Virus record (IMG/VR): IMGVR_UViG_3300048597_000401
Coordinates: 1 to 42,616 of that record
DNA from: a virus
Length of the DNA stretch: 42,616 nucleotides
Direction: 5' to 3' (one strand)
Shown: one piece after another, positions 1 to 42,616 of the stretch
Layout: every line of letters starts with the position of its first letter
How positions within the stretch are numbered: position 1 is the first letter of the stretch
Position numbers and translations under genes: made by a program
The notes under the pieces: model-generated
What the model saw: the letters and a program-made list of their open reading frames with translations, nothing else
Told to the model about the DNA's origin: nothing
The model's database searches: none

Positions 1-3000
1 ATACGACGTGTTCTGCGTGTGCCGGTGCCCGCCCTGGCCCGAAGCTGCAATCGCAGCCGCTGCGCCATCCTCGCCGGCCGCGACTGCCGCCGGCGTCAGC
101 GGATAGACCAGGAACTCCCCGCCCCCACTATCCGGCTCGTGCTCCTGGCCGTCCGTCGGCACCATCGCCTCGCCCCGCTGCACCGCCAGCGTCAAGTTGG
201 CATGCGCCATCCAATCCGCAGCATCGCCCTCGCTTACTCCCTTCAAGCCCGCAAGCTTCGCCTGGCTCGCCGGGTTGGCCAGGTCCTCCCACGTGTTGAT
301 GCCTGCCCCGTGCAGAAGCTCGGTCGTCTTGGGCCCCACCTCCCCCGGCAGATAGGCGTGGAAATTGACACCGTAATCCGGCACGATCTCCTCCGGCGCT
401 GCCTGGGGCATGCCCGGCCGCGGCAGGGAGGGAAAGAGCCCGCTGAACGGAGATCGCGCCAACTTGGGCTCTGCGCCCAAGCGCACGCGATCCCACGTCG
501 CCGGATTCTCCTGCATCGCGACAAAGGTCTGCCGCATCTGTTCTTTTGTCATGCCCGCATCGACGACAAGCTGCTCCCAGGTGGCCCGCTCCGGAATAGA
601 GACATTGACCGAGTCGGTCCATACGCGATTGCCGAGCTCGTAGTACAGAAAACCGATCCACAACTGCTCCATCTGGTCGGCACGGTCAAAGTTGAGCTTG
701 GGCGAACCAGGTTGCCAGTCAAAGACGTACATCGTCGGATAGACGCCCTGGCGCAACATATCGCCGATCCAAGCGGTCTTCGGGTGATCCCAGCCTTTTT
801 CGTCAAACTCTTCGATATGTTGATTGATGCGCTCGGACGGCGCCACCGACTGGCCGACATAGCGTACCCGGCCGGTGCGGGGATCGACGAGCATGTAGAT
901 CGCCGTATTGTCGCCAGGCTCTGCAAACGGACTGTCCTGCGCCGACTCCAGCAGGCGGCCGGTATCCGTGTCCCACACCGGCCACTCAAAGCCGGCATAG
1001 GCCGGCCGGGAAATCATCGGCGGCGCCGGCCGCACACCCTTGATGCGATCCGCCGGCTCCGTCTCCGGATAACCGGTGTCAGTCGGATAGAGGTCGCCTT
1101 GCGCATGCCACACGCTCAAACCGGGATACAGCGCGGCTATATACTTCCACGCGTCCCAGTTGGCCTCTTGCGCCCCCTCCGCCGGCATGACGGCCTTGAG
1201 AATTCCGCTCAACGCCAGCGCACTCTGCTCGTCGGGATCGATTGGCGCCTTGACGGTATAGCCGCCCAGGAAGCGCGACAATCCTGCCACCAAACCTTCG
1301 AACGCCACTTTGCGTTCCCCGTACGCAAGCGCCGCCTGTGACCCTGGTGTCATCTCTTCGGTTGGCGGCATGCCGTACATGGCCTCAAGCAGCGCCTGCA
1401 GCGCCAGCAGTGCGTCCTGCTGCACATCGTAATCATCGTCGCCGGTCGTAATCGTACTGGCCCCAATCGCCCGGCCCTTGCGCATAGCTGCGTAGTCGTC
1501 CTCGTACATCGTGTTGAGCAGCATGCCGCCGGCTGCCTGTGCCAGCACACCCAACTGCCCCACCATCTCGCCCTGCGGGAAGAAACCGCCCCATAGGTTC
1601 CGCGGATCCTGCGCAAGCAGCGCGGTCCATCCTGGCATAAAGCGCAAATTGAGCATCCCGGCCCATTGCTGCGCCAGGTCACCCAGATTCTCCGCCCGAT
1701 CCGGATTCGGCGGCGCGCCCGCCATCATCTTGTTGATGCCCAGCAGGAAATTGATCGGGTTCGACAGCATGAAGCCGTTCGGTCCCGGCAAATAGCCCCG
1801 GTAGCGAATTGGCACCTCGTTCTGCTCGGCATATTGGTCCGACGCCCGCTCCCAGCGGCTCCACCAGCCAAGCGCGCGTGGGTCCGTCAAAATCCGGCCT
1901 GCCCAGTTGGCGGCCGTGCGCGTGGTGAAATAGTGAAAGGCAAAGAAGGGCGCCATCCAGGTATCGATGTTCTTCTGATACTCAGGATTGAGCATGACTT
2001 TGTTGGCGCCTTTGAAGCCCGTGCGCAGCGCGGCGAACACCGCGGTATCAAAATCATGCAGCAGCATGTCGCCCACATACGTCTGCAGCCGTGCCTTCAC
2101 ATCCGGGTCCTGCACCGTGCCGATTACCTTCTGCAGTTCAGTCGCAAACGCACTCCGGCTCATGGCCTCGCCGGCCGCCGTTGGCACAGCACCCATGATC
2201 GAGGTGACGGCCGCCTGGCCCTCCGGGGAAGCGGCCAGCACATCGTCAACCGTCATCATCAGCAGCGTCTGGTCAACCGCATGCGCCAGATTGAAGTCAA
2301 GCGCATCCTCCTGCGCGGCACCAAAGACGCCCCAGTAGTTGGCGGCCTCGCCGAAACGCACACGCCCGCCGGTCCCCGGCACATGCGTCATGGTCGTCCA
2401 CCACCGGTTCGTCGTATCGGACGCCAGCGCCAAAAACGCCAGCGGATTATGGCGATCAGCCATCGCTTCGGCCTGGCCAAACCAGGCATCCACCGCCTGC
2501 TTGTTCTGCCGCGGTGTGAAGAACTGCACCAAGGGTTCGAGGCCCTGCAGCCAGGCGGAAGGGCGGAACAGGCGTGATTCCGACCAGGTCAGGTGTGCCT
2601 GTGAGCCGGTCGGCCGGCCTTCCAGCGAATCCCGCAGGCGCTCCGTCGGCGCCGCATTGAACAGGTTGTATGTCTGCCTGATAAACTCGTCGGTAGTCTT
2701 GAGCGAGCCGTACCCCTCATAGGCGGTCGTCGCCCAGGCGCCAATCCAGTTGCCGATCCAGTTGCCGGGATTTAGATTGAGCACTGTTTCGGCCTGAACG
2801 TGGCGCTGCAGATCGCCGGCCGTCTTGAGCACCTTGCCGAGCGGTCCGGGCGCGGTCATCCCATAGTAGGCCGTGCCCGCATCGTCGAGAAACGACGAAA
2901 ACATGTTGGCAAACAGTTCGCCGCCGCCCCAGCGCTGCGCCGGCACGCTGCGCACCGTCTGGGCAAAGTTGCCAAACGCCGGGCTCATCCAGTAGATGAT

Positions 3001-6000
3001 CGGCAGTGTGGCGGCCGTTTCCTCGTTGCCAAACAGGCGCGGGTCAAAGCTGAAGTAGCCGAACTCGTCGGCCTGCGCCTCCAGGTTGGCAAAGCTGAGC
3101 GACCGCGGCGAGCCAAAAGCCGTCTGCAGTTGCTGTTGGGTGCGCTTCCAGTCCTGTGCAAATGCCCCATGGAGGTCCACACCCCGCGCCATGAAGCCCT
3201 CGGGATCGGCCGCCCAGGCATCCATGAGGAATGACAACTCCATCTGATCCGTGGTCGCCGAGGTGAACATGGACGCCACCATGCCCCACTGATCGCGGAA
3301 CTTTGCCGCCTTTGTCTTGGCCGTGTCGGCCCACGGCATGCGGTTATCAACCCACTGCGCCACAGTAAACAGCGTGTTGTAACCGTGCCCGCCGGCCGCA
3401 CCGGCCGCCCTGCCAGCCGCGCCCCCAGCCATGCCCACTGTTGAGGCGACGGCCGTCAGGGCATTGGGCAGCCCACCGCCAGGCCCAAAAAACGCATTTG
3501 CGGCGCCCAGAAGACCCTGCTGATACCAGGGTTGCGGCCCCGCACCTAGCGCACCGGCCGCACCTCCCGGCGGCAGCGTCTGGCCGCCGCCACCACTGCC
3601 CGCAGCACCACCTGGATTGCCGCGCCCGCCACCACTCCAAGCGCCACCAGCACCGCCACCAACACCACCGGCCCCACCAGCGCCAGCGCCACCAGGGATT
3701 CCAGGCCCAACAACCCCAGGCCCAGCCACCACAGGCCCCCCAGGGCTGCCAGTACCAGCACCGACAGCACCACTGCCAGCACCAATCCCCCGAGCGCCAA
3801 CGCCGCCAGTACCGCCAGCACCACCGGCCCCGGCACCAGTCGCACCAGGGCCTGCACCAGAGACTGCGCCCGAAACTGCACCCGTCCCCACCCTTGCATC
3901 TTCATACGCATCGATAACCGCCCACGCCTCCTCAGGCTGCATTGCGTTGACTTCCGCGCTGCTGTACCCCATCCCTATCAGCTGCCCACGCACGCGCTGC
4001 GTAATCATTAGCGGCGCGCCAGTGCTGTCAGGCGCAACGTCGAGCTCCCTCGCGCCGGCGCCAGTCGCCGGCCGCGCCGGTGCCGCTCCCTCGACGCCTG
4101 GTGGCGGCACCTCGTCCGTACTGGATGGTATGCCTGCCGGCGGTTCCCAATCGTCCGGCTCTGCACCAAAAGCCTGCGGATTGAGAATGTTGGAAGTCAC
4201 CGGCGGCGGCGCATCCAGCACACTTGGCCCCGTCGATGGCCGCGGCTCCCGACCTGCGCCGGCCGCAGCATCCGCGGGCGCAACGAGCTCCTGGAACGGC
4301 ACAGGAACGGCGGCCGCATCATCGCCCGGCGCGCCCGGCAGTACCTCAAGCTCCACCGGTCTGTTCTCTGCCGCAGCCGTCTCACCGACTGCGCCTCCAC
4401 TGGCATATGCCTTGCGCATCTGCGCCTGCTCGATCAAGGTCATCTGCAGCGGCTCTGGGGCCAACGGCGCTCCCAGCGGGTTCCGCGCGATAAGCCCCCG
4501 CACGCTCTCCGCCGGCACCACGCGCCCGTCGTGCAGCTTGTAGCCCTCGCGCAGGCCAAAGATGGGGTCCTCATACGTGCCTACCCCGTAAATCTGCGCG
4601 CGCTCGGACTGGCCGCCGGCGCCGGCCACGACCACGTCGCCGGCATGAAACTGCGGCGGCGCACCCTCCGACTGCGCCAGCGGTCCTCGCCAGACTCCGC
4701 CGACCCGATAGGTGTCGGCTCCCATCTGCTCATAGATGTTGCGCGTTTGCAGCGTGCCCATGGCATCGGCATAGGCGGCCGGCAGCAAATCGGTCACCTT
4801 GCCGAATACGCCAAGCTGCAAATCCGACACCCCGCGCTTGACCGTTCCCGTCACCGCCGGTTTCGGCGTCATGCTCTCGATGGTGGCCGGCCCCTCGTAC
4901 TCAAATTGATCACGCCGATACCAGCCCTCGCTGCCGTCGTCCAGGCGCACACGCCCCCACAGTTCGTAGCCATCGCTATCGGTGTCCGTCAGCACGCCGG
5001 TGGTTACCTGGCCATCCTCGCCCTGTACTTTCACCGTCCGGCCGATCCGAATATCCAGCTTCGGCCCTGCCGGCAGCGCTGTTCCCGGTGTGTACGGCCC
5101 GACCATGCCAGGCGCCGGCCCACGCGCCCCCACCGGCGCGGCTGTCTGCGCCAGCGCGGCCGCCCTGGTTGCCGCGTTGGCCGGCGTCAGAAACTGGGCA
5201 TGCGCGTCGCTGATCCACTGCTCCTGCCCGTTGCGCATCCGCACCAAGTACATGGACGCTGCGCCGGCCTCCGCCTCGTCGACGACCAGCCCGACTGCCG
5301 ACAGCCCCTGCTCGTTGCGCACACGCAGCGTCCAGCCGATCCGATCGCCCTCGACGTGCTGAGTCGCCGGCGCTGCGAAACTGCCGGTCACCGGCCCGGC
5401 TCCCGTCACTGCCCGCTCAACTGCAATATCCTCGCCCGCCGGCTGACCGATATCATTGAACCAATCGCCGCCCCGCGCGAGCACTGCCCTTGCCTCCGCC
5501 TGCGTCATCTGGGCAATCTCTTCGGGGCGATAGCCCAGCTCCCGCAGCAGCGATGCCGTCCCTGCATAGACCCCATCCGGCGCTGGCGTTGCCTGCGCAG
5601 CCGGCCCCCCCATCTCCGATCCAGGTACAGCACCAGGCTCCAGTGTGAGATCGGGAGTAACCTCGGCAGCAGGCGGCACCGCAGCTTGTGCAGCACGCTG
5701 CGCCGCCTCGGCCTCGATTGCTGCCAGCTGCTCTGCGCGCGTCGCCTTGGCCGCATAGCCGTACTGCGATCCGCGCACGGCGTTCAGCCCCGTATTTTCG
5801 ATGCTTGCCCCGTATGCGGGCATGACGCCATGCTCGCCCAGCCACAGCCTCTTCTCCAGCGGTGACTCCACACCCACGCCAAACGCAACGCCGCGATTGA
5901 TCTCCACCACCTTGTCGGTGGCCAGGATCTGCGGCATCACATCATCCATGACATAGGCGGTGACGCCCCCAGTCTCATAGGCAATCACCACGTACTGCCC

Positions 6001-9000
6001 ATTCTCCTGCGGCACCACATCCAGGATCCGCATCCGGCCTGGTGCATACACGGCGCCCTTGCCGGCAGAGGAATGGAGGTTCGCTGCGAAGTCGGCGGCC
6101 GTCATTGACCCTTTGCCGCCGATCGCGCTGCTGATGGCGCTGGCGTTCCCGCTAAAGGGGCGTACACCTGCCTGTCCTCGCGGCGCATGGCTGCGCACCC
6201 AACTGTCATAGTTCAGCCACTTCTCGCGCCGTGCGGCTGCCCACGCCGGCCAGCCCTCCCCCGGACGCGGCGACCCGAATCCGCCGCCCTCCCAAGCGCG
6301 GAACATCAGCTCCCACTCACCTTCGCGTAACGAGTCATAGGTACGCTGTCCGGTCTGGAGCGCCTTGTTCAGCGTGCGCACCGCCTCCTTTTCCTCTGGC
6401 GTCAAGCTCGAAACCGGCGCCGGGAACTGCCCGGCATCCGTCTTCACCCAGCCGAACCCGCCATGCATCGTCACTGTGCCGTCATCGGCCTGTCCCGGCA
6501 GCGGCGTCAGCTTCCAATGGTCCGCCCATCGATGCTGTTTCCGCGCCACATTCTTCGGCTGGGGCCCAATCTGCGCCGGCGGACCCAACATGTCCCCAAC
6601 ATCGCCGCCAACCTCTGCGACTGGGCTTGCCGTTTTGACAGGGGGCGCCCACCCTTCAGGCACGACCGAAACATACTCGCCCTCAAAACCGGATGTCAGC
6701 CAAGGCGCTTGCGCAATGTATAGCTCGCGCTGCTCTTCCGGAATTTTCTTCATACCCTTCCACCAGGGTTGGAAGCTTGCCGGCGCGATGCGCGTCTGCG
6801 GGTAGACCGCAAAGACCGCATCTCCCTCTTTGGCATTGCGATACTGCAATCTGACAGCCACGTCGTCGAACGTGCCGACAATCTGCCAATTGCCCTTACC
6901 CGGAAGCCGGGTAGCCTGCTGCTCTTGGTCCTGCGCCAATCGCGCTCGGTTCACTTCCCAAGCATAGTTATCGGCTGCCATCTCGGCCTGCTCGACTCGT
7001 TGTGCCTGGCGCTCCGCCATTGCGGCCACTTCCTCTGGCGTCAGGTCTTTGGGCGCTGCATCGACCCACTTGGCAAAATCACCCAGCGCCTTTTGCAGGT
7101 AGTTCCTGCCTGTCTCCACCCAGCCCTCCGCAGTTGTGGGCGGCACCACCTCCTGAATTGCGAGCAGAAACTCGTCAAAGGCATCCTGTTGTTGCTTGAG
7201 ATTCACCAGCGCCGGCACCGCAGCCGCAGCGGCCGCAGCCTTCTCTTGGTGTCTCTGCACCGACAGGTCGTACATGGTCCGGAGCAGGTCGGCGACTTCG
7301 TCCGGATCCGTCACGCCCATGGTCTTGCGGATATAGTTCTCAAGCCAGGCAATGTTGTCGTGGAAGAACGGAACACTGCTGCGAATCTTGAGCTCCATCT
7401 CCGCCTTCTTGGCCAGGCGCGCCACCTCGGCCTCGTAAGCCAGCTCCGATGGCCACGGCGTATACAGCTGGCTGTCCGGCACTTGGTCCGAGTAGGTGAA
7501 ATTGAACTTCCGCGCAAACTCATGCGCCGGTGTAAACAGGAATGGCCACGCCCGCTCTTGCGCTGCAAGCTCACCTTCATCCGCCGTCAGCCGGAATTTG
7601 AAATCATCCCACTCCTCATCCGGCACATGCACGTCGAACTCGTCAAGGTCCATGACCCGCCAACTCTCCGGCATCTGCCGGTAGCGGTGCGCCTCGTCGG
7701 CGTAGTACCAGGGCGAGCTGAGCGCCGGCCGGATCACGGTGTAATTTGGCCGCTCCGCCACCACTGTCCAGTTCTTGACCTGCGCACCCTTGACGTTGAT
7801 CTTCTCTGCCTGGCCTGCGGCGGGGTTGTACCAGTAGTGGGCGCCCCACCACCAAAATTCATCGGCCGCCCCGCCGCTCTGTGCCGGGCGCAATTGATAG
7901 GCTGACTTGGCCTCCTTGTCGGTCAAGGTGATCGGGGTTGCCGAGGTGTAGGAACCCGCCGGAAACTCCAAGCTCCAGCCTTCACCCCATTTCAGCGCTG
8001 GGTTCGGATCGACGTGGACTCCCGTGCCCCGAATATTGATCTGCCGCGCCACCCATTCGGCCTGCTTCTTGGCCTCGTTCCAGATCCACTCGCCCGCCAC
8101 CGGCGACACACCGCTGTAGCCGCCGATGAGCTTGCGCGTCATGCCTCTGGCGCCGGCAAACGTCTCAAGCGTATCCCGCGCTACCTTGATGAGCGGCACA
8201 CTTGCCAACGCAGCCTCTACTTCCTGCACGAGTTGCGCTGCCGGCGGATTGGGCCCGTGCTGCGAATCACGGAACATTTCGACCCGGTCGATATAGAATT
8301 GCAGAAGGCCGTTCTTTTGGTCGTACTCCGACAGTGCGCGCGGCATCTCGCCATAGGGCACCTTTGGCGGTGCCGGCTGTACTTCCATGCCTGCGAGCGT
8401 GCTGTCGTCGTCGCCCAGCCACTCAGTGCTGAGATAGCCGCTGTCCTGCATCGACTTGCCGCCAAACTCGAGGTCCCAGGCCGACTTGTTTTCCAGGCGC
8501 TGGGCTTCCCGGTTTTCTCCTGCCAGCGCATAGCCGGCGCGATCTGGGTCCCCGGGCACCGTCTCGTCTGTGCCCCAGACATCAAATTTCTCGGCGTTTT
8601 CCGCCTCACGCTGCCAGTCTTCCTCTGTAATCGGCAGGCGCGGGCCCATGAGATGAGCATCATGTGCCGCCGGCGCCTGCCCCGCTTTGCGTCCCCGGCT
8701 TGACGCAATGCCTGTCCCAGGTCCAAAGGCCTTTGACCCCGGCGTCTGCTCACCCGGCCACTTTATCGGCCCGATCCGTGCCTGCGACATCGGTCCCGGC
8801 TGCGTCACTCCCGGCGCAACGTAGAAAATCTGCCGCCCGTGTGCGTCGCTCCCGACCACCATCGCATCCAGCGGGGCCTGTGTCAGCGGCGGCCCTGGCT
8901 TCGGCTCTTCCACCTTTTTTGGCTGCGCCTTTGCCTTGAGCTCCGCGGCTCGGACTGCGGCCGCCTCGGCCGCCGCCACCGCGTTTTCGGCTACCATCCC

Positions 9001-12000
9001 CGCCACTACCCCATTCGACGCATCAGCCAATACCTTTTCCGCTGTCTTGGCTGCCTGCTGGGCCACACTGGCCGCCTGCTGGGCTGGCGCCGTATACGCA
9101 TTCTCGCCTGGGGCAAACTCCAAGGAACCGCCGTGCGGAATCGCCCGTGTGAGCACCGGCGTGGTTGCCCCCGCCCCTTGGGGCGTGCCGAAAATCGGCA
9201 CAAGATACTTGCGCGCCAAGGTCTCGAGCGCGCCATAAAATGTCCAGCCGCGGCTTGCGCCATACTCCTGGTTTTTAAGCACCAGGTTGTCGCCCCTAAG
9301 CCCTGCCGAACCGTCGACGGGGGTCATGTACAGGTAGTTGGGATCGTTGCCCTGCTTAAGGATCGTCAAAAAATCCGTCGTCGCCGGCAGCGGTCCCTGC
9401 CCTGGCGCGGCCCACGCGGCCGGTAGCCTCGTCATGAACTCGTCGCTGATCAACCCGGACCCGGGCGCGAACGAAGGCTCCGGCGCAAGTGGAGGCGGCG
9501 CTACCTGCAGCGGATTCGGCGCCGTCATCCACGGCTGCACCAGCCCCAGGCTCATCTGATAGGGCGCCGCGGCCACTGGCCCACGCGTCCAATCGACCCA
9601 CGACTCCGGCGGCTGCCAGCTTGACCCAACGGTTGTGGCTCCGATGTACGGTATGGGATTCGTTACACCGTACGCAGACTTCCAGTGCGTAAAGCCTGCC
9701 ACAAGGCGATCGACCTGAGGCTGGTACTTCTCCAGCGCTGCCAGCGTTTCCGCTTTGAAACCCTGCATCACCTTGGCCGGATCGCCGCTCGCCCGCGCCC
9801 AGGCCTCGTCGCCGGCTGCCAGCGTCCGCAGCCGGTAGTTGAGCTGATAGGAGCCGTCGTCCAGCTTTGTCGGCTTGTACAGTTCGACCACCAGACCCGC
9901 ATCGACGGCTGCGCGCGACAGATCTCGGTATGCCGCACCGAGCTCCGGGGCACCCACTGTCATGCTGCCTTTGCCGCCTGCCTCCCAGGTCTCCATCAAC
10001 TCCGGCAACATCTGCACCCGGATGCGATCCAGTTGGGAAGCCGCCCCGGCCGCACTCACCCCCCTCGGTCCTACGCGCGTATGCTGAACAACTGTCTGCG
10101 CCTGGTAGAGCTTGTCGTCCATGCGCAAGTAGCCCGAACGCCACGCCGACGGCTGCAGTTGCTCGGGGCGGCCCTTTATCAGCGGAACGTTTGCCAGGTC
10201 GTAGCCCCCTGCCCCGCGTGTGACCGCATCCCAGTCGATGTAGTAGTCGAGCCCCTTCTGCTCCAGCACCACGTCGGCGAGCATCAAGGTTTTCAGGTCC
10301 ACCTGCCCCACTGCCGGCGGCGCGTGCATCTGCCCCGTACCATCCAGCAGCGCCCAGCCCTTGCTCGCCTGCGCGTCGATATACGACGCCGTGATTTTCG
10401 ACCCACGCGGCAGATCGGCCGGCGCTCCCGCCAGCATCTCAAACAGCCATTTCTCGGCGTTGTAAATCCCCACCTGTGCGGCAGCGGCCTGCGATTTCTC
10501 CAGACGAATGGCGCCCTCGGTATTGTCGAAGGTGCGCAGCAGCACCTCGGGCACGCTGGGATATTCCGCAAAGTTCGGCTTCTCCGCACGGCGGCCGCCG
10601 CTCAACTGCCACTGCTCGTCCCAATAGGTCTTCTGGTCAAAGGCGAGGGTATACGGATTCGGGAGCGCCGGCGCCGGCCCCATGGTATCGGCGCCTACGC
10701 GCACATCGCGGTAGGCCGCATAGTTCGCGCCACTGATGTCGGCGTAGGTAGAGAGGCCGACCGCAGCCAGCGTCCGTTTGCCATTCTCCGTCACTTCAAA
10801 CTGCGGATTCAGCCAGACCCCATAGCGGTACAGCAGCTCCTGCGCCTGGCGGAACCGATCCGGCTTCCTTTCCACCAGCGCCCTGAAGAATTCCGTGGCC
10901 TCTGCGTCGTAACCAGTGGCAAGCCGCCGTGCATGTTCCAGGACCTGGATGTCAAAGAAGTAGTTGTTGCGAATCGGCGCCTCGCCCACCTCCTGCCGAA
11001 CAATGCGATCCAGCGCATAATTGGGCAACGGCGACTCATCCGGCTCGTTGAACCAATTCCTGAACTGTTGATACTCCTGCTTGATCTCCGCCTCCATCTG
11101 CGCCAGCTCACCGGCGCCGAACACGCTTGAAGCTTTGATCTTGTCCCAATCACTTGGCTTGCTGCTCGCCAATTGCTGCTCCGACAAGCCTGCCTTGCTC
11201 TTTTCGACCGCCAGATCGTGCAGCGTCGCGGCGACATATTGTTCTTGCGTGCCGTATAGCTGCTCGAAAGTCGCCAGCGGCCCGCCGGGCACCCGGTTGC
11301 CGCCGCCCGCCTCCTCAACACCCCACAACTCGTGTTTGAGCCAGGCGATATCGGTCGTCATTGCCGCCCGCGTCACCGCTTTGGGATTCTTATGCATATT
11401 CCCCATGAGCCAGAGACTGTCATCCTCCAACCCATCCAGGCGCATCGGGACCAGCAGACTCTTTGTTTCAGGGTCATAGCCGACGTTGTAGACATCCACA
11501 TGGATGCCGGTTTCCGGCGCCAGCTCGGCCATGCCCAGAATCGTTCGATACGCGCCCTGCGCCGCCCCATGATTCTCCAGCGCTGCGTCGTGCCAGGGCA
11601 TCCGCATTACGTAGGCAGGATCTTCCCGGCTCAGCGCCTGCGCCGCCTCGCTCAAATAGCCATATGCGTCCCGCTGCCAAACCGGCACATCCGTCAGGTT
11701 ATGCGCCAGATCGGTGAGCACCTCGGCCCGCGACGGTTCACGGAACATGTTGACCACGAACCGGCTGGCAATGTCCTTCTGCAGCAGGGCAAGCGTCGCC
11801 GTATCCGCGCCCCACAATTTGTCCAGTTCGCCGAAGCCATGCGGCAGGCGCAACTGCTGGTGGGCCGGAATCGCCAGGCCCTTGTACACGTAGCCGCTGA
11901 GATCGCTAAGATCGTCAACCTGGGCCACGTCAAGCAGGCCCAGCGCCGACCGCGCCTCACCGCCCGTCTGCGCCAGAAACTCGGCCAGCGTACCCGTCTC

Positions 12001-14484
12001 CGGCAGCGCCGCCTCACCGCCCAAGGCCTTGACACCATCGATCAGCCCTCCGTGCACAAACGCATCGTGGATACGCGCCCGCGCCCGGATCGCTGTCCCC
12101 GCATCCAGCCTGGCCCCTTCTGCGACCATCTCAATGATGTCGTCGGCTGTGTACCCCGCTTCGGGAATGCCGGCGCCGGCGGCAGGATTCACGAAACCCA
12201 GGCCGCCATGCATCGTCACCATGCCCTGCACGTCGCCCGGGGTGCGCACCGGCCCGCGCCCCTGCGCGCCCCGCACGATGTTATTGACTGCATCTCCCTG
12301 CTGCAGTTCGACGACACCGAAATGCTCAAGGCCGCGGCGCAGCGCCTTCGAGCTGAGCCCGAGTGCGTCCGCCCCCCGCGCATACCAGTCAAACGGGTCG
12401 AGCAGCATGCCCCACAGCAGGAGTGGCCGCCAGTCCAGCATCTTGCCCTGCCAGTCCAGCTGATCCATCGTGCGCAGCTCGTTGCGCTGGACGCGCAGCA
12501 GCGTCTGGACTGCCCCGGCTCGCTCCCGAATATCCTCAAACGCGGCATCGACGTCATTCTGTGTCATGCCGAAGACCTGCGGATTGATGCCAAACTGGTG
12601 CGGGTCCCGCTGCGGCCCCACCAGACCATACCGCAGGCCGGCCTGTTGGGACTTGGCCGTCCGGTCCTGCGCATACGCAGCCGCCAGTTGCTCGTTGCTG
12701 TACTGCGCTGTGCCAATCAGCCCCCGCTCGTACAGCCACTGATGGACAGGGTCCATATAGCGCATACCGCCGGCGGAATCGACGACCTGAAGCTCCCCTG
12801 CCCGCCCCAACAGCATCAGCGCCTCAAGATAGTCATCTTCCGACCGCTGCCAGCCCTGGCCGTACACCGGGTCCTGCCGGTACATCCAGGTGTCGTCGGC
12901 CGGCGGCTGCATGCGCCCCCAGGTGCCGAACGCGCTCGGCTGCGCGGGCAGCGCAAACGGCATGCCCCGCAGCATGAACTCAAGCCCATTGTCCGCCAGC
13001 ACCTTGCGCACCTCGTCGTCGGCCGTGCGCCCCAAATCGACTGTTGCATGCGCCAGGATGCCCATCAACCTGATATCCTGGTCCAGCTTGGCCAGGGCCT
13101 CATCCTTGCGCTGGATAAAGCGCACGTTGGCCGTGTACGATTGCGCCACATTCAGCCAACCTGGCCCCTGGGTGTCACGCACGCCCCAGGCCGAACGCTG
13201 GAGCATGCGCCAGGCTTCGGCCTCCTCCGGGCTCAGGCTCCCGAGCGAAATGCTGTAGGCTTCCGGATCGCGTGCCGCCTGCATCCCTGCGTACACCTGC
13301 GGTAGCGTCCCGAGATTGGCAATATACTCGCCCAGCGTCTCGGGCTGTTTGTTCGGACGCAAACCCACCCCCAGCCCTGCGCCCTCGGCCAACGAAGCCG
13401 CCACATCGTTTGGATTGCCCTGCACCTGCTTGTCGTGCAGATACTGTTGGTAAGCGCGCTGCGCCCGCTGCTCGGCCTCATAGGCATACATATAGCCCAG
13501 GTCGTGATTGAGCGGCTGGCTGAGCGCAGGGTCCGGCGCCATCGGCTCCGGGTTCGGCCCGCTGATCAATGGCGCCACCACGACCTGCGTCAGGCCACGC
13601 GCGGCTTCCAGCACCGACAAACCGCCCTGGATAACACCCGTACGTTCGTCCTGATGTCCCCCGATCGGCGTCGTAATCAGGTCGCCCACCGCCTGCAATC
13701 CGCCATAGAGCACGGTCGCCCCGGTGCGTGTCGAAAGCTGCACCGGCGGCCCTATCAGCGGATTGTGCTCGATGTCACCCCACACTGCCTGGCCAAACGC
13801 GCCAACTGCCTCCACCTGCTGCCACCAGGGCTTCGCCACGTCGACGGCAGCCTCGGCCGCCGTAAGAGGATTGACGAAGTGCCCGATGTTCCAGGGCGCA
13901 CGCCAAATCTGCTCCTCTTCTACGGTCTTGACGGCCGCCGTCACTGCGCCCGACGAATAGAGCCAGTTGCGCGCTCCGCTAAACACGTCCTGTTCGCCGC
14001 CAGGCAGGTACTCGATGTTTTTCTGCGCGCCGGCCAGCGAAATGCCATAGACTGACGAACCACGCGGCTCGTCTTGCGTGTGCTCGCCCCCGCTGAACCA
14101 GGCGCCAATCCCACCCCAGAACCAGTTCCCGTCCGCTGCCGGCTCCGCGGCTCTCTGCGCCGCCTGGGATTGAACCGGCGTCACCATGGGCGCCACCACG
14201 GGCGTCACTGCTGGCAGCGGCATGGGTGTGGGCAGTGACGCAGGGACAGGTGTGGGAACGGGCACCGGCATCACGCTGCCGCCTGTGCCCGGCATCTCGC
14301 CGGCGGCCAGCATCGTTAACACCTGCTCCCGCCGGACATACCCTGGCGCCTGCGCAAAGGAATCACGCGCCGCCGTCGTTGCATTGGGATCGGGATGATT
14401 GCCCGTCAGCACGGCAATCTCAGCTTCTGTCTCTGGATCAGACTCGCCCAAACGCCAATCCAGGCTACCCCATAGCATGCCCAT
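1..14484 (-). CDS. Giant phage protein (at least 4,828 aa, 3' end outside window), polyvalent / tape-measure-position protein
   Basis: One open frame runs from ATG 14484 to the window edge. I found no in-frame stop in the large majority of lines that I read codon by codon. An in-frame TAG lies directly upstream of the ATG and a GGGAG ribosome site precedes it, so the start is firm. The frame overlaps the chaperone extension by 20 nt. Visible parts by residue: Pro-rich 75-115; a motif VTMHGG(L/F)G(F/W)V at about 758 and 2673; two UBA-like helical repeats at about 2967-3002 and 3490-3527; three small beta-barrel-like segments at about 3040-3095, 3142-3199 and 3274-3330; a Gly/Ala/Pro-rich linker at about 3533-3655; Trp- and Pro-rich amphipathic segments at about 3700-4300, resembling C-terminal parts of phage large polyvalent proteins; a GIY-YIG domain at about 4527-4640; and an HhH domain at about 4705-4765. 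Its position after the tail chaperone is that of a tape measure, but the composition is not the simple helical repeat of that family. It may be injected with the DNA (inference). Confidence 0.85.
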   Translation of the reverse strand, partial: MGMLWGSLDWRLGESDPETEAEIAVLTGNHPDPNATTAARDSFAQAPGYVRREQVLTMLAAGEMPGTGGSVMPVPVPTPVPASLPTPMPLPAVTPVVAPMVTPVQSQAAQRAAEPAADGNWFWGGIGAWFSGGEHTQDEPRGSSVYGISLAGAQKNIEYLPGGEQDVFSGARNWLYSSGAVTAAVKTVEEEQIWRAPWNIGHFVNPLTAAEAAVDVAKPWWQQVEAVGAFGQAVWGDIEHNPLIGPPVQLSTRTGATVLYGGLQAVGDLITTPIGGHQDERTGVIQGGLSVLEAARGLTQVVVAPLISGPNPEPMAPDPALSQPLNHDLGYMYAYEAEQRAQRAYQQYLHDKQVQGNPNDVAASLAEGAGLGVGLRPNKQPETLGEYIANLGTLPQVYAGMQAARDPEAYSISLGSLSPEEAEAWRMLQRSAWGVRDTQGPGWLNVAQSYTANVRFIQRKDEALAKLDQDIRLMGILAHATVDLGRTADDEVRKVLADNGLEFMLRGMPFALPAQPSAFGTWGRMQPPADDTWMYRQDPVYGQGWQRSEDDYLEALMLLGRAGELQVVDSAGGMRYMDPVHQWLYERGLIGTAQYSNEQLAAAYAQDRTAKSQQAGLRYGLVGPQRDPHQFGINPQVFGMTQNDVDAAFEDIRERAGAVQTLLRVQRNELRTMDQLDWQGKMLDWRPLLLWGMLLDPFDWYARGADALGLSSKALRRGLEHFGVVELQQGDAVNNIVRGAQGRGPVRTPGDVQGMVTMHGGLGFVNPAAGAGIPEAGYTADDIIEMVAEGARLDAGTAIRARARIHDAFVHGGLIDGVKALGGEAALPETGTLAEFLAQTGGEARSALGLLDVAQVDDLSDLSGYVYKGLAIPAHQQLRLPHGFGELDKLWGADTATLALLQKDIASRFVVNMFREPSRAEVLTDLAHNLTDVPVWQRDAYGYLSEAAQALSREDPAYVMRMPWHDAALENHGAAQGAYRTILGMAELAPETGIHVDVYNVGYDPETKSLLVPMRLDGLEDDSLWLMGNMHKNPKAVTRAAMTTDIAWLKHELWGVEEAGGGNRVPGGPLATFEQLYGTQEQYVAATLHDLAVEKSKAGLSEQQLASSKPSDWDKIKASSVFGAGELAQMEAEIKQEYQQFRNWFNEPDESPLPNYALDRIVRQEVGEAPIRNNYFFDIQVLEHARRLATGYDAEATEFFRALVERKPDRFRQAQELLYRYGVWLNPQFEVTENGKRTLAAVGLSTYADISGANYAAYRDVRVGADTMGPAPALPNPYTLAFDQKTYWDEQWQLSGGRRAEKPNFAEYPSVPEVLLRTFDNTEGAIRLEKSQAAAAQVGIYNAEKWLFEMLAGAPADLPRGSKITASYIDAQASKGWALLDGTGQMHAPPAVGQVDLKTLMLADVVLEQKGLDYYIDWDAVTRGAGGYDLANVPLIKGRPEQLQPSAWRSGYLRMDDKLYQAQTVVQHTRVGPRGVSAAGAASQLDRIRVQMLPELMETWEAGGKGSMTVGAPELGAAYRDLSRAAVDAGLVVELYKPTKLDDGSYQLNYRLRTLAAGDEAWARASGDPAKVMQGFKAETLAALEKYQPQVDRLVAGFTHWKSAYGVTNPIPYIGATTVGSSWQPPESWVDWTRGPVAAAPYQMSLGLVQPWMTAPNPLQVAPPPLAPEPSFAPGSGLISDEFMTRLPAAWAAPGQGPLPATTDFLTILKQGNDPNYLYMTPVDGSAGLRGDNLVLKNQEYGASRGWTFYGALETLARKYLVPIFGTPQGAGATTPVLTRAIPHGGSLEFAPGENAYTAPAQQAASVAQQAAKTAEKVLADASNGVVAGMVAENAVAAAEAAAVRAAELKAKAQPKKVEEPKPGPPLTQAPLDAMVVGSDAHGRQIFYVAPGVTQPGPMSQARIGPIKWPGEQTPGSKAFGPGTGIASSRGRKAGQAPAAHDAHLMGPRLPITEEDWQREAENAEKFDVWGTDETVPGDPDRAGYALAGENREAQRLENKSAWDLEFGGKSMQDSGYLSTEWLGDDDSTLAGMEVQPAPPKVPYGEMPRALSEYDQKNGLLQFYIDRVEMFRDSQHGPNPPAAQLVQEVEAALASVPLIKVARDTLETFAGARGMTRKLIGGYSGVSPVAGEWIWNEAKKQAEWVARQINIRGTGVHVDPNPALKWGEGWSLEFPAGSYTSATPITLTDKEAKSAYQLRPAQSGGAADEFWWWGAHYWYNPAAGQAEKINVKGAQVKNWTVVAERPNYTVIRPALSSPWYYADEAHRYRQMPESWRVMDLDEFDVHVPDEEWDDFKFRLTADEGELAAQERAWPFLFTPAHEFARKFNFTYSDQVPDSQLYTPWPSELAYEAEVARLAKKAEMELKIRSSVPFFHDNIAWLENYIRKTMGVTDPDEVADLLRTMYDLSVQRHQEKAAAAAAAVPALVNLKQQQDAFDEFLLAIQEVVPPTTAEGWVETGRNYLQKALGDFAKWVDAAPKDLTPEEVAAMAERQAQRVEQAEMAADNYAWEVNRARLAQDQEQQATRLPGKGNWQIVGTFDDVAVRLQYRNAKEGDAVFAVYPQTRIAPASFQPWWKGMKKIPEEQRELYIAQAPWLTSGFEGEYVSVVPEGWAPPVKTASPVAEVGGDVGDMLGPPAQIGPQPKNVARKQHRWADHWKLTPLPGQADDGTVTMHGGFGWVKTDAGQFPAPVSSLTPEEKEAVRTLNKALQTGQRTYDSLREGEWELMFRAWEGGGFGSPRPGEGWPAWAAARREKWLNYDSWVRSHAPRGQAGVRPFSGNASAISSAIGGKGSMTAADFAANLHSSAGKGAVYAPGRMRILDVVPQENGQYVVIAYETGGVTAYVMDDVMPQILATDKVVEINRGVAFGVGVESPLEKRLWLGEHGVMPAYGASIENTGLNAVRGSQYGYAAKATRAEQLAAIEAEAAQRAAQAAVPPAAEVTPDLTLEPGAVPGSEMGGPAAQATPAPDGVYAGTASLLRELGYRPEEIAQMTQAEARAVLARGGDWFNDIGQPAGEDIAVERAVTGAGPVTGSFAAPATQHVEGDRIGWTLRVRNEQGLSAVGLVVDEAEAGAASMYLVRMRNGQEQWISDAHAQFLTPANAATRAAALAQTAAPVGARGPAPGMVGPYTPGTALPAGPKLDIRIGRTVKVQGEDGQVTTGVLTDTDSDGYELWGRVRLDDGSEGWYRRDQFEYEGPATIESMTPKPAVTGTVKRGVSDLQLGVFGKVTDLLPAAYADAMGTLQTRNIYEQMGADTYRVGGVWRGPLAQSEGAPPQFHAGDVVVAGAGGQSERAQIYGVGTYEDPIFGLREGYKLHDGRVVPAESVRGLIARNPLGAPLAPEPLQMTLIEQAQMRKAYASGGAVGETAAAENRPVELEVLPGAPGDDAAAVPVPFQELVAPADAAAGAGREPRPSTGPSVLDAPPPVTSNILNPQAFGAEPDDWEPPAGIPSSTDEVPPPGVEGAAPARPATGAGARELDVAPDSTGAPLMITQRVRGQLIGMGYSSAEVNAMQPEEAWAVIDAYEDARVGTGAVSGAVSGAGPGATGAGAGGAGGTGGVGARGIGAGSGAVGAGTGSPGGPVVAGPGVVGPGIPGGAGAGGAGGVGGGAGGAWSGGGRGNPGGAAGSGGGGQTLPPGGAAGALGAGPQPWYQQGLLGAANAFFGPGGGLPNALTAVASTVGMAGGAAGRAAGAAGGHGYNTLFTVAQWVDNRMPWADTAKTKAAKFRDQWGMVASMFTSATTDQMELSFLMDAWAADPEGFMARGVDLHGAFAQDWKRTQQQLQTAFGSPRSLSFANLEAQADEFGYFSFDPRLFGNEETAATLPIIYWMSPAFGNFAQTVRSVPAQRWGGGELFANMFSSFLDDAGTAYYGMTAPGPLGKVLKTAGDLQRHVQAETVLNLNPGNWIGNWIGAWATTAYEGYGSLKTTDEFIRQTYNLFNAAPTERLRDSLEGRPTGSQAHLTWSESRLFRPSAWLQGLEPLVQFFTPRQNKQAVDAWFGQAEAMADRHNPLAFLALASDTTNRWWTTMTHVPGTGGRVRFGEAANYWGVFGAAQEDALDFNLAHAVDQTLLMMTVDDVLAASPEGQAAVTSIMGAVPTAAGEAMSRSAFATELQKVIGTVQDPDVKARLQTYVGDMLLHDFDTAVFAALRTGFKGANKVMLNPEYQKNIDTWMAPFFAFHYFTTRTAANWAGRILTDPRALGWWSRWERASDQYAEQNEVPIRYRGYLPGPNGFMLSNPINFLLGINKMMAGAPPNPDRAENLGDLAQQWAGMLNLRFMPGWTALLAQDPRNLWGGFFPQGEMVGQLGVLAQAAGGMLLNTMYEDDYAAMRKGRAIGASTITTGDDDYDVQQDALLALQALLEAMYGMPPTEEMTPGSQAALAYGERKVAFEGLVAGLSRFLGGYTVKAPIDPDEQSALALSGILKAVMPAEGAQEANWDAWKYIAALYPGLSVWHAQGDLYPTDTGYPETEPADRIKGVRPAPPMISRPAYAGFEWPVWDTDTGRLLESAQDSPFAEPGDNTAIYMLVDPRTGRVRYVGQSVAPSERINQHIEEFDEKGWDHPKTAWIGDMLRQGVYPTMYVFDWQPGSPKLNFDRADQMEQLWIGFLYYELGNRVWTDSVNVSIPERATWEQLVVDAGMTKEQMRQTFVAMQENPATWDRVRLGAEPKLARSPFSGLFPSLPRPGMPQAAPEEIVPDYGVNFHAYLPGEVGPKTTELLHGAGINTWEDLANPASQAKLAGLKGVSEGDAADWMAHANLTLAVQRGEAMVPTDGQEHEPDSGGGEFLVYPLTPAAVAAGEDGAAAAIAASGQGGHRHTQNTSY
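190..375 (-). other. Helix-hairpin-helix (DUF4332-like) domain inside the giant protein
   Basis: Residues about 4705-4765 include LLHGAGINTWEDLANP and LKGVSEGDAADWM. This is the usual pattern of tandem helix-hairpin-helix DNA-binding modules: a hairpin 'GI', a 'tWEDLA' helix and a second 'l.GVs' hairpin. It follows the GIY-YIG domain, so the order nuclease then HhH recalls UvrC, although the rest of the protein is unrelated. Confidence 0.6.
580..910 (-). other. GIY-YIG nuclease domain inside the giant protein
   Basis: Residues about 4527-4640 read AIYMLVDPRTGRVRYVGQS, which matches the GIY...YIG core as IYM...YVG with the usual spacing. After it come an Arg (SERINQH), a His and then DQMEQLWIGFLYYELGNRVW, where the Glu fits the metal-binding Glu of the family. 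All expected catalytic positions appear to be present. The family cleaves DNA, in UvrC, homing endonucleases and some phage proteins. In this protein it could act on host or phage DNA after entry, but that is inference. Confidence 0.75.
3520..3897 (-). repeat. Gly/Ala-rich low-complexity linker in the giant protein
   Basis: About 125 residues are almost only Gly, Ala, Val, Pro, Ser and Thr, with irregular GAG, GGA and GTG triplets, no clear Gly-X-Y periodicity and no charged residues for long runs. It separates the N-terminal part, which carries the small repeated domains, from the C-terminal part, which carries the membrane-like and nuclease segments. It probably acts as a flexible spacer. 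The plus strand here gives spurious Pro-rich reading frames. Confidence 0.8.
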
Positions 14485-14875
14485 CTAGATCTCCCATTAC
14501 CGTACCGGGGACGTTCCTCCGGTCGCCGGGATAGAGCGCCTCGGCAGGCGACTCGTCGTGATAGATACCCGGCTGCACGAACTCGCCGATCGCCGTCTCC
14601 GCATCGGCCAGCTCCCGCATCCTTTTGAGCAAATACACAAAGTCCTTGGCCAGGTCGGCAGGCATCTCGGCCGCCTCCACCGGCGTCAGGGGACGGCGCA
14701 TGCCGCCAAATTGGTACCAGATCGAAAAGACCTGGAGGTGCGCCTCATCACATAGGGGTGTCTTCTCCCCCTCGGCACGCTCCAGGTCTTCCTCCGTTAT
14801 GAACTTCGTTTTCTGCGCCGGCCGCAAGAGGCCCAGCAGAAACTCGTCGATCAGATCACGCTGATCAGGCCCGTC
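14465..14875 (-). CDS. Tail assembly chaperone, -1 frame extension (gpT-like half of gpG-GT)
   Basis: This is the downstream half of a frameshift product. Ribosomes slipping -1 at 14875-14883 would read DGPDQRDLIDEFLLGLL and continue for 136 residues to the TAG at 14465-14467. No good start codon or ribosome site serves this frame, and upstream of the slippery site it reads as out-of-frame sequence. It should therefore exist only as a fusion of about 337 aa with the 201 residues encoded upstream. Composition is mostly helical and charged, as in the T domain of lambda gpGT, which binds the tape measure and recruits tail tube subunits (family knowledge). The next gene, the giant protein, starts 20 nt before this stop. 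Confidence 0.75.
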   Translation of the reverse strand, partial: DGPDQRDLIDEFLLGLLRPAQKTKFITEEDLERAEGEKTPLCDEAHLQVFSIWYQFGGMRRPLTPVEAAEMPADLAKDFVYLLKRMRELADAETAIGEFVQPGIYHDESPAEALYPGDRRNVPGTVMGDLDGHAMG

Positions 14876-15477
14876 TTTTTTTTGGTGGCGCCCGTCAGCG
14901 GCGGCCCAAACGTGCCCGGGTTCACCCGCTGCGCGTACAGTTCCCAGCTCGTAAACAGGTCTGCCGGCAGATCGACGACCGGCCCTGGCTGGTCCCACCC
15001 CAACGCCTCGAGGCTTGCCTCCTGCCACGGCCACTTGTCCGGGTCTTCAGGATCCAGTTCTTTCGCCTTCCGGCCGCGCTTGACGATGGAAATCTTGCGC
15101 GTGACGGCTGCCAGCAGCGCCCAGCGCCGGTACAGATTCACCCGCACGACGTCTTCCGGCCGTTCCTCACTGTCCGGCGGCACGGGTTGCGGCCCTGCCT
15201 CAGCTTCGTCATTGTCTTCGTCGTCCTCATCCCCCTCCTGGCGTGCGCCATCCGCCGGCTGCATAACCGAGGCCGCGGCCGCAGCAAGCGCTGTTGCACG
15301 CTCTGCATCCTGTTCGGCCTTGTTTTCCGCCGCGGCGACCTCCCCCGCCAGGCGCACCAGGCGGCTGTGCGTGCCGATCGTCCGCATGGAACCCGTACCC
15401 ACCACGACCCGCACCGCTTCCAGATCCGGGTGCTCCCCTTCATCAAAGCGGTACGTCAACGTTGCCGACATACCCAT
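14851..15477 (-). CDS. Tail assembly chaperone, zero-frame product (gpG-like), 208 aa
   Basis: It starts with MGMSATLTYRFDEGEHP at ATG 15477, chosen because AAAGGAG lies 10 nt upstream. An in-frame extension to 15627 would add 50 very basic residues with no ribosome site and was rejected. The protein has an Ala-rich helical part near residues 45-65 and a strongly acidic stretch, GDEDDEDNDEAEAG, near residues 85-98. It ends in KKKTGLISVI just after the slippery run. It has no recognised domain, so the call rests on position (major tail protein upstream, giant tape-measure-position gene downstream) and on the frameshift signal. In this family the short product is made in excess and keeps the tape measure soluble during tail assembly. 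Confidence 0.7.
   Translation of the reverse strand: MGMSATLTYRFDEGEHPDLEAVRVVVGTGSMRTIGTHSRLVRLAGEVAAAENKAEQDAERATALAAAAASVMQPADGARQEGDEDDEDNDEAEAGPQPVPPDSEERPEDVVRVNLYRRWALLAAVTRKISIVKRGRKAKELDPEDPDKWPWQEASLEALGWDQPGPVVDLPADLFTSWELYAQRVNPGTFGPPLTGATKKKTGLISVI
14875..14883 (-). promoter_or_regulatory. Programmed -1 ribosomal frameshift slippery site (A8G)
   Basis: The minus strand reads AAA AAA AAG in the zero frame, containing the heptamer A AAA AAG, one of the most slippery -1 sequences in bacteria (known from E. coli dnaX and many phage tail chaperones). The zero frame ends 21 nt later at the TGA at 14851. The -1 frame stays open for 136 codons. The site lies between the major tail protein and the giant gene, where the lambda G/GT shift lies. 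Confidence 0.75.
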
Positions 15478-15636
15478 GATTCGTGCGCTCCTTTGTGCGC
15501 CTTTGCGCTGGCTGTGCTGGCGCTGCCTGCGCCGGCGTTTTCGTGACTGGCGGGCCTGCGCCTGCGCTTTCGCCTTCCGCATCACATCGCCACGCGCGGC
15601 CCGCCTCCAAAACTCGCGAAAAATCAACCTGGCCGC

Positions 15637-16653
15637 TTAGTAGGCTTCCCGGCCGTTCGTCAGCTTGAGCGACACCGGTTTTTCGTTGTCGTCAATCATC
15701 AAAAATGCAATGTCGCCCCGCACCAGGTCACGGCCGCGCGCCTGGAACTGGCCCAGGCGAAACTCAACTTTGGGCATGATTGCCTGCAGCGCGGCCGGTT
15801 TCGTGCCCCCTGTGATAATGCCCGCCGACTCGAACTTGACGTCGATGTCGCCGCTTACCGCACCCTGCACTGGCCCCGTACCGGCGACGCCGCCCCACAT
15901 CAGCTTCTTGTAGGTCGCATAGTCCATGTCGATGCCCTGCAGTACGCCCCCGATCTCCAGGCCGGTCGCGGCCAGGTCGCCGCGCTTCAGGCTAAAGAGC
16001 GCCTGTTCCTTTTTGTCAAGCGGGTTGGAGATCATCAGGCGCAGGCCGCGCACGGTCGCCGCAAACGCCAGCCCACCCAGATTGATGGTGGCTGCGCCCT
16101 TCGAGGGCAGCAGCATCAGATCGGTTTCCAGGTCCGGCGTCTCTGTGCCGGCCGCCGCCTTCTCCTCGATGCCGACGCCCGTAAAGGCGCCGGTCATGCC
16201 CTGCGGCCCGACGTCGATACGCAGCTGCTCGATGCGGCTGTCCACTGCCAGGCGCGCATACTTGTCCGCGCCGTCCCCGAGCGACTGCAGCGCCGTCAAC
16301 CAGCCGTGGTCCGCCCGGTTGCCCACCGTGAACTCATGCACGTAATCGCCCGTACCGCTCACGGCATCGACAAAGCCCAGACCCAACAGCGGCATGCCCA
16401 GAAAATCACTGTAGAGCAGGCCCATGGCGCCAAACTGCACGCTGTACCCCGACTTGTACGAGGTCGTCTTGCGCACCGTCGGGCGCAAGTTGAGCCCGCA
16501 GAAATGCTCAGCATCGGCCTCGATGTACTCATAGACTGCCTGCAGATTGCTCTGCTGGAACCGGCCGCAGACCCCATCAGTTCCGCCGGCGACACCCTTG
16601 CTCGTCTGCTTGTAGAGAGCAAAGCTGGAAGTTACAGAAAGCGGTGCACTCAT
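15637..16653 (-). CDS. Major tail (tube) protein, 338 aa
   Basis: Begins MSAPLSVTSSFALYKQTS at ATG 16653 with GAGGAGG just upstream. The length, the beta-rich and Gly-rich composition, repeated 'GxFTGVG' and 'GDIDVKFES' strands and the ending KPVSLKLTNGREAY fit a siphovirus tail tube subunit. Subunits polymerise into rings around the tape measure. It lies between the neck proteins and the tail chaperone, as in most long-tailed phages. There are only 10 nt between it and the gene before it. Confidence 0.7.
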   Translation of the reverse strand: MSAPLSVTSSFALYKQTSKGVAGGTDGVCGRFQQSNLQAVYEYIEADAEHFCGLNLRPTVRKTTSYKSGYSVQFGAMGLLYSDFLGMPLLGLGFVDAVSGTGDYVHEFTVGNRADHGWLTALQSLGDGADKYARLAVDSRIEQLRIDVGPQGMTGAFTGVGIEEKAAAGTETPDLETDLMLLPSKGAATINLGGLAFAATVRGLRLMISNPLDKKEQALFSLKRGDLAATGLEIGGVLQGIDMDYATYKKLMWGGVAGTGPVQGAVSGDIDVKFESAGIITGGTKPAALQAIMPKVEFRLGQFQARGRDLVRGDIAFLMIDDNEKPVSLKLTNGREAY

Positions 16654-16662
16654 TCGTCCTCC

Positions 16663-17091
16663 TCAACTCGTCCTGCACCCATCACCCGCCGCCTGGTGCG
16701 TCGTATAGATTGCTTCAACCCTCACCGTCACCACATGCCGCCGCGCTTCGCCGTCGTACTGGTCGCCGCCGTCGTCGACAAAAACGCCGTGCACTGTTTC
16801 GTGCTCTGCCACCGCCGACCACTGCCTGAAATCGGCGCAGATAGCCAGCGCCGTCTCCAGCGCCTGCTCCTTCTCGAACTGGGCTGCCACGCATGCGAAC
16901 TCAAACACCGGCCGTTGATGGTCGATTGTGCCGTCGGTGTTGTAGGTGGTGGGCGTCTTCATGCGGCGGTAGAACACCGCCGGCAGCGGCCAGCCCTCCG
17001 GCACGAAGTCCGGGTGGATCCGGTCGCCCACCACTGCGGCGGTTGCCGCCCCCGGCCGCTTCAAGCGCCCCAGCAGCATCGCCTCGATCAC
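16663..17091 (-). CDS. Tail terminator / tail completion protein (DUF3168-like), 142 aa
   Basis: Begins MIEAMLLGRLKRPG. It ends in strands typical of tail-terminator folds (ARRHVVTVRVEAIYTTH). The size, the pattern 'RPVFEFACVA....EKEQALETALAICADF' and the slot between head closure protein and major tail protein fit a protein that caps the tail tube. Its ATG overlaps the TGA of the preceding gene by 4 nt (ATGA), suggesting translational coupling. Confidence 0.55.
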   Translation of the reverse strand: MIEAMLLGRLKRPGAATAAVVGDRIHPDFVPEGWPLPAVFYRRMKTPTTYNTDGTIDHQRPVFEFACVAAQFEKEQALETALAICADFRQWSAVAEHETVHGVFVDDGGDQYDGEARRHVVTVRVEAIYTTHQAAGDGCRTS

Positions 17092-17429
17092 TCCGTCACC
17101 TCCTGGCAGAGAAGCCGCAACTCACGGTTGCGGCCCGTGGCGTCTTGGATGTCGACAATGCGGTAGTCCTTGCCTTCATGGCGCAGCCGCATCTCCCGCG
17201 TCACGCTGCGCGCCTGCTGCCCACGGCGCGTCCTGAACCACACCGGCGCATCCGCGACCATCGCATTCGCCGGCTTGGAGTAATAGTCGCCTGGCTTGTG
17301 CTGATGCTCGACCGCACACCAGAGCTTGCCTTCCTCTACCCACTGCCGCCGCGCCGCGCCGATGGCATCGGTCGCCTGCACATACCGCAGCACCCCAACC
17401 CGATGATTGAAGTCCCCCGCCCGCGCCAT
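17088..17429 (-). CDS. Head-tail joining / head closure protein (SPP1 gp16-like), 113 aa
   Basis: The opening GDFNHRVGVLRY..., then 'WVEEGKLWCAVE' and the ending RIVDIQDATGRNRELRLL match the short beta-barrel head closure proteins of the phage head-tail joining family, whose members usually start with a 'L.hRi.i' strand and have 'W..i.p' in the middle. It would form a ring below the connector that closes the filled head. It overlaps the next gene by 4 nt. Confidence 0.65.
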   Translation of the reverse strand: MARAGDFNHRVGVLRYVQATDAIGAARRQWVEEGKLWCAVEHQHKPGDYYSKPANAMVADAPVWFRTRRGQQARSVTREMRLRHEGKDYRIVDIQDATGRNRELRLLCQEVTE

Positions 17430-17439
17430 GCCTGCACCG

Positions 17440-18024
17440 CTACCTGCGCCAGACGCGCCGCGCCGTCACAAGGTCCTGGTAGCGCAGCGGCAGGACGCTC
17501 ACATCCGCCTTGTAGGCAGTCGATGCAATGGCCGCCTCGCGATTGTCGTACCAATACGCGACCAGTGCGCGTACCGCTTCCAGCAAGTCCTCGGGACAGG
17601 CGGCGTAACCACACTCGAACCGGCACACCAGGCCCGGCAGCACCAGGCGGCTGCCAGGCCACGCCGCGCCGCCGGTCAGCGCCACACGCGCATAACGATC
17701 TTCATACGCCTCCAGTGTGAGAGCATCAGGCTCCAGCACGACTGTGCCGCCGGCTGTCGTATAAGCCAGGCTTTCAACCGCGCGCACCGGCACCGCCGGC
17801 AGCACGAGGTAAGGCTCGCGCGGCCAGTACATGCGGCTCACCACCCACGCCTGCGGCCGCAGGAGCAGGCCGGTGTCGTGCTCGACCTGGCTCCTGGCCG
17901 CAGCAATCAGGCGGTTGATGACGCCCGTCTCTTCCGCCGTCTCATCGTCGATGCGCAGATAAGGTCGCAGTTCCTCGGCTGTCATGACCTCATGGACCGG
18001 CGCTGCCGACACGTACTTGATCAC
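17440..18024 (-). CDS. Head-tail connector (gp6 / gp15-like adaptor), 194 aa
   Basis: GTG start at 18024, with GGGAG about 9 nt upstream. The N-terminal half, 'MTAEELRPYLRID....INRLIAAARSQVEHDTGLLL', is the characteristic helical pattern of the gp6-like connector family. A beta region follows (PREPYLVLPAVPV), then a C-terminal helix, 'EAVRALVAYWYDNREA'. Such proteins form the ring between portal and head closure protein. It ends at a TAG 10 nt before the head closure gene. Confidence 0.75.
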   Translation of the reverse strand: MIKYVSAAPVHEVMTAEELRPYLRIDDETAEETGVINRLIAAARSQVEHDTGLLLRPQAWVVSRMYWPREPYLVLPAVPVRAVESLAYTTAGGTVVLEPDALTLEAYEDRYARVALTGGAAWPGSRLVLPGLVCRFECGYAACPEDLLEAVRALVAYWYDNREAAIASTAYKADVSVLPLRYQDLVTARRVWRR

Positions 18025-18036
18025 GCTCCACGCTCC

Positions 18037-18651
18037 CTACAGCCCTACCGCTGCCCACACCGGATTGGCGTACCGGTCAGATACCCCGGCGACCATTCCC
18101 TCCGCAGCGCCCAGAATGTTGCGCACCATTGCCACTGTCCGGTCGTAGTCTGCGTCTTTGACCTCGCCGGCGGCGCGCTGGCGAATCGCCTGCATCCACA
18201 AGAGGTGGGCGGCCGCGGCCATGGCCACCCCCGGCTCATACTTTTCCGGCAGTGTGTCATCCGTGGCCCCCTGCAAGCCCGTCAACCCATAGCGCGGCCG
18301 GTACTGCACGAGCATGCTCTCGCCGGCCGCCGGGCGGGCGCTGAAGAAGCGCACGACACCCAAGCCGGTGACCTGGTACGGCTCGCGTGCGGCTTCCGGA
18401 TAACCTGGCACATACGGATAGACCACACTCAGAAACGACAGCACATCCGGCAAGATGGCGCCGATGTTCTGGGTGTAGCCGGTGGTCGCGACCGTCACCT
18501 CGGCTTCGAGGATGGGAAAGGCTGCAACCAGGCTTGTCATCCCGTCGACCAGCGCCGTGTCGATCGCCTGGTCATCAGGCGCCGCACCTGCCAGCAACTG
18601 CCCAAGCCGGGCACGTACATCATCGCGCAGCCGCTCAAGGCGTTCGACCAT
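18037..18651 (-). CDS. Unrecognised neck-region virion protein, 204 aa
   Basis: Starts MVERLERLRDDVRARLG, with the ATG overlapping the TGA of the gene before it. It has a helical N-terminus, a middle with VTVATTGYTQNI and aromatic strands (YPYVPGYPEAAREPYQV), and a helical C-terminus (LLWMQAIRQRAAGEV). The size and location just before the connector gene suggest a second adaptor or capsid-associated protein. No specific family was recognised. Confidence 0.6.
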   Translation of the reverse strand: MVERLERLRDDVRARLGQLLAGAAPDDQAIDTALVDGMTSLVAAFPILEAEVTVATTGYTQNIGAILPDVLSFLSVVYPYVPGYPEAAREPYQVTGLGVVRFFSARPAAGESMLVQYRPRYGLTGLQGATDDTLPEKYEPGVAMAAAAHLLWMQAIRQRAAGEVKDADYDRTVAMVRNILGAAEGMVAGVSDRYANPVWAAVGL

Positions 18652-18920
18652 CAGACGCTGCCTTCAATCTCGCCGGCATCAGGCCCACCATCCGCACCCA
18701 TGTCAGCCCCCAGCTTCTTTCTGCCTCCCGCTTTGCGTGCCTGCACCGCGCCGGCACTGCTGCCATCCGCACTCCGCTCCAGCATGGCGCCGGCATCACC
18801 GGCATCCATCGTTGCCGGCACCGGCAGCTCTCCCGTCAGTGCCCCGACCTTGGCCGCCAGCAGCCGGATCGCAACTGCCACGTCGAAAGGACCGCCATCA
18901 GCGATCTGCTTGAGGTCCAT
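18651..18920 (-). CDS. Small hypothetical virion-operon protein, 89 aa
   Basis: ATG 18920 has GGAGG 8 nt upstream; a GTG one codon earlier is the alternative start. The sequence is rich in Gly, Ala and Asp (MDAGDAGAMLERSADGS) with one Lys/Arg patch (ARKAGGRKK). It looks low-complexity and partly disordered. It couples by a 1-nt overlap to the next gene. Function unknown. Confidence 0.5.
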   Translation of the reverse strand: MDLKQIADGGPFDVAVAIRLLAAKVGALTGELPVPATMDAGDAGAMLERSADGSSAGAVQARKAGGRKKLGADMGADGGPDAGEIEGSV

Positions 18921-18923
18921 CAC

Positions 18924-19295
18924 CTAACCCTCCAAAAAGGAGAAGAGAAGCGTGACGTCGGCCGCCGCGTCACCGCCGTCGCCGTCAAAGTCGAGCAGCC
19001 AGGTAATCACCGTGCCCTTGGCGAAGTGGGGCGGGTTGCGCGCGTCACACTGGCTGCCGTCGAAGTCTGTCTTGACAAATGTCAGCGGCGTCCCGCTGCC
19101 GCCGATAGCCTTGGCCGTCATGATGCCGTCGGCATCGCCGTCTGCGCCGAGCTGCAGCTTGGCGCCGCTGTCGTTGCCGGCCACCGCTGCCACCGCTTCG
19201 AGCGTCATGCCGATTGGCAGCGGAAACGCACCCTGGGCATTTGCCGCCAAGGTGCCGTGCAGGTGAACTGTCACGGGAAATCGCAAACCATCCAC
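18924..19295 (-). CDS. Head decoration-like protein, 123 aa
   Basis: A GTG start at 19295 is preferred because AGGAGA lies 7 nt upstream; a longer frame to 19373 has no such site. The protein is beta-rich with Asp-Gly turns (LQLGADGDADG, LLDFDGDGGDAAADV) and 'HLHGTLAANAQGAFPLP' near the start. Its place right after the major capsid gene suggests a capsid decoration or cement protein, but no family was recognised. Confidence 0.5.
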   Translation of the reverse strand: MDGLRFPVTVHLHGTLAANAQGAFPLPIGMTLEAVAAVAGNDSGAKLQLGADGDADGIMTAKAIGGSGTPLTFVKTDFDGSQCDARNPPHFAKGTVITWLLDFDGDGGDAAADVTLLFSFLEG

Positions 19296-19400
19296 GTCCG
19301 TCTCTCCTAACTCTGTAACGCCTGATTTGATATCGGCCGCACCCACGCTGGCGGAACAGGTTGCAACCAGCATGGGCGTGACCTGCCGGTCAACTGCCGG

Positions 19401-21068
19401 TCAATTCCCCGCCACGTTGTGCTTGTAGACGCCGCGCCAGTCGATCGGGCCAAGGCTGTAGAAGAATCTGACCTTGATCGGCAGCACATCGTTGCTGAAC
19501 AGCAGCCCGCTGTTGGGATCGGCCACCGAGAACAACTCCGGCTGGCGGCCAAAGCGATAGCCAAGCCCGATGTTCGGGTAGATGCGTGGGTCAGCCATCG
19601 CCACCCAGTCGTTGGCGTCTTCCATAAAGTCATTGACGATGATGCGCCGCCGCGCCGCCTGCAGACGAGCATCAGCCGTCGTACCCGGTTCAACTTCCGG
19701 ATTGACGTCGTTGTTGGCGTTGCCGGGCGTCTGCTCGGAGGCGAAAATCGTCAGGGCTGCCGGCTCCAGGTCGCGCGGAATCATGATGTAGCGCGGCGTC
19801 GTCAGGCCGCCCAGGCGCGAGCCGGACCCCTCTTCCTTCTGCTTGGCCATCGCCAGCCGGGTCGCCTGCCACGATGCCACCGACAACGCCGCCGTGCCCA
19901 GGTTGCCGTGGTCGGTGTGGAACAAAGCTTTGCCGTCCCGCATGCCGGGGCCGACCCCGCTGTTGCCGGTGAAGATACGGGTGAAGTCGAGGCCGACTGA
20001 GTACCATGCCGCCTGCGCCAGCGCACGCGGCGCCTGCTGCAGCCGGCGGGTGTCGTCCTTGTCGATCGCTTCCAGGGTCAATCCCAAGTAGTTGCCACGC
20101 TTGACCCAGCCGGCCGTCTGCGTATCGGCCGTCCAACTGCGCTCCGTGTACGCCGCACCTTCCTTGACGACATCCAACTCGCCGATGCCGCCCACCACGA
20201 TCCAGTGAATGTCGTGAAGGTTGTTGAAGTCCTCGATCTGGCAGAGCGGCTCCCAGAAGCGGTCGTATTCCTGAAACATGCGGATGATCCGCTTGTTCAT
20301 GTACTCGACCATGAGATCCGCCATGGTGCTCGTGTTGATGTTGGCGAGCCCGACATTCTGGCGTTGAAACATCCCCGTCATCTCGAAGTCGCCCGTCAGC
20401 AGCATGTAGGCTTCACGGATGCCTGACAGTGGGCGCACGCCCTGGGCCGGCTTGCCGCCGTGCAGCAAGCCCTCGAACGCCAGGCGGAACTTGTCCATGC
20501 TGTCCAGCACGCCGCTCACCGCACCGCCGTAGGGCTTGAGGCCATGCACGATGCCGTTCTCATGGGCACGCGCCTCCACCTTGCGCTGCGCGGTAATCAC
20601 GCTCTCCACGCGCTCGCGCTCGGCTGTCACCAGGTCGCCGACGGCCAGGCGGACGACGTCCTGCCCCTCTTCGCTCAGGCCGCTGCCGGTAATGAGCGCG
20701 TCCAGTTCACGCCGGTGCTGTTCGTTGAGCAGCCGATCCACGCCTGAAAGCTTTTCGGCCACCAGCTTTTCCGCCAGTGCCGTCGCCAGGTTGGCAAGCT
20801 CTTGCGCCCCCAGGGCTGGCGCCCAGCGCCGGCGTTCGTCCCCTGCGTCCCGCTCTCCTGCCAGGGGCCGCACCTGCGCCAGAGCTTGGAGCTGGCTGCT
20901 GTCCGGGGGTGGCGAGGCCGCCACAACTTGCCCTGCGCTCCCATCTTCGTCTTCATCGCCGGCAACTGCATCGTCGCCCTCGAGCTCGTCCCCTGTAACG
21001 ATGACCGCAGCAGCATCCTCCAACTCGGCCGTGGCCTCGAGGGCGCCGGCCGCTAACTTTTTCTTCAT
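19401..21068 (-). CDS. Nested scaffold-capsid product from an internal start, 555 aa
   Basis: Within the protease-capsid frame, ATG 21068 (codon 253) is preceded by GGGAGGA at ideal spacing (7 nt). It begins MKKKLAAGALEATAELEDA, exactly where the protease domain ends and the scaffold-like segment starts. Independent initiation here would supply capsid protein in excess of protease, as lambda does for its C/Nu3 pair. The site is seen in the sequence; its use is inferred. Confidence 0.6.
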   Translation of the reverse strand: MKKKLAAGALEATAELEDAAAVIVTGDELEGDDAVAGDEDEDGSAGQVVAASPPPDSSQLQALAQVRPLAGERDAGDERRRWAPALGAQELANLATALAEKLVAEKLSGVDRLLNEQHRRELDALITGSGLSEEGQDVVRLAVGDLVTAERERVESVITAQRKVEARAHENGIVHGLKPYGGAVSGVLDSMDKFRLAFEGLLHGGKPAQGVRPLSGIREAYMLLTGDFEMTGMFQRQNVGLANINTSTMADLMVEYMNKRIIRMFQEYDRFWEPLCQIEDFNNLHDIHWIVVGGIGELDVVKEGAAYTERSWTADTQTAGWVKRGNYLGLTLEAIDKDDTRRLQQAPRALAQAAWYSVGLDFTRIFTGNSGVGPGMRDGKALFHTDHGNLGTAALSVASWQATRLAMAKQKEEGSGSRLGGLTTPRYIMIPRDLEPAALTIFASEQTPGNANNDVNPEVEPGTTADARLQAARRRIIVNDFMEDANDWVAMADPRIYPNIGLGYRFGRQPELFSVADPNSGLLFSNDVLPIKVRFFYSLGPIDWRGVYKHNVAGN

Positions 21069-21824
21069 GGCATATTCCTCCCGTACCGCATGCAAAATAC
21101 TTAATAGATCTCCGGTCATCCCCGGTTCGGCGCCCAGCACCCGGGTGCCACGCACAGCGGGGGCATTGACGGCGCTTGTCTCTTTGCCGGCTGGGTTGAC
21201 AAACACCAACTCACACAACTGCTCACGTCCATGCCCGCCATTTGCCTCTTCCGGCTTGTAGCGGCGGCCGGGCACATGTTGGCAGTCAAACCAGCGCTGA
21301 TGACAGATGCTGCACAGCACGTCGTCGTAGTACCAGCCAATGCTGAAGCGGTCGATCCGCCCCTGCAGGAAGTCCTCCATACCCCGCTGCGAGGTGAGGC
21401 GCACCCGCTGCCGAAAGCCGTCGATGCCGCCTACCTGCTCGCAGCGTGACGCGACAATCGTCCCATCCCGTGACCCGATGTCATAGACATCATGGTTGCG
21501 GAGGAATGGCTGCCCTTGGTAAGAAGCTGCAAAGCGGCCGAGGTCCTCTTCCCGAAAGCGCAGATAGTTGGTGTTCGGATAGCGGGCGAGAAATACAATT
21601 GCCTCGAATTCCAGTTCGGTCAGCTCCCCCGCCCGCACCTTGGCCAGCGTTTCACGACGCACGTCGTCGGCGAGCGCGCCACTCTCCTCGCCCGCGCCAA
21701 AACCTGCCACTGCATCAGACAGCACCACCAACTGCGGCAGCTCATAGGGGGCTAACTCCGTCGCCCCACCTGCTCTGCCTGCACCGGTGCACTTTGTCAC
21801 GTCGCCCTGGTTCTTGTTACACAT
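19401..21824 (-). CDS. Prohead protease - major capsid protein fusion, 807 aa
   Basis: ATG 21824 follows GAGGGAATGGGGA and lies 11 nt after the portal stop. Residues about 70-230 are an HK97-type prohead protease. The candidate catalytic His111 is in FLRNHDVYDIGS, and Ser161 is in the usual RFSIGW setting. A CSICHQRWFDCQH cluster (171-183) may bind a metal. PAGKETSAVNAPAVRGT is the family's typical C-terminal strand. Residues about 253-400 are acidic and helical, like a scaffold. Residues about 400-807 are the HK97-fold capsid protein of the Mu gpT-like type, with LFHTDHGNLGTAALS and YIMIPRDLEP. No stop separates the parts, so protease, scaffold and capsid are one polyprotein that must be cut during head maturation. 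Confidence 0.85.
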   Translation of the reverse strand: MCNKNQGDVTKCTGAGRAGGATELAPYELPQLVVLSDAVAGFGAGEESGALADDVRRETLAKVRAGELTELEFEAIVFLARYPNTNYLRFREEDLGRFAASYQGQPFLRNHDVYDIGSRDGTIVASRCEQVGGIDGFRQRVRLTSQRGMEDFLQGRIDRFSIGWYYDDVLCSICHQRWFDCQHVPGRRYKPEEANGGHGREQLCELVFVNPAGKETSAVNAPAVRGTRVLGAEPGMTGDLLSILHAVREEYAMKKKLAAGALEATAELEDAAAVIVTGDELEGDDAVAGDEDEDGSAGQVVAASPPPDSSQLQALAQVRPLAGERDAGDERRRWAPALGAQELANLATALAEKLVAEKLSGVDRLLNEQHRRELDALITGSGLSEEGQDVVRLAVGDLVTAERERVESVITAQRKVEARAHENGIVHGLKPYGGAVSGVLDSMDKFRLAFEGLLHGGKPAQGVRPLSGIREAYMLLTGDFEMTGMFQRQNVGLANINTSTMADLMVEYMNKRIIRMFQEYDRFWEPLCQIEDFNNLHDIHWIVVGGIGELDVVKEGAAYTERSWTADTQTAGWVKRGNYLGLTLEAIDKDDTRRLQQAPRALAQAAWYSVGLDFTRIFTGNSGVGPGMRDGKALFHTDHGNLGTAALSVASWQATRLAMAKQKEEGSGSRLGGLTTPRYIMIPRDLEPAALTIFASEQTPGNANNDVNPEVEPGTTADARLQAARRRIIVNDFMEDANDWVAMADPRIYPNIGLGYRFGRQPELFSVADPNSGLLFSNDVLPIKVRFFYSLGPIDWRGVYKHNVAGN

Positions 21825-21835
21825 TCCCCATTCCC

Positions 21836-23383
21836 TCATTCTTGCCCGTGCAGCTCGTGCCACGGGACCCACTCAGATCCGCCGGCGCTGCCGGCCGGCC
21901 GGCCTTGCTTGCGGCTGGGATTGGGCCGCTTGGGCGTCTGCGGCGGCGGTCGGTCCATCGGCTTGCGCACCGACGGCTGATCCACCGGCCGCCCTTGCTC
22001 CGGACCCTGCCCAGACACCCCGCCGGCGCCTTGTTCGATCTTGACCCCTGTTTCCACAATGTCTACCATCTCGCGTTCCGTCAGCGTCTCACCGGCAAAC
22101 TTCGAGAACAGCCGCAGCGAAACACGCCGCAGTTCCTTGGAGTCGCCGACGATCCCCATCAGCGTGTTCAGCGCCACTGCGAGGTCCCGGGCGGCCGCGG
22201 CCAGTTCCTGGTTGTCGTCGGGCGAGATATCGGGCGCTTGGACGAGGAAGTCCAGATGCGTGACGCTGCGCCGCTTGCTGCCGCTTGTCGCGCGTGAACG
22301 CTTATATGCCTGCAGCGTGACGTCGCACAGCATCCATGCCATGTATGCCTGGCGCCGGCTCAGAAAGCGATAGCGCAGGTCGTGCATCGCGGTCGCAGTG
22401 GCCAGATTGGCGTCCTCGCCCTCCCCGAAATCGACCAGCCCCGTGCCCGGGCCGCCGGCCGTGATCATCCAGCGAATGGCCCTGCCATCGGCCGAAGCGT
22501 CGCTTGCGTGCAGACTGGGGGTCACTGCCTCCCAGCGCTCGGCCCCTTCTTCCGCAATCACCACGGCGCCATCATCCGGCACCTGGCTGTAGCGGGCGCG
22601 CAGGTCGTCGACCAGCCGTTTGGGCGCGTAGACGATCCAGAGAAACTTGCGCACGCCTGCATTGAGACGGATCCGGTCTTCCAACCAGCGGCTGTAGCGC
22701 CGGATCCAGGGCAGGACAGCCGCCAGATCACCTTCCCCCCGCACGGCGCCCACCGGCCGGTTGACGGCATAGTGGCACATCACGGGCCTGGTCAGGTCGG
22801 CGGCATCCGGATGATCGGGCGAGATCCACCAGGTGCCATCCAGATCGTCGGGTGCGCCTTTCTCGTGATAAGCCAGTTCCGTCTCATAGTCGCCATCGTG
22901 CCAGCGCACCTGGTCGATCTGTGCAGCCGGCACGGCACGTACATGCGACACGCCGTCGGCAGGATTTGTGAAGAGCACTAGGAACAACTCGCCGGCACGC
23001 GCCAGCTCGTCGCACCACTCAGCCTGGCGCAGCAGCAGGTTGTTGCGGCTGTGAAACCAGAACTCCCGGATAAACTGGTCGAGCGGCTGATACTCGCTGC
23101 GAATCCGGATGCCCCCGGCCACGACGTAGGCCGTCGTCAGGCTGATAATGCGCCGTGCCAGCGGGTTCTGCCGCCACGCTTCCAGCGCATCGTTGAGATC
23201 CTGATAACGCTCTGCGCCCGACTTGTCGGCATAGCCACCCCCATCCATTCTGCCTCCATACATCGGCGTGAGCCCATCGTTGCGTTTGCCCACGTCGACG
23301 GGGGTGACCCTGCCCGCCAGCAACGCCCTTATCGCCGCCAGCACGCGTTGCCGGCGCGTGGCCGGCGCACCCTGTTCGTTCAT
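21836..23383 (-). CDS. Portal protein, 515 aa
   Basis: Starts MNEQGAPATRRQRVLAAIRA at ATG 23383. This overlaps the stop of the previous gene by 4 nt, and GGAG lies 11 nt upstream. Typical portal features: 'NPLARRIISLTTAYVVAGG' near residue 75, 'RQAEWCDELARAGELFLVLF', an internal 'LPWIRRYSRWLEDRIRLN' helix, and a long disordered Pro/Lys-rich tail (PPPQTPKRPNPSRKQGRPAG). Portals form the dodecameric DNA channel at one capsid vertex and dock the terminase. The order portal, protease, capsid is the standard one. Confidence 0.85.
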   Translation of the reverse strand: MNEQGAPATRRQRVLAAIRALLAGRVTPVDVGKRNDGLTPMYGGRMDGGGYADKSGAERYQDLNDALEAWRQNPLARRIISLTTAYVVAGGIRIRSEYQPLDQFIREFWFHSRNNLLLRQAEWCDELARAGELFLVLFTNPADGVSHVRAVPAAQIDQVRWHDGDYETELAYHEKGAPDDLDGTWWISPDHPDAADLTRPVMCHYAVNRPVGAVRGEGDLAAVLPWIRRYSRWLEDRIRLNAGVRKFLWIVYAPKRLVDDLRARYSQVPDDGAVVIAEEGAERWEAVTPSLHASDASADGRAIRWMITAGGPGTGLVDFGEGEDANLATATAMHDLRYRFLSRRQAYMAWMLCDVTLQAYKRSRATSGSKRRSVTHLDFLVQAPDISPDDNQELAAAARDLAVALNTLMGIVGDSKELRRVSLRLFSKFAGETLTEREMVDIVETGVKIEQGAGGVSGQGPEQGRPVDQPSVRKPMDRPPPQTPKRPNPSRKQGRPAGSAGGSEWVPWHELHGQE

Positions 23384-24150
23384 CGCGCCGCTTGCTCCGC
23401 CGCCACGCGCCCCGCCGTGCGTGCCCGGTACTCCCATTGCCAGCCCCGTGCCGCCGGCAGATTGCCGGCCCGGGTTTGACCTTTCTCCCCGCTGCGCGCC
23501 CCGGCGTTTTCGAGCTGGCTCTCCATCATGCGTGAGCCATACTTACCGAAAACCCGGTCCCATTGATCTGCCAGCGCCAACACGCGCACGCGGCGATCCA
23601 CCTCTTGGGCACAAGCTGCGCACAGCCATTCGGCTTCCTGCGCGGCCTGGGCGCTGCCTTCATGTCCATACAGCGCGACGGTATACGCCTCGCGTGAACC
23701 GCAGGCACACTCGTTGGCGCGTTCAGCCAGCCGCAGCGCCAAAGTTCGGCTGACATAGGGCGCCACCAGCGCGTAGCGCTCAACCGGGTAGAGGCGTTTG
23801 CGCACATAGGGATGCCGGCGGCTTTCTGCCACCAGGCGGCCAAAGTCCGCACACTCCACGTACCAGGTAATGGCCGCCCACGGGGGCATCCACACCGGGC
23901 GGCAGGCGTCAAACTGCTCGGCTGTCTTGACCGGCAGCCAGGCGGTTAGCATGAGCGTGAGCTCGTACCAGCGCGGCTGGCGCAGATCGTTCCAGGCAAC
24001 GTCGCCGGCTTGGATCTGCCGGGCAAGCCGGCGCACGCCTGGATCCGCACAGACTGCACCGATCTCGACCGCGCCGATACGTTGTGCTGCGACGTCTTCG
24101 ACCGGCAATACCACTGCTGCAGAGTCAACTAACAAGGCCACAGACGACAT
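23380..24150 (-). CDS. Unrecognised Cys-rich phage protein, 256 aa
   Basis: ATG 24150 (MSSVALLVDSAAVVLPVED) has AGGAG 9 nt upstream; the frame runs further back to 24744 but that part overlaps the caspase-like gene and reads as shadow. The protein has a Trp-rich middle (WMPPWAAITWYVECADF). Near residue 170 a four-cysteine set, CACG then about 26 residues then CAAC, could hold one zinc ion. The C-terminus is basic and overlaps the portal start. It may be a portal- or lysis-associated accessory protein; no family was recognised. Confidence 0.6.
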   Translation of the reverse strand: MSSVALLVDSAAVVLPVEDVAAQRIGAVEIGAVCADPGVRRLARQIQAGDVAWNDLRQPRWYELTLMLTAWLPVKTAEQFDACRPVWMPPWAAITWYVECADFGRLVAESRRHPYVRKRLYPVERYALVAPYVSRTLALRLAERANECACGSREAYTVALYGHEGSAQAAQEAEWLCAACAQEVDRRVRVLALADQWDRVFGKYGSRMMESQLENAGARSGEKGQTRAGNLPAARGWQWEYRARTAGRVAAEQAAR

Positions 24151-24167
24151 CGCTCCACTCCTGCTGC

Positions 24168-24992
24168 TCACTTCAACACCACGAATAGGCCAAGCACCAG
24201 CACAACCAGCGCAAGCGAGACGATCAGGCTGATCCGGCTGGACAGTGCCCGGTTGCGTGACGCTTCCAGCGTCGCCAACCGGCGCTCCGTCTCGGCGCGC
24301 CAGGCGCGCTGCTCGTCGGTAAAGGTGCGCAACTGCGTTTGGATGTCGTTGACGCGCCCCACCAGCCCGATATAGCCGTTCTCGGCATCGCCGCGGACGG
24401 CACGCAGCAGCGAGGTGAGCTGTTCTTCGAGCTTGCTGTCGCCACTCTTGTCGGCCAGCCCAATGCGCCTGCCGTCGGAGCGCAGCCTGTCGCCGGCCGG
24501 AAACCACCGGTACTGCACGAGACCATTGCCCGAGGCCCGCAGGCACGCCTCCGCCAAGTCGCTGGTGTCGATAAATGCGCGCGCCAGATACACTCCGGTG
24601 GAGCGGGCCAGGCGGTCCTTGACCCCACTGGGATCGATGGTTGCCACGATGTCCACCGTGGCTGCTCGTTGGATCACATCGACGTGCTCGGCTGAAAAAC
24701 ACGAATTGAGCACGACCTGCCGGCAGCGGGTGGCATGCAGCCACTGGCCGAGTTGCGCCGAGCTGATCACTTCATCGGCCAGCAGGAAACCATCTGAACC
24801 CGAGTGTACGATGAGCCACACCAGGTCGAACGGCCCGTGATCCAGCACCTCGTCGAAGCAGTCCAGCGTTACATCCTGGTTAGCCAGCAAATGCACGTTG
24901 CAGCCGCCTGCCTGGAGAATATTGAGCACATCCTGCGCCTCGCGCGTGGCCTGCGTCAGGTCGGCTCCATGGGCGATGATTAAGACTTTCAT
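24168..24992 (-). CDS. Membrane-anchored caspase/CHAT-like protein, 274 aa
   Basis: ATG 24992 (MKVLIIAHGADLTQATREAQ) has GGGAG upstream; a GTG two codons earlier is the alternative. Residues 1-155 look like a caspase-fold domain: a beta strand 'KVLIIAHG', then DLVWLIVHSGSDGFLLAD with candidate catalytic His63, then RQVVLNSCFSAEH with candidate catalytic Cys98, then VDIVATID and a helix 'GVYLARAFI' as in CHAT/caspase-like folds. Residues 185-245 are helical and probably coiled-coil (NDIQTQLRTFTDEQRAWRAE). Residues 254-273 are one strong transmembrane helix at the very C-terminus, so the protease-like domain should face the cytoplasm. It lies next to the holin in the lysis/packaging part of the operon. 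A role in timed cell killing, in defence evasion or in superinfection exclusion is possible; none is shown. Confidence 0.65.
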   Translation of the reverse strand: MKVLIIAHGADLTQATREAQDVLNILQAGGCNVHLLANQDVTLDCFDEVLDHGPFDLVWLIVHSGSDGFLLADEVISSAQLGQWLHATRCRQVVLNSCFSAEHVDVIQRAATVDIVATIDPSGVKDRLARSTGVYLARAFIDTSDLAEACLRASGNGLVQYRWFPAGDRLRSDGRRIGLADKSGDSKLEEQLTSLLRAVRGDAENGYIGLVGRVNDIQTQLRTFTDEQRAWRAETERRLATLEASRNRALSSRISLIVSLALVVLVLGLFVVLK

Positions 24993-25029
24993 GCGCACCC
25001 GCTCCCGGGGTAGTCAGTTTCTGCTGGGC

Positions 25030-25395
25030 CTACTTGCGCACTGGTGCCGGCGGGGTCGGCGCATCGACCGCGCCCACCACTTCCTTGATGGTCCGCAGCG
25101 CGGCCTCGATCGACTGGCGGGCCAATTCCGGCGTAATCCACGGCAGGCGCTGCTGCAGCGCCGTCATGGCCTCGTCCAGGCGCACCTCTTTGGCAATTCG
25201 GCCCGACTGCCATTCCTGCTCAACGTAGCGCACGACCCAGATCGCGGCGTCGTACAGCTCCCGCTGCCGTTCGACGGAAACACGCGTGCGCAGGAAGCGC
25301 ACCGCTTCCCCCAGCAGCCAGGTGAGCAGCGAGCCGACCACCAATGTCACTGTCGCCTGGGTCCACGTCGTTACTGCCAACTGTGTGTCAAACAT
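25030..25395 (-). CDS. Phage holin, LLH-type, 121 aa
   Basis: ATG 25395 has AAAGGA 8 nt upstream. One transmembrane helix lies near residues 14-30 (ATVTLVVGSLLTWLLGEAV). It is followed by an amphipathic helix, 'LYDAAIWVVRYVEQEWQSG', and a Pro-rich tail. This layout matches LLH-family holins, which have an N-terminal membrane helix and the downstream pattern 'a..aV..vEq...g...K'. Holins open the cytoplasmic membrane at lysis. Its site between terminase and portal is unusual but occurs in other phages. No endolysin is seen in the window. Confidence 0.6.
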   Translation of the reverse strand: MFDTQLAVTTWTQATVTLVVGSLLTWLLGEAVRFLRTRVSVERQRELYDAAIWVVRYVEQEWQSGRIAKEVRLDEAMTALQQRLPWITPELARQSIEAALRTIKEVVGAVDAPTPPAPVRK

Positions 25396-25431
25396 CTGAG
25401 ATTCCTTTCTTGCTGAGTGTTTTGTGAATGA

Positions 25432-26898
25432 CTACCAACCCCGCGCCCGGTCGTCATATTGCACCAGCGGATCCACGCTGGGAATGACCGTGGAGGGGAT
25501 ACCGCTGACGTACTTCCACTTGCACCCGGCCAGCGCCAGGCAGAACGAATCGGCGCGGTCCTCGTGCATGCCTTTGGGCGCAGCGAGCGTGGCCGCCTCG
25601 ATGGATGCCAATTGGTCGATGGTGACGGCGGACCGGATACGCGTGGCGCCTTCTCTGAACACATCCGCGGCCAGATCGTAGAGCAGCGTGTTGCCCTTCG
25701 TGTTGGACAGCCAACCTGGTTTCTCGTCGCTGTGCCCACGCAGGAGCGTCAACTCCCCCGTGGTTTCCAGCGCCATGATGAGGGCATGGCCGTGGTTGTT
25801 CCGTTCGACCAGGACCGCTGCGGAGTTGAAAAAGACGCCCACCTGGTCGATATAGCCGCCGAAGACACGCGGCTCCCAGCGGCCGGCAAAGGCAGCCACC
25901 TCTTCCCAGGTCTCGGCATCGACTACCGTGGCCGCTGAGTCGTCCGATGTTGGGTTGCCCTCCGCCGGGTCGGCGCCGATAACATAGCGGCGCCCAGCCT
26001 GCGGGCGCACGTACACGGTCAAGCCCGGCACTCCGGGCAGATCTGCATCGCCCAGCGCCGTGGCTTCGGCGCGACATGCTTGCAGCCAGTCGAACGGAAT
26101 GCGCTTGTCGAGCTGGCGCGGGGCAAGCGCCTGCTCGGGCGTGTCCGGGTACTCTTGATAGAGATCGTCGTTGCTGTGATTCTGCTGGAACATGTCGGCC
26201 GCCACCTGCCGGTACCATGCGTCGGTGCGGTCCGGCCGGGCGCGCCAGGAAAAGAAGATGGGGGTATAGTTGCTCGACTTTTCGTAATAGGCCGAGCGGA
26301 AGAGCTGCTTGAAGGTGCTGAGCGGCACCGCCTTGTCTACCGTGCTGATGAGCACGAGCTGGCCGCCGGCATCTACCGCCGGCTTGATGGCGTTCAGTAC
26401 CTCGGAGAGCGAGGGCACAAAGTCCGCCTCGTCGAGCAGCACGAAGGTTCCGGTATACGAGCGGCCACCCGACGTCGGAAACGCCTTCGCCCGCGAACCG
26501 TTGCTGAGTACAAGGTCGTGGGCGCTGTCGCGTTCCACCTTGGCTGCTTGCATCCATTCCGGCAGCAGACTGTGCATCTTGGATAGGCGGTTCGTCAACA
26601 GATCGACCGACTCCTCGTCGCGCTTTGACATGATCATGATGTTGGCGATCGGCCGGAACAGCATGAGCCAGAGTGCAAACGAGAGACAGAGCCACGACAT
26701 TCCCAGTTGCCGCGCCTTGAGGACAATGACGTACTGCGACGTCATAATCTGGCTCAGCGCCTCCCGCTGCGCCGGCCACATCTCGAACGGGATCCAGTCG
26801 CGAATTGTCGCGTTGTAGATCCGCACGTACTTCTCGGTGAAATAGACAGGGCTTAGCCAGCACCGTGTGAGCTCCTGCTTAATTGCGTCCTGGTCCAT
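25432..26898 (-). CDS. Terminase large subunit, 488 aa
   Basis: Residues from ATG 26898 (MDQDAIKQEL): a Walker A variant KARQLGMS at 61-68, Walker B LLDEAD at 154-159, and then the RNase H-like nuclease with acidic residues Asp310 (VIGADPAEG), Glu365 (VLVERNNHGHAL) and Asp447/Asp450 (HEDRADSF). All motifs for packaging ATPase and headful or cos cutting are intact. An alternative start nine codons upstream (26925) is possible; neither has a strong ribosome site. The gene overlaps the winged-helix gene by 20 nt, suggesting coupling. Confidence 0.93.
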   Translation of the reverse strand: MDQDAIKQELTRCWLSPVYFTEKYVRIYNATIRDWIPFEMWPAQREALSQIMTSQYVIVLKARQLGMSWLCLSFALWLMLFRPIANIMIMSKRDEESVDLLTNRLSKMHSLLPEWMQAAKVERDSAHDLVLSNGSRAKAFPTSGGRSYTGTFVLLDEADFVPSLSEVLNAIKPAVDAGGQLVLISTVDKAVPLSTFKQLFRSAYYEKSSNYTPIFFSWRARPDRTDAWYRQVAADMFQQNHSNDDLYQEYPDTPEQALAPRQLDKRIPFDWLQACRAEATALGDADLPGVPGLTVYVRPQAGRRYVIGADPAEGNPTSDDSAATVVDAETWEEVAAFAGRWEPRVFGGYIDQVGVFFNSAAVLVERNNHGHALIMALETTGELTLLRGHSDEKPGWLSNTKGNTLLYDLAADVFREGATRIRSAVTIDQLASIEAATLAAPKGMHEDRADSFCLALAGCKWKYVSGIPSTVIPSVDPLVQYDDRARGW

Positions 26899-27166
26899 GG
26901 GTGAGCCGGATGCCTCGTGCCACATGCGGCGTCACACGCACCAACCCCCGCTGCTGCAAACGCAGCAGCCACCGCTGCACCGTTGCCGTGCTGCCGATGC
27001 CGGCGCCGGCCCGTATCTCAGCCCGCGTCGGCGGCAGGTCACTTGTCTCGGCATGACGCTGCAGATACGCCAGGATCGCCAGAGCGTGCGGCGGCAAACC
27101 TTGCACGCGGCGATCGGCGGCGTCCGGTGCGGTGGATTTCTTGTCTACGTCATTGCGCATAGCCAT
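26879..27166 (-). CDS. Small LexA-type winged-helix DNA-binding protein, 95 aa
   Basis: ATG 27166 has GAGAGG 8 nt upstream. Residues 25-90 have the winged-helix pattern of the LexA N-terminal domain: 'ILAYLQRHAETSDLPPTRAEI', then 'GSTATVQRWLLRLQQRGLV' as the recognition helix, then a wing ending in ARGIRLT. There is no protease domain. It sits between the two terminase subunit genes, 12 nt after TerS, so it may be an autoregulator of the late operon or part of the DNA recognition step of packaging (inference). Confidence 0.75.
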   Translation of the reverse strand: MAMRNDVDKKSTAPDAADRRVQGLPPHALAILAYLQRHAETSDLPPTRAEIRAGAGIGSTATVQRWLLRLQQRGLVRVTPHVARGIRLTHGPGRN

Positions 27167-27178
27167 ATATAGGCCTCT

Positions 27179-27874
27179 CTAGGTTGGACCGCCCAGACTG
27201 GTGCCATGTGTCGCCACCGGCGCTGCTGCATCCGGTCCAGCGCCACCGGCGCCGCCTTTCCACACGGGTAGGACGCCGTACATCTGCATGAGGTCTTGCT
27301 GCGCTTTGGCCAGGTCGTCGGCCGTGATGGCGAGCGCTGACTCTTCCTTCACTTGGTCGATGCTGGTCGGTTCGCCCATTTCAAGGCGAAATGCCTGAAT
27401 GGCGTCGTGAAACAGGGCGCGCAGGGTAGGCAGTGCCCGCCGAGCATCCGCTTCCTCCATTGCTCCCAAGTTGGCAGCTTTGAGCGCGGTGTAACATCCT
27501 TCGAGCACATCGGAGACCATGCGCCGCCGGCGTTCCCGTTCCTGAATCCGGCGCTCCTCTTCGCGTGCTTGCAGGTCATCGCGCCGGGCCTTGTCGTAGG
27601 CAACCGCCCGATCCTCCCATCGGTACTCGCGTGCCATGCGGTACCAGTAACCGGTCGCACGGTCGCCCTTGAGTCGCTCGCCTTGTTCGGTGCGCTCGCG
27701 GTAGCACTCCTCGATCGTGCGGCCGGCGCCGAGCATCAGAAACGTCCAGAAGCGGTCGTACCAGACGTTTGGCTCGCCGGGCTGCATTTCCCACGGCTTA
27801 CCTGTTGCGCTTGGCGGCGCATCCGGCTGCTCGCCGGTCGGGCTGCTCTTCGGCTGGGAGACTGTTGGCGTCAT
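27179..27874 (-). CDS. Terminase small subunit-like protein, 231 aa
   Basis: Starts MTPTVSQPKSSPTGEQP at ATG 27874. The frame continues upstream through the terminator hairpin, which would encode FFFF, so that extension was rejected. After a Pro-rich N-terminus comes 'NVWYDRFWTFLMLGAGRTIEECYRE', a helix-turn-helix-like segment, and 'ATGYWYRMAREYRWEDRAVAYD', which is typical of phage-type putative TerS proteins. A long charged helix (REEERRIQERERRRR) then follows. No strong ribosome site is visible. It would bind the packaging site and start DNA translocation. Confidence 0.6.
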   Translation of the reverse strand: MTPTVSQPKSSPTGEQPDAPPSATGKPWEMQPGEPNVWYDRFWTFLMLGAGRTIEECYRERTEQGERLKGDRATGYWYRMAREYRWEDRAVAYDKARRDDLQAREEERRIQERERRRRMVSDVLEGCYTALKAANLGAMEEADARRALPTLRALFHDAIQAFRLEMGEPTSIDQVKEESALAITADDLAKAQQDLMQMYGVLPVWKGGAGGAGPDAAAPVATHGTSLGGPT

Positions 27875-27889
27875 GCTTGTCTGCTCGGC

Positions 27890-27941
27890 AAAAAAGAAAA
27901 AGCCACCCCAGGGCACACACTGTGCGTGCCAAGTGGTGGCT
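27890..27941 (-). terminator. Strong intrinsic terminator in the leader of the late operon
   Basis: Read on the minus strand, AGCCACC pairs with GGTGGCT, and the inner GGCACGCAC pairs with GTGTGTGCC using a G-U pair that works only on this strand. A T-rich tract, TTTTTCTTTTTT, follows. It lies only 16 nt before the TerS ATG. Late genes must therefore be read through it or be started between it and the ATG, for which there is little room. This recalls the tR' terminator of lambda, where an antiterminator allows late transcription. Confidence 0.75.
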
Positions 27942-28041
27942 TCGTTTGCGATCCATGCGGTGGTCTGCGGACCAAAGATCGCAGCGATGCGCTTAGGCGA
28001 CCCATACGACTGCGCACACCGCAGCCCAAGGTCGGCAACCA

Positions 28042-28055
28042 AAATCGTACGATTT
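28042..28055. promoter_or_regulatory. Perfect 14-bp palindrome, candidate operator
   Basis: AAATCGTACGATTT is a perfect inverted repeat in the gap between the 66-aa gene and the terminator that precedes TerS. Its AT-rich arms and position fit a repressor or activator site controlling the late operon. The winged-helix protein encoded downstream is a natural candidate ligand (inference). Confidence 0.5.
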
Positions 28056-28066
28056 ACTTGGTAAGG

Positions 28067-28267
28067 TTAGAAGGCCGCTTCGCCCTCACCATCCTCAAAC
28101 GGCAGCACCGGCAACACGCCCGTGCCTTTGCCGCCGGCCGGCCGCACGTCCACAGTCATGGTGCGCTTGGGAAGCGCCAGCGCTTCCTCAATCCCACGCG
28201 CCACTTGCAGACAAGCCTGCCGGATTACGAGGAGGAGAATGCGAAGCTTCGCATCGTTAAGGCTCAT
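28067..28267 (-). CDS. Small hypothetical protein, 66 aa
   Basis: From ATG 28267 it reads MSLNDAKLRILLLVIRQACL and ends in an acidic Gly-rich tail (FEDGEGEAAF). One amphipathic helix covers most of the first 35 residues. The frame continues upstream to 28714 but that part crosses the hicA promoter region and looks non-coding. It is the first likely gene of the minus-strand operon. Ribosome site weak (GAG). Function unknown. Confidence 0.45.
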   Translation of the reverse strand: MSLNDAKLRILLLVIRQACLQVARGIEEALALPKRTMTVDVRPAGGKGTGVLPVLPFEDGEGEAAF

Positions 28268-28653
28268 GCGCTCAACTTTAACACAAAGTAAGCAAAGGCG
28301 CAATTTGGCATAGAACGCACGTGCGGCACAACCTTTCTTCAGTGCCCTAAACGCCCTTGTCGCTAGACTTGTGTTACATGTATTTCCGCGGCTTTTGGAG
28401 GGCACTGGGATCTGGAAAAGCTCTTTGGCTGCACGATGTGCAACCAATCGCGCTGTTGTGCGCCTTCTGCTTCCCTGTGCACAAGCATCGTCCCAGTTCT
28501 GGGCCTTCACGTTTGCTGCCGACAGGCAGTGGACTATCTCGACAGAGTAACTGGGTGCCGTTACTATCATGGCAAAGAGGCAGTTGCGTCGTCCAGGGCT
28601 ACGACGTACCCCCTCCCCCCCACACGTTGCACCAATGGTGAGATTACGCACGC
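28268..28653. other. Divergent intergenic region between late operon and hicAB
   Basis: No convincing coding frame was seen on either strand. It holds a short C-rich run (CCCCCTCCCCCCC) near 28610. Promoters for both the minus-strand operon and hicAB should lie here or at its edges, but no clear -35/-10 pair was found. Confidence 0.5.
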
Positions 28654-28672
28654 TATCATAATATGATATCAT
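28654..28672. promoter_or_regulatory. Overlapping palindromes, candidate hicAB operator/promoter
   Basis: TATCATAATATGATA and ATGATATCAT overlap directly in front of and across the hicA start. HicB antitoxins bind such inverted repeats through their C-terminal ribbon-helix-helix domain to repress their own operon. The AT-rich core would also serve as the -10 region. Confidence 0.5.
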
Positions 28673-28934
28673 GAGCGCGATGAACGCTGCGCATCGAAAA
28701 ACCCTTGTAGCCATCTATCGCGTTCCTATTCCCACCAATTTGGAGTGGAGGCGAATAGAGGCGCTGTTGGTTGCGTAGGGTGCGCAAGTTATCGAGGGGA
28801 GAGGTTCTCGCGTGCGCTTTGAGTTGAATGGAGTTGTGGCGACGTTTCACCGACCGCACCCCGACAAGGAAGCGAAACCATATCAGGTGCGAGACGCGCG
28901 AGAGTTCTTGACACAGGCAGGAGTCAAGCCATGA
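28671..28934 (+). pseudogene. hicA: hicA toxin, interrupted by an in-frame amber codon
   Basis: The frame from ATG 28671 reads MSAMNAAHRKTLVAIYR..., reaches WRRIEALLVA, meets TAG at 28776-28778, and continues GAQVIEGRGSRVRFELNG and TFHRPHP..YQVRDAREFL to TGA at 28932-28934. Both halves match the double-stranded RNA-binding-like HicA mRNA interferase of the 'GSRVRF' subfamily. The stop lies where relatives usually have Leu (ALGA), so a single TTG to TAG change would explain it. The toxin should be inactive unless the stop is read through. It overlaps hicB by 4 nt, as in intact operons. Confidence 0.8.
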
Positions 28935-29266
28935 ACACGATGACTTACCGCGGCTACGCGGCGAAAATTGCGTACAGCGACGAAGACGGCTGCTTTGTGG
29001 GGCACATTGCCGGGATTCGCGATGTGGTGGGATTCCACGGCGAGTCAGTGGCGGAATTGCGGGCGGCGTTTGAAGAAGCGGCGGACGACTACCTGGAGAC
29101 CTGCGCCAGGTTGGGGCGCACGCCGCAGAAGCCCTATTCCGGCAAGCTGCTGCTGCGGGTGGACCCGCTGCTGCACGCCCGCGCCGCCATGCTGGCTGAG
29201 GCACAGGGCAAGAGCCTTAATGCCTGGGCACAGGAGGTCCTGGCGCAGGCTGTTGCCGGGGCTTAG
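28931..29266 (+). CDS. hicB: HicB-type antitoxin, 111 aa
   Basis: Starts MNTMTYRGYAAKIAYSDED with the ATG overlapping the hicA stop (ATGA). Residues 1-60 are the partially degraded RNase H-like HicB domain (CFVGHIAGI, VGFHGESVAELRAAFEEA). Residues 72-108 are a ribbon-helix-helix DNA-binding domain (LLLRVDPLLHARAAMLAEA). In the family it binds HicA and represses the operon. It is intact although the toxin is broken, which is the expected order of decay. Confidence 0.9.
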   Translation: MNTMTYRGYAAKIAYSDEDGCFVGHIAGIRDVVGFHGESVAELRAAFEEAADDYLETCARLGRTPQKPYSGKLLLRVDPLLHARAAMLAEAQGKSLNAWAQEVLAQAVAGA

Positions 29267-29390
29267 CTTCAGCAACCAACTTGTTTCGCTTGAACGCCTC
29301 CACCCTTATCCTGTGGTCAGCTATGTGCCGCACCACCACACCTTCTGATCTTTGCCGCCTCGGTGTTTGCGTGGGCCGGTACACTGGTAC

Positions 29391-29853
29391 TCAGCACGGC
29401 TGCGAGTTCTGCGACCTGGAACTCTGCCTACCCCGTTGCGCAGAGGCTACGACCCACGGCAGGTGCTCCTTCTCAGCTATGGATGGCCGGTCGGAGGCGG
29501 GCTGGGCGGCGCCTGCGCCGTAGTTAGTTATTTTCGCATGGGCATGTTCTAACTGCGCGTGCAGGCGCGCTTGCTTCTCGCGCTCCGACTGGATGAGCGC
29601 CTCGGCGAAGCGGGAGACCAGCGCCACCAACAGCATAGCCCACGGTCGTCGCGCTGATCGCCGAGAAATAGAAGCTGTCCAAGTAAGACCAGCCCTCGAC
29701 CCAGTGGAACACAAACGTCCCGACTAAGAGCAGTGGCGCGTTGAGCGTGGCCACCAGGTGGAACGTTGGGTCGCTCCAGGCTTTGCGAATCGCCGACCAG
29801 GACCGCACCAGGCCGATAAACAGTGAAAGCGCAGGGTTGCTCCCGTTTTGAGT
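29391..29853 (-). pseudogene. Potassium-channel (two-TM, Ion_trans_2) pseudogene
   Basis: One minus-strand frame encodes AIRKAWSDPTFHLVATLN, a transmembrane helix LLLVGTFVFHW and the pore region YLDSFYFSAISATTVGY, then breaks right after the selectivity filter near 29635. The adjacent frame resumes at MLLVALVSRFAEALIQ and REKQARLHAQLEHAH, the end of the second membrane helix and the tail. The segment between filter and helix end (roughly 25-30 residues in relatives) is missing, so an internal deletion with frameshift has destroyed the gene. It is probably a bacterial remnant rather than a phage gene. Confidence 0.7.
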
Positions 29854-30258
29854 GCAGTCTTAAATGATAGGGCGGAGAGTTTTGGATTGTATCATCTCCG
29901 TTATCTGGCTGTGTGGAGGGTCGATTGCTCTCCCAAGTGCGAATGTAAGCGGCAACCTCAACGCGTGTCAGCAAGGTTTCGGCTTGCCGGTACCCAACAA
30001 AACGGTCCTGGGCAGCAATATCTCCATATCTGTGCGATAGAGAATTGAGCGCACGGCGCGACCATCCAGCCAATGCACGTTGCCCACGCCAGAATAAATA
30101 TTTCGCTGCTGTTTTCGGGATCACCCTGCACCCAATGAGCCTCCTGGCCAGAGGTAGGAGTGCGCCGCGGGGCATAGGAATTTTACGTAGCCGGCAGCTT
30201 GCGCCACCTCGACTGCGGTTCGGTCCCCTTGTTTCGATGTCTCTGCCAGTTTGCCGTT

Positions 30259-30343
30259 CCCAGGGGGGCTTGCCCCCCTGGACCCCCCTTGCTCCCTCGT
30301 GCGCTAGCCAGGCGGCGCGGAGCGCCGGCGGGGGCAAGCCCCC
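30259..30343. repeat. Pair of G/C-tract inverted repeats
   Basis: CCAGGGGGGC-TT-GCCCCCCTGG (30259-30280) is a perfect 10-bp inverted repeat, and GGGGGC-AA-GCCCCC (30330-30343) is a perfect 6-bp one with a similar core. They look like two related units of a dispersed GC-rich repeat. A role in termination or as a REP-like element is possible. Confidence 0.6.
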
Positions 30344-30400
30344 ACACCCCGTTCTACCCGCCACTATCCGCCCCATCCGCCCCTCCCTATGCCAAGCCAT

Positions 30401-30413
30401 CCAGGCGATGTCT
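30401..30413 (+). promoter_or_regulatory. Leader motif copy 1 (CCAGGCGATGTCT)
   Basis: It lies about 60 nt before the 30473 start and is followed by a T-rich segment and a strong AAAGGAGG ribosome site. It is the most divergent of four good copies of a motif upstream of several genes in the cluster. Confidence 0.4.
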
Positions 30414-30472
30414 ACCTATGACCGCATGTAGGTTTGTGCATCTTCTGTGTTGTCCCCAAAAAAGGAGGGGTT

Positions 30473-30844
30473 ATGTTCGACAGCAAGCGCCTGATCAGCT
30501 TCGTAGTCCGTGACAGTGACGGTCAGCGGGTCTTCTGGGCCACCAGCGCCAGGGAGTACGCCAGCCTGAGTATCACGCAGGGTCTGCCCGAGACCGGCAC
30601 GATCGTCACACTGGATCGGGACGGTCATTGTGCCGAGTACACCGTCCCTGCCTTCCAGGACCTTCTGAATGAAGAGGGTCTTGCCCACGCCGAGACGATG
30701 GCGATGCTCCAGGGGTGTATGGCGCCCGATGAAGTGTACCCCGAGCCTGACTACGAGCTGCTTGAGCATGAGCGGATGCTCGCCCGTGCCGATCAGCGCC
30801 AGGTTGCCGTCACTCCCGCAGACCTGGAGGATACGACCTGGTAA
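30473..30844 (+). CDS. Hypothetical protein, 123 aa
   Basis: ATG 30473 is set by AAAGGAGG 6 nt upstream. Starts MFDSKRLISFVVRDSDGQRV. Mixed alpha/beta composition, acidic C-terminal half (MAPDEVYPEPDYELLEHE). No family recognised. It is the first gene of the plus-strand cluster and is followed at once by a long hairpin. Confidence 0.65.
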   Translation: MFDSKRLISFVVRDSDGQRVFWATSAREYASLSITQGLPETGTIVTLDRDGHCAEYTVPAFQDLLNEEGLAHAETMAMLQGCMAPDEVYPEPDYELLEHERMLARADQRQVAVTPADLEDTTW

Positions 30845-30850
30845 TTGCCC

Positions 30851-30887
30851 GCCGCGCTAGCTCCCACCCCCAGGGAGTTAGCGCGGC
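30851..30887 (+). terminator. 15-bp hairpin after the 30473-30844 gene
   Basis: GCCGCGCTAGCTCCC pairs with GGGAGTTAGCGCGGC, with one G-U pair and a 7-nt loop, 6 nt after the stop codon. There is no clear T tract, so it may act as an mRNA 3' end stabiliser or a terminator that needs no U run. Confidence 0.6.
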
Positions 30888-30986
30888 CTCTACAGTTAAC
30901 AGCCCCAGCGTTACGATCCGCCAAGCGACTGGCGTTGGGACTTTCTGCACTCTATCACTCTCTTTCTTATCGCAAAGGAGCCTTTT

Positions 30987-31310
30987 GTGAAACTCGATAT
31001 GGCGGCGCACATGCTCGAATGGTTCTGGGCGGAGGTGATGGTCGATGGCGAGATCGTCTACACGACCAGCAGCCGGGACGACCTGATCGACTGGGCCAAT
31101 CAGCACATGGATCTGGCGCATGCCACCTTTTACGCCAACTACCAGATGGCCGACGACACTCGTGACGGCGAAGAAGTCGGCCCGCTGGCAGACCTAATCA
31201 CGTGGCCAGACCCTGAACCCGTAGAACCGGATTGGGCTGCGCTGGAAGAGAACGCATACGGCTACCAGGCCGGTCACAGCACACCACTGGTTGAGCCGAT
31301 CTCGTTCTGA
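30987..31310 (+). CDS. Hypothetical protein, 107 aa
   Basis: GTG 30987 has AAAGGAG 7 nt upstream, preceded by a pyrimidine-rich leader. Starts MKLDMAAHMLEWFWAEVMVD and has a Pro/Asp-rich part (WPDPEPVEPDW). Acidic, no membrane segment, no family recognised. The stop is followed by a terminator-like hairpin. Confidence 0.6.
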   Translation: MKLDMAAHMLEWFWAEVMVDGEIVYTTSSRDDLIDWANQHMDLAHATFYANYQMADDTRDGEEVGPLADLITWPDPEPVEPDWAALEENAYGYQAGHSTPLVEPISF

Positions 31311-31318
31311 GGCAGTAA

Positions 31319-31357
31319 GCCCGCATCTCTGGGATGACCTGGAGGTGCGGGCATTTT
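31319..31357 (+). terminator. Intrinsic terminator after the 30987-31310 gene
   Basis: GCCCGCATCTC pairs with GAGGTGCGGGC around a loop, and ATTTT follows directly. A near copy of the same hairpin lies at 33416-33447, after another gene of the cluster. Confidence 0.65.
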
Positions 31358-31530
31358 CGCGTTGCTGCCCACCGGCAACGAGCCGCAGCCAGTGCGGCAG
31401 GGTTGGCTCCCGCCGGGACATGACCCCAAAACCCCACTACTTTGCTCGTAATGCCCAACACGGCCAGCCTGCTGCGAGCTGCGCCAGGTCCAGCCCCATC
31501 TGCGTGAGATTCTCGCCAATCAGCGCGTGT

Positions 31531-31597
31531 TGCGGCCGGCCCCATTCCGCCGGAGCGGGGAGGGGAGGCCATCCCCTCCCCGCCGCCCCTCCCCCGC
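31531..31597 (+). repeat. 67-bp GC-rich repeat, copy 1
   Basis: It is nearly identical to 32326-32392, with about six differences. The core is a perfect hairpin, GCGGGGAGGGGA/TCCCCTCCCCGC, with a 5-nt loop (31555-31583). Both copies sit in gene-to-gene gaps in the same orientation. Confidence 0.85.
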
Positions 31598-31644
31598 GTT
31601 AGACCACCACTCGCCTCCAAGATGCCCATACGCCGCAAAGCTGA

Positions 31645-31659
31645 CCAGGCGAAGTCCCC
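31645..31659 (+). promoter_or_regulatory. Leader motif copy 2 (CCAGGCGAAGTCCCC)
   Basis: It lies 52 nt before the ATG at 31711. The stretch after it contains GTTGTATCCCTTTTGC, similar to the T-rich segments that follow the motif at 32439 and 33657. Confidence 0.5.
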
Positions 31660-31710
31660 TTCAGCCCCTGTGCAGAGTTGTATCCCTTTTGCATCTGCGA
31701 GGAGACCGAT

Positions 31711-31941
31711 ATGTCCGACGCCTGCGTGATCTGCCGCAAAGCGATGGAGTACACCGTTGAGGACGGTTACCTGATCGACGTATGCAACGCCTGCACCGCC
31801 GAACTGCTCGACTCTGCGCCACCCCTGCCAGCCAGGTGCACCGTCTGCCACGCCGATCCGGTATGCCCCGAGGACGGCCAGGACACCTGCGACGAGTGTC
31901 TGGCTGGGCAATGCCTGTCATCACCAAGGAGAACACCATGA
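31711..31941 (+). CDS. Small Cys-rich zinc-binding protein, 76 aa
   Basis: ATG 31711 has GAGGAG 7 nt upstream. Three CxxC pairs (CVIC, CNAC, CTVC), one more (CDEC) and extra cysteines in between suggest two zinc ribbons. Starts MSDACVICRKAMEYTVEDG. Such small zinc-ribbon proteins are common in phage early regions and are often of unknown function. The stop overlaps the next ATG (ATGA). Confidence 0.7.
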   Translation: MSDACVICRKAMEYTVEDGYLIDVCNACTAELLDSAPPLPARCTVCHADPVCPEDGQDTCDECLAGQCLSSPRRTP

Positions 31942-32300
31942 AGGTAGTTAGTGTCGCCACCCTGCGCCCCAACGCGCCCGGAATCACCTATGTCGGGCGG
32001 AACTGGCAGGGTTGGCGGGCCTCTGTGCTGGGCAATCCACACCACCTACGGAACTGCCCCATCTGTCGGCGCGACCATGAGCGGGGGGAGACGCTCACAC
32101 TCTACCGGGAGTGGCTGCGGGCCGAATGGGTCAAGCACGGTGCGGTCAAGGCGGAACTGCTCCGGCTGGCTCGTCTGGAGAAGGCCGGCCAGGAGGTCAC
32201 GCTCGGCTGCTGGTGCAAACACCACGGGGCGGCCACACCGTGCCATGCCGACGTGATCATGGACGTTGTACGGACGTTGGTGGAGAAGGGGATCGTTTGA
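31938..32300 (+). CDS. DUF4326 domain protein, 120 aa
   Basis: ATG 31938 is 10 nt after AAGGAG and overlaps the previous stop. The pattern 'YVGRNWQGWRASVLGNPHHL' then 'LYREWLRAEWV', 'LLRLARLEKAGQEVTLGCWC' and 'PCHADVIMDVV' is that of the DUF4326 family, where conserved Cys and His residues (CWC, CHAD) may bind a metal. Function of the family is not established; it is frequent in phages. An upstream in-frame extension (to 31782) lies in another gene and was rejected. Confidence 0.85.
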   Translation: MKVVSVATLRPNAPGITYVGRNWQGWRASVLGNPHHLRNCPICRRDHERGETLTLYREWLRAEWVKHGAVKAELLRLARLEKAGQEVTLGCWCKHHGAATPCHADVIMDVVRTLVEKGIV

Positions 32301-32325
32301 TCCTCTCTCTCCACATCCTTGCCAG

Positions 32326-32392
32326 TGCGGCCGGCCCTCTTCCGCTGGAGCGGGGAGGGGAGGCCATCCCCTCCCCGCTGCCCCTCCCCCGC
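32326..32392 (+). repeat. 67-bp GC-rich repeat, copy 2
   Basis: This is the second copy of the repeat at 31531-31597. The perfect 12-bp hairpin spans 32350-32378 and lies 50 nt after the DUF4326 stop codon, where it could terminate transcription. Confidence 0.85.
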
Positions 32393-32438
32393 CGTGCCGC
32401 CAGTCTCGCCGTCAAATCCCCCATCGCTGTCAACCACC

Positions 32439-32453
32439 CCAGGCGAAATCCGC
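32439..32453 (+). promoter_or_regulatory. Leader motif copy 3 (CCAGGCGAAATCCGC)
   Basis: It lies 67 nt before the ssb ATG. Downstream is GTTCTTCTACTCTTTTG, which resembles the segment after copy 4 (GTTCTACTTTTTCTTTTG). Confidence 0.5.
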
Positions 32454-32519
32454 TTGGGGCTGCATGTCGTTCTTCTACTCTTTTGGTCTCTGTTGTCACC
32501 GCATTAGGAGGCGGATTGT

Positions 32520-32951
32520 ATGAATCAGGTAAATGGTATCGGGCGCATCGGTTCCCTCGACAGCCGCACCACTTCGACGGGCACGCCGGTCACCAGCTTC
32601 TCGGTCGCGCTCAACGAACGCTTTACCGGCAAGGATGGCAAGCCGGTCGAGAAAGTGGTTTGGGTACGGGTCACCTGCTGGCGCAAGCTGGGCGAAATCG
32701 CCAAGGCCATCCTCAACGTAGGCGATTTGGTTGCCTTCACCGGCCAGTTGGAGCAGCCGTCGGTCTACAAGAACGCCAAGGGTGAGTACGTGGCTTCGCT
32801 GGAAATCACGGGCGAGCACATCGAGAAGCTCTCCAAGAAGGGTGAGCACGGCAACGGCGTTGCGCCTGCGCCACAGGAGAACCACCTGCCGGCTGCGGAC
32901 ATGGCAGACGAGGCCGCCACCATCCCGCTGGGTGACCAGCCCCCGTTCTAA
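32520..32951 (+). CDS. ssb: Single-stranded DNA-binding protein 1, 143 aa
   Basis: ATG 32520 has AGGAGG 8 nt upstream. Starts MNQVNGIGRIGSLDSRTTST. An OB fold covers residues 1-105 (SFSVALNER, WVRVTCWRKLGEIAKAIL, GDLVAFTGQLEQ), followed by a flexible linker and a typical C-terminal tip, DQPPF, that binds replication and repair partners in the SSB family. A hairpin (32985-33005) follows the gene. A second, divergent SSB lies at 37440. Confidence 0.88.
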   Translation: MNQVNGIGRIGSLDSRTTSTGTPVTSFSVALNERFTGKDGKPVEKVVWVRVTCWRKLGEIAKAILNVGDLVAFTGQLEQPSVYKNAKGEYVASLEITGEHIEKLSKKGEHGNGVAPAPQENHLPAADMADEAATIPLGDQPPF

Positions 32952-32984
32952 CCTCTCCACCCGCTGCCTACCGTTGCGCCGGCG

Positions 32985-33005
32985 CCGACTGTTCCCCGCA
33001 GTCGG
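32985..33005 (+). terminator. Hairpin after ssb 1
   Basis: CCGACTG pairs with CAGTCGG around a 7-nt loop, 33 nt after the stop. No T tract, so a weak terminator or 3' stabiliser. Confidence 0.4.
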
Positions 33006-33079
33006 TCACCCGGCCGGCGGCGGGCGGCGCGCCGCCCTGCTTCCCTGCCAAGCGCACTGCTCCCTGGAAAGAGACCATC

Positions 33080-33400
33080 ATGTCCTTCACAGACTTCGTA
33101 CGCCATATGACGCTGCGCAGTATCATCATCAGCATCATACTTGTCGTCATCGCACTGAACACTGTCCATGCCGGTGATCCCGGCCGCTGGGTATTTGACC
33201 TGTTCCGCTCGTCCGTCGCCGTCACACTCTACGAGGACGGCAGCGGCCGTGCTGTCGGCCCCGAAGGTGAGACGATCACCTTCTGTGTGGAAGCTGCGCC
33301 TTGCGACAGTACAGCACCCGAGCTCGCAGAACCGGCCCCGCCGGCTGCCGGCAGCGTCTATCTGCCGGCCATCACTGCCGCCCGCCGCCCCACCAACTGA
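33080..33400 (+). CDS. Small secreted or membrane protein with VYLP-type C-terminus, 106 aa
   Basis: ATG 33080 has GGAAAGAGA upstream. Starts MSFTDFVRHMTLRS, then a strong hydrophobic segment (IIISIILVVIALNTVHAG, residues 15-32) that reads as a signal peptide with cleavage after HAG, or as a membrane anchor. The mature part has a short beta-rich domain with two cysteines and ends VYLPAITAARRPTN. A C-terminal YLP motif of this kind is frequent in secreted Chloroflexota proteins, which supports the host guess. It is unexpected in a replication cluster and may alter the host surface (inference). Confidence 0.6.
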   Translation: MSFTDFVRHMTLRSIIISIILVVIALNTVHAGDPGRWVFDLFRSSVAVTLYEDGSGRAVGPEGETITFCVEAAPCDSTAPELAEPAPPAAGSVYLPAITAARRPTN

Positions 33401-33415
33401 TCTGGCCGATCCTCC

Positions 33416-33447
33416 GCCGCATCTCCTGGCTACCCGGGAGGTGCGGC
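33416..33447 (+). terminator. Terminator-like hairpin after the 33080-33400 gene
   Basis: GCCGCATCTCC pairs with GGAGGTGCGGC. It is a close relative of the hairpin at 31319-31352. Confidence 0.55.
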
Positions 33448-33722
33448 TTCTGCGCGTTTCCCCCTGCGCCACCCCGGCGGCTGTGTGCGGATGGCCCCTC
33501 CCCACCCCACCCGGCCGCAACCCGCGCCCCGGCCGGCCAACACGGCCAGCACCCTGTGCCTGTAACCGCAACACGGCCGGCCAAGTACGCTACGTCCTGC
33601 ACGGCGCGCCGTCACCCCGCGCGCGGCGCTGCAGCCCCGCTCCCTGCCAACCAGGACAGGCGAAATCCCCCCGCGCACGTTCGCAGTTCTACTTTTTCTT
33701 TTGAATTCCACTTGGAGGACGA
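33448..33722. other. Intergenic leader with dispersed repeats
   Basis: No gene seen. It holds two AACACGGCC repeats (33537-33550 and 33569-33582), leader motif copy 4 (33657-33670), a T-rich stretch and the next ribosome site. Confidence 0.6.
33657..33670 (+). promoter_or_regulatory. Leader motif copy 4 (CAGGCGAAATCCCC)
   Basis: It lies 53 nt before ATG 33723 and is followed by GTTCTACTTTTTCTTTTG and a GGAGGACG ribosome site. Confidence 0.5.
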
Positions 33723-33959
33723 ATGCCCATCACTGCCACGCAACTCATGCACGATCCGGACTTCGATTATGCCGACTTGAACCAGGGGCCGCAGTTCAGC
33801 TTCTGCCCGCACACCGGGCGCCGGGCCGTCGAACGCTGCACCGGCAAGCTCTACTGCCTCACCTGCGGCGACGACATTCCGCCCGAGCAGCTCGCCGCCG
33901 AACGCCAGGCTGCCGCCGCACGGCAACCCTACCACCCGGCGCTGGAGCTGCCCTGCTGA
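33723..33959 (+). CDS. Small zinc-finger-like protein, 78 aa
   Basis: ATG 33723 has GGAGG 6 nt upstream. Starts MPITATQLMHDPDFDYADLN. The centre has FCPHTGRRAVERC and LYCLTCGDD, four cysteines arranged CxxH...C...CxxC that could hold one zinc ion. Helical, Ala/Gln-rich C-terminus. Function unknown. Confidence 0.65.
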   Translation: MPITATQLMHDPDFDYADLNQGPQFSFCPHTGRRAVERCTGKLYCLTCGDDIPPEQLAAERQAAAARQPYHPALELPC

Positions 33960-34037
33960 CTGCACACCCGATCTACCCCGCCTGCGCTTGTTTTCATGCT
34001 CATCTCTATTCCAGCCGCTGGGAGGCGGCCATCACCT

Positions 34038-34442
34038 ATGCTGCGTATCCAGTTCCTCAACCCCTATGACCGGCGTGCCATCGCTCTCTTTGTTGCCATC
34101 CATCACCTCCAGTTTTCGCTGGGCATCGACGCCAGCCGGCCTCATCAACTCGAGCTCTCATACCACAGCCCTCGCACCCGCCTGTACGCCTGGGAAAGCT
34201 ACGTAGTCTTCAATATCGGCCATGCCTACCGCGATCACGCCGGCCGTACGATTCGCCGCTTTGCTCCTGCGTTTTGGCACAGCGACCACTATGTCCTGCT
34301 CGCCCGCTGGATGGCCCGCCGTTTGCCGCTGCTGGCCGAGTACCGCTGCCAGGTGGCCGACCCTGCCGACGACGGCGTCACGCTGCTGATCCCGCCTGCC
34401 GGCCGCATCAAGCCGTTCGGCTGGCAGCACCTCCACATCTAG
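34038..34442 (+). CDS. Hypothetical protein, 134 aa
   Basis: ATG 34038 (MLRIQFLNPYDRRAIALFVA) has GGGAGG about 12 nt upstream; an ATG 14 codons earlier has no ribosome site. Mixed alpha/beta composition rich in Tyr, His and Arg (WESYVVFNIGHAYRDHAGR). No family recognised. Confidence 0.6.
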   Translation: MLRIQFLNPYDRRAIALFVAIHHLQFSLGIDASRPHQLELSYHSPRTRLYAWESYVVFNIGHAYRDHAGRTIRRFAPAFWHSDHYVLLARWMARRLPLLAEYRCQVADPADDGVTLLIPPAGRIKPFGWQHLHI

Positions 34443-34612
34443 CGTCTGCACCCCCTGCCGCTGCTCGATTTGCCACGCCAGCCCTTCTCGCCGGCCAAGC
34501 CTGGCAGGCGATCTCTCCCGCAGTCTTACAAGCTGACCCTGTTTCCTCATGGGGATGCAGGGCCAGCGCCTTCCATTGCCAGATTCGATCACCATTCGAC
34601 AAGGAGCACTGT

Positions 34613-37021
34613 ATGTCTACTGCCAAGCACTCACCTACTACGTACAACATCCTCACTAGCGCCTACGCCCGATTGATGGCTACCAAGAAGGAAGCCTGGG
34701 ACACGTACATGCTCACGCAGAAGCAGGAATTGCTGCGTGATTACGGCCACTATCGGGAAATCGGCCGCCTGCTCAAGCGGATTGCGCAAAAGCCCCAGGT
34801 GCGGGAGTACTATCGCTTCGTTGCTCCCCCGCCCCTGATCCATGACGTAGCCAGGCTGCACCGCCAATACCGGGATGCCGTCAAGGCGCACTACGCCAAC
34901 CCTGCCCATTGCCCGCTGCCGGCCCCGTTCGTCCTGCCTACGCCTGCCGAAGGTTTCTGGGAGCTGGTGGTCGAAACGGACAGCCGCAACCAGGACCAGG
35001 CCCTCGAACTGCTGCGCCTGCGCTGGCAGGACAATCCCACCGCTACGGCGGAGTGCATTGTCGCAGTGCTTGCCGACTGGCCGGTCTACCGGACGGATGC
35101 TGCCGCCTACCGCACGGAGCAGATCAAACACATCCTGCGCCAGGCGCTGCGGTTCCTCCATAACCCCCCGCCGCCGGCCACAGCGCCTGCCCAACCGCGG
35201 GTGCCGGCCGCCGCACCGGCCATACCGGGCACGGCAGGTCCACAAACGCTCCCCATTCCCGCCAACCTGCGCCTGTTGGAAACGGAGTTTGACCTATACC
35301 AGCGGCATTTGACCTGCGTCTACATCAGCGACAGCGCCGGTCGCACCGAGCAGTTCAATCTGCCGCTCGACAACGACTTTGCCCGCCTGCGCTCGACCAA
35401 CCGCAAGTTCTACGACGCCGACAAGTACAACCCTCGTTACGCCGCCCACCTTGCCGCCGGCGCCGACCCGTACAGCCCGGTCCAACGCTCACTGCGCTTC
35501 CTGGCTCGTCAAGTTGCCGCAGGCAACCAGGTCAAGCTCGTCACCGACAAGACGGCTGCGCACGGCGATATGCTGCTGCGCGCCGTCGCCGCCCTGGTGC
35601 CGGAAGAAGCAGCAAAGGTCAAGGCTGCAAATCCGGCAGCAGGGAGCAGCGGCACGCACTGCATGGACGACCGCGACGACATCGACGAGTACGACCGGGC
35701 GCCACGCTTCCTGTGGCGGCTCGACACTGCCGGCCACCGCAAGCTGCGGGCCAAGCTCGGTCTGCCGTGGGACGCGCCCATCGATTTCGCCACGCTGCGG
35801 GCGACGAAGCTCGACGCCGAGAAGATTGGCTGGCACCAACTCTACTGGCTGCCCCGGCGCCACCTGTGCTACCTAGTCTGCTCGGTGCGGCGCTTCTCAG
35901 ACCGTAACCACATCGCCAAGCACGTGGTGATCTATCAGCCCGTCACGGTCATGGTCGGCGGCAAGGTCGTGCGCCGGCAGCGCGCCGGTTGGCTGGTCGT
36001 CGTAGAAGATGATCTGCGCAAACTCTCGCAGTGGGAGCGCAAGGTCGTCCAGTACGACGGGGACGGCAACATCAGCGGTTACAGTGACTATCGCAAGGCC
36101 CCCAAGACGTTCTATACAGGCAAAGTGCGCAACACGTTTGCCTGGGTTTACGCCAGAGTGCGCAGCAGCAAACCCTTTCAGCGCCTCATGTCTACCATCA
36201 CCGACTGGGAGTATGAACGGGAGCACGGCTTTGAGCACCGTACACTCAAGAACAGCACGCTTGCGTTCGACCGCCAGGATGGTAAGCGCGCCTTGCATGC
36301 CGATGAGTACACGCTGAGCAACGGCCGTTTCGACCGCAACGATGATCTGCTCAACCCCACCTACGAGGAGTTCGCCGCCGCCACACTCTACGCCGCAGGC
36401 GCACGCGATGGCCTGGACCTGCTCGCCGATGGGGAGATTAGCCTGGCCACCGCTGCCGAACTGGCCGGCACCGCCGAGAGGCCGCAGCGCAAACCCTTGG
36501 AACTGCTCGTCGAAGCGGCCCTGGACAAGCAGATCCAGGCGCTCCAGGAGCAGGACCAACGCAAGGTTGACCTGCGCCGGGCCGAAGAGACACTCGAAAT
36601 CTTGAGTGTGCTCAAGCGGCACCCCGAACTGGAAGCGCATCTGAGCCGCCAGCGCCATCCCCTCGGGCGCCTCTGCAAAATCTGGAACAGCCAACACCCC
36701 AACGCCACCGGCTACGTGCACACACCGCTGAGCCAGCTGTACCACCTGCGTCCTATCACCGTGCGAAAGGACGGCAGGAATCTCACGCCCGCCGAGCAGG
36801 CCGCGCTGCCGGAGAACGAGGGCCGCCGCTACATCGCCGCCGAATGGGAGACGGTGCATGCCCCTGCAGCGCTGCTCCACGCCGCCCCCAATCCTTGGCA
36901 GCAGCTCGCTGTGCGTCACGGCAAGCGTATCTATGCCTTCAAACACCACCACCGCGCCGGCAGTCTGCGCTTCCTCCGCTGCGCCTCCTCGCCACACCGC
37001 GGCATCCGCAATGCCGCATAA
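34613..37021 (+). CDS. Large protein of unknown function, 802 aa
   Basis: ATG 34613 has AAGGAG 7 nt upstream. Starts MSTAKHSPTTYNILTSAYAR; the same frame is open back to 34274 but that part overlaps another gene and lacks a ribosome site. Residues 1-170 are helical and charged. Residues 183-215 are a Pro/Ala linker (NPPPPATAPAQPRVPA). Residues 220-600 are a mixed alpha/beta region, with WHQLYWLPRRHLCYLVCSVR and FAWVYARVRSSKPFQRLMS, rich in Tyr and Trp. Then come helices with Gln/Glu (IQALQEQDQRKVDLRRAEE) and a basic C-terminus. No motif of helicase, primase or polymerase was found. As the largest gene of the replication-type cluster, it could be a novel replication protein (inference). Confidence 0.75.
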   Translation: MSTAKHSPTTYNILTSAYARLMATKKEAWDTYMLTQKQELLRDYGHYREIGRLLKRIAQKPQVREYYRFVAPPPLIHDVARLHRQYRDAVKAHYANPAHCPLPAPFVLPTPAEGFWELVVETDSRNQDQALELLRLRWQDNPTATAECIVAVLADWPVYRTDAAAYRTEQIKHILRQALRFLHNPPPPATAPAQPRVPAAAPAIPGTAGPQTLPIPANLRLLETEFDLYQRHLTCVYISDSAGRTEQFNLPLDNDFARLRSTNRKFYDADKYNPRYAAHLAAGADPYSPVQRSLRFLARQVAAGNQVKLVTDKTAAHGDMLLRAVAALVPEEAAKVKAANPAAGSSGTHCMDDRDDIDEYDRAPRFLWRLDTAGHRKLRAKLGLPWDAPIDFATLRATKLDAEKIGWHQLYWLPRRHLCYLVCSVRRFSDRNHIAKHVVIYQPVTVMVGGKVVRRQRAGWLVVVEDDLRKLSQWERKVVQYDGDGNISGYSDYRKAPKTFYTGKVRNTFAWVYARVRSSKPFQRLMSTITDWEYEREHGFEHRTLKNSTLAFDRQDGKRALHADEYTLSNGRFDRNDDLLNPTYEEFAAATLYAAGARDGLDLLADGEISLATAAELAGTAERPQRKPLELLVEAALDKQIQALQEQDQRKVDLRRAEETLEILSVLKRHPELEAHLSRQRHPLGRLCKIWNSQHPNATGYVHTPLSQLYHLRPITVRKDGRNLTPAEQAALPENEGRRYIAAEWETVHAPAALLHAAPNPWQQLAVRHGKRIYAFKHHHRAGSLRFLRCASSPHRGIRNAA

Positions 37022-37026
37022 CGCCC

Positions 37027-37059
37027 CGGTCACACCGGCTTCCCCCGCCGGTGTGACCG
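37027..37059 (+). terminator. Perfect 13-bp hairpin after the 802-aa gene
   Basis: CGGTCACACCGGC pairs with GCCGGTGTGACCG around a 7-nt loop, 5 nt after the stop codon. No T tract. Confidence 0.65.
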
Positions 37060-37439
37060 CTATGTGCGCGTCCCCTTCGTCCTGCCCATGCCAACCGGCT
37101 CTGGCAACACGGCCACGCCCGTGTCCCCGTGGCGCCCCATCACTTCCCTGTTCCGCACCCGCCCCGCCAACACGGCCTGTACGCATGCGTCATTTGGCGC
37201 CAACTCAGCGTACCGCGCAGTGCGTGCGTGCCCACCATTCCCGACCGGCGGCAACAGCAGTCGCACGGTCGTGGGCATCGGCCGCACGGGTGCGCTCCTC
37301 CCTCCGGTCGTCGCCGTCGCCTGCGGCGCCGCCCTGCGCCCGCCCCCCTCCCGTGCACAAGGGGAGGCGTCAGCAGCAGGCACAAGCAGACAAATCGGTC
37401 GTTTTTCGTTCCATGCTCTCTTGAAAGGAGATCAGTCCT
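37060..37439. other. Intergenic leader before ssb 2
   Basis: No gene seen. It has two AACACGGCC repeats (37103-37117 and 37166-37179) and ends in a T-rich segment (GGTCGTTTTTCGTT) before the ribosome site. The CCAGGCGA motif was not found here. Confidence 0.5.
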
Positions 37440-37871
37440 ATGCTTCCTCAGATCGTAGTGACCGGCAATGTGGCCGCCGCCCCGCAGCTCGGCTACACCG
37501 AGAACGGCACTCCCGTGTGCAACGTGACGATCTACGCCAACGGCCGCGTCCCGGGCGACGACAAGCACGTCGAGCGCATCAAGTGCGCATTCTGGGGCAA
37601 GGCCGGCGAGTCGGCGTCCCAGTTCCTCAAGGTCGGGATGCCGGTGACGGTGTCCGGCGCCGCCGTGACCGAGCCGTACCTGACGCGTGAAGGCAAGCCC
37701 GCCGCCAACTTCAAGATCCTGCGCGCCGAGTTCCATCTGATCAACACGGGCAACGGCAACGGCGCTGCCGCCGGTGGCAGCGTCCCGACCGAGCCCGCCG
37801 AAGGCGCCGTCGCGGCCAGTGACCCCATGACCGCCGGCCTCCCGCCGGTCAGCCAGGAACCGCCGTTCTAG
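37440..37871 (+). CDS. ssb: Single-stranded DNA-binding protein 2 (divergent), 143 aa
   Basis: ATG 37440 has AAAGGAG 9 nt upstream. Starts MLPQIVVTGNVAAAPQLGYT. An OB fold is visible (PVCNVTIYANGR, RIKCAFWGKAGESASQFLK, GMPVTVSGAAVTEPYL), then a Gly/Asn linker and the tip VSQEPPF. It is very different from the 32520 protein. Phages with two SSBs may use them at different steps or with different partners (inference). Confidence 0.8.
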   Translation: MLPQIVVTGNVAAAPQLGYTENGTPVCNVTIYANGRVPGDDKHVERIKCAFWGKAGESASQFLKVGMPVTVSGAAVTEPYLTREGKPAANFKILRAEFHLINTGNGNGAAAGGSVPTEPAEGAVAASDPMTAGLPPVSQEPPF

Positions 37872-38044
37872 CCCTGTCCCGGTGCATGCCCCTGCCTGGC
37901 CGCGTCACCTGCCGGCTGCGCAGCCCGCCTGCCGCGCACTAGTGACGCGCCAGTGCAGTGGGTCGCACACCTGTCTCTCTCTTCACCAATCCCCCGGTGC
38001 TCATTTCCTGACTCTCGTCCGCCCATTGAAAGGAGTATTGTCCC

Positions 38045-38710
38045 GTGATTATCGCCACTACCCCGCAGACCATCGAGCAGCGTATCGACACCAGCCGCGC
38101 CCCGGCCCTGCAGCTGCCGGCCGGCGCGGACCCCAAAACCTTTTTCGCCGAGCAGTTGAAGGACAACAGCACGCCCTTCTACCGCGCCGCTTTGAGCCTG
38201 GCCCAGATGAGCATGCGCGGCAACCTGGTGAAGATCGTCGCGCCCACCCAGGGGATCGCCAACCAGATCGCCATCTGTGTCTCGTCGCTGGCCAAGCTTC
38301 TGCGCGACACTGCCGCCACGCCGCTCGCCCCCGTTCCCGGCACGGCCACCATCGCCTCGCCGGTCGCCACCTACAGCACAGACACGCCGGAAAACAGCGA
38401 CATTCCTCTGCCGGAAACCAGCCCGGGCCCGCGCTATACGGCCCAGCAGCCGTTTGCCGGCGAGGGGCAGGCCCTCGGTCGCGGCTACTTCGCCGAAAAG
38501 GTCGAGAACGGCACGTACAACATCTGGTACGGCACCGGCGCGCTGCGCGCCCTGGTCAACGTGCCCGACATCGAGACGGCACAGCGGGTCGTCGACGGCA
38601 CCTACAAGCAGGCCAAGGGCACGATGGTGGAAGGTCACTATGTTCCCGCCGACAGCTTCCTGGCGGCCGTCGACGCCGTAGTGAACACGATTACCATCAA
38701 GGCGTGCTGA
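38045..38710 (+). CDS. Hypothetical protein, 221 aa
   Basis: GTG 38045 has GAAAGGAG upstream. Starts MIIATTPQTIEQRIDTSRAP. Residues 30-90 are helical (PFYRAALSLAQMSMRGNLVK). A Pro/Thr-rich linker (residues 95-130) is followed by a small alpha/beta domain, with YNIWYGTGALRALVNVPD and IETAQRVVDGTYKQAKGT. No family recognised. A two-stem hairpin follows. Confidence 0.65.
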   Translation: MIIATTPQTIEQRIDTSRAPALQLPAGADPKTFFAEQLKDNSTPFYRAALSLAQMSMRGNLVKIVAPTQGIANQIAICVSSLAKLLRDTAATPLAPVPGTATIASPVATYSTDTPENSDIPLPETSPGPRYTAQQPFAGEGQALGRGYFAEKVENGTYNIWYGTGALRALVNVPDIETAQRVVDGTYKQAKGTMVEGHYVPADSFLAAVDAVVNTITIKAC

Positions 38711-38730
38711 TCGCGCCAATTCTCCACCCG

Positions 38731-38794
38731 CACAGCGTGAGCCGGGCGGGCCGCAGCCGGCGCCGGCAATTTCCGCCCGGCGCCCTCCGCTGTG
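38731..38794 (+). terminator. Nested hairpins after the 38045-38710 gene
   Basis: The outer stem is CACAGCG/CGCTGTG and the inner stem GCCGGGCGG/CCGCCCGGC. They lie between two closely spaced genes and just before the next ribosome site, so attenuation is possible as well as termination. Confidence 0.5.
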
Positions 38795-38823
38795 ACGCCG
38801 CCCGCTCTGTTTGGAGCACCAAT

Positions 38824-39417
38824 ATGGCTGACCAGCCGCTTACATCACGTGCGCGCCACGCCACGCTCTACCAGCCCACGCCCGCCGAACTGGCGAATCT
38901 GCACGGGCGTATGGACGCTACCCCCAAGGCCGGCTACTACCGGCGGGCGCGCGAGCTCCTGGCCGATGTCAACGCCAACCTCGCCTTCAACTTGCTGCAG
39001 AGCTGGTCGGTGCGCAGCCAGGCCGACGCCAACCTGCGGCATCCGATCGACACCCGCTATGAACCGCCGCTCTGCACCTGTCTGAGCTTCCAGTCGGACC
39101 CAACCGAGCCGAATTCGCCGCACATCTTTCTTGACCATCCGGCCGGTTCCCACCGGAAGTTCTTGCGCCGCCAGTGCAAGCACACCATCGCCTACATGGG
39201 CTATCGCAGCATCCTGGCCCAACACTGTATGCAGGTCCAGCATGCGCTGCCCAAGCACATCCGGCTCGCCCTGCGCAACGGCATGGTCCAGCCTGCCAAT
39301 GCGGTCGCCCTGCACTCCTTTGCGTGCTGGCTGCCTCTCTACTATGCCGACCAGCGGCGGGTGACGCTGATCGCCCTGGAAACCTGGCAGCCCTGGCGCA
39401 ATTCCAATCTCCACTAG
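38824..39417 (+). CDS. SWIM zinc-finger protein, 197 aa
   Basis: ATG 38824 starts MADQPLTSRARHATLYQPTP; GGAG is upstream. The same frame is open back to 37882 but that part overlaps other genes and was rejected. CTCLSFQ (two Cys) and, 30 or so residues on, QCKHTIAYMG give the CxC...CxH spacing of a SWIM zinc finger, a DNA- or protein-binding module found in Rad51-paralogue partners and mobile-element proteins. A helical N-terminus precedes it. It lies 12 nt before the clamp gene, so the two are probably co-transcribed. Confidence 0.7.
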   Translation: MADQPLTSRARHATLYQPTPAELANLHGRMDATPKAGYYRRARELLADVNANLAFNLLQSWSVRSQADANLRHPIDTRYEPPLCTCLSFQSDPTEPNSPHIFLDHPAGSHRKFLRRQCKHTIAYMGYRSILAQHCMQVQHALPKHIRLALRNGMVQPANAVALHSFACWLPLYYADQRRVTLIALETWQPWRNSNLH

Positions 39418-39429
39418 AGGACAAACGCC

Positions 39430-40869
39430 ATGAAGGTAACACTCTACAAATCGACGCTGGAAGAAGTGATGAAGGTCGCCAACCGCACGATCGGCAACGC
39501 GGCCCAGTCCATCACCTCGCACGTTCTGCTCCGGGCCGCCGGCAACACGCTCACTGCCATGAGCACGGACCTGACCGCCGCCACCCGCCTGGCCGTGACG
39601 GCGCAGGTGGCCGAAGACGGCAGCATCTGCCTGCCGGCCAAGACGCTGGCGGAGATCGTCAAGAAGCTGCCCGGTTGGAGCGGCAACGTGACGATCTCCA
39701 CCAACGACAAGACCTGGTCGGCGACGATCACCTACAACAGCTACCGCGGCAACATCCGCGGCCTGGACCCCAGTGACATGCCCATCATGCCGACGCTGGA
39801 AGACCTGCAGAACCTCGCCGGCTCGACGGTGATCAGCCTGGCGACACCTGGACTCGACCGGGTCATCCGGCAGGTCAGCACCTTTGTGCAGACGAAGAAC
39901 GTCAGCGATATCAAGATGGGCGGCGTCGCCGTCCACTTTGCCGGCAACACGGTCACGATGACTGCGTGCGATGGCAACCGCATGTGCGTCCGCACCATCC
40001 CGATCACCGGCAGCCTGCCTCCTGAACCGATGGAGCTGATTATGCCGCGCAAACAGCTCAACGACTTCGCCGAGCTGCTAGGCAGCGCCAGCGAAGCGCA
40101 GATCGGGGTAACGCAGCAGCAGAACATGATGGTGTTCCGCATTCCTGCCCGCGGCAGCGGCATTCAGTACGTGGAGATCGCCTCGCAGCTCATCGCCGGC
40201 CCCTACCCCGACCTCAGCCGGATCGTGCCCACCAAGCACGCCACCCGCATCATCGTAGACCGGGGAGACCTCAAGGCTGCCCTGGCCCTGGCCGACGTGC
40301 TCGCAGACAAGTACGACATCATCCGGCTCGAAGTGGACCCACCCGTCGCAGGCAAGCAGAACGGCGCAATCACCATCGCCGCGCAGAACCCGCTCGACGG
40401 CGACAGCGAACAGACGCTCACCGCCAAGGTTGAAGGCCGGGCGACGGAGATGTACTTCAACGGCGCGTACCTGGCGCAGTGGCTGGGGTTGGTGGACCAG
40501 GAGACCGTAGCCATCGAGTTGCTCAACCCGCGCCTGCCCGGGCTGCTCTACCCCGTTGGCGTCACTCCTCACAGCTACTTCTACGTCGTGATGCCCATGA
40601 GCCCGAAGGGTGCCGCCGGTGACGAAGAAGAGGCTGCTACCCATCCGGCGCAGCCGGCTGCCTCAGTCGTGCCGTCAGCCGCCAATGTTGCTTTACCTGT
40701 GCCCGCCGCCCAACCCTCGGCATCAGCCGCAGATACAGAGGAATTTTCCCCCGCTGCGACGAGTCCGGCGTCTAACGGTGCGTCTGACATGTATGACGTC
40801 ACGCTACCCGAGTTCGAGGTCGAGTATAAAGGTGACTTTGATGTTGACTGCGACTACGGGTACGAATAG
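39430..40869 (+). CDS. dnaN: DNA polymerase III beta subunit-like sliding clamp, 479 aa
   Basis: ATG 39430 (MKVTLYKSTLEEVMKVANRT) has AGAGGA upstream. Three clamp domains are visible: the first with HVLLRAAGNTLTAMSTDLTA and SICLPAKTLAEIVKKLP; the second with AVHFAGNTVTMTACDGNRM and MELIMPRKQLNDFAELL; the third with RIIVDRGDLKAALALADV, MYFNGAYLAQWLGLV and the ending YFYVVMPMSP. An added acidic, Pro/Ala-rich tail of about 90 residues is not found in cellular DnaN. The clamp tethers polymerase and partners to DNA. No polymerase is visible in the window. Confidence 0.9.
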   Translation: MKVTLYKSTLEEVMKVANRTIGNAAQSITSHVLLRAAGNTLTAMSTDLTAATRLAVTAQVAEDGSICLPAKTLAEIVKKLPGWSGNVTISTNDKTWSATITYNSYRGNIRGLDPSDMPIMPTLEDLQNLAGSTVISLATPGLDRVIRQVSTFVQTKNVSDIKMGGVAVHFAGNTVTMTACDGNRMCVRTIPITGSLPPEPMELIMPRKQLNDFAELLGSASEAQIGVTQQQNMMVFRIPARGSGIQYVEIASQLIAGPYPDLSRIVPTKHATRIIVDRGDLKAALALADVLADKYDIIRLEVDPPVAGKQNGAITIAAQNPLDGDSEQTLTAKVEGRATEMYFNGAYLAQWLGLVDQETVAIELLNPRLPGLLYPVGVTPHSYFYVVMPMSPKGAAGDEEEAATHPAQPAASVVPSAANVALPVPAAQPSASAADTEEFSPAATSPASNGASDMYDVTLPEFEVEYKGDFDVDCDYGYE

Positions 40870-40880
40870 CAAACCGGTGC

Positions 40881-40967
40881 AAACTGCTGGCTTGGCAGTT
40901 TCTAGGCGCCAGTAAGCTGGTGCCAAAAGGGACGAGGGTATGGAACCGTGCAAGCTCCATACCCTCG
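40881..40967 (+). terminator. Three stacked hairpins after dnaN
   Basis: In order: AAACTGC/GCAGTTT (40881-40901), GGCGCCAG/CTGGTGCC (40905-40924) and CGAGGGTATGGA/TCCATACCCTCG (40933-40967), the last with a perfect 12-bp stem. A short T run comes only 20 nt later. They mark the end of the replication cluster and would block transcription into the flanking DNA. Confidence 0.65.
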
Positions 40968-41063
40968 CTGATCAGCCAATTTTGAGGTCACTGCTTGGCA
41001 TCTGCCCAGCTCCAACGTGAGCAGCGCTGATCCCCGTTTGCACTCACCAGGTGGAATCAAGGT

Positions 41064-41249
41064 ATGACAGACTATCACTCATTCAACCGCGTAGCCAGGC
41101 ATGCTTTCCAAGCTACTCAGCTCATTGGGCGCCGCTCACATAGGTGTCGCTGCGATCACAGCACCTTGATGCGTTTCGTACTGTTCATCATAGCATTGCT
41201 GTTGATGTGTACCCCCATCATTGCTAGTTGGGGCGGTCCGCCAAGTTGA
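41064..41249 (+). CDS. Possible small membrane peptide, 61 aa
   Basis: Starts MTDYHSFNRVARHAFQATQL and ends in one transmembrane-like helix. Weak ribosome site (AAGGT). Low confidence; it could be chance. Confidence 0.2.
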   Translation: MTDYHSFNRVARHAFQATQLIGRRSHRCRCDHSTLMRFVLFIIALLLMCTPIIASWGGPPS

Positions 41250-41837
41250 TGCGTGCGTGGTGTCATGCTATAGCTCGCCTTCGTTGCCTCCTTGGTTGGC
41301 GAGCATTGTTCAGGCTGCCCGGCTTTGCTCTCAAAACGTAGCGCCAACAACACGGCTGTTTGACATTCCGCCTACACTACCTACAGGACAAAAGATTGCC
41401 CGGTCTCAGCGAAGTTGTCCCTAGATCAGTTATCAACATCATGGCTGTGTGACTAGGATGTCATCAGCGAAGATTGCGAAAGATCCCGAAGATGATTTGT
41501 GCTAGCTCCTGGAGTGCTCGCGAATTGCCAATAGCCTGTACAAGCGCCACCAACGTAGCACAAAGCACCGCGACCGGGGCCAGCCCAACATACGGTTCGA
41601 CCGTTGTAGTCATGCTCCACCTTGCAAAAGACAGTTGATTGAGTTCCCCTTGGTCACCCAGAATCAGTGAACTTGCAGTTCTAAGCTGGCGAGCACGTCT
41701 GCAAACTCTATGCTTGAGTTCTAGCACGCTTTCGGCGCTGGAATAAGTGTCGCACAAGTGTTCGGATTGGGGCGAGAACCAGGGGCAGTTAGCTGCATAA
41801 GCCGATCCAACTGACACGCCGCCTTGCGGTCGAATTA

Positions 41838-41855
41838 GCATAGTTTGCATAGTTT
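41838..41855. repeat. Tandem 9-bp direct repeat upstream of copB
   Basis: GCATAGTTT occurs twice in tandem, about 70 nt before the GTG start of the ATPase gene. It may be part of the promoter or a metal-regulator site. Confidence 0.4.
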
Positions 41856-41924
41856 TGTGGTATCCTGGAATCCTGCGCAACCGCCAGGCGCCTCACTCAC
41901 GGTTGAACAGTTCAGGGAGGAATT

Positions 41925-42616
41925 GTGAACGCAGGCCACTCTCACCACCACGACGAACCTGCCGCTGCGCCCGGTTCTGCGGACCCTGGCTCCGGCCGTA
42001 TCCACGAGCAGCACGGCGGATATCCCGAACAAGCTGAGACGCCGGAACACCCCGGCTCGGGCGCCTACGTCTTACACACGGACGACAAGAACCACGCGGA
42101 TCACACAGGGCATGCCGGCCACGCTGACCCTACGGCCGTGGTCGAGCCCAGGGCGATGGACGCCCACGCCGGCCACAACGCACATGCCAGCCACGGCGCC
42201 CATGTGGACCACAGCGGCCACGAGCAGGTGTTTCGCCGTCGCTTCTGGGTCTGCCTGGCGCTGACGGTCCCCGTGGTGCTCTACAGCCCCATGATCCAGG
42301 AGTGGTTTGGCTTTGCCATGCCCGCCTTCCCCGGCAGCGCGTGGGTCGCCCCCCTCTTCTCGATTGCCATCTTTCTCTATGGCGGCATCCCCTTCCTGCA
42401 AATGGCCGTGCCCGAGGTCCGCGCGCGCAAGCCGGGGATGATGGTGCTGATTTCGCTCGCCATCACCGTCGCCTTTGTCTACAGCCTTGCCATCACCTTT
42501 GTGGATCCGCACAGCAGCTTCTTTTGGGAGATGGCGCTGCTGATCGACGTGATGCTGCTCGGCCACTGGCTGGAAATGCGCAGCGTGCGCCAGGCGTCGG
42601 GCGCGCTCGACGAGCT
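41925..42616 (+). CDS. copB: Copper-translocating P-type ATPase, CopB-like (5' part, continues past window)
   Basis: GTG 41925 has GGGAGGAATT directly upstream. The visible 230 residues begin [20 protein letters not shown]. The first 100 are His-rich ([19 protein letters not shown]), the cytoplasmic metal-binding region of CopB-type pumps. Four hydrophobic segments follow ([58 protein letters not shown]). '[12 protein letters not shown]' is typical of the P1B family just before the actuator domain. The product would export copper. It is probably host DNA or cargo, not a phage gene. Confidence 0.88.

Follow-up and report, generated by a model that had tools for sequence, protein, structure and literature searches.

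A predicted membrane-anchored CHAT cysteine protease encoded in the terminase-to-portal block of a phage

Introduction

CHAT proteases are known as host-side effectors or signaling proteases. CHAT domains serve as effectors in bacterial anti-phage systems (PMC9729208, PMC7159879), among them the Craspase TPR-CHAT protein (Csx29), which has a caspase-like His-Cys dyad (H585/C627; PMC9729208) with a spacing of 42 residues, a TPR region and a gRAMP partner. In SAVED-CHAT (PDB 8tl0) the domain is combined with a SAVED cyclic-oligonucleotide sensor and a CRISPR link, while in Chloroflexota it occurs in STAND-like CHAT-NTPase proteins (PF12770; NACHT/AAA) of approximately 950 aa.

The gene described here was found in 42,616 nucleotides of viral DNA (IMG/VR record IMGVR_UViG_3300048597_000401), analyzed over the full length and referred to below as the window. 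Its product, P0001, resembles the Chloroflexota CHAT-NTPase proteins by HMM, in its His and Cys and in the order of strands and helices, but is CHAT alone, without the NTPase part, has a membrane anchor and is encoded by a phage. It has neither the sensor nor the CRISPR link of SAVED-CHAT. The dyad of Craspase TPR-CHAT is common to the phage domain and its fold to the domain of a related phage, whereas the TPR region and gRAMP partner are absent and the His-Cys spacing is 33–35 residues. Classical caspases (C14 peptidases) share the fold of a related phage domain, but the sequence of P0001 is CHAT-like.

Gene and operon

The P0001 gene was located at 24168–24992 (-) of the window as an intact open reading frame of 274 aa plus stop, with its ATG at 24992 and a GGGAG motif resembling a ribosome site 5' of the ATG. 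Its codon usage was like that of the phage's own neighboring late genes (log-odds 110 over 276 codons). On the same strand the block begins with the small terminase, TerS (27179–28042; phrog_6299, E 8.5e-16), whose true start is probably downstream of the annotated one, at MTPTVSQ. There follow a small HTH protein (26879–27166; phrog_3502, E 1e-10; phrog_362 repressor, E 3e-6), the large terminase, TerL (25432–26925; phrog_2, E 1e-32), and an LLH-type holin (25030–25395; PHROG holin, E 2e-4; Pfam Holin_LLH, E 1e-3, under the cut-off), which lies directly upstream of P0001 with a 37-bp gap. Downstream, after a gap of 11 bp, a 258-aa protein (23380–24156) was without a family in Pfam, PHROG and further profile searches, and it is followed by the portal protein (21836–23437; phrog_10963, E 4.5e-21) and by a capsid protein with a fused N-terminus resembling a head-maturation protease (19401–21872; Pfam Phage_capsid_4, E 5e-27; phrog_133, phrog_18299). 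These PHROG and Pfam matches bear out the initial annotation, made from the sequence alone, in placing the gene within a phage late operon. Promoter- and terminator-like sites were looked for on the P0001 strand at the terminase-portal block and none were found, which fits co-transcription of P0001 with the block.

The host phylum is presumed to be Chloroflexota from one prophage-like TerL match (51% identity) in an Anaerolineae MAG.

Assignment to the CHAT family

Searches of Pfam, PADLOC, PHROGs, NCBIfam, PDB sequences and GenBank phages gave nothing usable for naming P0001. It fell below detection by the Pfam CHAT model PF12770 in both hmmscan and a six-frame search, no Peptidase_C14 match was obtained in a Pfam scan up to E 1, and no PADLOC defense-system profile was matched. 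The CHAT family was reached via intermediates. When 301 Chloroflexota genomes were searched with P0001, three of the four best matches, all weak, were large CHAT-NTPase proteins, which themselves match Pfam CHAT at E 4e-13 to 1.5e-12. A cellular CHAT HMM was then built from 33 Chloroflexota domains (these three and 30 further cellular relatives, with no phage sequence) and run against the open reading frames of the window and of 49 TerL-bearing viral loci, thousands in all. Only two genes were matched in that scope, P0001 (E 7.5e-6) and a gene of the viral locus L003 (E 3.8e-6), the next match being at E 1.1. P0001 scored 22.3 bits, and 5000 shuffles reached at most 9.2 bits; with the two phage relatives described below added to the HMM its score rose to 28.2 bits (E 1.1e-6). 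A search of 49 viral records with P0001, run without a positive control, gave no match. A match at 20073–20195 (+) of the window overlaps the capsid gene in antisense and was dismissed as fortuitous.

The domain extends over residues 1–155 (24528–24992, -), as delimited by the HMM and by the strand and helix order of an AF2 model. In the HMM alignment His63 (codon 24804–24806) and Cys98 (codon 24699–24701) are in register with the catalytic His and Cys of CHAT, as expected of the His-Cys dyad that had been proposed for them. P0001 is assigned to the CHAT family with high confidence, and the earlier caspase/CHAT-like label is narrowed: the family is CHAT, not classical caspase or gingipain. P0001 is probably an active protease. 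CHAT domains of the L057 type were present in 56 of the 301 Chloroflexota genomes, the top ones also having an NTPase (AAA/NACHT) region.

Structure prediction

The single-sequence AF2 model of P0001 (pLDDT 60) has the order beta-alpha-beta-alpha-beta(His)-hairpin-alpha-beta(Cys)-alpha-beta-alpha, followed by a long helix, and in a fold search it matched flavodoxins (Z 9.8) and SAVED-CHAT (Z 9.7) alike. The CHAT domain of L003, folded together with the sequence of a second relative (L090), gave a confident model (pLDDT 82.4, pTM 0.80), for which SAVED-CHAT was the best match (Z 16.8, 2.8 Å, 167 residues), followed by the transmembrane anti-sigma factor DdvA (Z 13.4), Craspase TPR-CHAT (Z 11.9) and caspases (Z approximately 11). 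The confident model of the relative thus has the proposed CHAT/caspase fold, while P0001's own weak model ties flavodoxin and SAVED-CHAT. An alignment of the three phage domains alone, made with MAFFT, misplaced the Cys; it was rejected and for that reason left out of structure prediction.

The viral fold matches included unnamed phage and giant-virus caspase-like proteins, and unannotated viral relatives therefore probably exist. For two uncharacterized viral proteins, BFVD entries A0A8S5MXG5 and A0A1P8DJ94, the predicted fold is that of the phage CHAT domain.

Relatives in other phages

IMG/VR was scanned with terminase, portal and capsid alignments, and two further phages with a CHAT domain were obtained, for a total of three. 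L003 (TerL 60% and portal 51% identical to those of the window) has a helix-TM gene (4893–5243) and a separate CHAT gene (5323–6201; product P0002), both between TerS and TerL, the CHAT gene overlapping the TerL start. L090 (TerL and portal each 55% identical) has a 383-aa open reading frame (5871–7022, +) in which TerS is fused to CHAT by a Pro-rich linker. The N-terminus of this fusion matches phrog_6299, the TerS family of the window (E 2e-10), and its CHAT part shares 43% identity with the L003 domain (E 1.8e-33 against P0002). When P0001 and P0002 were compared directly, only the His-to-Cys core was similar (40% over 47 aa). The CHAT domain lies within the TerS-to-portal block in each of the three phages, and its architecture differs from one to the next: CHAT-helix-TM in the window, CHAT beside a helix-TM gene in L003, and the TerS fusion in L090.

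Loss of the dyad in homologues had been named as grounds for giving up the assignment; both residues are instead retained in each phage, at 63/98 in P0001, 192/225 in L003 and 283/316 in L090, with a spacing of 35 residues in P0001 and 33 in the other two. Among loci whose portals are 52–54% identical to that of the window, the CHAT domain was absent from L005 and L021 (54%) and from the part of L093 that is present. Since L005 and L021 are without it, the gene is accessory. Among the remaining viral loci no homologue of the window holin was detected, and CHAT is not tied to a holin, because it recurs near the terminase in the relatives and is fused to TerS in one.

In a tree of CHAT domains P0001, L080 and the pair P0002 and L090 formed a weakly supported group (0.79/0.83) on long branches, compatible with one or with several acquisitions by these phages. 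Of 50,697 GenBank phage records, one was matched by tblastn with either of two cellular CHAT queries; this record (MT836801.1), an unverified and unannotated scaffold of 8.7 kb, was left out. No open-licence paper linking the small terminase and CHAT was found.

Two minor observations were made among these loci. In L093 (2–964 and 1525–2862, +) a TerL that looks to be of a different type precedes a portal 52% identical to that of the window, which suggests module swapping. In L189 a stand-alone cellular CHAT protein of 229 aa (4985–5674, +), which the phage profile matched best among cellular proteins, lies beside a kinase-like gene.

Helix and membrane anchor

The best 19-residue segment of P0001, at residue 254, has a mean hydropathy of 3.1, and none before residue 230 exceeds 1.6. 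The single C-terminal membrane helix proposed initially was thus clear by hydropathy (residues 254–273; 24174–24233, -). It is preceded by a predicted long helix (residues 187–253; 24234–24434, -), covered in the AF2 model by H187–203 and H208–273, the latter with pLDDT 71–95. The coiled coil claimed for this part is only plausible, because the heptad score lacked significance, being reached by 1281 of 5000 shuffles. An Arg-rich flank on the N-side of the membrane helix suggests, by the positive-inside rule, that the CHAT domain is cytoplasmic.

XhlA-type lysis proteins consist of a helix and one TM. P0001 likewise has a helix, then a single TM, and is encoded close to a holin, but its C-terminus gave no Pfam or PHROG profile match except phrog_5225 at E 0.025. 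The C-terminal part weakly resembled the stand-alone helix-TM protein of L003 (pairwise E 0.002; common motif G-D/N...G..GLV), a similarity that is only suggestive.

Discussion

The evidence best supports reading P0001 as a CHAT cysteine protease tethered to the membrane and made late, with activity predicted from the retained dyad. As to its task, an accessory protease directed at the host, in counter-defense or takeover, is preferred, with a probability of about 0.4. The CHAT domain, with His63 and Cys98 intact, would be anchored on the cytoplasmic side of the membrane by the C-terminal helix and TM, and would be made late in infection with terminase, holin and portal. Caspases are activated by proximity, and TerS relatives form rings. 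An oligomerizing partner (the membrane helix in the window, TerS in L090) may bring CHAT domains together, so that they become active late; activation by proximity would suit these proteins, because in two of the three phages CHAT is fused to a possible oligomerizing or localizing element. The active domain would then cut some protein of the host; a component of a CHAT/STAND-type defense circuit is the most plausible, another takeover target the alternative. Conservation of the catalytic residues in strongly diverged copies argues for catalysis, and the accessory and divergent nature of the gene argues for a host-facing task over an essential packaging step. Avs sensors of the STAND class recognize TerL and portal (PMC12931631), both of which are encoded near P0001, and the presumed host phylum frequently encodes CHAT-NTPase proteins; counter-defense would therefore be coherent.

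Control of lysis is the main rival, although we consider it unlikely. A membrane-tethered CHAT protease would here cut or release the holin or another membrane protein and so time lysis. The short distance from the LLH-type holin in a common operon, the likeness of the helix-TM part to the L003 protein, of a kind known from lysis cassettes, and the clustering of membrane genes in the terminase block of the relatives all agree with this. The helix-TM homology is weak, however; the CHAT domain is encoded between TerS and TerL in L003 and fused to TerS in L090, in neither case with an adjoining holin, and the block occurs in relatives without the CHAT domain.

The accessory nature of the gene, together with the effector role of CHAT in anti-phage systems (PMC9729208, PMC7159879), would also suit phage-borne defense, in which a CHAT effector expressed late or from the prophage kills cells infected by rival phages, as in abortive infection or superinfection exclusion. 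We regard this as rather improbable, since P0001 has no adjoining sensor or partner gene, no promoter-like site of its own and no PADLOC match, and since its position inside the late block would make expression late for an exclusion role.

A decoy or dominant-negative protein would bind those host CHAT-STAND sensors that respond to TerL or portal, blocking but not cutting them. It would be encoded with, or fused to, the very terminase-portal proteins that Avs sensors recognize (PMC12931631), in a host phylum where CHAT proteins are frequent. Such a protein does not need catalysis, yet His and Cys are retained in three divergent phage copies; the intact dyad weakens a pure decoy, which we think quite unlikely. 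A protease that serves packaging or head assembly, with terminase, portal or capsid as its substrate, though in keeping with the TerS fusion and the constant location in the TerS-to-portal block, is very improbable, as the gene is accessory in the lineage, the capsid gene already has a head-maturation-protease-like N-terminus and the window copy is membrane anchored.

The preferred reading, a host-directed protease, may be extended to a phage CHAT family whose members are coupled to the membrane or, by the TerS fusion, to the packaging machinery, are activated by late phage assemblies and cut the STAND-CHAT immunity that senses TerL and portal. This extension is doubtful; if it were true, caspase-like bacterial immunity would have been turned on itself by phages. 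The occurrence of CHAT in a packaging and lysis block, once fused to TerS, suggests that phages have adopted a caspase-like domain for purposes of their own, and it bears on whether caspase-like proteolysis serves phages in counter-defense or in lysis timing. Because current family models miss phage CHAT, more such proteins may be present among hypothetical phage proteins.

Other genes of the window

A reading frame that stays open for at least 4828 codons (1–14484, -), and runs off the record, occupies the position of a tape-measure gene; no Pfam family over the cut-off and no PHROG was matched by it. A HicB-like antitoxin (28931–29266, +; phrog_9151, E 4e-43) was identified, as were three further phage-encoded proteins: a short ion-channel-like protein (29524–29808, -; PF07885, E 1.5e-7), a single-strand-binding protein (37440–37871, +) and a DnaN-like sliding clamp (39430–40869, +). 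At the end of the record, which cuts it, lies the N-terminus of a copper P-type ATPase with a His-rich head (41907–42614, +; TIGR01511, E 7e-15), and this fragment may be the host flank of a prophage, a cargo gene or a chimera.
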